In this document: piece by piece, positions 1 to 64,000 of the stretch
How positions within the stretch are numbered: position 1 is the stretch's first letter
Layout: every line of letters starts with the position of its first letter
DNA from: Thalassomonas haliotis
Lineage (GTDB): Bacteria > Pseudomonadota > Gammaproteobacteria > Enterobacterales > Alteromonadaceae
DNA: 64,000 nt
Assembly (NCBI RefSeq): GCF_028657945.1
Contig: NZ_CP059693.1
Span: 3,224,001 to 3,288,000 of the forward strand
Direction: 5' to 3'
The notes under the pieces: model-generated
Seen by the model: only the letters and a program-made list of their open reading frames with translations
Databases searched by the model: none
Told to the model about the DNA's origin: nothing
Position numbers and translations under genes: made by a program

Positions 1-255
1 TAAGTTTTCCAGTTCAACTTTTATCGGCCGCCCTGTCATATGCAGCTGGGACGAAATATTAACCAGCTGCTTTAGTGTCGCGCCTTTCAAACTAATGGGG
101 TATTTACGGCGAACGCTGAACAGGTCAACTTTATGACCGTAATAATTGGCAATCATGCAAATGGATGCCAGGCCACACTCCGCCGCTTCGCTTTGTAAGA
201 TAACCGGAAGTTTTTTCTTATTGGAGAATCTTAGTTTATCTTTTACGTTTTCCAT
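1..255 (-). CDS. C39-peptidase ABC exporter, N-terminal part (cut by window edge)
   Basis: Only the first 85 codons are inside the window. They form the start of a C39 peptidase domain: the stretch ILQSEAAECGLASICMIANY holds the oxyanion Gln21 and the catalytic Cys27, as in the CvaB/RaxB/LagD bacteriocin exporters. In that family the domain cuts the leader of a substrate peptide after Gly-Gly while the ABC transporter exports the core through the inner membrane. The start ATG at 255 has an AAGAGAG ribosome site. The gene lies 38 bases downstream of the HlyD-type gene on the same strand, and a double-glycine peptide gene diverges from the pair, so an export role for that peptide is likely. The membrane and ATPase domains lie off the left edge and cannot be checked. 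Confidence 0.9.
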   Translation of the reverse strand, partial: MENVKDKLRFSNKKKLPVILQSEAAECGLASICMIANYYGHKVDLFSVRRKYPISLKGATLKQLVNISSQLHMTGRPIKVELENL

Positions 256-293
256 GGCGCTCTCTTAAACCTGCTGTTAGCTAAAGCAAAGGA

Positions 294-1544
294 TTAACTG
301 TGCTCGATAGAAGATAAGATAGGCTCAAAGATCCAGCCTAATATACTGCGACTATCACCTATCACATCAGCGTCAAGTAACATGCCCGTTTGCAATGCAA
401 CCGACTTTTCATTCAATGTAATGTGTTGTTGTGCCAGCGTAATGGTTGCCCGGTAAGACGGGCCTTCGACTAAAGACTCGACCTTTGCCTGGTAGGGATC
501 GATCAGGGTTTTTGAAATGCTGCTTATCTTGCCTTTGAACATGCCGAACTTTTGATAGGGAAATGCGTGATAGCGCATATTGATATCCTGCCCTTCCTGA
601 ATTTGCCCTATGGCACTGGCGGTAATATAAACCTCGGCAACCAGTTGCCTGTCTTGCGGCAATAACATCATCAAGGGCTTATTTACTTCAACGAAGTTAC
701 CCTGCCGGTAATAAATATTGGCCACCACCCCGGCCTTGGGGGCGGTTATCAGATAGAACCTGTCGGCCTCTTTTTGTGCCAGTTCACGCTGTAAATTCTC
801 AAGCGTTTGCTGGTAGCCCACCACCATAGACTGGCCCTGTAATTTCGTATTTCTGATATTTTTCTCTGTGGTATCGGCCAGCTCCAGTAGATTTAACCGT
901 TCACGGGTCAGCGATTTAATCGCCAACCTGGCTTCTAAAACCTGGGCATATTTTGCGTTGTATTCCATTTGTGTTGCTTGTTGCGCTTTTTTCAGCTTGG
1001 AAATAATGGAAAGCTCAGATCGCAGCAAGGTTAAGTAATCAGTCTTGATTTCTATTTCATCAGCCCTTTGCTGGGCCTTGTTGGTATAGTTTTTTGCCGA
1101 GCGGGCAAGATCTTCTAATTCAAGGGCATTTAGCTTAGTTTGGTAATCAATTTTTTCCTCGGTTAATTTCAGGCTGCCGCGAATACTATTGATCAACTTC
1201 TCGTTAATCGTGCCATCTTTCCCGTCTCTTTCTGTCCTTACTCTGTATAGGGGAGCGCCCTGCTCAACCTTTTCTCCTTCCTTTATATAGATTTTGTCAA
1301 TGATGCCGGGCTGATAGGCCATTACTTTCGTATCGCCGCCTTTGCTTTTCAGCACGCCTTTAACAGGAAGCGAATGGGTAAATTGTCCCAACGAAAAAAA
1401 GGCCAGGGCAATAGTTAGCAGAACGAGAATAAAACCTGTGATAACAGTGAAACTGACAGGACGAATGAGCACAACATCTCCGTGCCTGGTGGTCATAGCC
1501 TCAATAACTTCTTTTCTAAAAAGTTGACGTTTTTTTGTTGCCAT
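294..1544 (-). CDS. HlyD-family membrane fusion protein (CvaA/RaxA type)
   Basis: This is a periplasmic adaptor that links an inner-membrane ABC exporter to a TolC-like outer-membrane channel. One membrane span is visible at about residues 33-53, followed by a first lipoyl-like half (VMAYQPGIIDKIYIKEGEKV, about 72-91), a long charged coiled-coil region (about 115-260), the second lipoyl half (ITAPKAGVVANIYYRQGNFV) and a C-terminal beta-barrel. The length of 416 residues is normal for CvaA-type adaptors. It is transcribed just ahead of the C39 exporter, 38 bases apart, and the two probably form one operon. The only nearby candidate substrate is the double-glycine peptide at 1916-2080. Confidence 0.92.
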   Translation of the reverse strand: MATKKRQLFRKEVIEAMTTRHGDVVLIRPVSFTVITGFILVLLTIALAFFSLGQFTHSLPVKGVLKSKGGDTKVMAYQPGIIDKIYIKEGEKVEQGAPLYRVRTERDGKDGTINEKLINSIRGSLKLTEEKIDYQTKLNALELEDLARSAKNYTNKAQQRADEIEIKTDYLTLLRSELSIISKLKKAQQATQMEYNAKYAQVLEARLAIKSLTRERLNLLELADTTEKNIRNTKLQGQSMVVGYQQTLENLQRELAQKEADRFYLITAPKAGVVANIYYRQGNFVEVNKPLMMLLPQDRQLVAEVYITASAIGQIQEGQDINMRYHAFPYQKFGMFKGKISSISKTLIDPYQAKVESLVEGPSYRATITLAQQHITLNEKSVALQTGMLLDADVIGDSRSILGWIFEPILSSIEHS

Positions 1545-1915
1545 CTGCTTCCCTGAAATTGATGTTCAATAAAATGAGAGAGAAATTTTATTCGTCAATC
1601 TTGCTGAGCCAGTGCCATCTAGCACCTGCCTTGATTGCTTTCGAATGGCTTGCTTATAAATCATACGACTTTGATAGGGCTATTAAAAATAAACCCCGGT
1701 CATTAATCGCTAATAACCGGCCAAAAATATTGACTAATTGAGACAAAATTCGTCAATTTCAGGCCAAATAAAGTAGCCGAGCTTCAAAATAGCAAAAAAG
1801 CTATTAACCTAGCGCAAGGGATAGCGTCTTTTATTTTCTGCTGAGGTAAAAGTGTTGTGATCCCCTTTACTCTTTCTTTGCACAAGAGAACATTAAACGA
1901 GAGGAATATGTGACC
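1545..1915. other. Divergent intergenic region between HlyD gene and peptide gene
   Basis: About 370 AT-rich bases with no convincing gene. It must hold the promoters of the exporter genes (minus strand) and of the peptide gene (plus strand). I could not pick out a specific operator. A 68-codon plus-strand reading frame here has no ribosome site and no protein-like character. Confidence 0.4.
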
Positions 1916-2080
1916 ATGACGGAAGATAACGCTAGTAGCATAAATAAAAATAGCAACACAGAGGCAGAAATAGCTGAAAATGAACTAAGCGAATTAGAAG
2001 AGTCTATTTTGTCGGAGACAAGCGGCGGCACTGGTGGCGGCTCCGAGCCTCACAACCCCAATATTGGCTGTGGCGACTAA
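1916..2080 (+). CDS. Double-glycine leader peptide, candidate secreted RiPP/bacteriocin precursor
   Basis: A 54-residue reading frame with an AGAGGA ribosome site ten bases before the ATG; an in-frame GTG at 1910 is an alternative start. The leader is acidic and amphipathic (AENELSELEESILSETSGG) and has the L/E spacing and Gly37-Gly38 end expected of C39-peptidase substrates. The predicted core is 16 residues, TGGGSEPHNPNIGCGD, with three more glycines right after the cut and a single Cys52. No modification enzyme gene lies next to it. The divergent C39 exporter and HlyD genes 370 bases away are the obvious export machinery. I do not recognise the core peptide. Bacteriocin, signalling peptide or other secreted peptide are all possible. 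The GG-leader reading is direct; the function is inference. Confidence 0.75.
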   Translation: MTEDNASSINKNSNTEAEIAENELSELEESILSETSGGTGGGSEPHNPNIGCGD

Positions 2081-2244
2081 GTTTACCTGGCTGACACCAT
2101 AGGTTTGGCCGCAAGACAACTCAAAATATCCCGGTAATTACAGCGAGGTGGCTTGTAGTCGAATGACGCCTCGGCTTTTGCCATAACTCCCTTTTATCGA
2201 AATATTCATGCAAAAACGTCATTACGCTTGTTCACCAGTAAAGC

Positions 2245-3249
2245 TTAGTTATGACGAATAAATTGTCCTCTTCTTGGCCGGCCTAATTCAACAAGTTTAT
2301 TGCTGCCCTGGTTCCAGCTGACAAAGTAATCACTGAATAACGCAGGAATAGGTATTTGCTTTTTATGCCCTTGAGCATCGACAATGTTTCTCTGAAAACC
2401 AAAATGAAGATGAACATCTTTAGTACCTGATTTTCCTATTGCCGCAATTTCTTGTCCTGAGGCAACTTTATCTCCTGCTGCAACTAAAATTGATCCCATT
2501 TTTAGATGAACAAAGCGACTGACTTCCCCTTCCCCGTGATCAATTTCAATATAATTGGCTTTACCGGGCCGAGTCCCCGGCTTGCCATCTTTTTCACCGT
2601 CGTGAACTTTAATAACGGTTCCGGCAGCAGGAGAAAATACCGGCAGGCCAAATGAAAAGTTATCCTTTAACTCCGTTCCCTTCGAATATTGGCCAAGCTC
2701 ATTCACTTTAAGAATATCGTAAGAAAAATGTCCGCGACTTAAATGGCGTCGGTGCTCGACACCAAAATCATAACCGGACGAAATAAACCATGTACCTTGC
2801 AAGGGAAATCTGTAGGTATTTTTTTGCTCAAACCGTTCGAGTTTTATCGATTTCTTCATAAGGCTTTTATCATTGGAAAAAAACTCTACTACAAGCCGAT
2901 CTGCATTTAACTTTTTTGGCAGCATCATATGGAAGCCTGTAGATGTAATGCCTCCATCGTCCATTGTTCTCAGGTAGGCCGACAGCGTACTTTTAGCATA
3001 TTCAACATGGTTAAGTTGCTCCCCTGCCGAGTAGTGGCTGACTTCTAAACGATCGATATCAACCTTTATGCCTTTTATGTCAATGCCAAAATTCCAGTTT
3101 TCAAAACCAATATCACTCGAGATTTTATAAATAACATCATCGTGCGGCAGGATCCGAACAGTTGCTTTATCCATACCCCAAGCAGGGAGCAAAGCTGAAA
3201 CAAGCAAAATGCTCGCTAAGGTTTTGTAAAAAATTGGCTTAACATTCAT
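2245..3249 (-). CDS. Secreted M23-family metallopeptidase
   Basis: A 334-residue protein with an N-terminal signal peptide (about 1-25). After a beta-rich N-terminal domain comes a LytM/M23 fold: HFSYDIL (first zinc-binding His and Asp region), GTVIKVHDGEKDG, YIEIDHGEGEVSRFVHL, then the HxH signature in KDVHLHFGF near residue 280. M23 enzymes are zinc endopeptidases that cut peptide cross-links of cell-wall glycan or, in some cases, other peptides. The gene is monocistronic in appearance. It ends 165 bases from the double-glycine peptide gene in a convergent arrangement, and nothing in the sequence ties it to peptide maturation. Confidence 0.85.
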   Translation of the reverse strand: MNVKPIFYKTLASILLVSALLPAWGMDKATVRILPHDDVIYKISSDIGFENWNFGIDIKGIKVDIDRLEVSHYSAGEQLNHVEYAKSTLSAYLRTMDDGGITSTGFHMMLPKKLNADRLVVEFFSNDKSLMKKSIKLERFEQKNTYRFPLQGTWFISSGYDFGVEHRRHLSRGHFSYDILKVNELGQYSKGTELKDNFSFGLPVFSPAAGTVIKVHDGEKDGKPGTRPGKANYIEIDHGEGEVSRFVHLKMGSILVAAGDKVASGQEIAAIGKSGTKDVHLHFGFQRNIVDAQGHKKQIPIPALFSDYFVSWNQGSNKLVELGRPRRGQFIRHN

Positions 3250-3369
3250 AAACGAGCATCCATATAAGTTTATATTTTAGCTGGCCACTACTTGCGGCTA
3301 GCCTGACATAATATGTTGAGTATGTTGTCACTCTTTTTTGTTTTTCAAACAATATGACAGCTTACCGAG

Positions 3370-3885
3370 TCATGATTTATGTTCTTGCTGACCATTATTG
3401 TTAAGCCAATCCGATGAAGGGTCATAAATCATCACGCAAGGCTTGTCTGAAAATGAATGCCATACCTGCAGCTCCATATATTCAACTTCTTTACCATCAG
3501 TGGCGCGAACATATAAGCTTGCTGAATCCACGACACCAACTAATTGAGATGGCTTCTGGGGGATCCCTATCTGATCAATTTCACCGGCCCATGTAACATC
3601 CAATACGGCTCCTTGGCGATCAAAAGCCTCAACAGAATGAATATATGCTTTTCTTTTCGACTTGTTAAAAAGAGCGCACATCAATACACATTGCCCGTGT
3701 TTCAGTTTTTTTAACTCTGGATGTATTGGTACGCCTAAGATGATGCGTTCGTCTGATTTCAATTCAGCTTGGATGTTGCGCGTTAGCTTATAGCTTAAAA
3801 AAGCACACAGACCAGCCAATATCGCCGCCAGAGCCGCCAAACTGGTCGCTAGCATAGTTGTTACCTGTAACGTTTCTGCACTCAT
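3370..3885 (-). CDS. Hypothetical membrane-anchored protein
   Basis: A 171-residue protein with one N-terminal membrane span (about 8-33, alanine/leucine rich) and a soluble beta-rich remainder. No catalytic motif is visible and I do not recognise the family. The layout of a short N-terminal span followed by a domain of about 135 residues is common in small accessory proteins of integron cassettes and phage-related islands. An attC-like site begins 21 bases upstream of its start codon, which supports an accessory origin. No function is proposed. Confidence 0.6.
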   Translation of the reverse strand: MSAETLQVTTMLATSLAALAAILAGLCAFLSYKLTRNIQAELKSDERIILGVPIHPELKKLKHGQCVLMCALFNKSKRKAYIHSVEAFDRQGAVLDVTWAGEIDQIGIPQKPSQLVGVVDSASLYVRATDGKEVEYMELQVWHSFSDKPCVMIYDPSSDWLNNNGQQEHKS

Positions 3886-3905
3886 AATACGATCCCTCGA
3901 CTGAT

Positions 3906-3986
3906 GGTTAACGCTCCCCTAAACGGCAGGCACTTGTTGCAAGTCCGGTGCAGCTGGCCGCACACATTAGAGGCGTGTTGTTATAG
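3906..3986 (-). repeat. Solitary attC-like recombination site
   Basis: The plus strand runs from a GGTTAAC core-like box to GTTATAG about 80 bases on, with complementary inner arms (CCCCTAA near 3916 and TTAGAGG near 3967). Read on the minus strand it has the VCR-like order TATAAC, ACGCCTCTAA ... TTTAGGGGAGCG, TTAACC. The stop codon of the 3981-4364 gene lies inside it, as is usual for cassette genes. It stands alone, about 6 kb from the main cassette array. Confidence 0.65.
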
Positions 3987-4364
3987 ACCTCTGGTCCAGT
4001 AGCCTAATATATGAAAAGCTCGCTTTTCCCTGTCATATTTAAGCCGTATACCGATATTTTTAACTTGCTCACAAATAATAAATATATGGTGGCTTGCTGT
4101 TCCATCTCCTGCTTTATTATCACCTAAAACCACCTCTGTTTTGCAATTCGCGGAAAAGTTGCTTCTTAAACTTTTTAACTGCTCACCTAATGCCGCGCCA
4201 AGTCGAATGATGTTAGGGTGCTCAAGAGCTCCTTTTGAAAAAACGCTCTCCGATAAAGTTTCTTCTAAAAGGTAATAGCCAACTTTTTCAGCCAACAAGT
4301 CTTGCTCTTGATCATTTGAGCACGACATCAGCAAAGCTAAAAGGATGACTGTGATTAGTTTCAT
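3981..4364 (-). CDS. Small putative lipoprotein, cassette-like
   Basis: A 127-residue protein that starts with a lipoprotein signal peptide (MKLITVILLALLMSCSND; lipobox LMSC with Cys15). The mature part has a conserved-looking beta-rich end (SHHIFIICEQVKNIGIRLKY). No family is recognised. Its stop codon overlaps the attC-like site at 3906-3986, so the gene plus that site has the form of a single mobile integron cassette. The cellular place is probably the periplasmic face of a membrane. The role is unknown. Confidence 0.6.
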   Translation of the reverse strand: MKLITVILLALLMSCSNDQEQDLLAEKVGYYLLEETLSESVFSKGALEHPNIIRLGAALGEQLKSLRSNFSANCKTEVVLGDNKAGDGTASHHIFIICEQVKNIGIRLKYDREKRAFHILGYWTRGL

Positions 4365-4647
4365 ATAAGTCTACATAGGCTGTGGTTAGCCGAAAAACTT
4401 CGCACTTTCGCCAGAGACATTACCGGCTAAACTACTATTAAATGCCCTGATTTTATATTTTTATAACCCATCATCAATAAGTTAGCAATTTCCTATTTTA
4501 TAGCGACACGCTTGAAAGCGGCATTTTGTCAGGTTTACGCAGGAAGTACTGTTTTCTGATTTGTCCCTCATCGGCGGCATTGCCTGGCAGTGAAGGCGAA
4601 AACACCTGGACCAAGCTCCTGTCAGACCCATATCTGTTACCTATTTA

Positions 4648-4875
4648 TCAAAATACTTCGTCGTCACTATAAACATTAACGGCAAGTTCACCTTGAGCAT
4701 TTTCAGAAAGCAAAAAGTTTATCGGCTTGCAACATACCTGGCAGTCTTCAATATAATGCTGCTCCAGATCGGCAGAGTCGATTAACACGTCAATGGTTTC
4801 ACCACAGTAAGGACAATTTATAGATTGCTCAGTTAATTGATTCAATTTCTTCAACGCCCCCAGGCTTACCGACAA
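4648..4875 (-). CDS. CPXCG-motif cysteine-rich small protein
   Basis: About 75 residues with two Cys pairs, NCPYCGE and CQVCCKPI, spaced as in the small CPXCG zinc-ribbon family common in gammaproteobacteria. The acidic tail ends in SDDEVF. The family function is unknown and a structural zinc site is likely. The listed start is a TTG with no good ribosome site. The family usually begins close to the sequence NQLTEQSINCPYCG, so the true start may be a TTG about ten codons later. Confidence 0.75.
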   Translation of the reverse strand: MSVSLGALKKLNQLTEQSINCPYCGETIDVLIDSADLEQHYIEDCQVCCKPINFLLSENAQGELAVNVYSDDEVF

Positions 4876-5066
4876 AGATCACCGTCCATTAAGTACAAAG
4901 CTAATACGGGCAGACAATTTCCCCGAAAACGGTGCAACAGCTTTGCTCATTAATTTAGCACGATATTATGAAGATACCTTAATAAATACGGCTACCCCAC
5001 TGCCATTTGCCTCTGTTTTTATAGTCGCTGTAGAGAAACCCGCCCCAGCACTGCCCCTTCCCCATA

Positions 5067-5098
5067 GCTGAATACGTATTCATACATACGTATTCAGC
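5067..5098. promoter_or_regulatory. 13-bp inverted repeat upstream of the pullulanase operon
   Basis: GCTGAATACGTAT (5067-5079) and ATACGTATTCAGC (5086-5098) are perfect complements around a six-base spacer. No T-run follows, so a terminator is unlikely and a dimeric-regulator operator is more plausible. It lies about 145 bases before the PEP-CTERM gene, in an AT-rich gap (4876-5241) that otherwise shows no gene. The regulator is unknown. Confidence 0.45.
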
Positions 5099-5241
5099 AG
5101 CATAAATAGCTTTATCTGGCGTTTAATTAACAGACAACAAGGGCAATGCAGGCACTAAGACCTGTGGCAACAGTGTCATACACCAAACAAAAATAAACGA
5201 TCAATAAAAACAAAAAAACAAACAATAAAAATAAGGTAACT

Positions 5242-5919
5242 ATGATGAAAATAAGAGAATTTTTAGCCGTAGCATTCGTGCTGTTCGTTAATGCCAATGC
5301 GTATGGCGGCATCATTAACAATGGTGATTTCCAAAGCTGTGACTTTCAACATTGGCAAAAAGACACCGACGGCGGTGGCGACCCGGGGGCAACGGGAGAT
5401 TTCAGCATCAATAACAATGCCGGCGACTGTAGCGCAGCGATTAGTGTCGACCTTTTAGAGGGCGCCAGCGCATTTAGTGCCAATACCCTGTTCACCGCCT
5501 TAGATTTAACTGTCGCCAGTGGTGATTTACGGCTTAGTTTTGACTGGGATTTTTCCGGTCGTGATGACGGCAGTTTATTTGCCGATAATTTCTTTGTCAG
5601 CTTAGGCAATGGCACGGGAAATTTATTTAACGCCAACGGTGAACATGGTCACCTGATCGAAGCCACCAGCAGCTATGGCTCCGGCTCATTTTCGGTATTG
5701 CTGGACAGTAGCTTTTATAATCAAAGTGATTGGACATTGGATTTTTCCGTGCAAGGCGGCTGGAATGCCAACTCCTCTTTATCTTCCACGCTTAACATAA
5801 ACAATGTTTCATTAACCTCAGTAATGGCCTCAGTGCCTGAACCCGGCACGCTCATCATCTTGCTTATTGCTATAACGGGCTTAATGACCCAGCAACGCAT
5901 CAATGCCATTAGAGGGTAA
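5242..5919 (+). CDS. PEP-CTERM sorting-domain secreted protein
   Basis: A 225-residue protein with a signal peptide (about 1-22, ending in NANAYG) and a C-terminal PEP-CTERM tail: VPEPGTL, a hydrophobic span IILLIAITGLM, then a short basic end. Such tails are recognised and processed by an exosortase at the inner membrane, with the mature protein going to the surface or exopolysaccharide layer. The body is a beta-sandwich-like domain rich in Asn, Asp and Ser (GGIINNGDFQSCDFQHW opening), typical of carbohydrate-binding-like PEP-CTERM proteins. It ends five bases before the pullulanase start, so the two are very likely co-transcribed and may act together on glucans. No exosortase gene is in the window. 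Confidence 0.85.
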   Translation: MMKIREFLAVAFVLFVNANAYGGIINNGDFQSCDFQHWQKDTDGGGDPGATGDFSINNNAGDCSAAISVDLLEGASAFSANTLFTALDLTVASGDLRLSFDWDFSGRDDGSLFADNFFVSLGNGTGNLFNANGEHGHLIEATSSYGSGSFSVLLDSSFYNQSDWTLDFSVQGGWNANSSLSSTLNINNVSLTSVMASVPEPGTLIILLIAITGLMTQQRINAIRG

Positions 5920-5924
5920 CTGTC

Positions 5925-8900
5925 ATGAATCTTTATAAAAAAGCCAGACAGGTATTAATACAGCTACTGATGCCGCTAGTAATGCTGTTATTGATGTTAC
6001 TGAACCCTCCTTTGGTTCATGCCGCCTGGGAAACCACCGCAGAAACTCACTTTAATTATTCGCCCCGTCCGGTTTTTGACCGCATCAATAATCAATATTT
6101 ATCCATTGTGGCCATCACCAACCAGGGCAGTGAAAAATTAACCGGTCCGTTTCGCGTTTATATCCCCTCAAGCAGCCACCAGGTGCAAAACCTTGATGGA
6201 ACCGACGACGGCATCCCCTACATAAATTTGCCCATTGAAACTCTGGCCGCGGGTGACAGCCATCAATTTACTTTACAACTTGAGCTGAAGCGTGCGCTTA
6301 TTTCATTTGAATTAATCAATAAAGTCGAAGTGACGGATAACGCTACCGGGCTTGAATTAGCCGAGGATCAAATAGCGATTTTTTATCAGCGCCAAGACGG
6401 TAACTACGACGGCTGGGGCTTACACCTGTGGAACGGTGAAGGTTGCGGTAACTACGCGGCGCCAACCGTTAACAGCCCTCATTTTTCTCAATGGTCATCT
6501 CCATACCCTGTTGACGGTGTACACCCACAATATGGCGGCTATTATATTCTTAATGTAGAACCCGGTGCCGACTGTTATAACTTTATTATCCACCAAGGCA
6601 ACAACAAAGCGCTTGGGGCAAATAATAGCCGTTTTGAGCCGGTAAAAGCCATGCAGGGCCAACAGGCTTTTACCTTTCACGGTTATCCTGAAATATGGTA
6701 TCAGCCAATAACAACCCGCCCTGTTTTTCTTGATGGCGCACGCGCTCACTGGTTGGACACCGGCACTTTATTATGGTCAACCGATATCACCGATGCCGAC
6801 AGCTACCGCTTATATTATGCAAGCGATGCCGGTATCGACCTTATCAGCCAAGCGCTGCTCACCAACCTGCCCTACAAGTCACTTACCGCCACAGAAGCTA
6901 ACGCCAGCTACTATCAGCAAAACCCTCATTTAAGCGGCTTTACCGGCTTTAGCTTAGCAATCGATGATAGCCAGGCCAGGCAATTGGCCAAAAGTCAGCT
7001 GTTAGCCGTAGCATTAGATCAACAAGGCAACTTGCTCGATGCAACCCGGGTACAATTGCCACGCTTATTGGATTATTTGTACACCCGCAATAGCGCTGAT
7101 GCCGATGAAGCAAGCTTAGGGCTAAGTTATCAAGACCAGCAGGTGACAGCCTCGGTATGGGCACCTACCGCAGCACAAGTTGCGATAAAAATTTACAATG
7201 CCGCCAAACAAGAAACAGCCACTGAAGCAATGATACTTGACCAAGAGACCGGCATTTGGTCTTACAGCACAGCAAAAGCGGCGGTTGACCGTTTTTATTA
7301 TCGCTATCAGTTAACCGTGTTCCATCCGCTGACCAATAAAATTGAAACCTTAACCACTACAGATCCCTACTCGGTCGGCTTATCAACGAATGGCCGATAC
7401 AGCCAATTTGTTGATTTAAGCGATGACGACTTAAAACCACCAGGTTGGGATGACCATCTAGTGCCAACCGTGGCAAACGTTGAAGACAGCATTATTTATG
7501 AAGGTCATATTCGTGACTTTAGTATTCTCGACCAAAGTACCAGTGCAGCAAATCGCGGTAAGTATCTGGCTTTTACCGAAGCGAATAGTTTACCTATGCA
7601 GCATTTGCAGCAGCTACAAGCCGCAGGACTCACCCATTTTCATGTTTTACCGGCCAACGATATCGCCTCAATTGAAGAAGACACCGGCAAACGTGTTGAT
7701 GTAACCGATACCGTCGCAGACTTATGTCAATTAAACGCCGATGCACCGGTATGCGGTGTTGAAAGTCAAGATTCAGTATTGCTTGATGTATTAAAAAGTT
7801 ATGAGCCAAGTACCACTCAAGCACAGGCACTGGTAGAGTCAATGCGCCGTTTTGATGGCTTTAACTGGGGTTATGACCCGCAACACTTTGCCGCGCCTGA
7901 AGGCAGTTATGCCTCAAACCCTGACGGGGTTAGCCGCATTATCGAAATGCGCGCCATGAACCAGGCACTGCATGAAACAGGACTAAGGGTAGTACTGGAT
8001 GTGGTATATAACCATACCGCTTCATCCGGCTTATACGATAATGCGGTATTAGATAAAGTGGTGCCGGGTTACTACCATAGATTAAATGAAATCAGCGGTG
8101 CCATAGAAACCTCAACCTGCTGTGAAAATACCGCAACAGAGCACAGGATGATGGCTAAATTGATGAATGATTCGTTAGTTAGCTTTGCCAAACATTTTGG
8201 TTTTGACGGCTTCAGGTTTGACTTAATGGGACATATTCCCAAGCAGGCAATACTTGATGCACGCCAGGCGGTGTTGGCAATAGATAGCGACAGCTACTTT
8301 TATGGCGAAGGCTGGAATTTCGGCGAAGTGGCCGATAACCGCCGTTTTGAACAAGCCTCACAACTTAACATGGCCGGCAGCGAAATAGGCACCTACTCTG
8401 ACCGGCAGCGTGATGCCGTTCGCAGCGCCGCCTTATTTAATAACGGCGGCAGTTTAGGCGAGCAAGATGTACTGCGTATTGGTTTAGTGGGTAATATCGA
8501 CCGTTATCAGTTTGTTGCCGCCAGCGGTAATTACCTATCTGCTTATGATTATCAATGGAACGGCCAACCCGCAGGTTACAGCAGCGACCCTGCCGACACG
8601 GTTAATTATGTCTCTAAACATGACAATGAAACCTTATGGGATCAGCTGCAATATCATTTACCCGCGCAAATGAGCCTGGCCGATAAAGTACGCGTGCAAA
8701 ACATCGCCCTGTCTTTACCCCTGTTAAGCCAGGGGATCCCGTTTTTACAAATGGGAGCAGACTTAATTCGCTCAAAGTCAATGGACAGAAATACCTATGA
8801 TGCCGGTGACTGGTTTAACCGGGTCGATTTTACCCAAACCCAAAGCAACTGGAATATTGGCCTGCCCTTAGCCCAGGACAACCAAAGCAAATGGTCAATA

Positions 8901-10034
8901 ATCAGTGAGATCAGCGCCAATACCAACAATGCCTTTGGCGCAGAAGACATCAGCTTAACCAGCGCTTTATTCAAAGAATTTATCAATATCAGGGCAAGCA
9001 GTAAGTTGTTTAGATTAACCACGGCAGAGCAAATAACTAACCGCATTAAATTTCACAATGTCGGTACGCAGCAACAACAAGGTTTAGTGGTAATGAGCCT
9101 GGATGACGGCTTAGGCTTGCCCGACCTAGACTCGGTAAACGATGCCATTGTGGTGTTATTTAACGGCACCAGCAGCGAGCAGGCATTTAACATAACCAAC
9201 GCCGCTGGTTTTGAGCTGCATCAAAATCAACAAAACTCTGCGGACGCCAGAGTGCAAAGCGCCAGCTTTAGCAATGGCAACTTTGTTGTACCAGCACTGA
9301 CCACCGCCGTTTTTGTTAAACCGCAAGGGGAAGCTCAAGGCACCGGTTTGTCGGCATTACCCGCTTATGGCACCAATACGCTTTATTTACGCGGCGCTAT
9401 GAATAACTGGGATACTTCACTGCCCTTCACCTATATGGGTAATGACAAATACCGCTTGGCTGCTGATTTACAACAAGGTGAATATCAGTTCAAAATTGCC
9501 GACGTGAATTTTTCAAACGCCGATATTGGTGGCGGCTTTAATATGCCTGTTGCCCAAACGGTTAAGCTAACCAATGGCGGTGATAATTTAACACTAGAGT
9601 TAATTGCCGACGGTCAATACGTGTTTGAATTAGACGCCAGCGACGGACAAACGCCAGGCTTGTTGATTACACCCGACGATCCCTCAGCAATACCGGCACC
9701 TTATGGTGAAACCCTTATCTACTTGCGCGGGTTAATGAATGACTGGGGCACCAATCGAGCATTAACCTATCAAGGTGACGGCATTTATAGCGGCAGTTAT
9801 CAAATCAGTGAAGGTCAACACGCGTTAAAAATTGCTGATGCCGATTGGGGAGGAACAGGTGGCCCTAATTTGGGCGGTGCTCACAGTATAGCGTTAGGCG
9901 CAAGTATTGAGTTAACAGCAAATTCTAATGACAATATTTCATTAACGCTTAGTGACTCACAGCTATTGTTTTTTGTGCTGGATGCCAATGATATCAATAA
10001 GCCAGTATTAACGGTAAGTGAAATAATAGAATAG
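5925..10034 (+). CDS. pulA: Secreted pullulanase-type alpha-1,6-glucosidase (GH13)
   Basis: A 1369-residue secreted debranching enzyme that cuts alpha-1,6 links of pullulan, starch or glycogen. In order there is a signal peptide (about 1-33); an Ig/CARDB-like domain; a CBM41-like pullulanase domain (YDGWGLHLWNG, about residue 158); a CBM48-like domain (VTASVWAPTAAQVAIKIYNA, about 407); the GH13 barrel; and two C-terminal repeats opening LYLRGAMNNWD and IYLRGLMNDWG. All GH13 regions are present: VVLDVVYNHT (about 688), GFRFDLMGH with nucleophile Asp766, GEGWNFG with acid/base Glu795, and YVSKHDNE with Asp900. The two C-terminal repeats look like starch-binding beta domains. The gene follows the PEP-CTERM gene by five bases. 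Its 3' end abuts the integron array. Confidence 0.95.
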   Translation: MNLYKKARQVLIQLLMPLVMLLLMLLNPPLVHAAWETTAETHFNYSPRPVFDRINNQYLSIVAITNQGSEKLTGPFRVYIPSSSHQVQNLDGTDDGIPYINLPIETLAAGDSHQFTLQLELKRALISFELINKVEVTDNATGLELAEDQIAIFYQRQDGNYDGWGLHLWNGEGCGNYAAPTVNSPHFSQWSSPYPVDGVHPQYGGYYILNVEPGADCYNFIIHQGNNKALGANNSRFEPVKAMQGQQAFTFHGYPEIWYQPITTRPVFLDGARAHWLDTGTLLWSTDITDADSYRLYYASDAGIDLISQALLTNLPYKSLTATEANASYYQQNPHLSGFTGFSLAIDDSQARQLAKSQLLAVALDQQGNLLDATRVQLPRLLDYLYTRNSADADEASLGLSYQDQQVTASVWAPTAAQVAIKIYNAAKQETATEAMILDQETGIWSYSTAKAAVDRFYYRYQLTVFHPLTNKIETLTTTDPYSVGLSTNGRYSQFVDLSDDDLKPPGWDDHLVPTVANVEDSIIYEGHIRDFSILDQSTSAANRGKYLAFTEANSLPMQHLQQLQAAGLTHFHVLPANDIASIEEDTGKRVDVTDTVADLCQLNADAPVCGVESQDSVLLDVLKSYEPSTTQAQALVESMRRFDGFNWGYDPQHFAAPEGSYASNPDGVSRIIEMRAMNQALHETGLRVVLDVVYNHTASSGLYDNAVLDKVVPGYYHRLNEISGAIETSTCCENTATEHRMMAKLMNDSLVSFAKHFGFDGFRFDLMGHIPKQAILDARQAVLAIDSDSYFYGEGWNFGEVADNRRFEQASQLNMAGSEIGTYSDRQRDAVRSAALFNNGGSLGEQDVLRIGLVGNIDRYQFVAASGNYLSAYDYQWNGQPAGYSSDPADTVNYVSKHDNETLWDQLQYHLPAQMSLADKVRVQNIALSLPLLSQGIPFLQMGADLIRSKSMDRNTYDAGDWFNRVDFTQTQSNWNIGLPLAQDNQSKWSIISEISANTNNAFGAEDISLTSALFKEFINIRASSKLFRLTTAEQITNRIKFHNVGTQQQQGLVVMSLDDGLGLPDLDSVNDAIVVLFNGTSSEQAFNITNAAGFELHQNQQNSADARVQSASFSNGNFVVPALTTAVFVKPQGEAQGTGLSALPAYGTNTLYLRGAMNNWDTSLPFTYMGNDKYRLAADLQQGEYQFKIADVNFSNADIGGGFNMPVAQTVKLTNGGDNLTLELIADGQYVFELDASDGQTPGLLITPDDPSAIPAPYGETLIYLRGLMNDWGTNRALTYQGDGIYSGSYQISEGQHALKIADADWGGTGGPNLGGAHSIALGASIELTANSNDNISLTLSDSQLLFFVLDANDINKPVLTVSEIIE

Positions 10035-10120
10035 GTATTAGGGCGTGGCACACCGCTATTAAAATTTGCTGTTAGCAGTTAATTTTTTTAGTGGTGGTCC
10101 ACCTCAGGCGTTTGTTAGGC
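10035..10120 (-). repeat. attC site, terminal site of the cassette array
   Basis: A hairpin-forming site ending in a perfect GTTAGGC core at 10114-10120. Arms GTGGCACACCGCTA (about 10045) and TAGTGGTGGTCCAC (about 10089) pair with few mismatches, separated by AT-rich sequence. The outer core next to the pullulanase stop (GGTATTAG) is degenerate, as expected for the last site of an array. It overlaps the stop codon of the 10115-10744 gene. Confidence 0.75.
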
Positions 10121-10744
10121 TTTTTCTTTCGCCAAACGGATAGCTTCTTGCAATGGTACAAGTAAATCAGATACTTTAGTTTCTGAATTACTGTCTCTGA
10201 CGCCATCAACTAAATCGGCAGAATACCCCTTCATAAAAAGTGGTGGGAGATGAGCAGCTTCCCTTTGAAAGCTAAAAACACACACGCCCTGCATAGTAGA
10301 TTTAACTTCATCCTTATCACAAGTATATGTGTAAGTGAGAACTCCATCAGGTTCATTTATGTGTGTAGCTTTAGATAACCATTGAGCATAAGACTCGCCG
10401 TTTTCTCTAAAAGCCTCACCGCGAATAACTAAATAGTTCAATGTCTGATCAAAGTACTCTACTGTAAAAATCGTTTCATTATTTGAATTGGTAAATTTAC
10501 CAACCCATGTTCCATTAACAAAACTAGCCCCCAAGAAGTGTTTTTTTAGCCACAACCAATTACGAGTAATTGCCAGTAGAATTTTTGCAAAAATATTATA
10601 AATACCAACCGCAGATATAAAAGCAGCAACCGGCTTCGCGATATCATAGCCATTTATTAATGGGGCTACTCTTTGAATCATAAAGTACATAACCATTACC
10701 GTAAAAACGGTAACATACGAGTGAAACTTATGTTCAGACTGCAT
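10115..10744 (-). CDS. Cassette protein: two membrane spans plus beta-rich domain, possibly Cap15-like
   Basis: A 209-residue protein with two N-terminal membrane segments (about 8-30 and 38-62) followed by a beta-rich soluble domain that opens NGTWVGKF and continues through FTVEYFDQTLNYLVIRGEAF and LTYTYTCDKDE. This order resembles the 2TM/beta-strand effector family called Cap15 in CBASS anti-phage systems, where the barrel binds a cyclic nucleotide and the spans disrupt the inner membrane. The resemblance is by eye only, and no CD-NTase gene lies near it. The start has a GGAGGT ribosome site. The stop lies in the attC at 10035-10120 and a GCCTAAC core follows its 5' end at 10759, so it is a complete cassette. 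Confidence 0.6.
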   Translation of the reverse strand: MQSEHKFHSYVTVFTVMVMYFMIQRVAPLINGYDIAKPVAAFISAVGIYNIFAKILLAITRNWLWLKKHFLGASFVNGTWVGKFTNSNNETIFTVEYFDQTLNYLVIRGEAFRENGESYAQWLSKATHINEPDGVLTYTYTCDKDEVKSTMQGVCVFSFQREAAHLPPLFMKGYSADLVDGVRDSNSETKVSDLLVPLQEAIRLAKEKA

Positions 10745-10758
10745 AATACCTCCTTAAA

Positions 10759-10978
10759 GCCTAACAGCTTATTATATTTCGTTTATTACCGTTGCTTGAT
10801 TACTTGCCGAAGATAAATATAGATTTTCATCTACACGTGAAAGATTGAGTGATGTATGACTCAACACAAACTTAATACTTATGAAGAAGTTAACACATCA
10901 AACATGGACATCCAAAAGTTTATTTATACTGCTGACAATATCACGCAGGTTGCCCAATTTCTAAGGAATTCAATTATT
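10759..10978. other. Cassette remnant between an attC core and the intron tail
   Basis: It begins with a perfect GCCTAAC attC core (10759-10765), but no matching attC body follows. The next 210 AT-rich bases carry only a short plus-strand frame from 10856 that runs into the intron tail. This looks like debris left after a deletion fused a broken attC to the 3' end of a group II intron. Confidence 0.45.
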
Positions 10979-11014
10979 TGGGGAGGGCTGGCTAGATACC
11001 AGTCCTTATCCGAT
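10979..11014 (+). mobile_element. Group IIC intron 3'-end fragment (domain VI only)
   Basis: About 36 bases match the last bases of the two larger intron remnants: a GGGCTGG/CCAGTCC hairpin, then TTATCCGAT. Immediately after comes TATATTT, which matches the end of an attC core (GTTATA). The position relative to the attC is the same as in the other two remnants. Everything upstream of domain VI is gone. Confidence 0.7.
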
Positions 11015-11020
11015 TATATT

Positions 11021-11419
11021 TCAAAACCACTCCAAGCCTTTGTAGGGGTTAGATTTTAGTTCTTTTAACCTTGTATTAAGGTTGCCGACATGAATTTCTA
11101 GTTTATGTCCGTCGGGATCTAAAATATAGAGCGATTCACCTTCACTCATATTTTCTTTCCACGTTGCTACATTAGCTGCAAGCAAACCAGCCGAATAAGA
11201 GTTGAATGCCGCCTTAGCTACAGCAAAGGAAATATGGCTATAGTCCTTAGCAGGTGATGCCTCATCAACCGAGAGGCAAACCCACAGCTCACCCACTGAC
11301 AAATATGCTCCAGTCTCCCATTTTACCTCTGGTTTCATTCCTAGAATCGAGACATAGAAATTAAATGACTTTGCCAAATCGCTTACAGCAATGGTGATGT
11401 GATTTAATCCTTCTAGCAC
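11021..11419 (-). CDS. fosA: FosA-like fosfomycin glutathione transferase (integron cassette)
   Basis: With the GTG start at 11419 (GGAGAAATT ribosome site) the protein has 132 residues and aligns along its whole length with FosA. It opens LEGLNHITIAVSDLAKSF (metal ligand His7 and Thr9), then GAYLSVGELWVCLS, DYSHISFAV (second His ligand), NMSEGESLYILDPDGHKLE (potassium-loop region and Glu ligand) and ends with the FosA-like PYKGLEWF. FosA enzymes are Mn-dependent and open the fosfomycin epoxide with glutathione in the cytoplasm. A longer frame reaching 11557 runs into the attC and is not the gene. The attC that should follow its stop has been replaced by an intron tail. The resistance function is inferred from family and residues. 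Confidence 0.85.
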   Translation of the reverse strand: MLEGLNHITIAVSDLAKSFNFYVSILGMKPEVKWETGAYLSVGELWVCLSVDEASPAKDYSHISFAVAKAAFNSYSAGLLAANVATWKENMSEGESLYILDPDGHKLEIHVGNLNTRLKELKSNPYKGLEWF

Positions 11420-11434
11420 AATTTCTCCAACGAA

Positions 11435-11500
11435 ATATAACGCCGCACTCTGCGGCAAATTTGGAGCGCAGCGTAAAATTTGTCCGTCAGCAGCGCTTTG
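11435..11500 (-). repeat. attC site, interrupted by an intron
   Basis: It opens ATATAACGCCGC, contains a hairpin region with TTTGGAGCGCAGCG, and runs to GCGCTTTGT, where a group II intron begins. The missing end of the core (TTAGGC) reappears at 12264-12269 on the other side of the intron. It belongs to the cassette of the 12264-12842 gene. Confidence 0.75.
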
Positions 11501-12264
11501 TGTACGCCCAGCATGGGCATGAACTAATGAGGTGAAAGTCCTCTGTAGGAAGATCACCGTTTATTTAACTTGTTGTTATTAGACGCTAACTACTAGCGAA
11601 TGGCAAGGGCTTGTCCGCGAGGATCGGTCTGGAAGAAGCCGCTAGCAAAACTGCGAGTTGATGAATAAGAACATCATATGAGGCGTAGGCTGGAGGCGAG
11701 TTGGCACAAGACGACGAAGCCATGTGATCTAACGGCCACCGTAAATGATGCAATTGTGCAGTGAAAGTTCATGCTCTTATCTGGGGAGATCTGCTTAACA
11801 AGCGATCGGAAATGAACCGGTAAGGTGCCGGTATATAAATGCCTTGCCTCCAAGAAGTTCATCAAGATCAGTCAATATCTGCGTGGATGGATAAACTACT
11901 TTGGTATCGCCAACGCCTACCAGCGCTGTGTCGATTTAGATCACTGGATCAGACGCAGGGTCAGGATGGCCTATTGGCGACAATGGCGAAAGCCGAGAAC
12001 CAAACCAAAGTAAGAAACTTGATGAAACTGGGCGTGCAGGTACAAGCTGCCGTTGCGTGTGGCATTACCAGCAAAGGGCCATGGCGCAGTGCAAAAACTC
12101 CGGGGATTAACCAGGCGCTCTCGTTAGCGTATTTGAAATCTGAGGGGCTTTACTCATTGCGTGATGGATGGATTGCACTTCACTATCCTAAATGAAACGC
12201 CCTGTGCGGACCCGCATGCAGGGTGTTGTGGGGAGGGCTGGCTAGATACCAGCCCTTACCCGAT
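11500..12264 (+). mobile_element. Group IIC-attC intron, copy 1, internally deleted
   Basis: It begins GTGTACGCCCAGCATGGGC and carries the conserved 5' RNA domains up to about 11850. It then jumps directly into the C-terminal maturase coding region, and ends with the domain V hairpin (CGCCCTGTGCGGACCCGCAT, about 12200) and domain VI, finishing in TTACCCGAT. The reverse transcriptase domain is missing. The element sits in the attC core between TTTGT and TAGGC, the place targeted by attC-specific group IIC introns. It lies on the strand opposite to the cassette genes, also typical for this class. It cannot move on its own but may still fold and splice if supplied with a maturase. Confidence 0.8.
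11850..12195 (+). pseudogene. Group II intron maturase, C-terminal remnant with frameshift
   Basis: Two overlapping frames give the C-terminal end of an intron-encoded protein: ISQYLRGWINYFGIANAYQR up to WRKPRTK in one frame, then KVRNLMKLGVQVQAAVACGI to ALHYPK in another. The shift coincides with a five-base duplication in ACCAAACCAAAG near 12000. The N-terminal reverse transcriptase domain is absent. The segment corresponds to the GIIM/maturase domain. Confidence 0.8.
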
Positions 12265-12842
12265 TAGGCAAATTGTGCTTTATGCCGTTCAATAATGATT
12301 ATTAACATATTTTTTAAATACACGATAGCTTGCATCATAAACGAGAGAATAATTATAAATTTATGCCAAAAAAACTCACTCGCGTCCTCTCTTTCCATAA
12401 TTGAGTTAAATTTTTCTGCTTTATCTTTTGTCGCGTGTGATATTCCTCCATAAATAAAAACATCCATTAAGTCACTGTGGGAAAAGTTTTTCTCAAACAT
12501 TGCTAAGTTTGAGCTACTTGAAAGAAAATCTTTTATATTACTTCTTAGTAAATTAAAATTGCTTCTCTCTTCCTGAGTTACCAAGTCAGAATTAAAAAAT
12601 TGAGTTAAATTCCTAATTGACGTAGGTTCATTATTTTGAATAAAGTACCTAAAATTTAAGACAAAAGCATCAATGTTATCTTGATCAGGTCGAATACAAG
12701 AGGTTTCTAATGGACCACCGCTAGTAATATTTATCTCTAACTTAAATTCTTTTGAAAGACTCTCTGTAAACCTACTTTTTTCAAGTTTATTACACTTCTC
12801 TATATATCTTTTTAAGGTTGGATAAATTGAATCGAATGTCAT
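12264..12842 (-). CDS. Hypothetical cassette protein, helical, one C-terminal membrane span
   Basis: Taking the ATG at 12842 outside the neighbouring attC gives 192 residues (a longer frame to 12923 overlaps the attC and is rejected). The protein is mostly alpha-helical, with a charged N-terminal part (MTFDSIYPTLKRYIEKC) and a hydrophobic C-terminal segment (about 162-184, FFWHKFIIILSFMMQAIVYL) followed by IIIIERHKAQFA. No family is recognised. The stop codon spans the junction with intron copy 1. AT-rich base composition is unlike the T6SS genes and fits a captured cassette. Confidence 0.65.
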   Translation of the reverse strand: MTFDSIYPTLKRYIEKCNKLEKSRFTESLSKEFKLEINITSGGPLETSCIRPDQDNIDAFVLNFRYFIQNNEPTSIRNLTQFFNSDLVTQEERSNFNLLRSNIKDFLSSSSNLAMFEKNFSHSDLMDVFIYGGISHATKDKAEKFNSIMEREDASEFFWHKFIIILSFMMQAIVYLKNMLIIIIERHKAQFA

Positions 12843-12857
12843 AGTTTGGATTAAGTT

Positions 12858-12958
12858 GCCTAACGCCCATTTAAGGGGCTGATAATAGTTTGCTAAAATG
12901 TGTAGCGAAGCGGAACCGAGCAAACTGTTAGCAGTCCCGCTTTAAATTCTTGTTATGT
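12858..12958 (-). repeat. attC site
   Basis: Perfect outer core GCCTAAC at 12858-12864 and GTTATGT at 12952-12958. Inner arms GTTTGCT and AGCAAAC pair around AGCGAAGCGGAACC. About 100 bases long, the longest attC in the array. It lies just after the stop region of the 12959-13336 gene. Confidence 0.8.
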
Positions 12959-13336
12959 TTACATTACACCAATAAGCCCTAAGACACCTATTGGCAATAA
13001 TAAAACCCACTGTGGTAATTTTATAAAGGTTTGAAACTTAAAAAAGTACCAACCCACAGCAATGAAAACCAAAGAAAATATAATAAAGCTTAATGAGATA
13101 CCAATAACGATACTTTGAAAAGAGCTTAGATTAAACCAACCGACATAAGTTAGAACAAGGCCTGAAATTAGTAAGGTTACAGATACCATATGCCAACAAC
13201 CTAGTAATGTAGCTTTGGGAATATCTGGGAAATCAGATTTGAGAAAAGGTCTAACAGGGTCTAATTGCCCACCAACAATGTGCACAAGCGTTGTAAATAA
13301 ACCTATTATTCCTGCGATAAATATCCAAGTATTCAC
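12959..13336 (-). CDS. Hypothetical cassette membrane protein, four spans
   Basis: About 125 residues with four hydrophobic segments (about 3-24, 46-66, 74-98 and 108-125), so nearly the whole chain is in the inner membrane. A GTG at 13336, six bases after GGAGG, is the best start; a TTG one codon earlier is possible. A conserved-looking loop HIVGGQLDPVRPFL joins spans one and two. No family is recognised. It sits between a complete attC and the truncated attC that holds intron copy 2. Confidence 0.65.
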   Translation of the reverse strand: MNTWIFIAGIIGLFTTLVHIVGGQLDPVRPFLKSDFPDIPKATLLGCWHMVSVTLLISGLVLTYVGWFNLSSFQSIVIGISLSFIIFSLVFIAVGWYFFKFQTFIKLPQWVLLLPIGVLGLIGVM

Positions 13337-13362
13337 CAAACCCTCCTTATAAACATAACGCT

Positions 13363-14369
13363 GCCAGCATGGGCATGAACTAATGAGGTGAAAGTCCTCT
13401 GTAGGAAGATCACCGTTTATTTAACTTGTTGTTATTAGACGCTAACTACTAGCGAATGGCAAGGGCTTGTCCGCGAGGATCGGTCTGGAGGAAGCCGCTA
13501 GCAAAACTGCGAGTTGATGAATAAGAACATCATATGAGGCGTAGGCTGGAGGCGAGTTGGCACAAGACGACGAAGCCATGTGATCTAACAGCCACCGTAA
13601 ATGATGCAGCAGTGCAGTGAAAGTTCATGTTCTTATCTGGGGAGATCTGCTTAACAAGCGGTCGGAAGTGAACCGGTAAGGCTCTGGTATATAAATGCCT
13701 TGGCTCCAAGAAGTTCATCGAGCTTGGAGAGCGAAACAGATGGAAACCGATAGCGCTCAACCCGGCAACGGATTGAGTGATTAAGCAGAAGACCAAAAAT
13801 GTTCCCAACATTTTTCGGCATTCACTCCATCCATGGAGATTTCAGCAGACGGCACTCTCTTCAAGGTAAAAGCGCCTAATGCCCCTTTCTTTTGTAATGG
13901 TTGGGACACGGTGAAGGCCTGAACATTTAGTATAAAGGAGGAGTCTTGTCATACCTGAAAACACATGCGCCGACCGGTGTTGATGTGGGTCAGCGTCATG
14001 GGATGAAACCAGCCTTTGGTGAGAATCTACTTGAACATGTTTTACAGCCAGCAAATTTACAGCAGGCTTGGCAACGCGTTCGAGCCAATAAGGGGGCTGC
14101 TGGTGTCGATGGCATGACCATTGATGACTTCCCCGCTTGGGCAAAGTCAGGAAAATGTTGCGTGTGGCATTACCAGCAAAGGGCCATGGCGCAGTGCGAA
14201 AACTCCGGGGATTAACCAGGCGCTCTCGTTAGCGTATTTGAAATCCGAGGGGCTTTACTCATTGCGTGATGGATGGATTGCACTTCACTATCCTAAATGA
14301 AACGCCCTGTGCGGACCCGCATGCAGGGTGTTGTGGGGAGGGCTGGCTAGATACCAGCCCTTACCCGAT
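13363..14369 (+). mobile_element. Group IIC-attC intron, copy 2, internally deleted
   Basis: Nearly identical to copy 1 in the 5' RNA domains (from CCAGCATGGGCATGAAC) and at the 3' end (domain V, domain VI, TTACCCGAT), but with a different internal deletion. It keeps the start of the reverse transcriptase frame and loses its middle. On the left only ACATAACGCT (13353-13362) of an attC remains before the intron, so a deletion removed the attC body and the first intron bases. On the right the intron is followed by TAGC of an attC core that overlaps the stop of the 14369-14761 gene. Defective. Confidence 0.8.
13946..14300 (+). pseudogene. Group II intron reverse transcriptase/maturase, internally deleted
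   Basis: The N-terminal RT0-like region is intact (LQPANLQQAWQRVRANKGAA, then GVDGMTIDDFPAWAK). After about residue 70 the frame jumps to the extreme C-terminal maturase region, read out of frame (the in-frame form would be VACGITSKGPWRSAKTPGIN to ALHYPK). The deletion junction is near 14157 (GGAAAATG then TTGCGTGTGGC). All catalytic reverse transcriptase motifs are lost. Confidence 0.8.
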
Positions 14370-14761
14370 TAGCTTACTTTTGTGATGATGCTATAGAGAA
14401 AAATTACCGTAAATATAGCAACACCACCAAACCAAACTGTAAAAAATAATGCCTTAAGCCATGCAGATAAAGCCCAAAAGTAATAAATAAATTTTTTTAA
14501 AATATTATTATCGGAGGCTGTTTTTGTTGGCAAGTTAGTAGAGCCACCACAGAAAATCCAAAGACCTTGCGCCCACATTGTGGTCAACACAATTAAAATT
14601 ATCCGGTTATCTGCGTTTAGATTAAATTTATCCTCCAATCTAATCATTGGCTCAAACATTAAAAACCATAAAATTATCCATCCCACAATTGCAATAGCGA
14701 TAAAAGACTTCGAATATGGTGCCAGCCTTTTTTGAGCTGATATCATTAATTTAGGGAGCAT
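14369..14761 (-). CDS. Hypothetical cassette membrane protein
   Basis: A 130-residue protein with a short basic N-terminus (LISAQKRLAPYSK type) and three hydrophobic segments (about 20-36, 52-70 and 96-124). No motif points to a function and no family is recognised. The stop codon TAA is made by the junction between intron copy 2 and the attC core remnant. A proper attC lies just beyond its 5' end at 14785, so it is one cassette. Confidence 0.6.
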   Translation of the reverse strand: MLPKLMISAQKRLAPYSKSFIAIAIVGWIILWFLMFEPMIRLEDKFNLNADNRIILIVLTTMWAQGLWIFCGGSTNLPTKTASDNNILKKFIYYFWALSAWLKALFFTVWFGGVAIFTVIFLYSIITKVS

Positions 14762-14784
14762 ATGATTAAATGGGACCTCTAGTT

Positions 14785-14832
14785 AGCTAACGCTGCAAAC
14801 ACGCGCTTGTCGCGTGGTTTGCCTTGTTAGCT
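14785..14832 (-). repeat. attC site, short
   Basis: AGCTAAC (14785-14791) and GTTAGCT (14826-14832) are perfect complements. Between them GCAAACACGCG and CGCGTGGTTTGC pair around CTTGT. At 48 bases it is the shortest attC of the array. Confidence 0.8.
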
Positions 14833-14836
14833 GAGA

Positions 14837-15253
14837 TTAATTGGTGAGTGCTTCGATGCATGATATTAGCTGCCTAATTGTTTCTGGTAGCACTTCAAAG
14901 CCTCCCTTTAGGTAAATGGGCCAGTATTTGGGACCACTATACTGATATCGGTGTAATTGAGTTTCTATTTCCATATGCCCTAGGGAATCAGAAGAACGAA
15001 TTTCTAAAGTAAATTCTTCCGGACTCATGCTTGATATCTTAGCGCTACCATTTCTCTTTTCATCAAGTGTTTTTAATTCAGAGAGGAACCTCTCCATTTC
15101 AGGAAGCTCAAGCCAAATTCCATCATAGGAGCCACAAAACGCCTGGAGGTTCAACCCCACTCTGATATTAACATCTCCGGCGCATGGTGTTCCCTTCGGG
15201 CTTCTCTTCAACTCTTCTATTTCTATGTACTCTTTCTCTGAGCCAATCTTCAT
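14837..15253 (-). CDS. WapI-like small protein (possible immunity-type fold), cassette
   Basis: A 138-residue soluble protein opening MKIGSEKEYIEIEELKRSP, then VNIRVGLNLQAFCGSYDGIW and a helix-rich LELPEMERFLSELKTLDEK. This pattern (KIGS opening, beta strands, then an ERF helix) resembles the WapI/DUF6228-type small proteins, some of which act as immunity proteins against contact-dependent toxins. The match is by eye and the toxin partner, if any, is not here. It is flanked by attC sites on both sides. It may also be just a conserved cassette protein of unknown role. Confidence 0.6.
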   Translation of the reverse strand: MKIGSEKEYIEIEELKRSPKGTPCAGDVNIRVGLNLQAFCGSYDGIWLELPEMERFLSELKTLDEKRNGSAKISSMSPEEFTLEIRSSDSLGHMEIETQLHRYQYSGPKYWPIYLKGGFEVLPETIRQLISCIEALTN

Positions 15254-15272
15254 TCGATGATATGCCTTGTAC

Positions 15273-15330
15273 AGCTAACGCTCGAAACGGCGGCGCGCTT
15301 TTTAGCGTCCGCTGGTTTTGTTTGTTATTG
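15273..15330 (-). repeat. attC site of ORF-less cassette, copy A
   Basis: AGCTAAC core (15273-15279), arms GGCGGCGCGC and AGCGTCCGCTGG, and GTTATTG core at 15324-15330. The same site recurs at 17234-17291. Confidence 0.75.
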
Positions 15331-15622
15331 GCTGCCAGCTGTAACCACAAACCCGGCAACATTAATAATGGCTTGAAGCGTAAACGGAAGATGCCAAAGA
15401 CACTCACCACCGCTACGCACCAAACCGTGAATTTTGAGCCTGGCACCACGGCCAGAACAAGCTAATGACTTTACCACCTTTAGCACTTTTGAAAAAGAAA
15501 GAGGAAAGTCTATTAGCGGAAACACCTAACCGGCCCGGCGAAAACCCACCGGAACAAACACACCAAACAAAGCTAGGAAACACCGCTATTTCCAAACATT
15601 TTCATGTGAATTAGCGGTGGCT
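15273..15622. repeat. Duplicated ORF-less cassette, copy A
   Basis: About 350 bases that match copy B at 17234-17582 at most positions by eye, including the attC and flanking AGATGCCAAAGACACT and GAGGAAAGTCTATTAGCGG. Short minus-strand frames exist here, but the corresponding frames in copy B are broken by stops or shifts, so no protein is conserved between the copies. It may be a decayed gene, or a cassette that carries a promoter or small RNA instead of a gene. Confidence 0.75.
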
Positions 15623-15694
15623 GAATAACGCCCGCAACACCGGGCAATTTGGAGCGCAGCGGAGAATTGCTCCGCTTGATTGCGTTTGTTATAC
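15623..15694 (-). repeat. attC site
   Basis: GAATAAC (15623-15629) to GTTATAC (15688-15694), 72 bases, with GCCCG/CGGGC and GAGCG/TGCTCCGC pairing elements. Nearly identical to the site at 16415-16486, showing they share an origin. The stop of the 15689-16015 gene lies in it. Confidence 0.85.
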
Positions 15695-16015
15695 GCCCTG
15701 ACTATCTCTAACTTTAATAAGATAATCACAACGCTCTTGGAACTGTGGCCACTTTTTAGTAATTGTCTCAAATACTCTTTTCATTTCTTTGATACTCTCA
15801 AAAGGAAATATATCGTTCATTTCAAGTGCTATTGCACACCGTTCCTGAGAATCTCCCTGTAGCCATTTTTCTCTAACCTCGCATAACTCATAGCCATTAT
15901 CAGCTTCGCACCAAATGAGTCTATCAAACACCTCAGCCAAAGCCTCGGCAGGCAAGTTTTCTACTCTCCTGTCAAATAGAGAGTCCATTATCATTTCAAT
16001 GCTCATAGCTACCAT
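15689..16015 (-). CDS. Hypothetical cassette protein
   Basis: A 108-residue soluble, mainly helical acidic protein (MIMDSLFDRRVENLPAEAL, FDRLIWCEADNGYELCEVRE). It has three or four cysteines and no recognisable motif. An ATG at 16006, three codons in, is an alternative start. It ends inside its attC and starts just beside the next one, leaving almost no intergenic sequence, as is usual in cassette arrays. Function unknown. Confidence 0.65.
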   Translation of the reverse strand: MVAMSIEMIMDSLFDRRVENLPAEALAEVFDRLIWCEADNGYELCEVREKWLQGDSQERCAIALEMNDIFPFESIKEMKRVFETITKKWPQFQERCDYLIKVRDSQGV

Positions 16016-16017
16016 GC

Positions 16018-16074
16018 GTATAACGCTTTGAACAGCGGAGAGCGTAGCGAATCCGCTGGTTTAACTTGTTATAC
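16018..16074 (-). repeat. attC site
   Basis: GTATAAC (16018-16024) and GTTATAC (16068-16074) are perfect complements; CAGCGGA and TCCGCTG form the inner stem. Length 57 bases. Confidence 0.85.
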
Positions 16075-16085
16075 GAATTTACCAT

Positions 16086-16403
16086 TTACCATTTACCTTT
16101 TTTACATGCATCAATTAACTGCTTAACAGTAATAGGTGTTTTATTTGATGCTACATGCTCATCACGATATTTAATTTTACGATAAAGATAAACAAAGCCC
16201 TTCAAACAAGGCTCAGATCTAAAGTATTTATTAAAATCAAAGTCGAACAAATCAAGCTCAAACTTATCATGACATTGTTCAAATAAATCCCAAGCATCAT
16301 CTCCATCAATCTTTAAATCACCCAACAAAGTCGAGTTTTCAGTAATCTGATTTTGAGGGACGCCTGTTTCTATTGAAATTATGTGAGTGACTACATCATC
16401 CAT
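16086..16403 (-). CDS. DUF1493-like (acyl-carrier-like) small cassette protein
   Basis: With the ATG at 16403 the protein has 105 residues: MDDVVTHIISIETGVPQNQI, then LLGDLKIDGDDAWDLFEQC, FDFDFNKYF and a C-terminal ITVKQLIDACKKGKW. This matches the pattern of the DUF1493 family, whose fold resembles acyl carrier proteins, with IDGDDA where an ACP would have its Ser-containing loop. No phosphopantetheine serine is visible, so carrier activity is not expected. A longer frame reaching 16439 overlaps the next attC and is rejected. The family function is unknown; members are frequent in cassettes and near polymorphic toxins. Confidence 0.75.
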   Translation of the reverse strand: MDDVVTHIISIETGVPQNQITENSTLLGDLKIDGDDAWDLFEQCHDKFELDLFDFDFNKYFRSEPCLKGFVYLYRKIKYRDEHVASNKTPITVKQLIDACKKGKW

Positions 16404-16414
16404 ATTTGAGATTC

Positions 16415-16486
16415 GTATAACGCCCGCAACACCGGGCAATTTGGAGCGCAGCGGAAAATAGCTCCGCGTGATTGCGCTTGTTATAA
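16415..16486 (-). repeat. attC site
   Basis: GTATAAC (16415-16421) to GTTATAA (16480-16486), 72 bases, nearly identical to the attC at 15623-15694. Confidence 0.85.
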
Positions 16487-16490
16487 ATAT

Positions 16491-16850
16491 TCACTCAAAT
16501 AATACCCAGATTCTCTTACTAGAATTTGAGTATGCGTACTTTAGTTCCAATAAATGTCCTGCTAGGTCCATTGCATTTACGTCAGTTTTGTCCCATGAAC
16601 CTTCATCAGACCAGTGAACAGCTATATCTTTCAGGCTTTCATCATCTATTGTTGATAAGGTTTCAGAAAAATTGGTAGACAGCAGCCATAAATTATCTGT
16701 TTGTGTGGTACTTCCACTTTTGAAACACCCAAGTAACTCACTGATATTATCTTTAGTAAAGCGACCACCGCCTAGAATAGATCCCTCTGGAATTTCATCA
16801 AAATTATTTAAAGAGAAATCATCTACCTCAGTAAAGAAGGTTGCATCCAC
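16491..16850 (-). CDS. Hypothetical cassette protein
   Basis: A 119-residue acidic soluble protein starting at a GTG (16850) seven bases after GAGGAT. It opens DATFFTEVDDFSLNNFDEI and ends SNSSKRIWVLFE, with Gly-rich EGSILGGGRF in between. Composition suggests a small alpha/beta fold. No family is recognised. attC sites flank it on both sides. Confidence 0.6.
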   Translation of the reverse strand: MDATFFTEVDDFSLNNFDEIPEGSILGGGRFTKDNISELLGCFKSGSTTQTDNLWLLSTNFSETLSTIDDESLKDIAVHWSDEGSWDKTDVNAMDLAGHLLELKYAYSNSSKRIWVLFE

Positions 16851-16868
16851 ACTCTATCCTCTAGGTAT

Positions 16869-16924
16869 TTATAACGCTCGAAGCAGCGGTGAGTTTACGA
16901 ATCCGCTGACTTTATTTGTTAGGT
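16869..16924 (-). repeat. attC site
   Basis: TTATAAC (16869-16875) to GTTAGGT (16918-16924); inner stem CAGCGGT/TCCGCTG. Length 56 bases. Confidence 0.85.
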
Positions 16925-16927
16925 GAA

Positions 16928-17209
16928 TTATGAAAGTTGTTCACCACAATTTTTACAAGATTTCACTACCCAGTGGTTGCCAGGGCTTTGTTTACAGGCA
17001 GGACATTTTGAGTTTTTAACAACTTTTAATATGAAGAAATATCCTATTCCCATAAATGCCAAACCTAAAATTCCAGAATTAATGGGAATGAAGGAGATAT
17101 CAGGTTTATAGTATTGTAATAATAACCCCGGTAGCCAAAATAAAAGAACAAAAACAAAGTTAAATTTTCTATCCGATGCCTGTTTTCGATAAATTTCTAT
17201 GTAGTTCAT
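16928..17209 (-). CDS. Cassette membrane protein with C-terminal zinc ribbon
   Basis: Using the ATG at 17209 (AGAGGAAGT ribosome site) the protein has 93 residues: a basic N-terminus (MNYIEIYRKQASDRK), two membrane spans (about 16-33 and 42-60), then a zinc-ribbon-like tail with two CxxC pairs, KCPACKQSPG and SCKNCGEQLS. The frame extending to 17323 runs into the next attC and is rejected. Function unknown; the ribbon is cytoplasmic if both termini are inside. Confidence 0.7.
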   Translation of the reverse strand: MNYIEIYRKQASDRKFNFVFVLLFWLPGLLLQYYKPDISFIPINSGILGLAFMGIGYFFILKVVKNSKCPACKQSPGNHWVVKSCKNCGEQLS

Positions 17210-17233
17210 ACTTCCTCTACAGTTACTGGTATA

Positions 17234-17291
17234 ACCTAACGCTCGAAACGGCGGCGCGCTTTTTAGCGTCCGCTGGTTTTGTTTGTTATTG
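17234..17291 (-). repeat. attC site of ORF-less cassette, copy B
   Basis: ACCTAAC core (17234-17240) and GTTATTG (17285-17291), otherwise almost the same as the copy A attC at 15273-15330. Confidence 0.75.
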
Positions 17292-17582
17292 GTTGCCAGC
17301 TGAAACCACAGACCTGACAACATTAAAAATAGTTTGAGGCGTTAACGGAAGATGCCAAAGACACTAACCACCGCTACGCACCAAACCGTGAATTTTGAGC
17401 TTGGCACCACGGCCAGAACAAGCTAATGACTTTACCATCTTTAGGGCTTTTGAAAAAGAAAGAGGAAAGTCTATTAGCGGGAACGCCTAACCGTACCGGC
17501 GAAAACCTACCGGAAATACACGCCAAACTAGGTTAGAAAACACCGCTATTTCCAAAATATTTAGCATGAATTAGCGGTGGCC
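17234..17582. repeat. Duplicated ORF-less cassette, copy B (array end)
   Basis: Second copy of the ORF-less cassette. It differs from copy A by scattered substitutions and small indels that break the short frames seen in A (for example a GAG codon in A is TAG here). It ends in GAATAAC (17583-17589), the last core-like box of the array. Beyond it no attC is seen. Confidence 0.75.
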
Positions 17583-17602
17583 GAATAACGCTTAATAGAC
17601 AG

Positions 17603-17634
17603 AAAAAAACCGTGTTTAAACACAGGTTTTTCCC
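17603..17634. terminator. Symmetrical terminator-like hairpin at the array border
   Basis: AAAACC-GTGTTTAAACAC-GGTTTT forms an almost perfect palindrome flanked by A-tracts on one side and T-tracts on the other, so it could stop transcription in both directions. It lies 14 bases past the last cassette core. From here to 18025 the sequence is AT-rich with no gene; no integrase or clear attI site is seen. Confidence 0.6.
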
Positions 17635-18025
17635 GTCTTTACAGATTTTAATAAAATGTAAAATAAACATTTAGCCTCATTATATCAATACTTTTACGTA
17701 TATTTCGAATAATAAGGAATGATGATAAATACGAGATTTTACCGTCTAACAAAGCATTTTTGCAGATAACCCAAAACTGTGTAAACAAACAGTATCTTAA
17801 TAGGTAAAAACCACCAGCAGCCAAATTTTAGCGGTTAGCCTTGCAGCAAAAAAAAAAGAGCATATAGAACTAATGTGGGATCAAGTGTCCGCTAGAGGGC
17901 ATAAAGGTGGCATAAAATGAAAATATCATCTGACAAGCGTTATATTTTACACCGCAACAAGGTAAAACAACTGCGCCTGCCAACAGGCACAGTTGTTTAG
18001 GCTGTTACCACTTAAGGTATAATGC

Positions 18026-18289
18026 TTAGGTAGACGGTTTAGGTGTAATGACCACCTCATCTGCATTGATGGTCAAAGTGACTTTTTGCCCGATAGCGAA
18101 GCCAGCTTTCTTCAGCCATTTTCCCCTGAGCACAATGCAAGGTTCAACATTCACAGGCACATAGTTAATGCCGGTGCCACGGATTTTCACTGCCGAATCA
18201 CAAATGGTTTCCTGTACGGTTAACTGACGGTAACGGGGATATTTTACTTTTGCCAGGCAAGTCTCTGGGCTATGATGATATTCAGCCAT
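18026..18289 (-). CDS. symE: SymE-like toxin-family protein
   Basis: An 87-residue protein with a SymE/AbrB-like C-terminal domain: VEPCIVLRGKWLKKAGFAIG then QKVTLTINADEVVITPKP, matching the family pattern LxGxWLxxAGF..G..V.V....L.I. In E. coli SymE is a LexA-controlled RNA-targeting toxin held down by antisense SymR RNA. A strong AAGGAG site precedes the ATG. No LexA box was picked out. A CTGAGTG/CACTCAG hairpin 40-60 bases upstream (18329-18348) might belong to an antisense RNA or leader, but this is a guess. It lies beside the right border of the integron array. Confidence 0.75.
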   Translation of the reverse strand: MAEYHHSPETCLAKVKYPRYRQLTVQETICDSAVKIRGTGINYVPVNVEPCIVLRGKWLKKAGFAIGQKVTLTINADEVVITPKPST

Positions 18290-18845
18290 GACGGACTCCT
18301 TCGGTAAGTTCGTGTTGGTTAGCTATCTCTGAGTGTTGTTGCACTCAGGGGTAGCGCTTTTTGCTTATTCACTGTTGCTTATTCATTGTTTATAAGCCAG
18401 CTCTTTTAGCTATGGCCAATAAAGCGATGCGCTTGATATACCTCCTCTGGTTAATGTTTGCCCCACTCCTTTATAGTAGAAAAAACGGGATAAATCCGGC
18501 TATGTTTGTAATTGATATTGTGCTTAATCACAGGGACTGTATAACTTACTGTACGATGCATTCAATACCATGAAAAACAATGAGTTAGTATTGATATCGT
18601 TCAAAACCAAACAGCCAGAAACGTTTTCCCCGGATAACAACCCGATAACCATGCCATAAATGTCGATCCAGACAACAAAGCAACATTTACTGCTGATATG
18701 AAATGTCCTTTTTCTTTTAAAAAGAAGACTACTCACCGTTATAAAACAACAGGCATCCATCAGTTTCAGGCCGTTCTCCGGTTTCTTATGGGTATGCTTG
18801 CGCTCCCCTGAGCGCCGGATTACCGGCCTGATATGCCCTATTTTG
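18290..18845. other. Intergenic region without clear genes
   Basis: About 555 bases. It contains the short hairpin at 18329-18348 and several short frames with no ribosome sites. I see no gene or RNA that I can support. It may be a decayed cassette or the leader of symE. Confidence 0.4.
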
Positions 18846-20462
18846 TTAATTCAGGTTATCCGGTAAGGAATAACTGCCATTAAGTCCCAACTCAACAATC
18901 GCCTGATTAACCACACGCTCAATTGCACGGCGAGCTTCTGCGGCCCGGTCTTGTTCGTTTTGTGTATCACCTGGTTGATTGGTTTCCACATCTTTGTAAT
19001 CAAAACCATGTTGCGCAGGTGAGAAAACCTCGCCAATAACCGATACCAAGCCATCCGTGATTGCTGAAGCCGTGAAAGTACCGGCAACATCCGTTTGAAC
19101 CGCCCCTTCACTCACACGGTCGTCACACTCAGTTTTATAAAGGGAGTCCTCATCACCAAAGCTAAACATGGTTTTAATCGCCACTTTATAACCGTTGGCA
19201 TTATCACCGTCGTCTGCTACTTCACCCGGCTGCAAGGTATCGTCTTTTTCCATGGTGCCGTCTAGTCGGCAGCCTGGGTAAAATGCGTGGATCATTTTTA
19301 CATCGGCGTAAAAATCACCGCCAATAAAGGCCGCTAAATCAGCAGGGTAAGTTTCTTCTGAGAAGTTTCCATTGGGGTTCACCTCAGGCGCTTCGTCATT
19401 GGCTTGTTCCCCCGCTGTGCCGTTAATCACCATATGGTTGCTGTACAAATTAAGTGACTCGCCATTGTGTAGTCTGGCGTCCAGATCTGCTGCGCTAATG
19501 CTTGCCAACATGGCATTGAAGGCAGCGGCATACTGTGGATTATTAACAATATCGTTCAAGGTGAGCGCAGGGATAATTACCGGGTCGGGATCTGGCTGTG
19601 GCTGCTCGTTTGGGGCCCGTAAGTTGCGCCCCCAAAATTCTCGGGTATTCTGTGACCATATATGATGATCGGCAGCTAAGGCGATCATCGCTGAGCCGCC
19701 GTTAGAGCGCCCCTCTATGATGATATTATTTAACGGTATATTGGGATATTGCGCTTTAACCGCCTTATAAAGAAAGACGTTATCAAATCCAGCAATGTCG
19801 GGTGCTGCATGCATAGGGCGTAAATCGCCATCAACATCAGATAAACCGTAACCATCAAAGTTATACGGTGGCAGCGTATCCCGGGTTACGCTATTTTCAT
19901 AGGTGAGGTTTAGCCAATAAAGTGCATTATTTAAATGCTCGGCCTCCTTCACTATGTTGTAACGTCCCACCATAAAAATATGCACCGGAGAGTCAAATTG
20001 CGCAAAAGCATCTTGCCAGTACCAGGCGGCAAAAGCGCTACTGCCGACAATTTTTTTAAGCATAAACTCTTCGAGCAGTGGCCCTACGGGAACAGTGCTG
20101 ACGGTAAAGTCTGCCAGCATAACTTCATCACCATTGCCGTCAACCTCGCATAGGCCGTCATAAACAGTACCGGTAAAATCACCATTGCCATTAATATAAT
20201 CAGGCCCGCACACACCAAATTCGCTATCAATTTCATCGTACCACTCACCGCCAGAGCCGTGATTGAGAAAAATGGTAACGGCCGGACCCTGCCCGTTTTC
20301 GTTAAATGCCCAGTGATAGGCCTGTTTATAATTACCATCGCCGGTATAAACCGTAAAGCGCTCCAGGGGCTTCTCCTTGAAGTCGGAGTCTACACCAGCC
20401 ATAACCTGGCTGGTGGCTATCAAGAAGGTGGCTGAGACTAAGATAGTTTTTAATAAATTCAT
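18846..20462 (-). CDS. Secreted alpha/beta-hydrolase-like protein
   Basis: A 538-residue protein with a signal peptide (cut near ATSQVMA, residue 22). The oxyanion-type loop FLNHGSGGEWYDE is near residue 85 and the nucleophile elbow is in IIEGRSNGGSAMIAL (GxSxG, about residue 255), both typical of alpha/beta hydrolases of the dienelactone hydrolase or esterase type. Asp in FGDEDSLY and His in PAQHGFDY in the C-terminal part fit the remaining triad positions. An inserted Asp/Pro-rich stretch (EQPQPDPDPVI) suggests a lid or linker. The substrate is unknown. It is monocistronic and probably periplasmic or extracellular. Confidence 0.75.
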   Translation of the reverse strand: MNLLKTILVSATFLIATSQVMAGVDSDFKEKPLERFTVYTGDGNYKQAYHWAFNENGQGPAVTIFLNHGSGGEWYDEIDSEFGVCGPDYINGNGDFTGTVYDGLCEVDGNGDEVMLADFTVSTVPVGPLLEEFMLKKIVGSSAFAAWYWQDAFAQFDSPVHIFMVGRYNIVKEAEHLNNALYWLNLTYENSVTRDTLPPYNFDGYGLSDVDGDLRPMHAAPDIAGFDNVFLYKAVKAQYPNIPLNNIIIEGRSNGGSAMIALAADHHIWSQNTREFWGRNLRAPNEQPQPDPDPVIIPALTLNDIVNNPQYAAAFNAMLASISAADLDARLHNGESLNLYSNHMVINGTAGEQANDEAPEVNPNGNFSEETYPADLAAFIGGDFYADVKMIHAFYPGCRLDGTMEKDDTLQPGEVADDGDNANGYKVAIKTMFSFGDEDSLYKTECDDRVSEGAVQTDVAGTFTASAITDGLVSVIGEVFSPAQHGFDYKDVETNQPGDTQNEQDRAAEARRAIERVVNQAIVELGLNGSYSLPDNLN

Positions 20463-20839
20463 ATTTAAACTTCCTCTTTAACGTATTGTTTGTTGGTTTA
20501 ATGCCTGTTGTAATGTTGCTGCTGACTTTCTTCTCTATCGGTTTTCGATGTTTGTATCACGAGAGCTTTGGCAATGTATTTCAATAAGTGTTTTTCATAG
20601 TTCCCTCGCTAAGTACCTGTAAGTATTTATAAATAAACGCTTAAAGCATGACAAAACACTCAAGCTCAGACCTTAGTTATTGACCTTTCCAGCGACAACA
20701 GCACTTAACATAAAATCGTAACAGCCAAAGGCCGTTGCCAATTCCCCTATGCAAGTGCGCTTAAACGGAGAGCTATCTCACCTGAATAAATAAAAAAGTA
20801 AATTCATAATAGGACAAGGAAAGTGATTAAGGGGGGCGA

Positions 20840-20935
20840 TTAATCTTGTAGTACAGGGGAAGGATTGATTTTTAAAGGTGATGTCGTCCAAGGGTTTTTA
20901 AACTTTACATTGGCTGATTTGCCTTCCCAACTCAT
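20840..20935 (-). CDS. 31-residue short ORF beside the LanC-like gene
   Basis: A reading frame of 31 codons (MSWEGKSANVKFKNPW...SPVLQD) with an AAGGATGAAG ribosome-site-like sequence before the ATG. It lies on the same strand, about 85 bases downstream of the LanC-like gene. It has several Ser/Thr but no Cys, so a normal lanthionine ring could not form within it. It may be a small protein, a leader-like peptide or chance. The rest of the gap (20463-20839) shows no gene. Confidence 0.35.
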   Translation of the reverse strand: MSWEGKSANVKFKNPWTTSPLKINPSPVLQD

Positions 20936-21020
20936 AGCTTCATCCTTGTAAAAATATCAATGGCAAGCAAATGCTAAGGTTAGCCGTTTCGTTTATATTG
21001 GCTTGTTCGGCACTACAGAC

Positions 21021-22226
21021 TTAGAATAAATCCAAGCCCGGTATTGCCGCTTTTTCAGGGGTGATGCAGTGATATAAATATATTGCGAGTCCGGCGTCTC
21101 CAGTCCATAGCGTAAATCGGCCTTGGCCATAATGTAAACGCGCTTTCTGGCACTGTTCAATGGCGTGCATTGCAAATTGCCTGGCTCTGTCAAGCCACAC
21201 CGATTTCCCCGTTTTTTGATACAAATACAAAAAGGCGTAGCCGTTACCCGATGTTCCGTGACAGATATTAGCCCCTTTTACCAGCGGTCCGGCTTGCCAA
21301 ACCAGCTCCCCTGTTTGCTCTAGCAAGTGATCAAGTTGTTTAGCTTCAGGTGAGTCAATAACCGGTGTTCTTGCCATTGCTGTAACAATGCCTGCGGCGC
21401 CGTGGCACCACTGAACAAGCAATTTATCAATATTGGGTTTAGTACATAACGTCCAGTTTGCTAAGTTGCTTTCTTGTTTTGCTGAGCGATGTAAAGTGCT
21501 GACAGTACGCTTAATGATCATTTCAGTGTAACCAGGGGGTAATAAGTCAGCGCCTTGTAAAAGAATATTGGCATTGCCGGTAATACCGTGGCAGGCACCA
21601 TAATAATGACGTTTAGGGCCGAATACCTGGCTTTGCCAAAGCCATTGCCCGGTATCCGGGTCTTGCGTCCAATGATCCATTAATGACTTTGCGCCTTTAA
21701 GGTACAAATCTTTCCAGTGCGCTTTAGCCGTTTTACGATAAAGCGCTAAGGCAGCATGCATCATACCACTTTGCCCGGAAGTTATTTCATACAAGGGCAG
21801 CGCGATAGTATCTTCCATACACCGCATAACCAGCTTTGTTAACTTTTCATCGTCGGGTTGCGCTAAAATTGCCGGCATTAATATGCCAAGCTCACCTAGT
21901 TGTAATCCCGGCTCTACAGAGACATCAGGCGTTTTCAAAAAAGATTGGTAAACCACCGCTATCAGGCCTGACAAATCACTGATTTTATAACCGTAGCCAC
22001 TCAGTATTTGTAAAGCGTGAATAGTGCCTGCGGCTCCTGCGTATGCAGCCCATTTAGGTCCGGTCTTAGGATAGCTTTCGGCATCAAGCGGGTGTGTGGG
22101 CCAGCAAGCATCAGGTAAGAGTGAACCCTGAATATCATCAATGATTGAGAATATTTCTGCCTCTACAATATTTGGCTTCCATGAGCTTTTGCTTAGCGAT
22201 TCGTGACGGTCTTTATCAAATAACAT
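21021..22226 (-). CDS. LanC-like protein (lanthionine synthetase C family)
   Basis: A 401-residue protein with the repeated GxxG/CHG signature of the LanC alpha-toroid: GACHGITGNANI (Cys212-His213), QWCHGAAGIVTA (Cys274), NICHGTSGNGYAFLYLY (Cys322-His323) and WTGDAGLAIYLY near the end. Cys274, Cys322 and His323 correspond to the zinc ligands of NisC and His213 to its catalytic His. LanC enzymes add Cys thiols to dehydroamino acids, or in LanC-like proteins add glutathione to damaged, dehydrated proteins. No LanB/LanM dehydratase is nearby, which favours a stand-alone LanCL-type role. It is monocistronic, perhaps with the 31-codon ORF downstream. Confidence 0.85.
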   Translation of the reverse strand: MLFDKDRHESLSKSSWKPNIVEAEIFSIIDDIQGSLLPDACWPTHPLDAESYPKTGPKWAAYAGAAGTIHALQILSGYGYKISDLSGLIAVVYQSFLKTPDVSVEPGLQLGELGILMPAILAQPDDEKLTKLVMRCMEDTIALPLYEITSGQSGMMHAALALYRKTAKAHWKDLYLKGAKSLMDHWTQDPDTGQWLWQSQVFGPKRHYYGACHGITGNANILLQGADLLPPGYTEMIIKRTVSTLHRSAKQESNLANWTLCTKPNIDKLLVQWCHGAAGIVTAMARTPVIDSPEAKQLDHLLEQTGELVWQAGPLVKGANICHGTSGNGYAFLYLYQKTGKSVWLDRARQFAMHAIEQCQKARLHYGQGRFTLWTGDAGLAIYLYHCITPEKAAIPGLDLF

Positions 22227-22292
22227 TGTCTATTATAATTTTTTATCCGATGGAGGTAATGCTGCCTGCTTCTGCTGGCAGCGTTAAGCGCA

Positions 22293-22649
22293 TTAGTCAG
22301 AAAAACATATTTTATTTTTGTCTAAATCTCTGACATATGCGGAAAAACGAGGCCCCCGTTGATTTGGCTCGCCTTCACAGGTACCGCCCAGTTCAATCGC
22401 CTTTTCATGAAGCCTTTTTACTTTTTCGGCAGACCCTACAGCAAAGCCAACCATTGTTCCATTTCCATTCGTGGCGGGTGCTCCATCAAAGGGGGTGGCG
22501 ACTGAAAATGCAAAATCCTCACCTAGCCAATAGGTCATTCTCTCTGTCGGCACAACTTTCTCAAGGCCTGTTTCTTCAAAAAGGGAATCATAAAATTTAG
22601 TCGCCGCTTCCATATTGTTTGTCCCAACAACAAAATAATTCATTTTCAT
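22293..22649 (-). CDS. VOC-family protein (glyoxalase/dioxygenase fold)
   Basis: A 118-residue single-module VOC protein: MNYFVVGTNNMEAATKFYDSL opening, YWLGEDFAFSVATPFDG in the middle and PRFSAYVRDLDKNKICF at the end. VOC proteins bind a metal between beta-alpha-beta-beta-beta modules. Here the usual metal-ligand positions are only partly conserved, so catalytic activity is uncertain. It differs clearly from the FosA-like cassette protein in this window. The substrate is unknown. Confidence 0.8.
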   Translation of the reverse strand: MKMNYFVVGTNNMEAATKFYDSLFEETGLEKVVPTERMTYWLGEDFAFSVATPFDGAPATNGNGTMVGFAVGSAEKVKRLHEKAIELGGTCEGEPNQRGPRFSAYVRDLDKNKICFSD

Positions 22650-22921
22650 AGTTTAATATTTCCTACTGAATAAAAGACCGACTATACCACCTCCCCCTGA
22701 CAGGGCATGTCAGGAGAGTAACTTATGCAAAGTTTCCATGTCGTCACCTGAATATGGTTCCCTGAAGTTTTTGAAACCCTACTTGGAATACATTGCCCTG
22801 ATACCATAAACTGGTTTCTATATTCCTCTCATTTTGGGATCATAAATTCAACAACTGAGTATTTAAGTTAATGCCATGGATACAATTCTAATTCTTTTAC
22901 CATACCTGACTCCTGAAATCC

Positions 22922-22991
22922 TTATAACGGCCGAAACAGCGGGCAATTGAGCACAGCGGCAAAGTGCTCCGTTTGATTGTGCCTGTTATAC
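22922..22991. repeat. Solitary attC-like site
   Basis: TTATAACGGCC at 22922 to GTTATAC at 22985-22991, 70 bases, with GCACAGCGGCAAAGTGCTCC in the middle. It is clearly of the same family as the sites at 15623 and 16415 but about 5 kb from the array, with no gene on its right side. The gap 22650-23205 otherwise holds only short broken frames and the ATAG repeat. Confidence 0.7.
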
Positions 22992-23046
22992 CATGACCCC
23001 CTAAAAAATTACATATTATTTACAGCCCCAAAAGTACTGCACCAAC

Positions 23047-23077
<31 letters not shown>

Positions 23078-23205
23078 CGCCAAAAAAAGCACAAAATATT
23101 GCAGGTGGAGAGTCCATTGGCTCATCAATGAAGAATTTAGGAAATGGTCCTAAAAGGGGCTACGGTATATATCTAAGAAAAAACAACTGAAAAACATTCC
23201 CGACA

Positions 23206-24351
23206 TCAATTTTCCCGCTCAACATTCAGCCCCATAATTTCAAAAATATTCAATTGCCCGCCCTTGGCCAAAAACAGTTCCTGATAGAGATCCGGTGCCG
23301 ATTTTTCCCCCCATTCACAGGCTGTATATACCAGGTAAGGCACCGGGCTGTGGGGATCATCCTGCATCAAAAATTCCGCCGCCTTGCGCAGGCAAATAAA
23401 GGCATCGCTGCGGTCCCGGATCGGACCATCTCCTGAGCCGCTGCCACCGGGTTTGCCGGTATCACTTTGCCCGGCTCCAGCATCGCCGGTATCCCCCTCC
23501 CCTTTACCGGCAGCCACTAGCTCTTTTTCCTGCTCCCGGGCCAGGGGTATGCCACGGCGTGCCAGTTCTTTGCTGAGCATGTCATCAATCTGGCGCAGCA
23601 ATTCACCGATATCGCTCAAATTGGGGCTGTCATTGCCGCAGCAGTTATCCAGCCAGTCCTGCAACTGGTTTAATGCCAACAAGCCATCTTCAAGCTGATA
23701 AACCCGTTTAAGCAATTCATCCGGCGACGTGGCCGCCAGGCGCTGTTTAATGCTTTGCGGGGTTGGTCCGTCCCATTGCGTGTCGACCTGTTGCTGGTTT
23801 TTTAACTTGTCGTAGTGGCAGGCACTTTCCCAGTCGTTCCAGCAATATTCTTCACCGTCGAGCTGAGCCTGGGTAATGGGGATTAGCCCTAATACCGGCA
23901 GGAGCTTTTTATTGAGCCAGTTTAAGGTGTTGGTACGATATTCTATATCGCCATCCACCATTTCCGGGTGCATGTTTGGCCAGTACCTTTCACATAATTC
24001 CTTTATCAGCAAAGCTGCCGGTGCGATACCGGCAAAGCCGTCAATATGAATACTGGCTTCAAATAACCACACGCCAAGCTGCAGGTCTTTGCTTTTTTGC
24101 GCCAGGGCTTCCAGGGCGAGTTCTTTTACCTTTTGCCAGTCGGCGGTTTTTAATTCATGGGTCCATACCCCCATGGGCAGTGTCGGATCATCGGCTTCAC
24201 GGGCCTGTTTGATATTAAAGTACACCCCGTTATGGCGCACCGACTCGCCTACCTGCTCCTTGCCTATGGGCGCCAGTAGCTCGCTCAGGGTATAGCCGTA
24301 ATAATGCTGGATATATTCATCGGGGGATTGCTCTGCTGTCGCTAATCTCAT
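23206..24351 (-). CDS. tssA: Type VI secretion protein TssA (ImpA_N domain)
   Basis: A 381-residue protein with the N-terminal ImpA domain (LLAPIGKEQVGESVRHNGVY, then DWQKVKELALEALAQKSKDL, and WLFEASIHIDGFAGIAPAAL). TssA caps or primes assembly of the T6SS tail at the baseplate. A low-complexity Gly/Asp/Ser linker (about 288-315, GEGDTGDAGAGQSDTGKPGG) separates it from a conserved C-terminal part (HSPVPYLVYTACEWGE). It is the last gene of the T6SS operon, about 30 bases after tssM. Confidence 0.9.
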   Translation of the reverse strand: MRLATAEQSPDEYIQHYYGYTLSELLAPIGKEQVGESVRHNGVYFNIKQAREADDPTLPMGVWTHELKTADWQKVKELALEALAQKSKDLQLGVWLFEASIHIDGFAGIAPAALLIKELCERYWPNMHPEMVDGDIEYRTNTLNWLNKKLLPVLGLIPITQAQLDGEEYCWNDWESACHYDKLKNQQQVDTQWDGPTPQSIKQRLAATSPDELLKRVYQLEDGLLALNQLQDWLDNCCGNDSPNLSDIGELLRQIDDMLSKELARRGIPLAREQEKELVAAGKGEGDTGDAGAGQSDTGKPGGSGSGDGPIRDRSDAFICLRKAAEFLMQDDPHSPVPYLVYTACEWGEKSAPDLYQELFLAKGGQLNIFEIMGLNVEREN

Positions 24352-24383
24352 CTTGGCACCATTTTCCTTCGTTCACCGGCTTG

Positions 24384-27300
24384 TTAATCATTAAAGCCCG
24401 GGGCATAGGCAGGTAACACACCCGGCAAAGGCAGCTTTTTCGCATCCCCCTGCTTGTCCGTCACCTCTACCCATACCAATAAATTCGAGCGGCTTAAATA
24501 AGCCTGCTTTTGCGTTTGCTTACCCGGCTCAGGCGCTGTTTTTAATTGTACCGGCACTTGAAAAGCCAGCAGGGTTTCGTCCTGACGACTGGCTTTTAAG
24601 CCATTCATGCCTTTACTGGTATACCGGGCCAGCCATTCAAACAAACCCCAGTTGCCCTGGCTATTAAAGCTGGCGCTGAGCTGGCTTTGATCCACCCTTA
24701 AGGGGGGATTTACCCGGCTATCCAAGTCGCCGCTTAACGCGGGCATCAGCGGTTTAAAAGCCGAGCCTGTCGCCCAGCGTAAATCCAGGCTTAACGGCTC
24801 CCCTACCTGCCATAACAGCAAATTTTCACCGTTGGGAAAGCTCGCTTGCTGTTTGCCGCTTTGCAGCCGCCAGTCGATGATTTGATCGCTGCCTTTTGCA
24901 TATTGGGGTAAAGCGGAAAACTCTATGGTCAGCGGCACTTGCCATTGTTTTTGTTTGCTGTTCCAGCTTTGACTGAAAAAGTCACTGACGGTATTCATCT
25001 GACTGATAAATTCCCGCCAGGATGCCGGTAACGGCTCGGTTGAAGTGCGTTTTTTTGCCTTTTGAGCTGACTTGGCCCGGCCGCCTGAAGTTTTGCCATC
25101 TTTAGCCGTGGTTGGTGTACTGTCAGGCCCGGTTGTCGATTTCGTTTGCTGCAGGCTATCCAAAGTGTTCATATCTGCCAGCAGATTTTTCGAGGCCTGG
25201 CGGTAATAGTTAAAGAAGCGCTGCAGCTGTTTGCTGCTGACATCCCGTATGCCCGCCTTGTCAACCGGGCTAAAGGGAAAGCGGCCGGCCAGTTGCTGGT
25301 TGAACCTGTCCCGTATCGCCAGATAACGGTTGATCACTTCCTTATCGCCGGCATCCAGGCATTGTACGCTCACCTGGCGCTGCAATTGAATTCTGCGGGT
25401 AACAAACCAGCCGGTATTAGCTGCCTGGTGGTCAAATGCCGTTTTATCGTAACAGTTGCTTGCGGTTAAACCCGCCAGGGTCTCACTGACAAAATTTTCC
25501 AGCGCCAGCGCCTGGTTATCAGGCTCATTGCGCTGGTAGCGCCCCAGATCGCTTAAGGTATAAAACCAGCGCTGCGCCAGTTTATCGCTTAACCCTGAGC
25601 TGTTTTGTAAAAAACCAATCAACGGCTCGGCATAGTTATAAGCCAAATAACTCAGCCTTTGCCGCTGATTGGTGAGGTAACTGATAATTTGCTTGTCGGT
25701 ATCCAGGTTAAATAAAATACGGGCAAAATCCCGGCTGTCCCAGCGGGGTGTCAGCACAGGTGTGTATAACTGGTTTTCCGCCACCAGTTTTTCCAGCTGC
25801 TCCAATTGCTCCAGAACAAAAGTATGGCTGGCTTGCTGCAAACGTATGGCATTGCCGCTGTCCCCCAATTGTTTGAGCAAACTGTTAATTTGCAGCAGTA
25901 AGCCGCTGACTCCCTTAAAACTGGCCACCGACTTGCCCAATGAAGACTCGGTCGCCGTGGCCTGGTCGGCAATCAGATAACCGGCCGGGGTTTGTTCATA
26001 GGGACGTACCATAGCTTCGCTCAGTAACCGCTCCGTCACCCGTTGCAAACGCCTGTTCAGAGCATTGCTGAAAAATGGCTTTTGCTCCTGGCTAAAGCGG
26101 GAAAGAAAGTCCTGGTAGCTGAGCAGGTTATTAAGCAGCTCCTGCAGGGTACTTTCTTCCCAGGCAACAACAGGTTCGGCCGAGTCCGAAACCGCGTTAT
26201 AACCGGTCTTAACATAAGCCAATGCCTTGGCGGCTGCTATCTGCTCGGCTAATCCTTCTATTGCCGGGGAGAAACTTAACCGGCCCTGGTCATTGGTTGT
26301 AAACAAGGCGCCAAACGGCGGTATATTCAGCGCCGCCAGCTTATGTCGAACCTCCCGATCACAGTGCTTTTCAGAAAAACGATCGACCATGGCCGCCAAA
26401 CGTTTTTTGTCAAAACCCACCGCCACCAGCTCCTGGCGCAACCGGCCCATTAGCTGGTAAACATCGCCGCAGGGACTGGTAAAGGCGGTGGCTGATAGCC
26501 AGTCTTTTTGGGTTCTGGCAAGCCAGCGCTGAAATTCATCGATATTTTCCACCAGTCGTGACGGCGGTAGTGCTTTATCCGCAGGCAGCAGCTGAATTTT
26601 TTCACTGATCAGCTGCAATTTCACCAAAGGCACGTCCTGGGTATATTCGGCCAACTCGGTATGTAAATTCTCGGTCAGGTAATCCAGGTGGCTGAGTAAC
26701 TTGTCCTGACTGATCAGGCTCTGATTGTCTTCATCCCAGTCGACATTATAATTGAGCAAAACCAGAGCACCGGTGAGCAAACTGGCGTCGGTATCCACCG
26801 CCTCGGGCACCGGCCGGTCATAAAGATAGTTCAGCAAAGTTTTGAGTTTTTTGCCGACTCCGCGGGGGTTATTGATAGGCTCAGCCAGCGCGAGAAAATG
26901 CTCGCGGTTGAGTTGATATTGCTGCAACAGGTGGCTGAAGGTTTTAATATCCTCTATGGCCCCCTGGTAATTCTGTTCGGCATCTTTTTTTTCTGTTTCC
27001 AGCCCTAAGGTCTGCGCCCTGATTTTCAAGCGGCATTCCAGGCTGACAAACAGGGTTTTCTGAAACAATTCATTGGCCACCAGTTTTTGCTCTTTATGGG
27101 CCTGAATATGGAGCCAGGACAGGGGCAGTGACATCAGCAGCGGTCGTTCGCTGATCTGGGTAAGATCGCTTAACATCCGGTAGGTGTCCAGGCCTTCCCC
27201 GGTGCAGTCTTGCCGGGCGCTCACCAGGGCGCGCAATTTGCCCTGCACCACTTCGGTATAAAAATTAAGGCGGATGCCGTCAAAGGTCATCAGCAGAGTC

Positions 27301-28802
27301 AATAATACGGCGGCTGCCATCGACCCCAGTTGAAAACGGCGCAGGGTTTTCTGGGTGGAAAAATACCTTTGCTCCAGCGGAAAGGCCAAGTGTTTTTCCG
27401 CGAAAACCTTGCGGTTGACCACGTCATTGACAAAACTGACCTTGTTTTTAAGCGCACCGGTAAAATAAATGCCTCTAAGCGGCAAGGCTTCCTGAAAACT
27501 GTTGCGGGCAAAAGCGCTGCTGATCACCGCCTTTAACGGCTTAAACAAGCCGCAAAAATTATGGCGGAACAGCATAAAGCGGTCGATATCGCCAATTTCC
27601 TGGCCGCTGGCAGCCACCTGCAACTGGGCCGCCTGCAGGTTTTCCAGTACCTGGTGAAAAGCCTCTTTGAGCCAGTCTTTGCTAAAGGCATGGTCGAGCC
27701 GGTACGGGTTAGACCAGCCGATCATTTCATCCCGTCTTTGTAGCGGTTGTGCCTGCCAAAAGGCGTCAAAGCCTTCAATGCCGTCACACTGGGTAACAAC
27801 CAGGTAAACCGGCAGCACAAAGCCGGTTTGCTTTTGTACCTGCCATAACTGCTGGAAGAGGTCTTCTCCCAGAGCCAGCAAGGTTGCCGGCTCGCGGCAT
27901 TTCATCAGGCTTTTCGCGGATACCGTTAAAATAATGCCGTCAACCGGTCTTTCCGGGCGGTACCAGTGGAGCAGTTCGATCAGGTAACTGAAACGTTTGT
28001 TTCTCTGCTGCGGGCTCAGTTCGGCCTCATGAAAGGCCGGGGTTTCCTGGTCCAGGGCATCGTCCAGTCCGTCGCTGTTTCCCGGGGACTTATTGTCCTG
28101 ATCTATCACAACGGCATGATCAAAAAAGTGCCAGCCGCTGCCGGGATCTTTTAGTTTTTTCTCTCTTGGCTGCAGCTGGGCGCGTCGCCCCCGGGTAACG
28201 GCTTTGATTAATGCAGTTTTGCCGCTGCCCTGCTCACCAATAAGTAAAAACCAGGGCATGTTATAGCGCCAGTCCCGCTTGGTGGTAAGGTATTTCATGG
28301 CATTGACGGCGCGGCGCACCTGGCCCAGGTGCAGCCATTGCCAGCGAAACTTTTTCCGTTTGGCTTGTTTGAACTTGCCCAGCCACTGGGACAACAGGCG
28401 AAATGGAGCGACGAGCCAGGCAAAAAGTGTTTTAATGCCGGCAACGATTAAAGCAAACAAATATTGCAGTAGCTGGTTGCCGCTTTTCAGCAGCCATAAC
28501 ACCAGCAACAGTGCCAATACCGCCAATAAAATCAATGCCAGCGCCTGCCACAGCGGATCTTGCCAGATAGGCCTGAGCTGCTCCACCATAGGTAACAAGC
28601 GGTCCATCAGCGCCTGTTTAAGCTCCAGAGCCAACAGGCTGAGCTGCGCCAGAAGTGCATTAAACTTTTCCCTGAACTGCTCAATAAACGAACCGGCATC
28701 GGCATCCGCCAATGCCTGCATTGCCGCGCCCGGGTAAGCGCCGAAGTTTGCCGAAATAGCAGTAAAAACTTCACTCAGCCATGACATTAGCCGCCCATCC
28801 AT
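24384..28802 (-). CDS. tssM: Type VI secretion membrane-complex protein TssM (IcmF)
   Basis: A 1472-residue inner-membrane protein with two N-terminal spans (about 85-140), a cytoplasmic NTPase-like domain with Walker A GEQGSGKT (about residue 188), a third span (about 495-515) and a large periplasmic part, which in the family contacts TssJ. The membrane complex TssJLM anchors the T6SS. The length is somewhat larger than the usual 1100-1300 residues; a Ser/Thr/Lys-rich stretch (about 1220-1255, SAQKAKKRTSTEPLPASW) looks like an insertion. It overlaps the 3' end of tssL by 16 bases, so translation is probably coupled. Confidence 0.93.
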   Translation of the reverse strand: MDGRLMSWLSEVFTAISANFGAYPGAAMQALADADAGSFIEQFREKFNALLAQLSLLALELKQALMDRLLPMVEQLRPIWQDPLWQALALILLAVLALLLVLWLLKSGNQLLQYLFALIVAGIKTLFAWLVAPFRLLSQWLGKFKQAKRKKFRWQWLHLGQVRRAVNAMKYLTTKRDWRYNMPWFLLIGEQGSGKTALIKAVTRGRRAQLQPREKKLKDPGSGWHFFDHAVVIDQDNKSPGNSDGLDDALDQETPAFHEAELSPQQRNKRFSYLIELLHWYRPERPVDGIILTVSAKSLMKCREPATLLALGEDLFQQLWQVQKQTGFVLPVYLVVTQCDGIEGFDAFWQAQPLQRRDEMIGWSNPYRLDHAFSKDWLKEAFHQVLENLQAAQLQVAASGQEIGDIDRFMLFRHNFCGLFKPLKAVISSAFARNSFQEALPLRGIYFTGALKNKVSFVNDVVNRKVFAEKHLAFPLEQRYFSTQKTLRRFQLGSMAAAVLLTLLMTFDGIRLNFYTEVVQGKLRALVSARQDCTGEGLDTYRMLSDLTQISERPLLMSLPLSWLHIQAHKEQKLVANELFQKTLFVSLECRLKIRAQTLGLETEKKDAEQNYQGAIEDIKTFSHLLQQYQLNREHFLALAEPINNPRGVGKKLKTLLNYLYDRPVPEAVDTDASLLTGALVLLNYNVDWDEDNQSLISQDKLLSHLDYLTENLHTELAEYTQDVPLVKLQLISEKIQLLPADKALPPSRLVENIDEFQRWLARTQKDWLSATAFTSPCGDVYQLMGRLRQELVAVGFDKKRLAAMVDRFSEKHCDREVRHKLAALNIPPFGALFTTNDQGRLSFSPAIEGLAEQIAAAKALAYVKTGYNAVSDSAEPVVAWEESTLQELLNNLLSYQDFLSRFSQEQKPFFSNALNRRLQRVTERLLSEAMVRPYEQTPAGYLIADQATATESSLGKSVASFKGVSGLLLQINSLLKQLGDSGNAIRLQQASHTFVLEQLEQLEKLVAENQLYTPVLTPRWDSRDFARILFNLDTDKQIISYLTNQRQRLSYLAYNYAEPLIGFLQNSSGLSDKLAQRWFYTLSDLGRYQRNEPDNQALALENFVSETLAGLTASNCYDKTAFDHQAANTGWFVTRRIQLQRQVSVQCLDAGDKEVINRYLAIRDRFNQQLAGRFPFSPVDKAGIRDVSSKQLQRFFNYYRQASKNLLADMNTLDSLQQTKSTTGPDSTPTTAKDGKTSGGRAKSAQKAKKRTSTEPLPASWREFISQMNTVSDFFSQSWNSKQKQWQVPLTIEFSALPQYAKGSDQIIDWRLQSGKQQASFPNGENLLLWQVGEPLSLDLRWATGSAFKPLMPALSGDLDSRVNPPLRVDQSQLSASFNSQGNWGLFEWLARYTSKGMNGLKASRQDETLLAFQVPVQLKTAPEPGKQTQKQAYLSRSNLLVWVEVTDKQGDAKKLPLPGVLPAYAPGFND

Positions 28803-29533
28803 TGGTTAAGGCTCCAGGTCAGGGAATACCACAGGCCCCCCCCGAAAATAAGATAAAATAACAGGCCAAAAGTGATCGCCCGGTACCAGTTGGCCAGGGG
28901 CGCTAATCTTTGCTCCTGCTCCGATATTAATTGCTGCTGGTAGGCTTCTTTACTGATGGCGACACTTTCATCACTTTGCCCGCGGTTGACGATATTAAAC
29001 AATTTTTTGCGGTAATAGGCCTGTTGCTCTTCATCGTCGCGATAAAGGCCGAGAAACCCCAGGCGCAGTACCAAGAGGTATAAGGCGGCCAGCTGCCGCT
29101 CAAGGTCGTCATAATTGCCGTCACTGAGCAATTCGTCCATATGCTGGTATAATACCTCACCGGCAGAGCAGCTTTGATAATGCTGTTGCTCCAGCAGCAC
29201 CTGGTGCCAATGCTCCTTGCCCGGCCAGTCCAGCTCCATGATCAATAATTCGTCCGCCAGCGACACCATGGCAAAACAGGCCTTGTCCAGCATATATAAT
29301 TCCCGATCGGTTAAGGTATAGCGATACTCCAGCTGTTTCCTGTCGATCCACTGTCCCAGCAATAAACTGATGGCAGAGGCGGTTTCACTGTCGCTGGGCA
29401 CCTTATCCAGCTTTAAGATTGCCATGACTTCGTTATTGAGCTGGCCTTCGCGGATCCAGATCTTTATCGTCGCTATTTGCTGGTAAAACTGGCTCATCAA
29501 GGCCACCAGGTTAATCGCTTCAGCTTTCATCAC
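28787..29533 (-). CDS. tssL: Type VI secretion protein TssL (DotU/IcmH)
   Basis: A 248-residue protein with the DotU-like helical cytoplasmic domain (YMLDKACFAMVSLADELLIM, LLEQQHYQSCSAGEVLY, LGFLGLYRDDEEQQ) and one C-terminal membrane span (about 218-240). No OmpA-like peptidoglycan-binding extension is present. It forms the membrane complex with TssM and TssJ. It lies between tssK and tssM. Confidence 0.92.
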   Translation of the reverse strand: MMKAEAINLVALMSQFYQQIATIKIWIREGQLNNEVMAILKLDKVPSDSETASAISLLLGQWIDRKQLEYRYTLTDRELYMLDKACFAMVSLADELLIMELDWPGKEHWHQVLLEQQHYQSCSAGEVLYQHMDELLSDGNYDDLERQLAALYLLVLRLGFLGLYRDDEEQQAYYRKKLFNIVNRGQSDESVAISKEAYQQQLISEQEQRLAPLANWYRAITFGLLFYLIFGGGLWYSLTWSLNQWMGG

Positions 29534-29555
29534 TCAGCCCTTTCCTTGTCTGTTG

Positions 29556-30938
29556 CTATGCTTCATGGGGCAAATGCAATACGATACGTTTAGGTTGAAA
29601 ATCCTTTAATTTACCGTTGGTGCAAGTTAATACCAGGGTCTGGCCGGCCTTGATATAATCCTTATTCTTGCTGATATAGAAAAGTCCGTGGCCGCTGGCA
29701 GCAGTAACACCTGAACTGTCTTCCGGCTCTGGGGATTTGGTTTCAGCCCCCAATACCCGCTTGGTTTTTAAATCATTATGTAAGGTAGACGAGGCAATAC
29801 GGCAGGCTTTGAGCCATTGCTCCTGCTCTGCCAGGCTAGTGTTTTCCCTGGGAACAAGCTCTATCAGCAAATCCCGGCCCGACCAGGCCTTGTCATAAGT
29901 GAGGGTAAAGAAACCATCGCGCGTTTCATCAAAGGCGATGCTGGTGTACTTGAGGTTGACCCGGTTAACCTGGTCGCCGATATAATCCAGTGCAAAGGCA
30001 AGGCTGGGCAAAATATTCTTATGCTCGTACCTGGGCAACTTGGGCGGTATTCCCCCGGGATCGAGTATGCTGATCCCCCCTGCCATGCGTGCCAGCACCT
30101 GGTAGACTTCCCACGGAGAGCTGTCGTCATTGTCGGCGACCAGTTCAAGCTCCGCCAGGTTTTGCACCATAGCGCGGATCCACACGCTGTGCTGCTCGGT
30201 GATCCGGCTGCCCAGCTGCTGCTCGCCGTCTTCTGAAAATCCCGCCAGTTGCCGGGCCTTTTTCCGAAGCGACAGCGCCAGGGCCTGGCACTTGAACTGC
30301 AAAGGTTTACGTGTCTGGGTAAAATCGCTGAAAGTTAAAAAATTATCGCCGCCGATCCCAAAAACCGGCGGACAATATTCAGTGACGGAAAATTGCCCGC
30401 CGTCGACCTGACTGATTTCCAGCAAAGGCAGGGAAATATACTGCTCTTTGACCTGGCTGACCGCCTGCAGCGATAAAATCGGCTGCAGGTATTGCAGGAC
30501 CATTTCGCCGTCACCGGTATTATCGTCTTTGACCGGCTGGCCGTCACTGACATTAAAACGCTGGATATCCGTGCTGTCGCTGGCACTGCCCGGTACGCGG
30601 ATCGGGACGGTCAGATGAATTTTAACCCGGTTATTTTTGGCCAGCGCTTCATTGTCGGCTAAATCAAGCTGCAGCGGCTGATCATGTTTTGCATCAAAGT
30701 CGATATACAGGCCATCGGGCATCACAGCTTTTAAAAAACGGATATCTACCTTGCCTTCAAGCAGCTGGCCTTCATCGAGGGACAAGGCCATAATGCCCCA
30801 GCGGTACTGGGCGATAGACCTCATTTGCAGCTGCTGCTGGGCTTCCCAGTAAAGATGGTTTTGCTGAAAATGCTGCGGCGATAACAGCATGCCTTCATGC
30901 CAACAGATAGACTGCGGGGTACGCGCTTTATGGTTCAT
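29556..30938 (-). CDS. tssK: Type VI secretion baseplate protein TssK
   Basis: A 460-residue protein with the family opening WHEGMLLSPQHFQQNHLYWE, LSLDEGQLLEGKVDIRFLKA, then FGIGGDNFLTFSDFTQTRK and a C-terminal neck domain (GHGLFYISKNKDYIKAGQTL). TssK trimers link the baseplate wedge (TssFGE) to the membrane complex. A short unique stretch (about 400-415, GAETKSPEPEDSSG) may be a linker. The ATG overlaps the tssJ stop codon in ATGA, so the two are translationally coupled. Confidence 0.93.
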   Translation of the reverse strand: MNHKARTPQSICWHEGMLLSPQHFQQNHLYWEAQQQLQMRSIAQYRWGIMALSLDEGQLLEGKVDIRFLKAVMPDGLYIDFDAKHDQPLQLDLADNEALAKNNRVKIHLTVPIRVPGSASDSTDIQRFNVSDGQPVKDDNTGDGEMVLQYLQPILSLQAVSQVKEQYISLPLLEISQVDGGQFSVTEYCPPVFGIGGDNFLTFSDFTQTRKPLQFKCQALALSLRKKARQLAGFSEDGEQQLGSRITEQHSVWIRAMVQNLAELELVADNDDSSPWEVYQVLARMAGGISILDPGGIPPKLPRYEHKNILPSLAFALDYIGDQVNRVNLKYTSIAFDETRDGFFTLTYDKAWSGRDLLIELVPRENTSLAEQEQWLKACRIASSTLHNDLKTKRVLGAETKSPEPEDSSGVTAASGHGLFYISKNKDYIKAGQTLVLTCTNGKLKDFQPKRIVLHLPHEA

Positions 30939-31489
30939 GGGTTCAACTCTTTTAGCTGGTAGGCCGATTTGCCCAAGGTAATTTGTAGTTCATCAAACAA
31001 GGTGAGATCCGCTATCACCTGACCGCTGACATGGATGTAATTGGCAAACATCAGCACCTTAACGGCGTCATCATAACCATCGGGCAGGCTGATGCTGTGT
31101 TTTGCCGTCAGCGGGACAATTTCTACATGGGCCAGGGCCAGTTTCTTATCATACTGGAGCAATAAACCGGCTTTATTGGCGAACCACTCTGGCCCTTTCA
31201 GGTTTTGCAGCACAGGCGTGACGGTCTCGTCAAAAATGAAGACAAAGTCTATCGCAACAGGCACGCTATTATTGCTGCCGGCATCTGAGGTGATACTGAT
31301 GTCGGATAAGGTGGTTTTATCATAGCTGTAAAACGGCACTACCTTGCTCAGCGCCTGATTGATGCTGTTGCAGCCGAGCAGAAACATCTGGCAAGCGCAC
31401 AGCAATATCAGGCAAAGCCCGCGCCGGCAGCGGCAATAAAACGGCGGTAAACCGTTTTGTTTTTTGGTGAACCTTTCCTCAAAATTCAT
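30935..31489 (-). CDS. tssJ: Type VI secretion lipoprotein TssJ
   Basis: A 184-residue lipoprotein: after a basic N-terminus (about 25 residues) comes a hydrophobic segment and the lipobox MFLLGCNS with Cys40. The beta-sandwich then contains IDFVFIFDETVTPVLQNLKG and SISLPDGYDDAVKVLMFANY. TssJ sits in the outer membrane and recruits TssM. The N-terminus is longer than usual; no better start is visible because MNFEERF has a weak site only. It overlaps tssK by four bases. Confidence 0.85.
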   Translation of the reverse strand: MNFEERFTKKQNGLPPFYCRCRRGLCLILLCACQMFLLGCNSINQALSKVVPFYSYDKTTLSDISITSDAGSNNSVPVAIDFVFIFDETVTPVLQNLKGPEWFANKAGLLLQYDKKLALAHVEIVPLTAKHSISLPDGYDDAVKVLMFANYIHVSGQVIADLTLFDELQITLGKSAYQLKELNP

Positions 31490-31607
31490 TGTGTTTTCCG
31501 TCTGCTTTTATTTTTTATATGGGCTTAATTCTATTGAAAAAATATGCCTTCCTGTGCTTCTGCCAGCTGAGCTTTCCCTGGCCTTTATCCGGGTTTTACT
31601 TTTAGCT

Positions 31608-32657
31608 TTAATGCACCAGGTTAAGCATAAAACTGACCCGCCGCTCGCCTGAGGCATTGCCTGTCTCTTTATCGGCTGTTTGGCTTGACAGCCAGGAGCC
31701 AAGCCCTAAAACATTGCTCGCTCGCTTCTCTTTGCTTAATACCGCCGCGCAGCCGATGTTGTGATCGCATACCAGGGTGATCTTACAGTCACAGCGGATA
31801 TCGCAAATCCACTGGACCAGGCGGCGCAACTTGTTATGCTCCAAACCGCCGGGCACCAGCTGGTTTAACCTGTCGGCGGACATAGGACCCAGCACCAGCT
31901 CAAATACCGCCTGCTGATCCCAGATATCCCGTCCCAGGGTGGCTTCTTCCCCGAGACGCTGATTGGCCCGGCCCAGCAAGGTATGATCGCTGCTCTCCAC
32001 CCTTAACCAGCGCCCCTGGAAACATTTCATATCCAGCAGCGGCAGATTAAAGTTAATGTCAAATAACTTGCTCATGGTCGGCAAGGTCATGCGGGTATTG
32101 GCCAGATCCCCCGCCAGGCCAATTAAGGTATCACTGCCCTGGTGATGCAGTTTTTGCTGCTGCTCGCTTAAATGACCGCTTAACGACAATAAAAACCGTC
32201 CGCTTTCCGTTTTTTGCGCTGGCGCCCTGGCCAGGGTGTGATCGGTGCGGGCGCGGATCAAATACCTCAACGCCTGGATGCGGTTATTAAACAAGTCAAT
32301 AAAGGCCTGCATCGCCCCTTTGCCGGCGGCAATATCATCCTGCAACATTTCGACGAAGGCTTCCGGTAAAGGCCCGCCGCAACCGGCGATGTTATAGCGG
32401 CTGCAGATGATCTGTGTTTTTTGCCGCTGATCGTTTTCGGCTTTTGGCTGCCTGACTTCGCGGATCTCTCCCGGCGGGAAGTCCTGCGCGCTGGAGGCAT
32501 TAAAGTCGATATATTGATGGATCAGGCTCAGCAAACGTTCATCCGCCTCGCGCGCAGGCAGCAACAGACGCACCAGCTGGTAGAAGGACCAGTCGGCGTC
32601 TATTTTAGTGTACAAATCGGCTACAGAATAACCTGTTCGCCAATGCGCGCTGGCCAT
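31608..32657 (-). CDS. tssG: Type VI secretion baseplate protein TssG
   Basis: About 349 residues. The ATG at 32657 has an AAGGAG site ten bases before it; a GTG three codons earlier is too close to that site. It has the family landmarks SFYQLVRLLLPAREADERLL, the conserved GCGGPLPEAFVEML loop, and TLLGRANQRLGEEATLGRDI near the C-terminal third. TssG forms the wedge with TssF and TssE. It overlaps tssF by about 35 bases. A 118-base gap separates it from tssJ. Confidence 0.9.
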   Translation of the reverse strand: MASAHWRTGYSVADLYTKIDADWSFYQLVRLLLPAREADERLLSLIHQYIDFNASSAQDFPPGEIREVRQPKAENDQRQKTQIICSRYNIAGCGGPLPEAFVEMLQDDIAAGKGAMQAFIDLFNNRIQALRYLIRARTDHTLARAPAQKTESGRFLLSLSGHLSEQQQKLHHQGSDTLIGLAGDLANTRMTLPTMSKLFDINFNLPLLDMKCFQGRWLRVESSDHTLLGRANQRLGEEATLGRDIWDQQAVFELVLGPMSADRLNQLVPGGLEHNKLRRLVQWICDIRCDCKITLVCDHNIGCAAVLSKEKRASNVLGLGSWLSSQTADKETGNASGERRVSFMLNLVH

Positions 32658-34450
32658 TGCTTCCACACTCCTTCACGTTTATCGCTGATAAGCTGCAGCT
32701 GGACAAAATGATTTAAACTGGTATATAAACCAAAGAAATAACTGAGCACCGCGCCGAGCAGCAAGGGGTTGGCGCCGTCAAAATAATCTTCATTGATAGA
32801 CAAAGAAACCCGGGTACCGCGGCAATGTCCCCGCCACATCTGCTTGCCGATGCGCTTAACCACGGCTTTGGACGCCATGCCGGTTAAGCCGTCGAGCTGA
32901 CGGGCATGGGAAACGGCATTGGGGTCGCAATATAAGCGCAGCAACTGGCGCAATAATTCCAGCCGGTTCTCCCCCTCCCCCAAGGCATTAAGGTTCAGGG
33001 ACAGCTGGGATAACAGCTTGATATTATTTTCCCCGTCCAGGCTGGCCCCTTTAAATTTTGTCGGCATTTCCACCACATCGGCGTTGAGCATAGGACCGGC
33101 CCCCACCAGCTGCATTTTTTGCCCGACCCTGAGCGCCTCCGGCAAGCGGCGGTTATTGCACCAGCCTTTAACCACTAAGGTCTGGTCTATCGGCTGGCTC
33201 GGGGAAAAGTCGGCATCATAAATCGACAAAAAGGTGTCGCAGCCGCGCTCCCCCGGGGTCAGCAGCTGGGTTAACCGGGTAATATAATACTGGTTGGCCG
33301 TGGGTTTGGTATTGGTGCCGAGCCAGGCACTGACGGTATTGCTTTTGCCGTCAAAAGCAATACTGCGCACCTCGCTGATACTGTGCACTTCCGATTGCAG
33401 GTAGAAACGCTCATCCGCCAGCAGCCGGTATTCGTGCTGGTTTTGCTTGAGCTGTACCGGTTTAAACGAGCGGGCAAAGAGGTTAATGGCAGGAAAACAA
33501 TTCACTTCAAAACTGCTTTTAGTTAAGGAAATGCCGTTGCTGGTTTCATTCAGCAAAAACAGGATTTCAAAGCTGTCGATTGCACCGCTAAGCGCCTCTT
33601 TTTCAAGCAGGCGGGTAACTTCAAAGAAATAAAACTTTTCCGGAAAAGTAAAATATTCCTGCAACAGGCGGTAAGCCCTGTGGCTGCCGGCATCGTCGGG
33701 CAGGACATTTTCTTCCCGGTCGAAACCGAGCCAGTGTATTGCGCTGTCGGCTTTATTGTCGGCATCATCGAGCAGCACCACCTTGTCGTTGACCCGCACC
33801 GCACAACCCACCAGGCTGTCGGCCAGCAAGCGGTACAGCTGGAAGCGCTGGCTGATATCGCCGATATAAAAGCGCAGCTTCTCCAGCGGATATTGGTGCA
33901 GCGCCTCGGTGCCGGTATTGGCGATCCGCACCGAGATCACCGACTGGACATCGGTGCGCTGGTCGAGAAAGCCAAAGTAGTTTTTCGGCAATACCTTGAT
34001 TTCACTGACATCAAAAGGCCACATCGGCGTATGGTAGCAATTGATAAACTGGCAGTCGGTGCTTTCGCTCTGGCCGCCTTTGACCACGCGCCTGGCCTTG
34101 CCGATAAACTGCCGGCCTTTTTCCAGGCTGTAACCGTTGATAAAGTTGGCGCCGTCGTTCTCGACATTTGCCTTTAATACCGTCATGCAGGGTAAGGAGC
34201 GGATCAGGTTGGGATAAAGGCTGTGCAGCAACTGGTTGGGGATTTGATCCCTTTGTTTTTGCAGATCGCCGCGCAATTGCCCGGTCATATAAGCAAAGGA
34301 TTGCAGCAACTGCTCGACATCGGCGTCGGCAGAGCGGCCTGCGCTTAATTTGAGCTCGGCAGCCACTTCCGGGTAGGTCAGACTAAAATCTGCTACCGAA
34401 GCGCGTAAAAAGCGCATTTCCTCTTGAAAATACTCATATAAACTCGTCAC
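32621..34450 (-). CDS. tssF: Type VI secretion baseplate protein TssF
   Basis: A 609-residue protein that opens LYEYFQEEMRFLRASVADF, close to the family pattern YYxxELxxLRxxxxEFA, and contains PELAAELKLS-like text, VEQLLQSFAYMTGQLRGDLQ and HSLYPNLIRSLPCMTV. TssF pairs as a dimer with TssG in the baseplate wedge. The start codon is GTG. It overlaps the start of tssG, and the order tssE-tssF-tssG is the common one. Confidence 0.93.
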   Translation of the reverse strand: MTSLYEYFQEEMRFLRASVADFSLTYPEVAAELKLSAGRSADADVEQLLQSFAYMTGQLRGDLQKQRDQIPNQLLHSLYPNLIRSLPCMTVLKANVENDGANFINGYSLEKGRQFIGKARRVVKGGQSESTDCQFINCYHTPMWPFDVSEIKVLPKNYFGFLDQRTDVQSVISVRIANTGTEALHQYPLEKLRFYIGDISQRFQLYRLLADSLVGCAVRVNDKVVLLDDADNKADSAIHWLGFDREENVLPDDAGSHRAYRLLQEYFTFPEKFYFFEVTRLLEKEALSGAIDSFEILFLLNETSNGISLTKSSFEVNCFPAINLFARSFKPVQLKQNQHEYRLLADERFYLQSEVHSISEVRSIAFDGKSNTVSAWLGTNTKPTANQYYITRLTQLLTPGERGCDTFLSIYDADFSPSQPIDQTLVVKGWCNNRRLPEALRVGQKMQLVGAGPMLNADVVEMPTKFKGASLDGENNIKLLSQLSLNLNALGEGENRLELLRQLLRLYCDPNAVSHARQLDGLTGMASKAVVKRIGKQMWRGHCRGTRVSLSINEDYFDGANPLLLGAVLSYFFGLYTSLNHFVQLQLISDKREGVWKQWPARIGEQVIL

Positions 34451-34479
34451 TTGCCCGTCCGTTTATCTTATCTTTAACA

Positions 34480-34869
34480 TTACTCAAGATTGGCAAAAAC
34501 AAACTCTTGATCGAATACTTCATTGACAACTTCTATCTTCAACCGGCACACCGTACGCATGCCCCGATTGAGCACGCTGTAGACAGTTACCGCTTTTAAC
34601 CTGGGTTCATGCCTTAGCAGGGTTTGCTCCAGCCTCGCCTGATACAGCTGTTGCTGCTCTTTATTGCCCGCCGACTGATCCACGATGGCCGCCATGGCAT
34701 GGGGATATATGCTGTCGGTGAGCCGTTGGCCTGAGTCGCTGCGCAAATCCAGAGCGGCGTCGATATATCCGCCGCTGTCCAACAGTCGCGCGATATTGTT
34801 GGTCACCGACTGCTTTAAAGTTAGCGGCTGACCCGCCAGGGTCAGCTTTTCAAACAGTGACTTAGACAT
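34480..34869 (-). CDS. tssE: Type VI secretion baseplate protein TssE (gp25-like)
   Basis: With the ATG at 34869 (AAAGGGAG site) the protein has 129 residues; an upstream ATG at 34908 has no ribosome site. It contains NNIARLLDSGGYIDAALDLR and the typical EARLKAVTV-like segment HEPRLKAVTVYSVLNRGMRT. It is the gp25-like wedge protein that starts sheath polymerisation. The usual family EPR motif appears here as HEPRLK. It lies between hcp and tssF. Confidence 0.85.
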   Translation of the reverse strand: MSKSLFEKLTLAGQPLTLKQSVTNNIARLLDSGGYIDAALDLRSDSGQRLTDSIYPHAMAAIVDQSAGNKEQQQLYQARLEQTLLRHEPRLKAVTVYSVLNRGMRTVCRLKIEVVNEVFDQEFVFANLE

Positions 34870-34919
34870 AGGCCATTCACTCCCTTTCCCCGGTAGCCCG
34901 CACTTCATTACAGTGATAA

Positions 34920-35528
34920 TTACTGCGACAAAGCACCAATAGGACGGTTTTTGGCGATACTCCAGGCCGCCGCCGAGAAGCCCTTGTTGGCGACATTGGC
35001 CCCCTGTACCTGGTGGTGCCAGGCAATTTCGGTGAAATTGAGCTTGAACTGCTCGGTCGGCATATCATTGGGATGCGACTGGAACTGGATTTCGCTGATC
35101 ATCGCCAGCCTCATTTCAAAACGCATGATGATATTGAGCTGATCCCCGGAATTGCGCAATACGTAAATCGTGGTGGGATTGCCGGTATCCGTGTCCAAAG
35201 GTTTGGCCCGCAAACAGTAGTCATACATGCGCGGCGAGGTCACATCGACATATTTGACACAGGTAAAGTCCGAGATGATCGGCCGCCCGGAAGTACGGGA
35301 GCTGTTACTGACATCTGTGGTTACCTGCTGCTGTATGCCCTGGTTGATGGACACCAGTTCAATACAGTTTTTATGATCAAAGGTACCGTTTGAGTTCTCA
35401 CCGTTATTGATGGCGCTCCAGTCCGGGCCTTCCGCACCGTCAATCAGTGACGCCCCGGTTGTCCCCGAAAGCGTATCGTCGGGTTTGGTAAAACCGCTGA
35501 CACCAAATTGCAATAAAATTAAATCCAT
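34920..35528 (-). CDS. hcp: Type VI secretion tube protein Hcp (TssD)
   Basis: A 202-residue Hcp-family protein: GFSAAAWSIAKNRPIG C-terminus, IQQQVTTDVSNSSRTSGRPI, SDFTCVKYVDVTSPRMYDYC and FEMRLAMISEIQFQSHPNDM, as in the EvpC-like long Hcp group. Hexameric rings stack into the inner tube. It is longer than the common 160-172 residues because of an inserted loop near the N-terminus (about 18-50). It lies directly after the sheath gene and has a clear ribosome site. Confidence 0.9.
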   Translation of the reverse strand: MDLILLQFGVSGFTKPDDTLSGTTGASLIDGAEGPDWSAINNGENSNGTFDHKNCIELVSINQGIQQQVTTDVSNSSRTSGRPIISDFTCVKYVDVTSPRMYDYCLRAKPLDTDTGNPTTIYVLRNSGDQLNIIMRFEMRLAMISEIQFQSHPNDMPTEQFKLNFTEIAWHHQVQGANVANKGFSAAAWSIAKNRPIGALSQ

Positions 35529-35560
35529 AATAGTTCTCTCTTAAAATGACTTATCCGGGC

Positions 35561-37501
35561 CTAAGGCAATTCAGCCACCAAACGGATGGAGGTGGTTAAT
35601 TCTTCCAGCTGGAAATGCGGCCTGAGGAAGACCACTGCCCGGTAACTGCCCGGCTTGCCCGGCACGTCGGTGACATCGATACGCGAGTCCCGAAGCGGAT
35701 AACTGGCTTTCATTTCCTGGGGGGCGGAGTCGTCCACCAGCACATAATTGCCTATCCAGTTATTGAGATAGTCGGAGGCGTTTTCCTTGGTCTGGAAGCT
35801 GCCGATCTTATCGCGCATGATCACCTTGATGTAATGGGCAAAACGCGAGGCATTAAGCACATAAGGCAACATGGTTGAGATCCTGGCATTGGCATTGGCG
35901 GCATCGGTATTGTATTTTTGCGGCAAACCTGTGGTCTGGCCGCCGAAAAATGCCGCCTTGTCGCTGCCCTTACAATGTAAAATCGCCATAAAACCTAAGT
36001 CATTAAGCTCTTTTTCCCGCCGGTCTGTGATAGAAACCTGGGTCGGACAGGTGAGCTTGACATCCCCCGCTGCGGTTTTAAAGGTATGGGTGGGTAAACC
36101 TTCCACCAAACCGCCGCCTTCTACGCCGCGAATTGCCGCCAGCCAGCCGTGCAGGGAAAAGGCATTGGTGATGCGCTGCCCGAGAATATAGGCCGGATTG
36201 CCCCACAAATATTTTTTCGCATCTGTGCCGTCAACATCTTCGACATAATCAAAGCCTTCCGCCGCCACGGTCTCCGGGCCGTAAGGCAGACGCAGCAGTA
36301 CTTTGGGCAAGGTTAAGGTAACATAGCGGGAGTCTTCGCTTTCGCGGAAACTGCGCCATTTGATCAATTCGGCACTGTCGAAAATCTTGGTCAGATCCCT
36401 GGGCTGGGACAGGCTGAAGAAGTCTTCCATATCGAACAGTTTTGAATAGGCGGAGGAAATAAAGGGCGCATGCGCCGAAGCGGCGACACCGGAAATTTTC
36501 TCCAGCAGCTCGACATCCGCCGGGTGACGGCCAAACTCATAATCTCCCACCAAAAAGCTGAAGGGATCGCCGCCGTAAGTGCCAAACTCTTCTTCATAGA
36601 CTTTCTTAAACAGGGAGCTTTGATCGAACTCCACCGCTTTTTGCAGATCTTTTAACAAGTCTTCCTTGGAGACATTAAACAGCCTGAGTTTGAGGTGGCT
36701 GCCGGTTTCGGTATTCATCACCAAAAAGTGCAGGCCGCGCCAGGTCGCTTCCAGGGTCTGGAAGGCGCTGTCATGCATCACCAGGTTGATTTGTTGGGTT
36801 AACTGGTTGTCGATAAGCGAGATGCGATCACTCATGCGGTCTGAGGCGATAGGTGCAGCATTCTCCCCGGCATCTTTTAATATCGATAAGGCAAATTCAC
36901 CAATTAATTCCAGGGCATAAGGCTTCTGGCTGTCATCAAGCGCCATACGTCCTTCGGTGAGCATACGGGTGATCAGTTCATTGGGCTCCACCGCAGACAT
37001 ATCTTCTGCGCCTTCGTAAACGCCGATAAGTTCCGTTTGCTTGGCTTCATCGGCGAGGATCTCGTCGAGTATGCCGTCTAAGGGATCATTACCGTCGAGT
37101 TTCGCCATAAAATCCCGGATACGGCAGCGTGAGGTATAAACGGTATTGGTTATCGGGATCTGCTTGACCAGGCTCAGCGGGCTGAAATCTTCGATACTGT
37201 TAAACAGTAACTCCAGATTGGTGGTCGCCCCCTCTTCTCCTGAAATTGCATCGGCGACGGAATAGGCTAAACGGACTTGTGAGCCGGCCATCACATCGTC
37301 AAAGTTGTCACGGTCGATAAACACAAAAGCCCGCTCTTTGATCGGGGGTAACGCCTCTTTAGGCTTACCTGACAGATCTGCAAGAATACCGACAATCAAA
37401 GGCAACTCACGTTGCACTATGGCATCACCGATTTCAACATCATAGGTGATATGTACCCTTGGCGATCTGACCCTGGATAATTTTTTCTGAATACTTTCCA
37501 A
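35561..37501 (-). CDS. tssBC: Fused type VI sheath protein TssB-TssC
   Basis: A single 646-residue chain that joins both sheath subunits. Residues 1-155 are a whole TssB: KLSRVRSPRVHITYDVEIGD, ELPLIVGILADLSGKP, then FNSIEDFSPLSLVKQIP and RDFMAKLDGND. After a linker of about 70 residues comes TssC: FQTLEATWRGLHFLVMNTE (about 250), FSFLVGDYEFGRHPADVELL, SSAYSKLFDMEDFFSLSQP and RSFRESEDSRYVTLTLPKVL, ending in RPHFQLEELTTSIRLVAELP. No stop or frameshift separates the parts. The start is a TTG at 37501, six bases after GGAG; another TTG four codons upstream lacks a site. In other T6SSs these are two proteins. The N-terminal helix of TssC, which ClpV grasps in known systems, is not free here. Confidence 0.93.
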   Translation of the reverse strand: MESIQKKLSRVRSPRVHITYDVEIGDAIVQRELPLIVGILADLSGKPKEALPPIKERAFVFIDRDNFDDVMAGSQVRLAYSVADAISGEEGATTNLELLFNSIEDFSPLSLVKQIPITNTVYTSRCRIRDFMAKLDGNDPLDGILDEILADEAKQTELIGVYEGAEDMSAVEPNELITRMLTEGRMALDDSQKPYALELIGEFALSILKDAGENAAPIASDRMSDRISLIDNQLTQQINLVMHDSAFQTLEATWRGLHFLVMNTETGSHLKLRLFNVSKEDLLKDLQKAVEFDQSSLFKKVYEEEFGTYGGDPFSFLVGDYEFGRHPADVELLEKISGVAASAHAPFISSAYSKLFDMEDFFSLSQPRDLTKIFDSAELIKWRSFRESEDSRYVTLTLPKVLLRLPYGPETVAAEGFDYVEDVDGTDAKKYLWGNPAYILGQRITNAFSLHGWLAAIRGVEGGGLVEGLPTHTFKTAAGDVKLTCPTQVSITDRREKELNDLGFMAILHCKGSDKAAFFGGQTTGLPQKYNTDAANANARISTMLPYVLNASRFAHYIKVIMRDKIGSFQTKENASDYLNNWIGNYVLVDDSAPQEMKASYPLRDSRIDVTDVPGKPGSYRAVVFLRPHFQLEELTTSIRLVAELP

Positions 37502-37547
37502 AATTAGCTCCAAATCACAATTTATTTAATGCCAATAACAAAAACAC

Positions 37548-37787
37548 TTACTTGCTTTTTGTTAACCTGTAATACGTTTTGTTGTTGCGTTCTACTGAGC
37601 AGACATCACCCTGCATTGCTAATATTTTCAGTGCGTTATCAACAGCGACCAGCGAATCTGCAAACTTCTGCTGTTTGACCCACCATTGCGTAATCCCCTT
37701 GATGGTATCCTCACTTTGAGGATGCTCCTCCAGGTAATGCTTGATGAGCACAACAACATCTGTTTGATAGTGATAATTAATACTCAT
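37548..37787 (-). CDS. Small protein at the head of the T6SS operon, winged-helix-like
   Basis: A 79-residue protein (VVVLIKHYLEEHPQSEDTIK, QWWVKQQKFADSLVAVDNAL, ILAMQGDVCSVERNNKTYYR). Helix-helix-helix followed by a two-strand wing fits a small winged-helix fold, so a DNA-binding role or a structural role is conceivable. It is not a known T6SS core component. It is the first gene behind the sigma-54 promoter, 47 bases before the sheath gene, with an AAGAGAG ribosome site. Confidence 0.7.
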   Translation of the reverse strand: MSINYHYQTDVVVLIKHYLEEHPQSEDTIKGITQWWVKQQKFADSLVAVDNALKILAMQGDVCSVERNNKTYYRLTKSK

Positions 37788-37823
37788 GTAGCTCTCTTAA
37801 TAACTTCTCTGAGGCCCTACTAG

Positions 37824-37839
37824 TGCATAAGCAGTGCCA
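37824..37839 (-). promoter_or_regulatory. Sigma-54 promoter of the T6SS operon
   Basis: On the minus strand the sequence TGGCACTGCTTATGCA matches the sigma-54 consensus (TGGCAC, five bases, TTGCW) with correct GG-to-GC spacing and one change. It lies 37 bases upstream of the first gene. Upstream (37946-37984) are two copies of a TACCCTTT..GGGT motif at enhancer distance. A sigma-54 activator gene follows immediately. Confidence 0.8.
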
Positions 37840-37945
37840 GCAATAACCGCTAAATAACAATTGAAATATCCAGTTGATATATAAAGTAAAATTTATCCAT
37901 TGTTGCGCAGTTTTATCCGGGCGTCCGCTTTTTATGGGGGAGAAA

Positions 37946-37984
37946 ATACCCTTTCGGGTTGATTACTACCCTTTAGGCGGGTAG
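37946..37984. promoter_or_regulatory. Likely enhancer (activator-binding) repeats
   Basis: ATACCCTTTCGGGTTGATTA and TACCCTTTAGGCGGGTAG lie side by side, each with a TACCC..GGGT dyad. A third copy, ATACCCTTTACGGGTGATAA, lies at 39583-39602 upstream of the activator gene. The distance of about 110-150 bases to the sigma-54 promoter is usual for activator sites. The binding protein is inferred to be the product of the 38105-39166 gene. Confidence 0.6.
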
Positions 37985-38104
37985 CGCTGCTGACACCTTA
38001 AAACCGAAAGACAGTAACAGCAAAGAAGGCCGTTCTTGCATAATGCAGGGAACAGGTCATGTATTGGAGAGTAAAGTGAAAACCGGGCAGATATTGCTCA
38101 GTTG

Positions 38105-39166
38105 CTAATCCAGCTGTAAACCCTGGCGGTTGATCTGATATTTTTTCACCAGCTTGCCAAAGGCGCGCCGTTCTTTACCGCACATATTGGCGGCTTTGGT
38201 GACATTCCCTTTGGTCTGGTGCAGCAACCGGGTCACAAAACTGGCTTCAAAGTCTTCGATGGCTTTACGTTTTGCTTCACAAAAGTCCAGCCCGGTTTCA
38301 GGCTCAACATCGCAGGGAGCATGCCCGGTATCGGCATTAATAAAAGGAGGTTCCTGAACTTGCTGTCCCTGCAGCCCGCCGGGCACAACGGGCAAGTTGC
38401 TCTGCTCTAAATCTATGGTCACCGCTTCATCAATAACGGGTCCGCATGCCAGCAAATAATAACGGTGAATGGTATTTTCCAGCTCGCGGATATTGCCCGG
38501 CCAATGATATTGTTTGAGTTTGCGAAACAAACGCTCACAGATACCGCTGCGGCTCAGGCCGTATTCATCATTAAACTTATTGATAAAATAGGCAATCAGG
38601 ACATCCAAATCATCAAGCCGCTCCCTGAGCGGCGGCATACGTACGCTGAGGATAAACAACCTGAAATATAAGTCCTGTCTGAACTCGCCGGCGGCGATCT
38701 TTTTGCACAGATCGCAGTTGGCGGCGGCAATGATCCTGACATTGGCTTTAATCAACTGGCTTGAACCCACAGGGCGAAATTCCGACTCCTGCAACAACCT
38801 TAACAGTGCGGTTTGCGATTTAAGGGATAAGCTGTCGATTTCATCGAAAAAAATAGAGCCGCCATTGGCCGCGAGCAGCAAACCTTCTTTATCGGTTTTG
38901 GCATCGGTAAAGGCGCCTTTTTTATAACCAAAAAGTTCGCTGACAAAAAGTTCATCGGAAAAAGTCGAGCAGTTAAGGGCGATAAAAGGTTTATCGGCAA
39001 AGATGCCGCTGTAGTGCAGCCCCCGGGCGGCGAGTTCTTTACCCGTACCTGTCTCTCCGGTGATCAAAACCGGCGCTGAATATTGGGCATTGATTTTAAT
39101 AAGGTTTTTGACCTGAGTTATCGAGGCAGATTGTCCGATAATATTGTTATCTATGATACTAAACAA
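38105..39166 (-). CDS. Sigma-54-dependent activator, AAA+ plus Fis-type HTH
   Basis: A 353-residue regulator without an N-terminal receiver or sensor domain. The AAA+ domain has Walker A GETGTGKE (about residue 38), a loop reading GAFTDA instead of the usual GAFTGA, Walker B GGSIFFDEID and the R-finger region FRQDLYFRLFILSVRMPPLR. The C-terminus has a Fis-like helix-turn-helix (FVTRLLHQTKGNVTKAANMC). The start is TTG with a GGGAGG site. It most likely activates the sigma-54 promoter of the adjacent T6SS, as VasH does in Vibrio. Since a sensor domain is missing, its own level probably sets activity. Confidence 0.88.
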   Translation of the reverse strand: MFSIIDNNIIGQSASITQVKNLIKINAQYSAPVLITGETGTGKELAARGLHYSGIFADKPFIALNCSTFSDELFVSELFGYKKGAFTDAKTDKEGLLLAANGGSIFFDEIDSLSLKSQTALLRLLQESEFRPVGSSQLIKANVRIIAAANCDLCKKIAAGEFRQDLYFRLFILSVRMPPLRERLDDLDVLIAYFINKFNDEYGLSRSGICERLFRKLKQYHWPGNIRELENTIHRYYLLACGPVIDEAVTIDLEQSNLPVVPGGLQGQQVQEPPFINADTGHAPCDVEPETGLDFCEAKRKAIEDFEASFVTRLLHQTKGNVTKAANMCGKERRAFGKLVKKYQINRQGLQLD

Positions 39167-39613
39167 AGGTTTTCCTCCCTGCTGTTTAAGTCATCCATGC
39201 GTGCAATGCCACTCTTTTGATTAGCCATTTTATCTGGCTAATTTATTCAGATAACACAAGGTATTAGATAAAGGGTAAAGCAAAAATAGCGCCAACGGGC
39301 ATTAATTTCAGGCCACTAACCATTATAAATATAACAAAAAATAAATTTTCCGCCTGTTTGTTGTAGATTATTTGGACATTTCATGTTAGGCCGTTGGCTG
39401 CAACGACTTGCACAAACGGCTGCTGCACAGGCAGAATAACAGCTCAACACAGCTAGTTGCCGAAGAAAACAACAGTCACCGACAGCTAAAGACTAAACGG
39501 CAAACAATGACCCGGGTAAAATATTGCCCCGGTAAAATAACGACTAAGCTGAGCGCATTTATCGCTTTACCCGGGTAAAAAAATACCCTTTACGGGTGAT
39601 AATCGACCCCGGG
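39167..39613. other. Intergenic region with palindromes, no gene
   Basis: About 450 bases between the activator gene and the dehydrogenase gene. It contains the third TACCCTTT..GGGT motif (39583-39602), a TTTACCCGGGTAAA palindrome (39567-39580) and a GCCCCGGTAAAA segment. No ORF or RNA gene was found. A sigma-54-type promoter for the activator was looked for and not found with correct spacing. Confidence 0.5.
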
Positions 39614-40606
39614 TTACTCCCCTACCAAGTGCATCGCAGCAAAATCATCGGCGGCAAAAGCGCGAATATTGGCCATAGTCGTCCGGGCAATGCCGGTTAA
39701 CGCTTCTTTGGTAAAAAATCCCTGGTGCCCGGTGATCAGCACATTGGGAAAGGTTAGCAAACGGGCAAACACATCGTCTTGCAATAAGACATTGGATTTG
39801 TCCTCAAAAAATAAATCCGCTTCTTCTTCATAAACATCCAGCCCGAGATAACCGATATGGCCGGACTTTAAACCAGAGATCGCCGCTTTAGTGTCGATCA
39901 AGCCGCCCCGGCTGGTATTGATCAAAGCAACACCGGGTTTCATTTTACTGACTGTCTGCTGATTAACCATATGAAAGGTATCGGGCTGCAGGGGGCAGTG
40001 CAGGGAAATAATATCGGCTTGTTGCCAGATATGCTCCAGCGTGACGTAGGCGATGCCTTGTTTTATCAGGCCGGCATCGGGCCTGGGATCACAGGCAATC
40101 ACTTCGCAACCCAGCCCGGTCATGATCCGGGCAAAAGTGCTACCGATTTTTCCCGTGCCTATCACCGCCACTTTTTTCTGGTACAAATCAAAACCCAACA
40201 GGCCGTTTAAGGCATAGTCATTTTCACGCACCCGGTTAAAGGCGCGGTGAATATTGCGGTTGAGGGACAGCAACAACGCCAGGGCATGTTCCGCCACGCT
40301 ATGGGGGGAATATGCAGGTACCCGGCACACGGTAATACCCGCTAGCTGCGCCGCCGGTAAATCAAGATTGTTAAAGCCGGCGCAGCGCAGGGCAATCAGT
40401 TTAATCCCGCGCTTTTTTAGGGCCTTAATGGTGGCTTCACCCAGATCATCATTAACAAAACAGCACACCACTTCAAAACCTTGGGCCATCACCGCAGTAT
40501 CCGGGCTTAACCGGGTATCAAAAAAGCTCATGACAACACCACTGTCACAGTGTTTCTCCAAATATTCCCGATCATAAGCTTTACTGGAAAACACAGCTAT
40601 CTTCAT
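39614..40606 (-). CDS. ldhA: D-lactate dehydrogenase-like 2-hydroxyacid dehydrogenase
   Basis: 330 residues from the ATG at 40606 (GAGG site); the 19 residues upstream in the frame are not protein-like. It has the NAD-binding GTGKIGSTFARIMTGLG motif, catalytic Arg in INTSRGGLIDTKAAISGL, Glu in LGLDVYEEE and His in ITGHQGFFTKEALTGIA. This is the LdhA type that reduces pyruvate to D-lactate. It follows the T6SS region but has its own transcription unit. Confidence 0.88.
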   Translation of the reverse strand: MKIAVFSSKAYDREYLEKHCDSGVVMSFFDTRLSPDTAVMAQGFEVVCCFVNDDLGEATIKALKKRGIKLIALRCAGFNNLDLPAAQLAGITVCRVPAYSPHSVAEHALALLLSLNRNIHRAFNRVRENDYALNGLLGFDLYQKKVAVIGTGKIGSTFARIMTGLGCEVIACDPRPDAGLIKQGIAYVTLEHIWQQADIISLHCPLQPDTFHMVNQQTVSKMKPGVALINTSRGGLIDTKAAISGLKSGHIGYLGLDVYEEEADLFFEDKSNVLLQDDVFARLLTFPNVLITGHQGFFTKEALTGIARTTMANIRAFAADDFAAMHLVGE

Positions 40607-40733
40607 AATAACCTCATGTTTTTTCGTTATTTGACTTAACTGTAAAATACAGTTGCTTGCCATTAACTTAGCATAGAAGTCCCGCCGGGACAGCGAACCC
40701 TCTCCTTATTTCACTGCCCGGGTTTTATCAATG

Positions 40734-42056
40734 TCAGCGCTGACGCAGATAGGCATTGGCTTCATGCCTGAAATCTGCCAGGGCATCATAAACCAAAGTT
40801 CTTGCCCGGTTAAGGGAGCCTAATGCCCTGAACCCTTCGGCGCTGTTGCCGGGAGTGAAGGTCATATTATCGCAGGCCAGCGGGGAAATGTTTGCTCCCG
40901 CTTCAAGTTGGGAAACCGTTACGGTGGCGACTTTTGTTCTTGTCAGATCATAATACGCCAGTTGATCCCAGGTTTTTTTATGGGTCTCTATTGCCTGTTT
41001 ATCGGTCAAAAACCAAGGCCGGGCAATAAGGTTGAAATCATAACAGGCACTACCGGCGGACAATACCCGGTTTATGTTGTGCTCAAGACCTTTATCGGCG
41101 CTCTCTTCTTCGGCTGTTAACAGCAAAGGCTCAGGGTTTGGCTCATCGCAGCTGACCGGGGACATTTCAAATTTAAAGACGCTGTCGTTAAATGCATAAG
41201 GCGTGACACCGAAAAAGTCCTTATCAAATACCGACTCGATTTCACTGTTTTTGTTTAAATCATTCACCCGCTTTAAGGCCAGCAGCACCTCGGGTACATC
41301 AAAAATGGATAAGCCGCCATCGCGGATACATTGCCCCAGGGCCAAAACTTGCTGTTCAAAATCAGCAATGGCGCCAGATAATGAGCCATCGCTTTCCCCT
41401 TCGGGAATAATGCCGATACAATTGGCCACCCGGGCCACCTTCACCAGGTTGACAAACTGCTCGGCATTATCTGTGGGTATGGTAGCGGCAGTGATCATCA
41501 AAAAGTCATGCGCCTGCTCCGGCAAAAGCACTTTTAATGCACCGCCGCGGATATCTTTGCCGGCATCCCCCTCCGGCGTTGCCGACGCGTTGGAATACCT
41601 GACTATCGCCTGATGACGGCCACTGTTGCCTAAAAAGCTTTCTTGCGGGAAGAACTCATTTTCCAGCACTTCAAAAGAGGCGTTAACGCACATATGGCCC
41701 TTGGGATGGGCGTCGCGTAAGATACGATAGTCCTGGCGTCCACTGGTCACTTCATCCGCCAGGTTTGTCGCCAGCACCGGGCTGCTTTCAACCACATAAG
41801 TGCCCAACATCAACTGCCCGAGCTGATCGATACCGTCGCGGATCACCTTCAGCTCATGTTGTTTGCTGTTATTTATCCAGCTTTCCCCCAGCTCATGGCG
41901 TATGCTGAGGTCAGTTTCATCGATACTATCAATTTTGTCCTGCAGAAAGTGGCTGTCCAGCTCCTGTCGCAGCGCCTGTTCGAGTAGCTGGTTATCGGCA
42001 TAAGTTGCCGGGGGCAACAGCATAGCTGCCAGGCTGATTAAGGGTAAAAATTTCAT
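40734..42056 (-). CDS. Secreted catalase-like heme protein
   Basis: About 440 residues with signal peptide (cut after TYA near residue 20) when started at the ATG 42056. It has catalase-fold features: HPKGHMCVNASFEVLENEFF, HQAIVRYSNASATPEGDAGK with DIRGGALKVL, ITAATIPTDNAEQFVNL, and a C-terminal RALGSLNRARTLVYDALADF close to the heme region. This is the SrpA-like or lipoxygenase-associated catalase group, not a classical KatA. It is probably periplasmic and may remove peroxides. The proximal heme ligand Tyr could not be placed with certainty. Confidence 0.75.
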   Translation of the reverse strand: MKFLPLISLAAMLLPPATYADNQLLEQALRQELDSHFLQDKIDSIDETDLSIRHELGESWINNSKQHELKVIRDGIDQLGQLMLGTYVVESSPVLATNLADEVTSGRQDYRILRDAHPKGHMCVNASFEVLENEFFPQESFLGNSGRHQAIVRYSNASATPEGDAGKDIRGGALKVLLPEQAHDFLMITAATIPTDNAEQFVNLVKVARVANCIGIIPEGESDGSLSGAIADFEQQVLALGQCIRDGGLSIFDVPEVLLALKRVNDLNKNSEIESVFDKDFFGVTPYAFNDSVFKFEMSPVSCDEPNPEPLLLTAEEESADKGLEHNINRVLSAGSACYDFNLIARPWFLTDKQAIETHKKTWDQLAYYDLTRTKVATVTVSQLEAGANISPLACDNMTFTPGNSAEGFRALGSLNRARTLVYDALADFRHEANAYLRQR

Positions 42057-42235
42057 ATACAATCCTTGTCTGAGCATCTTGCTCTGTTTCTAAACATCCG
42101 GGTTCATTGACGGGCCCTATCAGCCACGCAACTGATACGACCAGTTAAAAAGTATTGTAAGATCAAGTAGTAATGAAAGCAAGTCGGCTGCCCCGACTAT
42201 ACAGACTCTAGCTGGCGAACTCAAAGCTGAACTGG

Positions 42236-42808
42236 CTAAGATGCCAGGCTGGTCGTCAGCATGGCTGGCTGCCGTGGCAAGTAAGCAGGTGTTATAAAGC
42301 GGTTGCCGTGCTTGTTGTTGGTGTTTTTCCCCGCGAATGTCTGCTCTTTGCCCGTTTCACTAGCCAGGTGGTTAAACAGTTTATTGAGTTTTTGATCACC
42401 AAAGTTGCGGCGAACAGCATCCAGAATAAAGCGCAGCTGCCTGTTAAAGGCTTTCAGCAACTGCTTTTGCCCGTCTGACATTCCCGCTTGCAGTAAAAAC
42501 TGCCTTTGCTCATACCAGCATTTTAGCTGCAGCTGAGTGCAACCGGCATTCTCCGTCAGCTCTTGCCGGTATAGTCCTTTGATATAGTAATTAATTTCTA
42601 TCAGTTTCTCTTTATCGGCAGAATTAAGTTTTAAACTTGCCCGGGCAAAAAGCCTATCGGCCTGATCCAAAACCCTGTTTACCAAAACCAGGGCTTCATC
42701 GCTGATACCTGCAAGTGCCAGATAGTTTTTACGTTTCAAATCGCTTTGTCGGACAACTCGCTGCGCGGTTCTGGCTGCTGGTGTTATTTTGTTTAATTTA
42801 TCCATCAT
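42236..42808 (-). CDS. Hypothetical helical protein
   Basis: A 190-residue protein with many Lys/Arg and Leu/Gln heptad-like stretches (FARASLKLNSADKEKLIEIN, QLQLKCWYEQRQFLLQAGMS, LKAFNRQLRFILDAVRRNFG). No membrane span or catalytic motif. No family is recognised. It is divergent from the 43430 effector candidate, so it may be a regulator or T3SS accessory protein, but nothing shows it. Confidence 0.55.
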   Translation of the reverse strand: MMDKLNKITPAARTAQRVVRQSDLKRKNYLALAGISDEALVLVNRVLDQADRLFARASLKLNSADKEKLIEINYYIKGLYRQELTENAGCTQLQLKCWYEQRQFLLQAGMSDGQKQLLKAFNRQLRFILDAVRRNFGDQKLNKLFNHLASETGKEQTFAGKNTNNKHGNRFITPAYLPRQPAMLTTSLAS

Positions 42809-43086
42809 ATGGCTTCACCCGGGGACATCCCCTACTTCATGGTTTGTGGGAGCAAATTTAACAAAGACAAAAACGGCAAAACAGTTGAGAAATGCATCGC
42901 TTTGTATCCGAATCTAGCACTCGCGCTTGAGTAAAAAGCTGGCTTACGCCCCTATCCCGCCGCGGTTTTGAGCTATACCGGGTAAAGACAGGGCTTGCAG
43001 GTAAATAACGCCAAGGTGCCTGCCATTTCGTATGCTACAAAAAGATAACATTACTCAAACAAAACTTGCCGCGCACTCTTATAAGC

Positions 43087-43215
43087 TCATCTGAGGATCA
43101 CCTCTTTGGGAAGCAGATAGACATGAAACGTCAGGCCGTTATCGTCGGCATGGGCGGCTTTGATAGCCATTTCGGGCAAGGGAAAAGCTTGCCCCGGCTG
43201 CACTTCATTTAGCTC
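43087..43215 (-). pseudogene. Possible gene remnant in the effector upstream region
   Basis: An open stretch of about 42 codons with protein-like order (VQPGQAFPLPEMAIKAAHAD, then GLTFHVYLLPKEVILR and a stop) but no start and a stop close upstream. It resembles the C-terminal end of a small protein. The gap 42809-43429 otherwise contains only the hairpin noted next. The family was not recognised. Confidence 0.3.
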
Positions 43216-43365
43216 TGCCTGTTAGCGCTTAACTGTAATAACACTTAGCGCTGACTTTTTGCTAACGGCGCAACAAAGACAAAGTCAAACGAATGTAACT
43301 TTGCCCTTGTTGCTGTTCCTTACTTAGTAACAAGCCATAAAAACAATAACAAAAAGGAATCACCC

Positions 43366-43393
43366 GGCCTGTTTCAGTGCGCTGAAGCAGGCC
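43366..43393 (+). promoter_or_regulatory. Inverted repeat in the effector leader
   Basis: GGCCTGTTTCAG and CTGAAGCAGGCC form a 12-bp stem with one mismatch around TGCG, 28 bases before the AAGGAG ribosome site of the 43430 gene. No T-run follows, so it may be an operator or an mRNA structure. Confidence 0.45.
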
Positions 43394-43429
43394 AGCAACT
43401 ATGAAAATAAACTAAGCTAAGGAGTTATT

Positions 43430-44863
43430 ATGCAAACATCCCCCATCCAAAAAACCACAGAAATTGTACAAACAGATTTGCAGCAACTGCAGGAAACCGA
43501 TACCAGCAGCGGCTTTCACGGCAGCAGCAGCGACACTAAGACCTTAGGCGGCACCTCTGTGATATCCATGATGCAAAACAGGCTATCTGGCATGATGGAA
43601 AGACTTAATCAAATGAGTCAGGGTTATGAATTTAGCATGGATTATGATCCCAATGGTTATGCCGACATCGACACCCATGATCAACTTGAGGAAAGCGGGC
43701 CTACCTTTACAGAGGAGCAGCTAAGCAAGATGCGCAAGGGGGACCATACCCTGGCAAGCAAGATCAATGAAATGGACAGCCACGGTATAGATCCGAGCCA
43801 AAGTGTCCATAAGAAAAAAGAGCAATTGACGGAATTCTCCAAGGATATGTGGAACCAGCGATTCCCTAACTTCAGCATAGATCGTATGACCCATGTAAAA
43901 GATACTGCGATCGAACTCAATGAAATGCGTGACGTATACCAAACCCTGGATGATGATGAAATACAAAGCTCTATCCGTTCGACCTTGACCAGCATCGCCA
44001 TGGAAGAAGCCAAAGATGCCGGTAAACAAGTATTAAAAAAAGGCGTTGAATCCTTCACCCACCTGGATATTGACGGCCTGGTAACAGCCAAGGATACCCT
44101 AGTGAAAACCAGCGACTTGGCTTACCAGTTTATGACCGTCAGTGATGATACCGTAGATGAATTTGCCCAAAGCTTTAAAGAAATGCAAAAAGTTAACGGC
44201 GGGCAAATCCTTACCAATATGACGGTAAACAGCGGCATTAACGCCGGCCTTAACTCCGCCGGCTCGGTATTATCAAAAGCCCCGCACCCTGTCCCCAAAG
44301 TCGTTGGTTTTGGTATGCAGGGAGCAGCCAAGTTAAACCAGGGGGTTACCACCTACAGTAATGTTAAAACCCTGTCCGATGTTTTTGATAAAAAAGAAGC
44401 AATGGAACAGCAGCACCCCGGCGCCTACGACAGAATTTTAGCTGACTTAAAAGACAGCGCCAATGCCAAAAAATTCCAGTTGAAATCCATGCAGCAAATG
44501 GACAGCCAGCAGCCAAGCCCCTTACACAGTGACGATATCCATACGTCAACGACATTGGGCCAAAAAAGCATGCCGTTTTCCGTTATGGAAATGCCTTTTA
44601 GCAGCTTTTCACAGCAAAGTTATCTCGATTACGACAGTCATATGCCGTTTATTTCCCAGGAGATCGACAATGCCGTGCATGAATTTTCAGATCTCACCAC
44701 CAGGTTGGAGCAACTTACCATGAACCTGCACGGCCAGCCGCAGGATATTATTGATATGTCGACATTAACTTCCGTTATTGATGACAGCCAAAACAGCGAC
44801 AGCGACAGCGATATCGAAGATATCATAGAGGTAGATTTATCCGCCATGGAAGAAGTTGACTAA
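43430..44863 (+). CDS. Putative type III secretion effector
   Basis: A 477-residue protein with no signal peptide, a polar Ser/Thr/Gln-rich N-terminus as usual for T3SS substrates (QTSPIQKTTEIVQTDLQQLQ), and a central helical region. A Gly-zipper-like segment (about 245-300, NSGINAGLNSAGSVLSKAPH) and an acidic tail (DDSQNSDSDSDIEDIIEVDL) follow. No enzyme motif is visible. The gene is followed 40 bases later by a CesT-like chaperone gene on the same strand, the classic effector/chaperone pair. A strong ribosome site precedes the ATG. Function in a host cell is unknown; a translocated regulator or pore-like protein are possible. Confidence 0.65.
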   Translation: MQTSPIQKTTEIVQTDLQQLQETDTSSGFHGSSSDTKTLGGTSVISMMQNRLSGMMERLNQMSQGYEFSMDYDPNGYADIDTHDQLEESGPTFTEEQLSKMRKGDHTLASKINEMDSHGIDPSQSVHKKKEQLTEFSKDMWNQRFPNFSIDRMTHVKDTAIELNEMRDVYQTLDDDEIQSSIRSTLTSIAMEEAKDAGKQVLKKGVESFTHLDIDGLVTAKDTLVKTSDLAYQFMTVSDDTVDEFAQSFKEMQKVNGGQILTNMTVNSGINAGLNSAGSVLSKAPHPVPKVVGFGMQGAAKLNQGVTTYSNVKTLSDVFDKKEAMEQQHPGAYDRILADLKDSANAKKFQLKSMQQMDSQQPSPLHSDDIHTSTTLGQKSMPFSVMEMPFSSFSQQSYLDYDSHMPFISQEIDNAVHEFSDLTTRLEQLTMNLHGQPQDIIDMSTLTSVIDDSQNSDSDSDIEDIIEVDLSAMEEVD

Positions 44864-44903
44864 GACATAAGCAAATCAACAATAAGATTTTTTGGAGAAA
44901 TAT

Positions 44904-45395
44904 ATGCTAACGTATCTCAATAACAAGGTTTTACCTCAAATCGCCAAACGGCTGGGCATTAACGACTTAACCCTGGATGCCAGCGGTGCCTGTACTTTAC
45001 TGCTTGGCAGCGGCAAACATTTTTTTATTAAATGCAACCAGGAAAGCCGCAGGTTATATTTTTATGCCCAGGTACTGACCCTGGCAAATGATAAAAACCG
45101 CCCGGTTGACAATGCTTTGCTAAAAAACCTGCTCAGATATAATCTCGACCACAGTGCCCGCGATCAGGGCATAGTGGCGGCTGATGAGGCGCATAATGAT
45201 ACCCAGGTGCTCTACCAGAGATACCTGGAGGAATCCGACTGTGATCTTGAAACTGTCCGCCTTGTCATGGAAGAGACTCTGGCAGAGGCAGAAGCGATTT
45301 ATTCGACCTTAAACCTGGTGGATATTGATGATTATATCACCGAAGCCTTACCCGAGGGACCGGCATTAGGTGACGGACATTTTTTGAGGATTTAA
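44904..45395 (+). CDS. CesT-family type III secretion chaperone
   Basis: 163 residues from the ATG at 44904 (GGAG six bases before). It opens LTYLNNKVLPQIAKRLGIND, then LLLGSGKHFFIKCNQESRRL and FYAQVLTLANDKNRPVDNAL, which fits the alpha-beta-beta-beta-alpha fold of class I chaperones (CesT/SycE type). Such small acidic dimers bind the N-terminal part of an effector. The partner is probably the preceding 477-residue protein. Another chaperone of the same type lies at 58421-58900. Confidence 0.75.
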   Translation: MLTYLNNKVLPQIAKRLGINDLTLDASGACTLLLGSGKHFFIKCNQESRRLYFYAQVLTLANDKNRPVDNALLKNLLRYNLDHSARDQGIVAADEAHNDTQVLYQRYLEESDCDLETVRLVMEETLAEAEAIYSTLNLVDIDDYITEALPEGPALGDGHFLRI

Positions 45396-45419
45396 ATTCA
45401 GGTATTAGCTTGCCTGTAC

Positions 45420-45461
45420 GGCGGATGCCCAGCCCTTTTCCAGGCTGGCATCCGCCTTTTA
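45420..45461. terminator. Rho-independent terminator between convergent genes
   Basis: GGCGGATGCCCAGCC and GGCTGGCATCCGCC form a long GC stem around CTTTTCCA, followed by TTTTATTT. It ends the effector/chaperone unit and may also serve the opposite gst gene. Confidence 0.9.
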
Positions 45462-45489
45462 TTTGCTAAAGTAAAGCCGCCAGCCGCAG

Positions 45490-46101
45490 TTATTCATTTT
45501 CCGTAGCATAAGCCCTTTGTACCGCGGGACGTACCCGGATCCTTTCATAAAAGGCACTCAGGTTCTCATAACCAGACAGCGGACAGGTCAGCGCACCGGT
45601 CCAGCCGAGCATGGCAAAAAGATAGAAATCAACAAAACTGATCTGCTCCCCCAAAAGGTAACGTCTGCTGGCAAGATGTTTATCAATAAAGATAAACATT
45701 TCCTGAATTTCCTCATCCGCCACTTGATACACTTCCTCGGCCGCCGCCTCAGATTTAACATAAGCCCCCGGAGCAAATGCCCGGCAATAACTGCGGTGCA
45801 GGCCTGCCGAAAGGATGTTCATCCACTGGTAAAATTCGCCGCGGGCCTTACCGGTTTCCGGTCTCAGGCTGGACTTGGGAAAATGATCCGCCAAATAATT
45901 AAGGATCGCCACTCCTTCGGTGAGGATCAAACCATCGTCAATCAATACCGGTACTGTCGCCAGCGGATTAACCGCTAATAATGCCGGGCTGACCTCTTCG
46001 CCGATATTGACCCTTACAGGAGTAAACCCGGCATTCAGCTCTTCTAATGAAATATGGACCGCCAGTGAACAGGCATCCGGTGAATAATATAATTTATACA
46101 T
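45490..46101 (-). CDS. gst: Glutathione S-transferase
   Basis: A 203-residue cytosolic GST of the beta-like type. The N-terminal thioredoxin fold is YKLYYSPDACSLAVHISLEE (Cys10 where beta-class enzymes have the active-site Cys), with NPLATVPVLIDDGLILTEGV for glutathione binding, and the helical C-terminal domain contains SFVDFYLFAMLGWTGAL. These enzymes conjugate glutathione to electrophiles or act as thiol transferases. A GGGAGAT site precedes the ATG. Confidence 0.9.
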   Translation of the reverse strand: MYKLYYSPDACSLAVHISLEELNAGFTPVRVNIGEEVSPALLAVNPLATVPVLIDDGLILTEGVAILNYLADHFPKSSLRPETGKARGEFYQWMNILSAGLHRSYCRAFAPGAYVKSEAAAEEVYQVADEEIQEMFIFIDKHLASRRYLLGEQISFVDFYLFAMLGWTGALTCPLSGYENLSAFYERIRVRPAVQRAYATENE

Positions 46102-46174
46102 AATATCTCCCTTATAATGTCGTGCGCTGCAGCAAACCCGGGCAGGACTTGCTGGTGTATTAACTTAGGCTAAC

Positions 46175-46702
46175 TCATGCTAATTCATGTGAATTGGCCA
46201 GTGGCTGGCCACCCCGCCCGGTTTTCGAACGGCTATTTTCTGAAATAAAATCGAGAATATTCAACTCGGTGCTCGCTTCAACCCGCTCAAAGGTATCTCT
46301 TGGCATCCGGGTAGTGGATATCCTGAACTGGGCCAGCTTTTCATAGCTGGCCATCATTAGTGGCTCATTGAGATAACCGCCGACTTCCGGCGTTCCCGGA
46401 GCAAAGCAGCCAAGCAGCCAAGCAGCCAAGCAGCCAAGCAGCCAAGCAGCCAAGCAAAAGCATGAAAGCTTTTGCCCTTTCGGGCAACATCGTTTAAGAG
46501 CACAAACTCCGTGTTCTTTTCCTACCCGGATTTTGTATGCCTTTGCGCCTTGGTACGCAACATATAACCCCTCCGGCAGCAATAAACGAACACAAGGCTT
46601 GATCCAGGTCAATAAATGGTCAACCAGTAGCAATAACAGCCAAGGCGAAACAGGCCAATTAAGGCTGCAACTCCTGCCCGGCTTGTGCCGGGTCTGTGTC
46701 AA
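46175..46702 (-). CDS. Doubtful ORF containing an octamer repeat
   Basis: A 175-codon frame of unclear reality. The N-terminal half reads like a hydrophobic insertion-sequence or decayed fragment (SPWLLLLLVDHLLTWIKPCV). The middle is made of the repeat AAWLLGCL, encoded by the octamer run at 46405-46456. The end (YEKLAQFRISTTRMPRDTFE to RGGQPLANSHELA) is more protein-like. Because the repeat unit is eight bases, changes in copy number would shift the frame. No family is recognised and no good ribosome site is present. Confidence 0.3.
   Translation of the reverse strand: MTQTRHKPGRSCSLNWPVSPWLLLLLVDHLLTWIKPCVRLLLPEGLYVAYQGAKAYKIRVGKEHGVCALKRCCPKGQKLSCFCLAAWLLGCLAAWLLGCFAPGTPEVGGYLNEPLMMASYEKLAQFRISTTRMPRDTFERVEASTELNILDFISENSRSKTGRGGQPLANSHELA
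46405..46456. repeat. Octanucleotide tandem repeat AGCAGCCA, six full copies
   Basis: Six perfect head-to-tail copies plus four bases. Units of eight in or near a reading frame can cause on/off switching by slippage. Here it is not certain that the frame is a gene. Confidence 0.9.
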
Positions 46703-46871
46703 GTTTGGCGGGATATGGCAAGCGCGCCGATATTACCGGCAGTCCCTTTAAGATCAGGGCTGATAGCTTTTAGCGGGTACGGCGGAAACCAGCTGCTGGT
46801 CTTGAAAACAAAAGAAGAGCAGCTGAAGGGAAAAACAGCTTCCGCGTTTGCTCCGTTTTTCTTGCGAAAAA

Positions 46872-47252
46872 TCAGGATAAGGCATAAAACAAAAATACAG
46901 CAAAAAAGGTCGCCAACAGGCCGCCAAGCGGATGCCATTTTTTTGCCTCAGGTAAAAACCCTAATATCAGCCGGCTGAATTTTTGCCGGCCGATAAGCAA
47001 TAAGATAACGGCTGCAATAATGGCCAGGTAGCCGATAAGCGCAACCACCAGTGGAAATTTGCTGTTTTCGGCAACCAACAACAGCAACAAACCGAGTATC
47101 AGGCGAAAAGCAACCGCCAGCAGATGTAAAGCCGGATCGGCGGCATGCTTTTCAAGGTATTGGAACAAAAGATCTGCTTTGAAAACAATAACAAATCCGG
47201 CCAGCAAAATAACCAGGAAAAAGACACGCAACACCAGCACGATTAAATCCAT
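46872..47252 (-). CDS. Small inner-membrane protein, four spans
   Basis: A 126-residue protein with four hydrophobic segments (about 2-24, 40-62, 66-86 and 104-124) and short polar loops. Lacking motifs, it is not assigned to a family. Its 5' end lies about 30 bases after the stop of the P-type ATPase gene on the same strand, so it may be part of that unit, perhaps as a small partner. Confidence 0.65.
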   Translation of the reverse strand: MDLIVLVLRVFFLVILLAGFVIVFKADLLFQYLEKHAADPALHLLAVAFRLILGLLLLLVAENSKFPLVVALIGYLAIIAAVILLLIGRQKFSRLILGFLPEAKKWHPLGGLLATFFAVFLFYALS

Positions 47253-47284
47253 CAGGGTTCCCGACCTTAAGGCAGCGACAGCTG

Positions 47285-49927
47285 TTAAAAGTTTTCCCGC
47301 GAAGCAGACATAAAGCGCTTATGGTAAAGCTTATGTCCTTCATCCACGACAATTAATATGGTAGCAATCAACAGCAGCATAGACCATTGCTCCAGGGTAA
47401 CCGGCGACAGCGCCAGCCAGTCCCTCAAACCCGGGGTATACATGGCGCCGATATGTACTCCCTGGGCGGTAAGCATGCCAAAGAGCAGGAATTTATTGCC
47501 CCAAAAGTACTGCCGGAAAATAGACAAGTGCTCAGAGCGGCTGTTGAGTACATGCACGTTTTCAAATAACACCATCAGCAACAGGGTCAGGTTGCGGGCC
47601 TGATCTTCGGCAACACCGGCATCAAGCTGCCACTTGAAAAAAGTAAAGGCCAGGGTGCCCATCACCAGGGCATTGATCAGCACCCGCTCTATCATCAGCG
47701 GATTGAAAATCGCTTCATCGGGCGGGCGCGCCTGCTGCCTGAGCTCATTGCCTTCGGCCGGCTCAAATGCCAGCGCCACATCCTGGATGCCGTTGGTGAC
47801 CAGGTTAAGCCATAATAACTGCAGCGGAAATAACGGCAGCGGCGTGGAAAAAAGCAGGGAAAACAGCACCAGTAAAATTTCCGCCGCCCCGGTGGAGATC
47901 AATAAAAAGATCACTTTACGGATATTGTTATAAACGATCCTGCCCTGGCGGATCCCCTGTACTATGGAGGCAAAATTATCGTCGGTGAGGATAATATCGG
48001 CGCTTTGTCTGGCGACATCCGTGCCGCGCAATCCCATGGCAATGCCGACATGGGCCTGGGTCAGCGCCGGTGCGTCATTCACACCGTCGCCGGTCACGGC
48101 AACAAAATCGCCGTCATGCATCAGCTGATCGATAATTTGCTTTTTTTGATGGGGAGACACCCGGGCAAAAACATTACTGCCATGGATACATAAGCTAAAA
48201 CGGGCTCTGCCCTGCTGATAAGCCTGCGTTAACTGCTCACCGGTAACCGCCTGCATTTGCTGATCGGCAATGCCCGACTCCCGGGCCAGGGCTAGCGCGG
48301 TGTCGGGGTGATCGCCGGTGATCATGGCGACATTGATATCGGCCCGCTTGCATTCGGACACGGCCGCGGGCACTTCCGGACGCAGGGGATCTATCATAGC
48401 CACCAGGCCGATAAAGGTTAAGTCATGCAGTAGCGGCTCCAGCTTGCCGTCAATGCTGTCCACTAAGGTATAAGCCAGTCCCAGCACCCGCTGCCCCCTG
48501 GTTGCCATGGTCTTGGCCGCTGCACTTACCCCGGCCAATGCCGGATCCGGGGCACACATGGTCAGCAGTTTTTCGACACTGCCTTTGACAAAGAGATAGT
48601 TTTTGCCGCGGTAAAGGTTCACACTGGCACAATAGGCATTTTCCGACTCATAGGGGATTTGTCCCAGTTCGGGACAAGCTTTACGGCTCTGTTGGTAATC
48701 CGTGCCGTATTTGAGGCCGAGCAGTAAAAAGGCAACATCCACCATATCCCCCTGCCCGCTCCAGCCATCACCCGATGGCGCCAGGTAGGCTTCATTTGCC
48801 AAAAGGCCCGCCATCACCAGCAACTCTAGCCGGCTAACTTCACCGTTATGGTCAACAGCGCTTATTTCCCCTTCCGGGTTGAGTCCCTGACCGCTCACCC
48901 GGTAAAAGCCGCCGCCGCTGAGGTAAATATCTTTTATCGTCATTTCATTAACCGTCAGGGTACCGGTTTTATCTGAGGCAATATAGGTACATGAACCTAA
49001 GGCCTCCACCGCCAGCAGGTTACGGATGATCACTTTAACCTTGGCCATTCGGCGCATGCCGATGGCCAGCGCCACGGTAATGGCGGCCGGCAGCCCTTCG
49101 GGAATGGCCGATACCGCCAGCGCCACCGCCAGCAGGAAGACGCTGCCAAGGTCGTCACCGCGGATCAGGGTGATCATAAAGATCAATGCGATTAATATCA
49201 GGATCCCGTAGGTGATCCTCAAGGTAAAGGTTTCAATACGCAATAATAACGGCGGTTTGGTTTGCCCCTGTCCGACATCCGAGGCTATTTTTCCTATCTC
49301 GGTATCTTCCCCGGTTGCAATAACATGCCCCAGCCCCCGTCCGCGCATCACCACAGTACCGGCATAACAAAACCGGTGCCGGTTTTCGGTATCAACAGCG
49401 GCTTTTTGCTGACCGGCTCCAGGCTGAGCGCTGCGCTGACTGAAAGACTTTTCTACCGCCACCGACTCCCCGGTGATCATCGACTCGTCCACCTGCAGCT
49501 CATCATGGCTGCACAAACAGATATCCGCCGGAATTTTATCTCCCGACACCAGCTTCACCAGATCCCCCACCACAAGATCGGCACTGTTGATCTTCACCAC
49601 TTTATGGTCCCGCACCACATAGGCGTAAGACGGCACCATTTTTTTCAGGGCATTGGCGGCTTTCTCGGCGGAAAATTCCTGTATGGTGCCGATCAGGGCA
49701 TTAAGCAGCAATACGGCAAAAATAAAATAGCCATTAATGTGCTGTCCGAGGAAAAAAGACACTAAGGCGGCGGCAAACAATACATAAATAAAGGGGCTGA
49801 TAAATTGCCGCAGGAAAATATTGAACAGGCTCGGCGGTTTGGCTTCGGGTAAAGTATTACTGCCGTAATTGGCCAGGCGCTGCCCGGCCTCGACAGCCGT
49901 TAAGTGTGTAGGAAAAGCAGTAGACAT
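47285..49927 (-). CDS. P-type cation-transporting ATPase (P2-type)
   Basis: An 880-residue inner-membrane pump. It contains the dephosphorylation motif MITGESVAV, the phosphorylated Asp319 in SDKTGTLT, the KGSVEKLL nucleotide-binding loop, the hinge motif VAVTGDGVNDAPALTQAHVG, and about ten membrane spans including the C-terminal set with WLNLVTNGIQDVALAFEP. This is the P2A/P2B-like group of bacterial Ca2+ or Na+/K+-type pumps. The ion is not certain. Expected length for the group is 850-950 residues. Confidence 0.9.
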   Translation of the reverse strand: MSTAFPTHLTAVEAGQRLANYGSNTLPEAKPPSLFNIFLRQFISPFIYVLFAAALVSFFLGQHINGYFIFAVLLLNALIGTIQEFSAEKAANALKKMVPSYAYVVRDHKVVKINSADLVVGDLVKLVSGDKIPADICLCSHDELQVDESMITGESVAVEKSFSQRSAQPGAGQQKAAVDTENRHRFCYAGTVVMRGRGLGHVIATGEDTEIGKIASDVGQGQTKPPLLLRIETFTLRITYGILILIALIFMITLIRGDDLGSVFLLAVALAVSAIPEGLPAAITVALAIGMRRMAKVKVIIRNLLAVEALGSCTYIASDKTGTLTVNEMTIKDIYLSGGGFYRVSGQGLNPEGEISAVDHNGEVSRLELLVMAGLLANEAYLAPSGDGWSGQGDMVDVAFLLLGLKYGTDYQQSRKACPELGQIPYESENAYCASVNLYRGKNYLFVKGSVEKLLTMCAPDPALAGVSAAAKTMATRGQRVLGLAYTLVDSIDGKLEPLLHDLTFIGLVAMIDPLRPEVPAAVSECKRADINVAMITGDHPDTALALARESGIADQQMQAVTGEQLTQAYQQGRARFSLCIHGSNVFARVSPHQKKQIIDQLMHDGDFVAVTGDGVNDAPALTQAHVGIAMGLRGTDVARQSADIILTDDNFASIVQGIRQGRIVYNNIRKVIFLLISTGAAEILLVLFSLLFSTPLPLFPLQLLWLNLVTNGIQDVALAFEPAEGNELRQQARPPDEAIFNPLMIERVLINALVMGTLAFTFFKWQLDAGVAEDQARNLTLLLMVLFENVHVLNSRSEHLSIFRQYFWGNKFLLFGMLTAQGVHIGAMYTPGLRDWLALSPVTLEQWSMLLLIATILIVVDEGHKLYHKRFMSASRENF

Positions 49928-50129
49928 GATGCTTGGTAGAATATTTATTTGTTGTTATTACATGATATTAGTCGAAAATGTCTCCTTAGCTAAAAAATAA
50001 GCGGCGCATGCGCTGCAACCGCTTCAGATTATTGCCTATGGCCAAGTTGATGTACGCGGTTGGCAGACCGGGGGGAACCCGGCCCGCCGCATAAGCGATA
50101 TGATTACATGCTTATAGGCTTGCTCCGGG

Positions 50130-50945
50130 CTAAAAGTTATATTTAGTGGTATAAATAAAACCGCTGTGATAAGTGTTGGCGCCAAGTTTATCTTTGGCAT
50201 AACGATACTGGATACCAAAGGATAACTGGTCGTTATAGTGATACCACACAGAGGCGGCGCCATTTAATCCGCTTTTATCGCCGTTAATCTCGGCATACTC
50301 GTCAGCACGCAACAGTTCGATTTCATTCCAGTTAAAAAAGGTCAGTTTATGATCGTCAATAAAGGTGGTATAACCTAAGGCCCAGCCGGTCATGACACCG
50401 TTAAAACCTGCACCTATATCGCTGTTATGGACATAATGTGCGCCTAAAAACGGCCGCATCCAAAAACCACTCTCGGTATTCACTTCATAACTAAGCCCGG
50501 CGATCAGGTTTTGTTCATAACCACCGGCAGAATCACTGAAATTAAAAATATCCCCGTACCAGTTCCAGTTGGAGTCGGAGATATTAATATTCACTGTGGT
50601 TTTAGCCTCGATCCGAAATTGATCCGCCCCCAGCTGACCTGCCTGCTCGTCTTTAAAGCTGCCCTTCGCCGGGTTTTGCAAATAAAGAAAACCATACACA
50701 TCACCCCAGTCGTATCCGCCCCCGGCTTCAGCACCGACATAACTGAAGCTTTTCTTGCCGGAGCGCTCTTGTGTGCCCTGGCTCCAGTCCCAGTAATTAA
50801 CCGAGACATTGACAAAACCGCTTTGCTGCTCGGCAAAAACAGGGCTGGCATTGAAGAGCAACCCGGTAAGCAATAGTGTGCTTATGCTCTGGGCTGTGTT
50901 GGTTTTAATTGCTTTTTTAGCTGTATTTTTAATCATCTGATACAT
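50130..50945 (-). CDS. Tsx/OmpK-like outer-membrane channel
   Basis: About 271 residues with a signal peptide (cut after SPVFA near residue 38) when started at the ATG 50945, which has the AAAAGGAAC site; a start eight codons earlier is less likely. The barrel has alternating aromatic strands (GFVNVSVNYWDWSQGTQERS, GYDWGDVYGFLYLQNPAKGS, FWMRPFLGAHYVHNSDIGAG) and the terminal KYNF with a C-terminal Phe. This is the nucleoside-channel Tsx/OmpK family. It stands next to the crotonase and the adenylation gene and may belong to their unit. Confidence 0.85.
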   Translation of the reverse strand: MYQMIKNTAKKAIKTNTAQSISTLLLTGLLFNASPVFAEQQSGFVNVSVNYWDWSQGTQERSGKKSFSYVGAEAGGGYDWGDVYGFLYLQNPAKGSFKDEQAGQLGADQFRIEAKTTVNINISDSNWNWYGDIFNFSDSAGGYEQNLIAGLSYEVNTESGFWMRPFLGAHYVHNSDIGAGFNGVMTGWALGYTTFIDDHKLTFFNWNEIELLRADEYAEINGDKSGLNGAASVWYHYNDQLSFGIQYRYAKDKLGANTYHSGFIYTTKYNF

Positions 50946-51000
50946 AGGAAAGTTCCTTTTTAAGTGCATTAATCAATTTTTCTTGCTGAAAACATCAGGG

Positions 51001-51819
51001 CTAGGCAAAGTCGGGGCGACGCTTTTCAATAAACGCCGCCATACCTTCTAGCTGCTCTTCACCGGCAAACAGGGAATGAAAAACCCTGCGTTCAAACAAG
51101 AGTCCCTGGCTCAGCGGCAATTCCATCGACTGGACTATTGCTTCTTTGGCAAAACGCACGCTTAACCGCCCTTTTTCGCTGATGCTCTGCGCTGCAAATA
51201 AGGCCTCCTCCAACAGACTTTCATCGGCAAATACCCGGGCCACCAGGCCTGCCTGCTCTGCTTCACGGGCCGCCATATGACGTCCGGTTAAGATCAGATC
51301 CATGGCTTTGGCTTTACCTATGCTGCGGGTCAACCTCTGGGTGCCGCCGATACCGGGAATAACACCCAGGTTGATTTCCGGCTGGGCAAAGACGGCACTT
51401 TCCCCGGCATAAATCAGATCGCACATCATCGCCAGTTCACAGCCGCCTCCCAGGGCATAACCGCAAACGGCGGCTATTTTCGGGGTTTTAATGGCGGAAA
51501 ATTGCTCCCAGGGACTGAAGTAATCTTCGCTGATCATTTGCTGACAGGATTTGCTGTGCATTTCCTTAATGTCGGCACCGGCGCAAAAGACCCGGCGATT
51601 GCCGGTGATCACAAAACAGCCGATATCCCGCCGGGCTTCAAGCTGCTGCATTTTAGCGATCAGTTCCTGCATTAATGCGCTGCTCAGGGCATTGAGGGCC
51701 AAATCTCGGTTTAGGGTCACTAAGGCGACCTTACCGGTGATTTCCACCCGGACATTGGCATTGGCATCTAAGGTTTGCTCTTTGATATTTTCGCTGTTTT
51801 CTACATTGGTGTTAGTCAT
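51001..51819 (-). CDS. Enoyl-CoA hydratase/isomerase family protein
   Basis: About 272 residues of crotonase fold from the ATG at 51819 (AAGGAAC site). An ATG at 51882 in the same frame overlaps the stop of the upstream gene as TGATG and is the alternative start. It has VALVTLNRDLALNALSSALM, the oxyanion loop RVFCAGADIKEM, GYALGGGCELAMMCDLIYA, and the catalytic-Glu region EINLGVIPGIGGTQRL. Family members hydrate or isomerise enoyl-CoA thioesters. It is downstream of the membrane oxidoreductase and adenylation genes, which suggests one pathway acting on an acyl substrate. Confidence 0.87.
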   Translation of the reverse strand: MTNTNVENSENIKEQTLDANANVRVEITGKVALVTLNRDLALNALSSALMQELIAKMQQLEARRDIGCFVITGNRRVFCAGADIKEMHSKSCQQMISEDYFSPWEQFSAIKTPKIAAVCGYALGGGCELAMMCDLIYAGESAVFAQPEINLGVIPGIGGTQRLTRSIGKAKAMDLILTGRHMAAREAEQAGLVARVFADESLLEEALFAAQSISEKGRLSVRFAKEAIVQSMELPLSQGLLFERRVFHSLFAGEEQLEGMAAFIEKRRPDFA

Positions 51820-51881
51820 AACAAGTTCCTTTAACTGTTTTATTTCATAAGGCATTACCGCCCAGGCGCTGACTGTTGACA

Positions 51882-53207
51882 TCAGGAGTCCCAGATAGCG
51901 CCATAAGCGGGAATGCCCCGGCTTTCCATGCCAAAAACGACTTCATTGGTGAGTGCCTGGTTGGAAATGCAAATCACCGCCTCGGCATTAAATTGCCGGT
52001 AGGCGCGATAAGCCAGGGCCACCATATCGGGCTTGCCTTTTTCTTTGGTGTTCCAGATCTCGGCCTCAGGCTGTACCGAGATAATTTCATCGACAAGTTC
52101 ATCACCATAGGTTTTACGCGGGTCACGTGTTGCCCATACCAGTAAGGCCGGCACCTTGCCTGCCAGTAAGTGCGGCAAACAGGGGCCGATACCGCTGCCG
52201 GTGGCGATGTAAATGACCCGTTTGAACAACACCTCGATATTGGCAACCCCGGCGGTTGGAATGCCCCGCACCCAAAGATGCGAAGGCAGCTCGTCGATAA
52301 GCTCACCGGTCCAGTCACCGGCACGTGAAATGGTCAGCCTGAAGCCGGGGTCATCTGGACTGGGAACATTGGCAAACGAATGCCACTGGGTTAACGGGCT
52401 GCGGCTAATTGCTGTCGAAGAACCGGCAAACGGCTTCACCCCATAATCAAACCTGGCCAGCACCACGTGGGAAGAGGGCCGGGTGAAAGTCACCGGCACT
52501 TTTTTTAGCCTGAGCCAGGGCAAGGCAATGCTGATGCTAACCAGGCACAGCAGGTAGAATGCCGGACTTTGTATTAGCGGCAGTAACTCGCCGCTTGCCG
52601 GGATGACAGATAATGCAGTATGTAGCCAAAAACCCGCTAACAGGCTCCAACCGCCAAATCTGTGGACTAACTCAAACAGGTTGTGGTAGTCGCGCCGTAT
52701 AACAGGCAATGCACACAGCGTCACCAGCACTAAAACCGCACACAGGCAAGTTGACAGCGCCAGCAAGAAGTCCGGCACCAGCTTGATGCCCTGAAGCGAA
52801 TAATGCCAGAGGGAGGCGTTATAAATGAAAAACCAGGCCGTTGCGAAGGTGGCACAGCCACTGTGCAAGCCGCCAAAATGGTAGACTTTGGCCAAATGCC
52901 AGCGAATGCGCAGCGGCCAGCTGGTGGGGGCACGTGTCGCCAGCCAAAATAAGGCATTGATCACATATTGCTGGCGCATCAAGATCGCCACCGTCAGGTT
53001 TATCAGCATCAGCTCGCTGATGGTTTCCCGGGCAAAACCCTGGTCATGCCACCAGTGCTGCGCAAAAATCCCGTTAAATAAGAAATAGAGATTAACGGCT
53101 GTTGCCAGTAAAAACAGCCGCTGGTAATGGGCCAGAAACGGATATTTCAATAAACGCTTTGCCAGCGGCTGCTGCTCGGGCAGCGCCAAGGTTATCGAAT
53201 TATTCAT
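51882..53207 (-). CDS. Membrane protein with ferredoxin-reductase-like domain
   Basis: 441 residues from the ATG at 53207, which overlaps the stop of the adenylation gene (ATGAATAA), a sign of coupled translation. The N-terminal half has about six hydrophobic spans with several His (HFGGLHSGCATFATAWFFIY, LFELVHRFGGWSLLAGFWLH), as in heme-binding membrane oxidoreductases. The C-terminal half has a nucleotide-binding fold with VIYIATGSGIGPCLPHLLAG, as in ferredoxin:NADP reductases. A similar combination is known fused or linked to adenylation domains in fungal NRPS-like enzymes. It probably reduces an acyl or aldehyde intermediate at the membrane. Substrate unknown. Confidence 0.7.
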   Translation of the reverse strand: MNNSITLALPEQQPLAKRLLKYPFLAHYQRLFLLATAVNLYFLFNGIFAQHWWHDQGFARETISELMLINLTVAILMRQQYVINALFWLATRAPTSWPLRIRWHLAKVYHFGGLHSGCATFATAWFFIYNASLWHYSLQGIKLVPDFLLALSTCLCAVLVLVTLCALPVIRRDYHNLFELVHRFGGWSLLAGFWLHTALSVIPASGELLPLIQSPAFYLLCLVSISIALPWLRLKKVPVTFTRPSSHVVLARFDYGVKPFAGSSTAISRSPLTQWHSFANVPSPDDPGFRLTISRAGDWTGELIDELPSHLWVRGIPTAGVANIEVLFKRVIYIATGSGIGPCLPHLLAGKVPALLVWATRDPRKTYGDELVDEIISVQPEAEIWNTKEKGKPDMVALAYRAYRQFNAEAVICISNQALTNEVVFGMESRGIPAYGAIWDS

Positions 53208-54933
53208 AACCGACCTCCCCCGGAGAAACCCCAGGTGCTTTTGAAGCTTCCTTTTGCTTTTCTTCATTGGCCAGATAGCTGGCCAGCAGAGCACGTTTAT
53301 CCACCTTTCCCCTGGGGGTCACAGGCAGCTCGGGCAAGGGAATGATGCTTTTGGGGACAGCATAATAAGGCAGGCCTTGCACAGCGGCGTGCTGCAGTTC
53401 GTCGACATCAAGCTCTGCCGGACAGACATAGGCGATCAGGCTTTCCCTATTCAGCTTTAATGTAACCGCCTGGCGACAACCCGCCACCTTTTCCAGGCAG
53501 GCAGAAACCGAGTCCAACTCTACCCGAAATCCCTTAACCTTTACCTGATCATCAAGACGTCCCAGGTGCTCCAGCTCGCCGTCGGCATTCCAGCGCCCGA
53601 GATCGCCGGTCCTGAACATCATGGCCCCGTTGCCGCGAAAGGGATCGCTTTTATATCTCTGCCCGGTAAGCACAGGGTTGCCGAGATAACCCTGGGTTAC
53701 GCACTCTCCCCCGGCCCACATCATACCGGTCTCCCCGATACGGCAAGGCTGCCCGTTTTCATCGAGCACATAAACGGTGTTATTCGGGGTCGGACTGCCT
53801 ATGGTTAACGGTTTATGCCATGGCTGATAATCTTGCATGGTATTGACGATAGTGGTTTCGGTCGGGCCACAGGCGTTATAAAACCGGCAATAACCGGCCC
53901 ATAAGTCCGCCAGGGGTTTGGGACATGGCTCCCCCGCCACCGCCACACATTTTATCCTGCTAAAATCACTAGGATTCAGCGCGGACAAAATCGAAGGGGT
54001 AGCAATAAGAGTGTCAACATCCGGGTCGATATCGCTGATCTTTTTACCGCGAATACATAAGGTTGCACCATGGGCCAGGCTGGTGAAAATTTCCCAGGCC
54101 GCCATATCAAAGGCAATGCTCAGCACTTGCGCCACCTTTTGCCTGGGTTTTATCATCAGGTTGCCAGGCGAGGTTAAAACAATATTGCACAGGTTGCGGT
54201 GACTGACACAAACTCCGTTGGGCTGGCCTGTTGTGCCGGAGGTGAACAGCACAAAGCTTAATAAACTGCCGTCCCGGTACTGGCTCAGATCCGGCAAGGG
54301 CAAATGCTGGCAGGTTTGCGCTGAGATCACCTCGTCCGCCCATACCAGCTGACATGCATGCCCAGGCGGCAATAAGTGGGCAAGATCGGATAAGGTTAAA
54401 ATCACCTTGAGCTTGGCAGCTTTAATGATATGCAGCAATTGCCTGTCTTTGGCCACACCTAAGTGCTGAGGCACATAAGCCGCGCCGAGTTTCAGCACCG
54501 CCAATATCCCCACCACCATGGCAATCGAGCGGGTTAAAAACAGCCCGATCTTGTCACCGGGTTTGACTCCCAGGGTCATCAGCTTTTTCGCCAGCAAGTC
54601 TGCTTTTTGGTTTAACTGGCCATAGGAAATGCTGCTGCCCAGGTGGGTGACGGCAATATCATCCGGATTGAGAGCGGCGTATTGTTCGAAGGCCTGATGG
54701 ATTAAATGATAATCCGGCACTTGCGTCATGCCCTGACCGAAAAACTCGAACAGGATCCGATCTGACAGCGGGAGTTCCTGCAAAGGCTCAGGGGAAAATG
54801 CCTGTTTTTCCCCTTCGGCCTGTTGACGGATTGACTCAGATCTCAGTCCCTTTGCGGGACTGTTTTTGATCAGATAAGGACTGAGCTTAGTTTCATTTAC
54901 ACTTTCTGCTTGGGTTAACTTATTTGTACTCAT
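53200..54933 (-). CDS. Stand-alone adenylation-domain enzyme (AMP-binding)
   Basis: 577 residues from the ATG at 54933 (AAAGGAACG site). All adenylation core motifs are present: FVLFTSGTTGQPNGVCVSH, FDMAAWEIFTSLAHGA, YNACGPTETTIVNT, MMFRTGDLGRW, GRLDDQVKVKGFRVELDS and the A10 Lys in PVTPRGKVDKRALL. There is an extra N-terminal part of about 70 residues and no carrier (PCP/ACP) domain. It activates an amino or carboxylic acid as adenylate. The next genes encode a membrane oxidoreductase and a crotonase. The substrate pocket was not decoded. Confidence 0.85.
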   Translation of the reverse strand: MSTNKLTQAESVNETKLSPYLIKNSPAKGLRSESIRQQAEGEKQAFSPEPLQELPLSDRILFEFFGQGMTQVPDYHLIHQAFEQYAALNPDDIAVTHLGSSISYGQLNQKADLLAKKLMTLGVKPGDKIGLFLTRSIAMVVGILAVLKLGAAYVPQHLGVAKDRQLLHIIKAAKLKVILTLSDLAHLLPPGHACQLVWADEVISAQTCQHLPLPDLSQYRDGSLLSFVLFTSGTTGQPNGVCVSHRNLCNIVLTSPGNLMIKPRQKVAQVLSIAFDMAAWEIFTSLAHGATLCIRGKKISDIDPDVDTLIATPSILSALNPSDFSRIKCVAVAGEPCPKPLADLWAGYCRFYNACGPTETTIVNTMQDYQPWHKPLTIGSPTPNNTVYVLDENGQPCRIGETGMMWAGGECVTQGYLGNPVLTGQRYKSDPFRGNGAMMFRTGDLGRWNADGELEHLGRLDDQVKVKGFRVELDSVSACLEKVAGCRQAVTLKLNRESLIAYVCPAELDVDELQHAAVQGLPYYAVPKSIIPLPELPVTPRGKVDKRALLASYLANEEKQKEASKAPGVSPGEVGYE

Positions 54934-54963
54934 AATCGTTCCTTTTAAATATAAGCACGACAT

Positions 54964-55332
54964 AAGTTAAACAAATAGCGCCGAAAATAACTCACACATT
55001 AATAACGATTCAATCACGGTTCTCTAACGTTTCAATCTCATTTTTATCACATAAGTATCACATGCCTTATTGATGCAATTGTTTGTAAGTATTTATGCTA
55101 ATGACAAAGACTAGGACCCGCATGGGCAGTACAGTGAAAACAAAGAGGGAATGTCTCTGAGATAAACGGTGAGGGAGCAGGCCCGGGGGTGACGGGCCAG
55201 GCGTTTTTATCTGGTTGCTGGTGAGACTTAACCCGGGGGCCTTTAACGCCGGAAAAGCCAATGAAGGCTATCGCGGGATAAAGCAAAACCCCCGTTAACT
55301 TACCAGTAAAGGGGCGCTTTATTTTGAAAAAC
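54964..55332. other. Intergenic region without genes
   Basis: About 370 bases, AT-rich on the left and GC-rich on the right. Promoters of the adenylation operon are expected on the left. No ORF with ribosome site or RNA feature was seen. Confidence 0.4.
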
Positions 55333-55845
55333 TTAGCCCTGATGCTTATAGCTCTTGAGCATACGCATAATATTTTCCCTGCTTATTTTCATCAGCCATA
55401 AAGGCTCTTCCCCCGGCTGCATCATGGCAACCAGGCTAAGCCCCATGCGCTGGTAAAAACGTATCACCGTTTTATTGCTGTATTGCACATTTAAACTGAT
55501 GCCGGCATATTCAGGTGATTTGACTACAAAGGCAAACAGCCTTTGAAAAACCGCCCGGCCTATGCCGGCATTTTGAAAGGCAATATCAACCTGGAAGCCG
55601 CCAAACCAAAGATAGTCATCAACATCTTTGACCAGGGTGAAAAACCCCGCAACCTGATCGGCAACTTCAATCACAAAGACTTCAAAAGGCGCTTTTTTAT
55701 CTTGGCGGTCGAAAATATACTGCCCCTGTACTTGTACCGGGCTTGGTACATAGCGTTTTTGCTCGGGATAAAGCCGGATACGCAATAATTCGGACCAATG
55801 CCCGGGCGTTAACGGGTTTATTTGCATATCAGATAAACTGGTCAT
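55333..55845 (-). CDS. GNAT-family acetyltransferase
   Basis: A 170-residue GNAT: INPLTPGHWSELLRIRLYP start, AGFFTLVKDVDDYLWFGGFQ, acetyl-CoA loop region FQNAGIGRAVFQRLFAF (Q/R-x-x-G-x-G/A pattern) and SNKTVIRFYQRMGLSLVAMM. The target is unknown. Its ATG overlaps the stop of the SET-domain gene (TAATG), so the two are translated together. Confidence 0.85.
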   Translation of the reverse strand: MTSLSDMQINPLTPGHWSELLRIRLYPEQKRYVPSPVQVQGQYIFDRQDKKAPFEVFVIEVADQVAGFFTLVKDVDDYLWFGGFQVDIAFQNAGIGRAVFQRLFAFVVKSPEYAGISLNVQYSNKTVIRFYQRMGLSLVAMMQPGEEPLWLMKISRENIMRMLKSYKHQG

Positions 55846-57125
55846 TAACTTTCCTCGCCACTTTCTGCCATTGATACTTGCGTCAGTGCCAATATGTCGG
55901 CCTGATAACCGGTTTCAATATCCTGTTTCAGATACTGCAAGCTGTTGCCGTGGGTAAGTAAAGTTATCGCGGTAGCAGCCAATAACACATAACTGTTTAG
56001 TGTGTGTTTTTCCTGGGCGATGAATTTTTCACTGTTGTTACGGTTTAGCTCCGTAATGACCGCCTCAGCCCCGGCAACGGTCGGCAACTCATAAAGGGCC
56101 AGCATCCTGCGGACACAGGATAAAAAGGCCTCTAATGCCACCAGCTCAGCGGCTTTCGATTGCGGCTGCTCATAAGCACTTGCAGCTGTTTGTAATTGGT
56201 CTGCAGTACTGATGCGCAGAAATTTCATTGCCCTTAAAAAACCCTGCTCTTCATTGGCGCCGATATCAAAATCCAAACTTGTATCTGTTATGCCTAACAG
56301 CTTCATTTTTTCACTAAGCAGGGCATCACCCGGCTCTAAGGCCAGCGTGATCCGGGCACAGTTGAAGCGGTCGTCTTCCCGGACAAAACCATAACGGGCA
56401 TAAAAACAGCGATTACTCGTGGCGCGGTAACTGATAGTGACTTCTTCACCCGGGGCAATTGTTTTTTCGGATATTAACTTCAAGGATAAATTATCTTCTG
56501 CCCCGCCCCAGCTGGCATTGGGTTCGGATTTATGATTGGCAAAGTCCATTAACGGCGCCATCACTACATCACCTTGAAGTGAAAAACATCGGCTATTAAT
56601 GGCCGTGCGCGCCCACATATAATCAAGTAAGGAATAGTCTTTAAACTCGGCAACGGCTTTTAACTGGTTATAGTCCTGCTCCAGGGTAAAACGTCGGCTT
56701 AAAACCATTTCCAGCAAGGGGGAGCTTTGCAGCAGCAAGAGATCACCGGGTGAATAGAACACTGGAATATGTGTAAAGTCAGCCGGCAAGGCATCCAAAT
56801 ATAAGGACCAGAAGGCACCTTGACTTTGGCGCTGCTGCAAAATATAAGCGGCCAGAAAGGAGTCTAGGCTGTGCTTGCTTAACCCGGCCCGGATCATTTT
56901 TTCACCAACAGCCGACTGCCGGGCTTTCGTTGCCGACATCAAATGCGATAACGGCAAGGTTAAGATGCCCTCACCTGCCATTATCGGGCAGGCTGCCACC
57001 AACCTGTGCTCACCATAGGGCAAGGTATTGATAACAAGCTTTGTCGTATCTATCCCGGCAGAGGTCAACCAGTTGGACAGCTCATGCTCTGAGCCGTTTA
57101 TTATTGGATATTTAGTGACTAACAT
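55845..57125 (-). CDS. SET-domain protein methyltransferase (Rubisco-LSMT/SETD type)
   Basis: A 426-residue protein with a split SET domain: the N-terminal part has GEGILTLPLSHLMSA and FWSLYLDALPADF, then APLMDFANHKSEPNASWG (SET core with the NH motif) and EVTISYRATSNRCFYARYGF (the catalytic Tyr and pseudoknot). This is the layout of the plant Rubisco large-subunit methyltransferase and animal SETD3/SETD6 group, followed by a helical substrate-binding domain. SET proteins transfer methyl from S-adenosylmethionine to Lys or His. They are rare in bacteria, and some are effectors. It is co-translated with a GNAT enzyme, so both may modify the same target. No secretion signal was identified. Confidence 0.8.
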   Translation of the reverse strand: MLVTKYPIINGSEHELSNWLTSAGIDTTKLVINTLPYGEHRLVAACPIMAGEGILTLPLSHLMSATKARQSAVGEKMIRAGLSKHSLDSFLAAYILQQRQSQGAFWSLYLDALPADFTHIPVFYSPGDLLLLQSSPLLEMVLSRRFTLEQDYNQLKAVAEFKDYSLLDYMWARTAINSRCFSLQGDVVMAPLMDFANHKSEPNASWGGAEDNLSLKLISEKTIAPGEEVTISYRATSNRCFYARYGFVREDDRFNCARITLALEPGDALLSEKMKLLGITDTSLDFDIGANEEQGFLRAMKFLRISTADQLQTAASAYEQPQSKAAELVALEAFLSCVRRMLALYELPTVAGAEAVITELNRNNSEKFIAQEKHTLNSYVLLAATAITLLTHGNSLQYLKQDIETGYQADILALTQVSMAESGEES

Positions 57126-57446
57126 ATTACTCTCTCTTGTGCTTTTTTAAGTGAGTAACCTGCTATGCTTTTTGGTCGCAAGAATGTGCTAGAAATATCA
57201 ACGACGATTCACTAAGGTAAAAAATACTCAGCCGCTCATTTCCCGTAGCGGTTTTTCAACTAAGGTTTTTTCACTTCATCTGTCAATTTTACAGGGACTT
57301 GATATCCATTTTCTTTGGGGTATCAGTAAGCAACAGAGGTGAAGTAAAAAGACAAAAGTATACCGGTTAAAACACTTAATGGCCTGATCCTGACAACGGG
57401 ATAAGCCTGCCGGGCCCAGCCACTCCCTGATACCCGGCATTTCGCG
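57126..57446. other. Intergenic region without genes
   Basis: About 320 bases. The left part must hold the promoter of the SET/GNAT pair. No ORF or repeat is seen. It forms the 3' end of the T3SS block. Confidence 0.4.
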
Positions 57447-58397
57447 TTATTGCATTAATTTCGCCAATCTTATTTTCAAGTCGAGATCTACCGCTATTTC
57501 ATCCAATTGCCGACTGCTCATATTTTTGACTTCTTCAAGTGAATAACCATAAAAGTCATCATTGAGCTCATTGACATCTTCGCTATTCATGTATTCTTCC
57601 AAACCGCTAAGTTCCCTGCGTTCAATTTCCTGACTCACCCGGTCCAGAACTTCAGCATCCGGTTTGGGCACGTACTTCGCCCTTAGTTCTTCAATATCCA
57701 TGGTATGGATAAGCAACTCATTCGTGTTATCAATCAGCTGATTGCATTTTTCAATGGTAGCATGATCCGTGGGGGTCAGTTCTTTGCCTTCCCGCCCCAG
57801 CATTTTGTGGCTAAGACCTTCAAAATTTCCCTTTTGCCGTTCAAGCTGTACGATTGAACTGTCGTATATGGATAATAATTGCTCGTTAAGGGTTTGTTCA
57901 CGTTCGCTTTTGATTTCATTAATCTTTATCTCTATCAACTGACAGGTATTGTTAAGCTTACCTACGCACTCCTTATAATTGACTGCCTCATCAAAATGAT
58001 CGTCGACATAACTGCTAAAGCTGGTTTTGGATTCATTAATGGCCCGTTCAAGCGCGGCATCCTGATGATGAAATGCCTCATAAGCGGCGGTAATAGAGCG
58101 CAAGGTATCCATAGTTACTATGCCCCTGTGATGCAGAATATCTTTACCAGACATTTTCGCTTTACAGATTGCCTTTAAAGTCTCTTTTAAATCTTGATCA
58201 GGGACTTGCTCTATCGCGTTCAGCACCGCTTTCTCTGCCTGTTTAAAGCCATTTTTTTTGGTTGCAAACATGGCGACTGCCCAGGGTTTTTCTTTTAAAT
58301 CAAAACCTGGGCTGTCCTTACGGGCGCTGACATGCATGTCATCTGAGTCATGCGAGCGGGCTTTAACGAAGTTTACTAAATTAGCCATACCATCCAT
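57447..58397 (-). CDS. Putative type III secretion effector or substrate
   Basis: A 316-residue soluble protein, mostly helical, with coiled-coil-like stretches (CVGKLNNTCQLIEIKINEIK, LLSIYDSSIVQLERQKGNFE) and acidic C-terminal end. No signal peptide, no enzymatic motif and no recognised family. It lies directly downstream of a CesT-like chaperone gene, 23 bases after its stop, in the T3SS translocon operon. That setting strongly suggests a secreted substrate. A GAGGAAAG ribosome site precedes the ATG. Confidence 0.6.
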   Translation of the reverse strand: MDGMANLVNFVKARSHDSDDMHVSARKDSPGFDLKEKPWAVAMFATKKNGFKQAEKAVLNAIEQVPDQDLKETLKAICKAKMSGKDILHHRGIVTMDTLRSITAAYEAFHHQDAALERAINESKTSFSSYVDDHFDEAVNYKECVGKLNNTCQLIEIKINEIKSEREQTLNEQLLSIYDSSIVQLERQKGNFEGLSHKMLGREGKELTPTDHATIEKCNQLIDNTNELLIHTMDIEELRAKYVPKPDAEVLDRVSQEIERRELSGLEEYMNSEDVNELNDDFYGYSLEEVKNMSSRQLDEIAVDLDLKIRLAKLMQ

Positions 58398-58420
58398 TAT
58401 ACTTTCCTCAATATCACGGC

Positions 58421-58900
58421 TCAGACTCTGATCAGGTTTGGATTCATATAGGAGATATTTTCCATAAGCTTTTGCTTATCTTCGCCACTTGCCCCCGGCC
58501 AGCTTTTCAATAAATAAGACCAGTGAATAAACTGCTCGGCAAAGGCCATAAAAATCCCGGAAAAATCCAGTGCGGTTAGCGATAGTGCTGAGTGATCGGC
58601 AAGTAATAAACATTTTTCACCGCAACCGCTTAATGCGGTTTTTAAGGTTTTTTGCTCCTGCCCTAAAGCATTAAAGGTCAGGAAAAACTTAAGCAGCTCA
58701 ACATAAGCTTCTTCAGGGATAACGCCGGCATCAGCACTGAGGGTGAAACTGTTATCCTGTTCATGGAAATATATCCAGATAAGATCACGCTCGGTTAATT
58801 CTATTGCCCAGTAGCTTTCCTCGAATTGCATCACTGAGGTTGCCTTAATGATCTCCCCTATTTCAGCCATTACCAGTTTAAATTTATCAAGCGATCCCAT
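58421..58900 (-). CDS. CesT-like type III secretion chaperone
   Basis: 159 residues from the ATG at 58900 (GAGAGGAAAT site); the 13 codons before are not used. It has the class I chaperone pattern LDKFKLVMAEIGEIIK, FEESYWAIELTERDLIWIYF and AYVELLKFFLTFNALGQEQK. These are small acidic dimers that keep an effector or translocator ready for export. The likely partner is the next gene (57447-58397) or one of the translocators upstream. Confidence 0.7.
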   Translation of the reverse strand: MGSLDKFKLVMAEIGEIIKATSVMQFEESYWAIELTERDLIWIYFHEQDNSFTLSADAGVIPEEAYVELLKFFLTFNALGQEQKTLKTALSGCGEKCLLLADHSALSLTALDFSGIFMAFAEQFIHWSYLLKSWPGASGEDKQKLMENISYMNPNLIRV

Positions 58901-58992
58901 ATTTCCTCTCTTAATTAGCAGTAAGAATACATTAATCAATTAAACAGACTCAGGTGGGATGCCCCACCTTTGTCTATTACCCATACAATCGA

Positions 58993-59979
58993 TTACACGT
59001 GACTGCTGACAATTTCACTGTTGGTCTGGTGTCTGGCATCATTGATGGCCTTAAGCATGTTCATGGCATCATTAATGATCTGTTTGGAGTCCCTGAAGTA
59101 CTGGTTTTGATCTTCGGCTTTTGAGTTGTGCAAACCCGACTCGGTTTCCGCACGTTTTTGCTCTTCCTGATCTTCTGTTGACCAGAAAGTAATACCCGCC
59201 CCGGTTGCACCGGCAGTCCCTTCTAAAATCTTACCGGCAGCCGTATATTTCGCTGTCGTTGCCTGGGCCTGGGCTTCTGTCATTTTCGGACCTGATTTGC
59301 TTGCTGCGCTGGAAGAATTACTCGCCGTTGAAGCCGTTGATGAACCTTCACTGACCCCTTCGGCTAAGCCGTTAGAGGTTTTTACCGAACCGGTTGAAGT
59401 ATTGCCGGTAGTATTGGTTGGTGTCGGCGCTTTTGGCGCGGCTGCCGCACCGGCAGAAGGTGTACTTAAGCCCTTAAGGGTTTTAATACCGCCGGCCATG
59501 GAAAGCGCACCACTGACTATGGTTACGGCATTCGTGATCATGCCCACCATAAAGTCTTTTGCGGCTTTATCGCGCATGGCAGTGATCGCCTCTTCACTTT
59601 TTGCCACCATCATTTCACGGTCGCCGTTTCGCATTTCCCGGTTAACATCGCGCTGTTCCCGCACCGTTTCCAAGAATAATTTCATGATCTCATTAAAATC
59701 AGCCATGAAATCACGGCCAACCACCCGGTCCACCTCTTCGCCGCTGCCAGCCGTTACTTTAGGTGCGGCCAGCTGAGGCACGTCATGGATGGTTAAAACC
59801 CCCTTGTCGGTTTGCACCACCAGGTCATCATCCACCAATTGTATGTTTTGAACCGTGCCGATATCTTTGCCTTGAACTCCTGTTGTCGTTGCACTGCCGT
59901 CGCTCGGGGTAAAGCTTACCTGGTAATCACTGTTTAAATAATCTGTTACTTGCTGGTTTGGTGTTACTGTAGCCATCAT
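58993..59979 (-). CDS. sctB: Type III translocon protein, SctB (EspB/YopD-like)
   Basis: A 328-residue protein with one central hydrophobic segment (about 143-166, MITNAVTIVSGALSMAGGIK), a charged coiled-coil before it (EIMKLFLETVREQRDVNREM) and a Ser/Thr/Ala-rich linker. This is the layout of the smaller pore protein EspB/YopD/SseD, which forms the hole in the host membrane with the larger translocator. It follows the SctE-like gene by about 60 bases. The family name is inferred from architecture and gene order. Confidence 0.7.
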   Translation of the reverse strand: MMATVTPNQQVTDYLNSDYQVSFTPSDGSATTTGVQGKDIGTVQNIQLVDDDLVVQTDKGVLTIHDVPQLAAPKVTAGSGEEVDRVVGRDFMADFNEIMKLFLETVREQRDVNREMRNGDREMMVAKSEEAITAMRDKAAKDFMVGMITNAVTIVSGALSMAGGIKTLKGLSTPSAGAAAAPKAPTPTNTTGNTSTGSVKTSNGLAEGVSEGSSTASTASNSSSAASKSGPKMTEAQAQATTAKYTAAGKILEGTAGATGAGITFWSTEDQEEQKRAETESGLHNSKAEDQNQYFRDSKQIINDAMNMLKAINDARHQTNSEIVSSHV

Positions 59980-60042
59980 TTATTCCTTAAATATTTGCTT
60001 AAATTATTTCGTTAATTCGTTTGTTAAAAGTAACTCAGGCTA

Positions 60043-61038
60043 TTAAACCGCACTGTTACTCATAATGGTGTTGTTCAGCTCTGTACTGGCCGTGAGTTTT
60101 TCCATGGCAATTTTGATGCCCTGGGCATACTGCTGCATGATTTCTTCCAACTTGTCCTGGTAATCGCCAAGTTTCATCATCAGTTCACTGATAAATTTTT
60201 GCTGATCGGCGGCATCGGCGCGGGCATCGGCCGCTTCTTTGGTATAAGCTGTGGTTGCCATGCCTGCAGCCCCTTGTCCCATAGTCGCTGCGCCGCCGAC
60301 AATACCGCTAACCGCAGCCACTTTTGCCGCCATAATGGCAAACGTGCCCGCCGCCGCCGGCCCCATCATGGCAGCACCACCCGAGGCAAGCGAAAGCACC
60401 ATAACAGTTGCCAGTACCGTGATTTGCGCCGCCATCATGGCATCTTCTTTACTCATGTTAGGGTCAATTGCCATAAAGACTTCGGCAAGGCCTTCATTCA
60501 TCCAGTCACCGGTTTCCCCCGAAATTTGCGAGGTCAGCATTACCGCACCGGCTGCTATCATCAAGCCGCCGGCAACTGCGCCGACACCTGTGGCAATTAA
60601 CGCCGCCCCGGCTACGATCATCGCCGCACTGGCGATCCAGCCAAATGCCTTGCCGATACCGCTGCTTTCTTTGGCTTTTTCTATCGCCTCAAGCGCTTCT
60701 TCAATTTTTTTGATGCGTTCTTCATGGTGCATCTGGGTGGTCTGCTGGTTGTTCTTAATGTCTTCTTTGGCATTAACCGCCTGCTCTTCGGTTACTTCCT
60801 GGTTTAGGGAGGTGAGCAACAACATAAGGTCGTTCATGCTCATGTCCCCGAGTTCCGGCGGAACCAAGCCCGGGACATTATTTTGCCCCTGCGCAGCTAC
60901 CGGATTGCCCTGGGCATCGGTAACCATGGTCATATTCTGCTGCCCGCCCTTGTTTGAGCGGTTAACCACAGCAGTGTCAGTGTTATTAGTGGTGGGGGTC
61001 GTCGTAGTCGATTGTGGTGTTACTGTTACATCACTCAT
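60043..61038 (-). CDS. sctE: Type III translocon protein, SctE (EspD/YopB-like)
   Basis: A 331-residue protein with two long hydrophobic regions (about 132-165 and 205-255) rich in Gly/Ala, flanked by a charged coiled-coil (HHEERIKKIEEALEAIEKAK) and a C-terminal amphipathic helix (LGDYQDKLEEIMQQYAQGIK). This is typical of the large translocator family. The motif SGETGDWMNEGLAEVF between the two hydrophobic parts is a family-like feature of YopB/EspD/SseC. An AAGGAG site precedes the ATG. It follows its LcrH-type chaperone by 11 bases. Confidence 0.8.
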   Translation of the reverse strand: MSDVTVTPQSTTTTPTTNNTDTAVVNRSNKGGQQNMTMVTDAQGNPVAAQGQNNVPGLVPPELGDMSMNDLMLLLTSLNQEVTEEQAVNAKEDIKNNQQTTQMHHEERIKKIEEALEAIEKAKESSGIGKAFGWIASAAMIVAGAALIATGVGAVAGGLMIAAGAVMLTSQISGETGDWMNEGLAEVFMAIDPNMSKEDAMMAAQITVLATVMVLSLASGGAAMMGPAAAGTFAIMAAKVAAVSGIVGGAATMGQGAAGMATTAYTKEAADARADAADQQKFISELMMKLGDYQDKLEEIMQQYAQGIKIAMEKLTASTELNNTIMSNSAV

Positions 61039-61049
61039 AATCTTACTCC

Positions 61050-61538
61050 TTAAGATAATTTATTTTTTATTACCGCCAACATCTTGGTGGCTTTGTCTTT
61101 CACTTCATAAAAACCGGCCTGGTTATCGGCAAACTCCAGTGCCGCGGTAAAGCCGCTGGCCGCTTTTTCAAAGTCTCCCAACGCCAGGTAGCATTCGGCG
61201 GCATGCAACGGCGGTGTCGGATCTTTAATATCGAGCAAGGCAGCCATTGAATAAGAGTTAATGGCGTCTTTGTATTGCTGCAACATTTGCTGGCAGCTGC
61301 CGATGCCCATTAAATATTTCTTTTCCAGGTGATCAAACAATCCCAGAAATTTAAAGACTTTGAGTGCATCTTCATATTTGCTGTTTTGATAAAGGTTGTA
61401 GGCCACGTAATAAATGGCTTCCATAGTGTTTTCATCTAAACTTTTCAGCTCGCGTAAAGCGCCGCCTTTACCGATGAAATCAAATATTTGTTCGCCTAAT
61501 GCCAGGTCGTGTTCAATTTTTTCTTGTGTTAAATTCAT
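61050..61538 (-). CDS. LcrH/SycD-family translocator chaperone
   Basis: 162 residues from the ATG at 61538 (CAGGAG site); a start seven codons earlier is possible. It has tetratricopeptide repeats (IYYVAYNLYQNSKYEDALKV, YLMGIGSCQQMLQQYKDAIN, PLHAAECYLALGDFEKAASG), as in SycD, LcrH, IpgC and CesD. These class II chaperones hold the hydrophobic translocators in the cytoplasm until export. Its place just before sctE fits. Confidence 0.88.
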   Translation of the reverse strand: MNLTQEKIEHDLALGEQIFDFIGKGGALRELKSLDENTMEAIYYVAYNLYQNSKYEDALKVFKFLGLFDHLEKKYLMGIGSCQQMLQQYKDAINSYSMAALLDIKDPTPPLHAAECYLALGDFEKAASGFTAALEFADNQAGFYEVKDKATKMLAVIKNKLS

Positions 61539-61699
61539 GATGACTCCTGCTGTTTCCATTGCTGTTCGTTGAGTCTCAGGCCCCCGGCAATTGCCTTATC
61601 TGCTTTGATATCAAGCGATAGCAAGCGCATATCGCCGGGAAACAGACCTGATAAAAAATAAAGGTGCACAAATACCGCTGAAAAATTGTGCACGCTGGG

Positions 61700-62191
61700 T
61701 TAAATACGGGTATTGCCGATAATGGAGTCTTTTTCCCCGTGAGAAGTACTTAAGAAGTTGGTTTGCTGCTTAATCACTTCATCGTACTTATTCATAATCG
61801 CCTGCAAATCGATCAGATCTGTTTGCGAGGTGCTGGTTAAGCTATCGATTTCCGTTTGCATATTTTCGATAACCGCCGTCCATTCATCCTTGTTGTAGCT
61901 GGTATCGTCATAACCATCGGGGACGCTGACGTCGTTTGCCTTAAGAAAAGCCGTCATCTCGGCAGACATATCTGTGGTTTTGTCTTTCGCCTGCTCTGTT
62001 CTTGCCTGCTGTAAATAACCGTTAAATTCCTTTAGCAGGGCATTCTTGTCGGAGATCAATTTTGCCTGCTCGCGAATTTGATCATCAAGAATTTCTGAAC
62101 GTCCGCTTAACGCTTTCATCATTACCGTTTCCAGGGATAATTTAGTCTCAACCGTCCCTAAGGTATTGTTGCCGCTTACTGAAGTAGCCAT
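61700..62191 (-). CDS. sctA: EspA-like type III filament protein, short form
   Basis: A 163-residue protein with N-terminal and C-terminal helices of coiled-coil type. N-terminal: LSLETVMMKALSGRSEILDD; C-terminal: TDLIDLQAIMNKYDEVIKQQ, ending in SIIGNTRI. The layout and length agree with EspA/SseB filament proteins. Its two ends are closely similar to those of the larger neighbour at 62609-63871. The middle part (ANDVSVPDGYDDTSYNKDEW) is a short loop. Confidence 0.75.
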   Translation of the reverse strand: MATSVSGNNTLGTVETKLSLETVMMKALSGRSEILDDQIREQAKLISDKNALLKEFNGYLQQARTEQAKDKTTDMSAEMTAFLKANDVSVPDGYDDTSYNKDEWTAVIENMQTEIDSLTSTSQTDLIDLQAIMNKYDEVIKQQTNFLSTSHGEKDSIIGNTRI

Positions 62192-62265
62192 AGTGAGTTT
62201 CCTTTTGCGCTTAGCCCTAACTGGCTAAGCGGTTTCATTGATTAATGTTGGTTTAGTTTTCAACA

Positions 62266-62571
62266 TCAGATAAAAGCACGGGGCCGGGATTTTTTCGCCG
62301 CACGCACCGGCATGTCCCGGTACTTGGCCCGGTCGCGGGCATCGCGTTGAGCCTGGGCAATTTCATCCCGAAAAGCCTCCGATTTTTTTTCCAATTGTTC
62401 CTTTTCATGGGCCGTTAAGTCTGAAGTGTCCGACAACATCGCCTTGGTAATACCATAGCGTTGATACAGATCTTCTTTTTGTTTCAGCAGCCCACGGGCT
62501 TGTGCCAGGGTGTCTTTACTTTCCTTAAGGAAAGCTTCCAGTGCGGTTTGTTTAGACATTTCATTTGCCAT
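62266..62571 (-). CDS. Small coiled-coil protein, probable filament chaperone
   Basis: A 101-residue highly charged helical protein (LEAFLKESKDTLAQARGLLK, QLEKKSEAFRDEIAQAQRDA) with a basic C-terminus (RAAKKSRPRAFI). It lies between the two EspA-like genes. In E. coli CesA/CesAB and in Salmonella SseA are small helical chaperones of such filament subunits, so this role is inferred from position and form. No family signature is visible. Confidence 0.6.
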   Translation of the reverse strand: MANEMSKQTALEAFLKESKDTLAQARGLLKQKEDLYQRYGITKAMLSDTSDLTAHEKEQLEKKSEAFRDEIAQAQRDARDRAKYRDMPVRAAKKSRPRAFI

Positions 62572-62608
62572 GATTTTTTCCTTTATAAATGCGTCTTAAC
62601 TTCGGTTA

Positions 62609-63871
62609 TTAAATACGGGTGTTGCCGATAACTGAGTCATTTTCACTGTGTGCCGTGCTCAGCATGTTGGTTTGCTGTTTGACGTTTTCATCGTATTTAT
62701 TCATTAACGACTGCAAGGCAATCAACTCGGTTTGCGAGCGGCTGGTGAGGCTGTCAACATAATCAGAAGACATTTGCGACAGGTTTTCTTTCTCTGCCGG
62801 GGTAAAGACCAGGGCATTACCATATTGCAAGGTTGAAATATCTGCGCCCATATCTTTTAACAAGGCAATATTTTCAGGGGTTGCTTCTATGGTGAATAGG
62901 CTTTCCATCGCGGTTGTTACCGAAGCCATTTCGGTTGAGGTTAATACCAGGGCGCCACCTTCGGTGTAATCCGCCGGATCCAGGCCTGCTTTGGTGAGCA
63001 TTTCCCTGTTTTTATCCGTCAGCGGTAAGGTGGTGATCTCTTCGGTGACTTCGCTTTGGGCCACTTTGCCGCTTGAAATGTCATCGCCGTTCAACGCAGC
63101 CCAGTCGCTCATGTCGCCATTGGTGGTAACAAAAATGGTGCCGTCGTTTTTAGTGGCATCGTCAAACAGGCTGCCGTCGCTGGCTACATCCAGGGTATCA
63201 TCACTCTGGCCGCCGCCGTTTGCGTTATCCGACAAGCCGGTTACTACCGCTTGGTCATCGCCGCGTGAGATATAAAGGTTGTCGGTTACCGTAGCACCAC
63301 CATTGCCGTAAGGAGCCGTTTCAACAGTGATCTTGACGCCGGTCGGGGTAACAAAGGTAGACTGTTCGTTAAAATCGAAATCTGTAGAGCCGTCAGCGCC
63401 TTCATCAACATGCGGATCGCCCCAGACTCGGGTTGAGTTGGTAAAAGTAGGATCCGCACCTTCACCTCTTTGCTCTGACGGATCATACTCAACCATTTTC
63501 CAGGAGCGGTTATCGCCGGATCTTTCAACCACTACCCCGGTGCCGTCACCAAAGTCGATAAAATCATCGCCATTGGCTAATTTTGAACTGGTGAAGTCCG
63601 GGTAATCGGCATCGGAGAAGTCATCCATTTCCCCGACCGTTAATCCCGCGTTATTGGCGCCGAGATTGGTTAACTGAGATAATCTGTTGGCATCAACAAT
63701 TTTTTGGTTGGCCGCTTCAATGCTGGCAGCCTGCTCACGGACACCATCATCCAGGATAGTATCGCGCTCACCTAGTACACGCATCACTAAAGATATTGTT
63801 GCTTCACGGCTCATGTGCGCACTGCTTGTTGCTTCTGTTCCTGCTGCACCTGCCACTGGTTGATTATGCAT
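62609..63871 (-). CDS. EspA-like filament protein with inserted DUF1521 self-cleaving domain
   Basis: 420 residues from the ATG at 63871 (GGAG seven bases before). The ends match the short EspA-like protein: N-terminal ATISLVMRVLGERDTILDDG, C-terminal SQTELIALQSLMNKYDENVK to SVIGNTRI. Between them, at about 100-255, sits a DUF1521 domain: GDPHVD (151-156), DGSTDFDFNEQSTFVTPTG, VKITVETAPYGNGG and LYISRGDDQAVVTGLSDN. In Bradyrhizobium NopE1 this domain cuts itself between Asp and Pro of GDPHVD when calcium is present. Here that would be D152-P153. Two repeats of about 40 residues (from EMLTKAGLDPADYTEGGALV and ALLKDMGADISTLQYGNALV) follow. Acidic residues after the motif probably bind the metal. 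Confidence 0.88.
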   Translation of the reverse strand: MHNQPVAGAAGTEATSSAHMSREATISLVMRVLGERDTILDDGVREQAASIEAANQKIVDANRLSQLTNLGANNAGLTVGEMDDFSDADYPDFTSSKLANGDDFIDFGDGTGVVVERSGDNRSWKMVEYDPSEQRGEGADPTFTNSTRVWGDPHVDEGADGSTDFDFNEQSTFVTPTGVKITVETAPYGNGGATVTDNLYISRGDDQAVVTGLSDNANGGGQSDDTLDVASDGSLFDDATKNDGTIFVTTNGDMSDWAALNGDDISSGKVAQSEVTEEITTLPLTDKNREMLTKAGLDPADYTEGGALVLTSTEMASVTTAMESLFTIEATPENIALLKDMGADISTLQYGNALVFTPAEKENLSQMSSDYVDSLTSRSQTELIALQSLMNKYDENVKQQTNMLSTAHSENDSVIGNTRI

Positions 63872-64000
63872 ATCCATTCTCCATTTCATTCTTATTAAAA
63901 AGTTTGCCCGATACCTTCTCATCAGGCGGTCATAAACTTTGTAACCAATAAAAAAAAATGGTTGTAAACTTGTTGCGATTTTTACCTTAAAAAAACAGGA
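63872..64000. other. Right edge, upstream region of the filament gene
   Basis: About 130 AT-rich bases up to the window edge. It holds the start region of the T3SS operon or continues into the next gene off the edge. No feature can be supported. Confidence 0.3.

Follow-up and report, generated by a model that had tools for sequence, protein, structure and literature searches.

In Thalassomonas haliotis, a protein of 420 residues encoded beside a type III secretion (T3SS) gene cluster holds a DUF1521/MIIA module between two ends that it has in common with a shorter neighbour. Tentatively, and at slightly less than an even chance, we take it for a second, accessory component in a needle extension of the EspA/Bsp22 kind, which would leave the cell whole and be cut outside at Asp152-Pro153. 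The module itself is already known; its place between filament-type ends appears to be new. Here there would be two versions of the outer building block of a needle, the larger of which may let external calcium change the needle; if true, the medium would remodel the surface of a secretion needle once the parts had been exported. The features are collected in Table 1; the window is the whole stretch of 64,000 nucleotides that was analysed.

Table 1. The long gene, the parts of its protein and the accompanying gene run, in window positions.
Feature	Position	Strand	Residues or size	Evidence or remark
Long protein (CDS)	62609..63871	-	420 aa, 44.6 kDa, pI 4.05	ends common to the short protein, DUF1521/MIIA module in the middle; no Cys
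N-terminal end	63647..63871	-	aa 1-75	helix common with the short protein; BLASTP 14/36, E 4e-5
MIIA (DUF1521) module	63047..63646	-	aa 76-275	PF07481 and alignments; includes the conserved stretch upstream of GDPH
PF07481 match proper			aa 145-274	E 9.7e-20
GDPH	63410..63421	-	aa 151-154	predicted cut D152/P153
Linker	62762..63046	-	aa 276-370	alignment; by eye, one segment present twice in diverged form
C-terminal end	62612..62758	-	aa 372-420	73% identity to the short protein over 49 aa
Btc22-like filament chaperone candidate	62266..62571	-	101 aa	NCBIfam Btc22 E 0.0048, 17.3 bits (cut-off 100)
Short filament-type protein	61700..62191	-	163 aa	BLASTP to the long protein, hhalign to Vibrionaceae EspA
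SycD/LcrH translocator chaperone	61050..61559	-		TIGR02552 E 9.2e-43, above cut-off
SctE-type translocator (SseC family)	60043..61038	-		PF04888 E 7.6e-17, above cut-off
SctB-type translocator	58993..59979	-		NF038055 E 4.7e-8, 32.8 bits (cut-off 37)

The open reading frame of the long gene lies where the sequence-only reading had drawn it. Its likely start is the ATG at 63871, seven bases downstream of a GGAG at 63879-63882; since other in-frame starts exist further upstream, the assignment is likely rather than proven. As had been noticed from the letters, the middle of the protein holds GDPHVD (residues 151-156) followed by DFDF (164-167). In alignments helix 1 precedes the module; a short segment and the C-terminal helix follow it, both of which are present in the short protein (helices of both proteins were judged from sequence). 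The predicted cut site falls between the two end helices, where the earlier reading had put it. The placement is cleanest in the pairwise alignment of the Vibrionaceae genome G614, described below; in the other simple pairwise alignments the middle of the short protein is scattered across the module.

The predicted cut would give pieces of 152 and 268 residues, of about 16.3 and 28.4 kDa. Two fates had been suggested for them. Release of a fragment fits poorly, because each half of the module is left joined to one filament-type end. That the pieces stay together fits better, although there is no cysteine to hold them.

From the long gene onwards the run reads chaperone candidate, short protein, SycD, SctE, SctB. 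The chaperone homologue at an Acidobacteriota locus (L017, 11077-11388) matches Btc22 more strongly than the candidate of the window, at E 1.5e-8 and 35 bits, against the same cut-off of 100. Beyond the end of the window lie SctL, SctJ, SctI and SctD, each above a cut-off, and further ORFs that resemble, by eye, SctC, V, W, N, Q, R, S, T and U. A separate needle gene, SctF, is also found there (48.4 bits, cut-off 29.4), which makes the short protein an improbable candidate for the needle itself. The arrangement is that of the Bsp22/EspA kind: a gene beside the SycD and translocator genes and a chaperone candidate, the latter below its cut-off, and apart from the needle gene. Elsewhere in the window, the T6SS sheath ORF at 35561-37513 fits the models of the large and of the small subunit alike. 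For a P-type ATPase at 47285-49927 the best models are calcium types, below their cut-offs.

Both ends of the long protein match the short one, as had been claimed: by BLASTP, 36 of 49 residues are identical at the C-terminal end (E 6e-22) and 14 of 36 at the N-terminal end (E 4e-5). A 49-residue match at this level, together with a DUF1521 match at 1e-19, leaves little room for chance.

The description of these ends as EspA-like is less secure, being supported by gene order and remote profile similarity and not by the curated cut-offs. No Pfam or NCBIfam filament model matches either of the two filament-type proteins of the window above its cut-off, and EspA (PF03433) has no match at this locus in the genome even at E 1, a threshold at which the model matches in 4 of 14 control genomes, in none of them over its cut-off. 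The best EspA score in a relative is 16.8 bits against a cut-off of 23.4, for a Photobacterium long protein. Compared by hhalign with a shallow EspA set of seven sequences, drawn from 7 of 9 Vibrionaceae loci with full-length EspA, the short family reaches 72% (E 3.3e-5, 120 columns) and the long family 87% (E 3.7e-6, 94 columns); these are shallow alignments, with E-values per single comparison. Four other families of the run, used as controls, gave 0.1-20.8%, SctE being the highest (E 0.0011). Single-protein and PDB searches with relatives gave weak matches to EspA (0.0062), SctI (0.00015), needle protein (0.0085) and PrgI (0.019), and equally weak ones to unrelated families, such as a double-cubane reductase (8.8e-5) and PHB_acc (0.0029); in the PDB search keratin (0.0065) ranks above PrgI. 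We therefore call the two proteins remotely EspA/Bsp22-like, by position and profile similarity, and do not assign them to PF03433, as they stay below the curated cut-offs and unrelated families match at similar levels. Another short/long pair occurs in Vibrionaceae (L107, L117-L120, L123), where EspA of about 190 residues adjoins an EspA paralogue of 263 residues.

The DUF1521 profile search proposed earlier gave a match well above the curated cut-off (71.7 bits, cut-off 23.6). It is the sole DUF1521 match in the 6.45-Mb genome at E 0.001, and PF07481 is the only Pfam family that the module matches at E 1. Among 87 modules, near-invariant columns were taken as those 85% or more alike; the window keeps 18 of these 21, GDPH included, and departs, like its three congeners, at T111, T175 and V179, where Y, L and T are near-invariant. 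Since the rows were chosen by GDPH, this motif is universal in the set by construction. When 59 relatives and 329 Vibrionaceae were scanned with PF07481 alone, with no GDPH seed, it was found in 12 of 14 matches and in 9 of 9 filament forms. In the remaining two matches SDPY stands in its place, so GDPH can be lost elsewhere. Both come from one genome (G528: L098, 1387-2430, and L099, 994-1983), whose third copy (L103) has GDPH; the SDPY proteins are possibly non-cutting paralogues. By analogy with the cleaving members of the family, GDPH and the 18 columns kept make Ca2+-triggered cleavage of the window module plausible. Across the four Thalassomonas the long gene has a pN of 0.04-0.10, far lower than its pS of 0.36-0.65, some pairs being near saturation; this speaks for the accessory-subunit reading.

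The pair of long and short genes recurs in 13 genomes, which belong to Pseudomonadota and Acidobacteriota, and at 15 loci in all. Chaperone, SycD and SctE accompany it at all 15 and SctB at 14 (L084 has no SctB match), and the six genes are complete at 14 of the 15. The chaperone gene stands between the long and short genes at every locus except L019, where it precedes the long gene. Profiles were built from six of the pair loci, and the other nine are in no profile. A scan of one genome per species, with two seeds, one of which contains GDPH, kept the best 80 of 132 relatives; 11 of these loci have the pair (L011-L019, L065, L084). At the other 69, some on contigs of only a few kb, the profiles for short protein, chaperone, SctE and SctB find nothing. 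Further pair loci are the window itself (L006), L007, L008 and L100; L009 is the same as L012, and L010 as L011. Two loci each belong to Acanthopleuribacter pedis and to a Holophagae MAG; the hosts with one locus are four Thalassomonas, Algicola sagamiensis, three Photobacterium, one further Vibrionaceae genome (G492), the gammaproteobacterium 45_16_T64 and Sulfidibacter corallicola. For Sulfidibacter, Acanthopleuribacter and Algicola the phylum was looked up. Among named records that have this locus, Thalassomonas sp. RHCl1 (L012) is the nearest.

PF07481 is found in 5 of 59 relatives, among them the genome itself and all three congeners, in 1 of 369 genomes drawn from the class, which is again the genome itself, and in 7 of 329 Vibrionaceae. 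Of the last, G424, G425 and G492 have the present run and G614 a different one. On plasmids only the DUF1521 part of Bradyrhizobium and Bosea proteins was matched, and no match was confirmed among viral contigs.

In G614 (L101) an SseB-like pair repeats the design. Its short protein (2808-3374, 188 residues) is weakly SseB-like (NCBIfam E 1e-4, 22.3 bits against 155); its long one, an ORF of 373 residues at 8868-9989, has DUF1521 (E 3.8e-23) between ends that resemble the short protein. The two C-terminal ends are 96% identical, and a SycD-like gene follows each of the two genes. The long C-terminal end is 15-36% identical to those of the other long proteins, and hhalign finds no link between the short protein and the family of the window (0.6 and 4.7%). 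The module may have been inserted twice, or the two families may be old sisters.

How the two genes of a pair came to have common ends was addressed with trees of the ends from 11 of 16 pairs, the five left out being near-copies and the distant G614 pair; several end branches are long. A single old duplication followed by separate paths should bring the long proteins together as one clade, and this is rejected by the ends (AU p 1e-4, 11 pairs; C-terminal end p 7e-7, N-terminal end p 0.017), so a duplication without later exchange was discarded. The ends group by lineage, not by long or short type: two Acidobacteriota sets, Thalassomonas, 45_16_T64 and others. Within one lineage, long and short proteins separate into groups of their own, and the ends thus track the lineage rather than each single locus. 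The short protein of the same locus is not always the nearest at the C-terminal end: for Holo2 identity is 45% to its own and 47% to that of Acan2, and own and other short proteins compare as 73 and 75% for VibG492, 75 and 77% for Thal0, 79 and 81% for both Thal2 and ThalR, and 71 and 70% for Sulf.

A single origin of the 16 filament-form modules is not rejected, at p 0.25 in a quick tree of 87 rows and at p 0.41 in an earlier MIIA tree of 97 rows. The smaller set omits nine rows with chance GDPH (L024_a, L033_a, L051_a, L052_a, L056_a, L059_a, L060_a, L070_a, L071_a) and one odd row (L026_a). Read jointly, end and module trees would mean that ends were swapped between the two genes within lineages, or that the module was repeatedly fused to the local short gene; either course suggests that the ends must fit a local partner or the chaperone.

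The module also diverges as a unit. Between two Thalassomonas genomes, G002 and G003, the module block (residues 81-300 in the long gene) has 128 differing bases among 659, and the remainder of the six genes 144 among 3915; the Fisher p of 5e-41 shows only that the block is real, since bases inside it are not independent. Between L008 (7670-8935) and L009 (8507-9766) the same block is about 81% identical and the rest of the gene run 87-100% per 90-base window. Identity drops to 77% as well in one intergenic window (L009, from 8281) that lies upstream of the long gene, so the module is not the sole variable stretch. Synonymous differences per site between G002 and G003 are 0 in the chaperone, 0.04 in the short gene and 0.14-0.25 in SycD, SctE and SctB; along the long gene, the outer windows have 0-0.27 and the 30-codon windows between residues 91 and 300 have 0.44-0.74 each. 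Either the module or its surroundings were therefore exchanged.

The accessory subunit that we propose would work as follows. The two ends of the long protein would act like those of the short subunit, binding a common chaperone in the cytoplasm and, after export, packing with it into one helical filament or at the filament tip. With Ca2+ low in the cytoplasm, the module would be neither folded nor cut on export, a state that would suit passage through a narrow channel. The genus Thalassomonas is marine, and seawater holds about 10 mM Ca2+. Outside the cell this ion would fold the module, which, to judge from VIC_001052 and NopE1, would then cut itself between Asp152 and Pro153. The nicked module would remain displayed on the filament surface, held by the two ends, and the benefit of the cut, by analogy with the cleaved VWD domain, may be a folded, protease-resistant surface. 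Here the module occurs in a protein of a likely assembly kind with a sister that lacks it, which poses a direct question: does Ca2+ change a filament? We know of no self-cleaving module in the Bsp22/EspA needle extensions. Among the titles and abstract openings of the literature matches listed, none places a DUF1521 module in a filament protein, and the paper on VIC_001052 (PMC6506597) contains no word that starts with EspA, filament or needle.

The foremost rival, which we rate as rather unlikely, makes the long protein an injected effector or a free secreted protein of the NopE/VIC_001052 kind, with borrowed ends that serve chaperone binding and export only and an action that follows cleavage in the host or the medium. 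NopE1 and NopE2 are described as secreted by T3SS and VIC_001052 as probably so, all of them self-cleaving (PMC6506597), and NopE is described as an effector (PMC8367979). The Bradyrhizobium NopE proteins have the DUF1521 module in common with the window, and Ca2+-dependent self-cleavage is reported for NopE (PMC6506597). In all 12 plasmid records (11 Bradyrhizobium, 1 Bosea) the best alignment is confined to residues 147-274 of the window protein. VIC_001052, of Vibrio coralliilyticus, shares with the window both the module and a T3SS gene cluster, and its cut was measured: the domain, largely disordered without Ca2+, binds two of these ions, with a Kd of high nanomolar to low micromolar, folds and cuts itself between Asp and Pro, after the Asp of GDPH; D116A inhibits the cleavage and Mg2+ is inactive (PMC6506597).

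From its length of 370 residues and from D116, W172 and W223, we equate with VIC_001052 the MIIA protein of another genome (G566; L102, 8664-9776). Unlike the window protein, it has the module without filament-type ends, by which the design described here would be new as a variant of a known module; the effector reading gains from the same protein, and from its adjoining an HrpA-pilin-like gene (9830-10144; PF09589 27.2 bits, cut-off 25). None of the profiles for short protein, chaperone, SycD, SctE and SctB finds a match in the 19-kb locus. The common ends could reflect chaperone and export alone, as sharing a chaperone might suffice to keep them alike; yet both ends are kept to their last residues at the 15 pair loci, which seems to go beyond what an N-terminal signal and a chaperone site would need.

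It is improbable, in our estimate, that the long protein is instead a tip or cap protein that starts the polymerisation of the short subunit or stops it, Ca2+ cleavage then leading to uncapping or to hand-over to the translocon. Ends in common with the short subunit and a bulky insert would suit such a role, and so would the place of the long gene at the head of the run. In Bordetella the order is bsp22-btc22-bcrH1-bopD-bopB, where Bsp22, whose chaperone is Btc22, polymerises at the needle tip as the tip filament (PMC7498569). The window resembles this order, which also speaks for the accessory-subunit reading: the long gene takes the bsp22 position ahead of the chaperone, and the short gene comes behind the chaperone. 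In both the order of genes and the type of chaperone the window is like Bsp22/Btc22 and EspA of enteropathogenic E. coli, and to Vibrionaceae EspA the proteins have the remote similarity, below the Pfam cut-off, given above. None of the sequence features seen, however, distinguishes a cap from a minor subunit.

Poorer still are the prospects of a functionless cut, with the module as a changeable decoration of the surface, under selection for antigenic or receptor diversity, and self-cleavage left over as a relic: block-wise divergence inside an otherwise similar operon, the three near-invariant positions changed in Thalassomonas and the SDPY matches would agree with it, but GDPH is kept in all nine filament forms found without a GDPH seed.

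A bolder variant of the accessory-subunit proposal is to our minds a long shot. The minor subunit would cut itself in seawater Ca2+, and its transient aspartic anhydride would covalently join the filament to a neighbour or to a host surface. The T3SS extension would then be armed by the change of ions at the cell surface, with a subunit whose ends match those of the major one and whose middle is exchanged as a block, and by an Asp-Pro chemistry that resembles what VWD modules of mucins and FrpC modules do. If true, it would be, to our knowledge, the first self-processing subunit of an injection filament; we know of no linking to Lys after the cut in MIIA modules. The FrpC module undergoes Ca2+-dependent Asp-Pro self-cleavage like that predicted for the window, and linking to Lys is reported for FrpC, a type I secreted RTX clip-and-link protein (PMC7078468, PMC7846742).

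A further lead might connect bacterial GDPH modules with animal VWD domains. The VWD domains of FCGBP and MUC2, which self-cleave between Asp and Pro (PMC10880436), have GDPH followed by DG..(W/F)DF, as does the window protein. In FCGBP the cleaved halves are held by disulfides, unlike those of the cysteine-free window protein. The cleaved FCGBP domain is more resistant to proteases, and its authors know of no revealed function for GDPH cleavage (PMC10880436). Run against the PDB, a profile built from 47 modules recovers FCGBP at E 2.1e-19 summed over repeats, the best single stretch having 0.0099, and meets three bacterial VWD loci at E 0.027, 0.16 and 9.2; with GDPH masked it finds none of the three at E 10. 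VWD (PF00094) is not among the 25 of 28 families listed for the 47 modules, and the genome of the window has no VWD match at E 1e-4. With bacterial VWD loci missed by the masked profile and Pfam giving PF07481 alone, kinship with VWD was not adopted and is kept as a lead.

Other DUF1521 proteins also occur near T3SS genes. One of Myxococcus (L059, 9545-10684) adjoins an SctV-like ORF (7328-9451, by eye) and lies near SycD-like TPR genes, at a locus where the profiles for short protein, chaperone, SctE and SctB give nothing; this is possibly a T3SS without a needle. Three Acidobacteriota long proteins (L016, L017, L018) have, by eye, an EF-hand-like DxDGDG loop in the linker, with none seen in their short partners, and weak Pfam EF-hand matches occur in some, unspecified, members of the long-protein alignment. 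In another T3SS (L031), a DUF1521 protein of 601 residues (3940-5745) is encoded between ORFs that resemble SctI and SctJ by eye.
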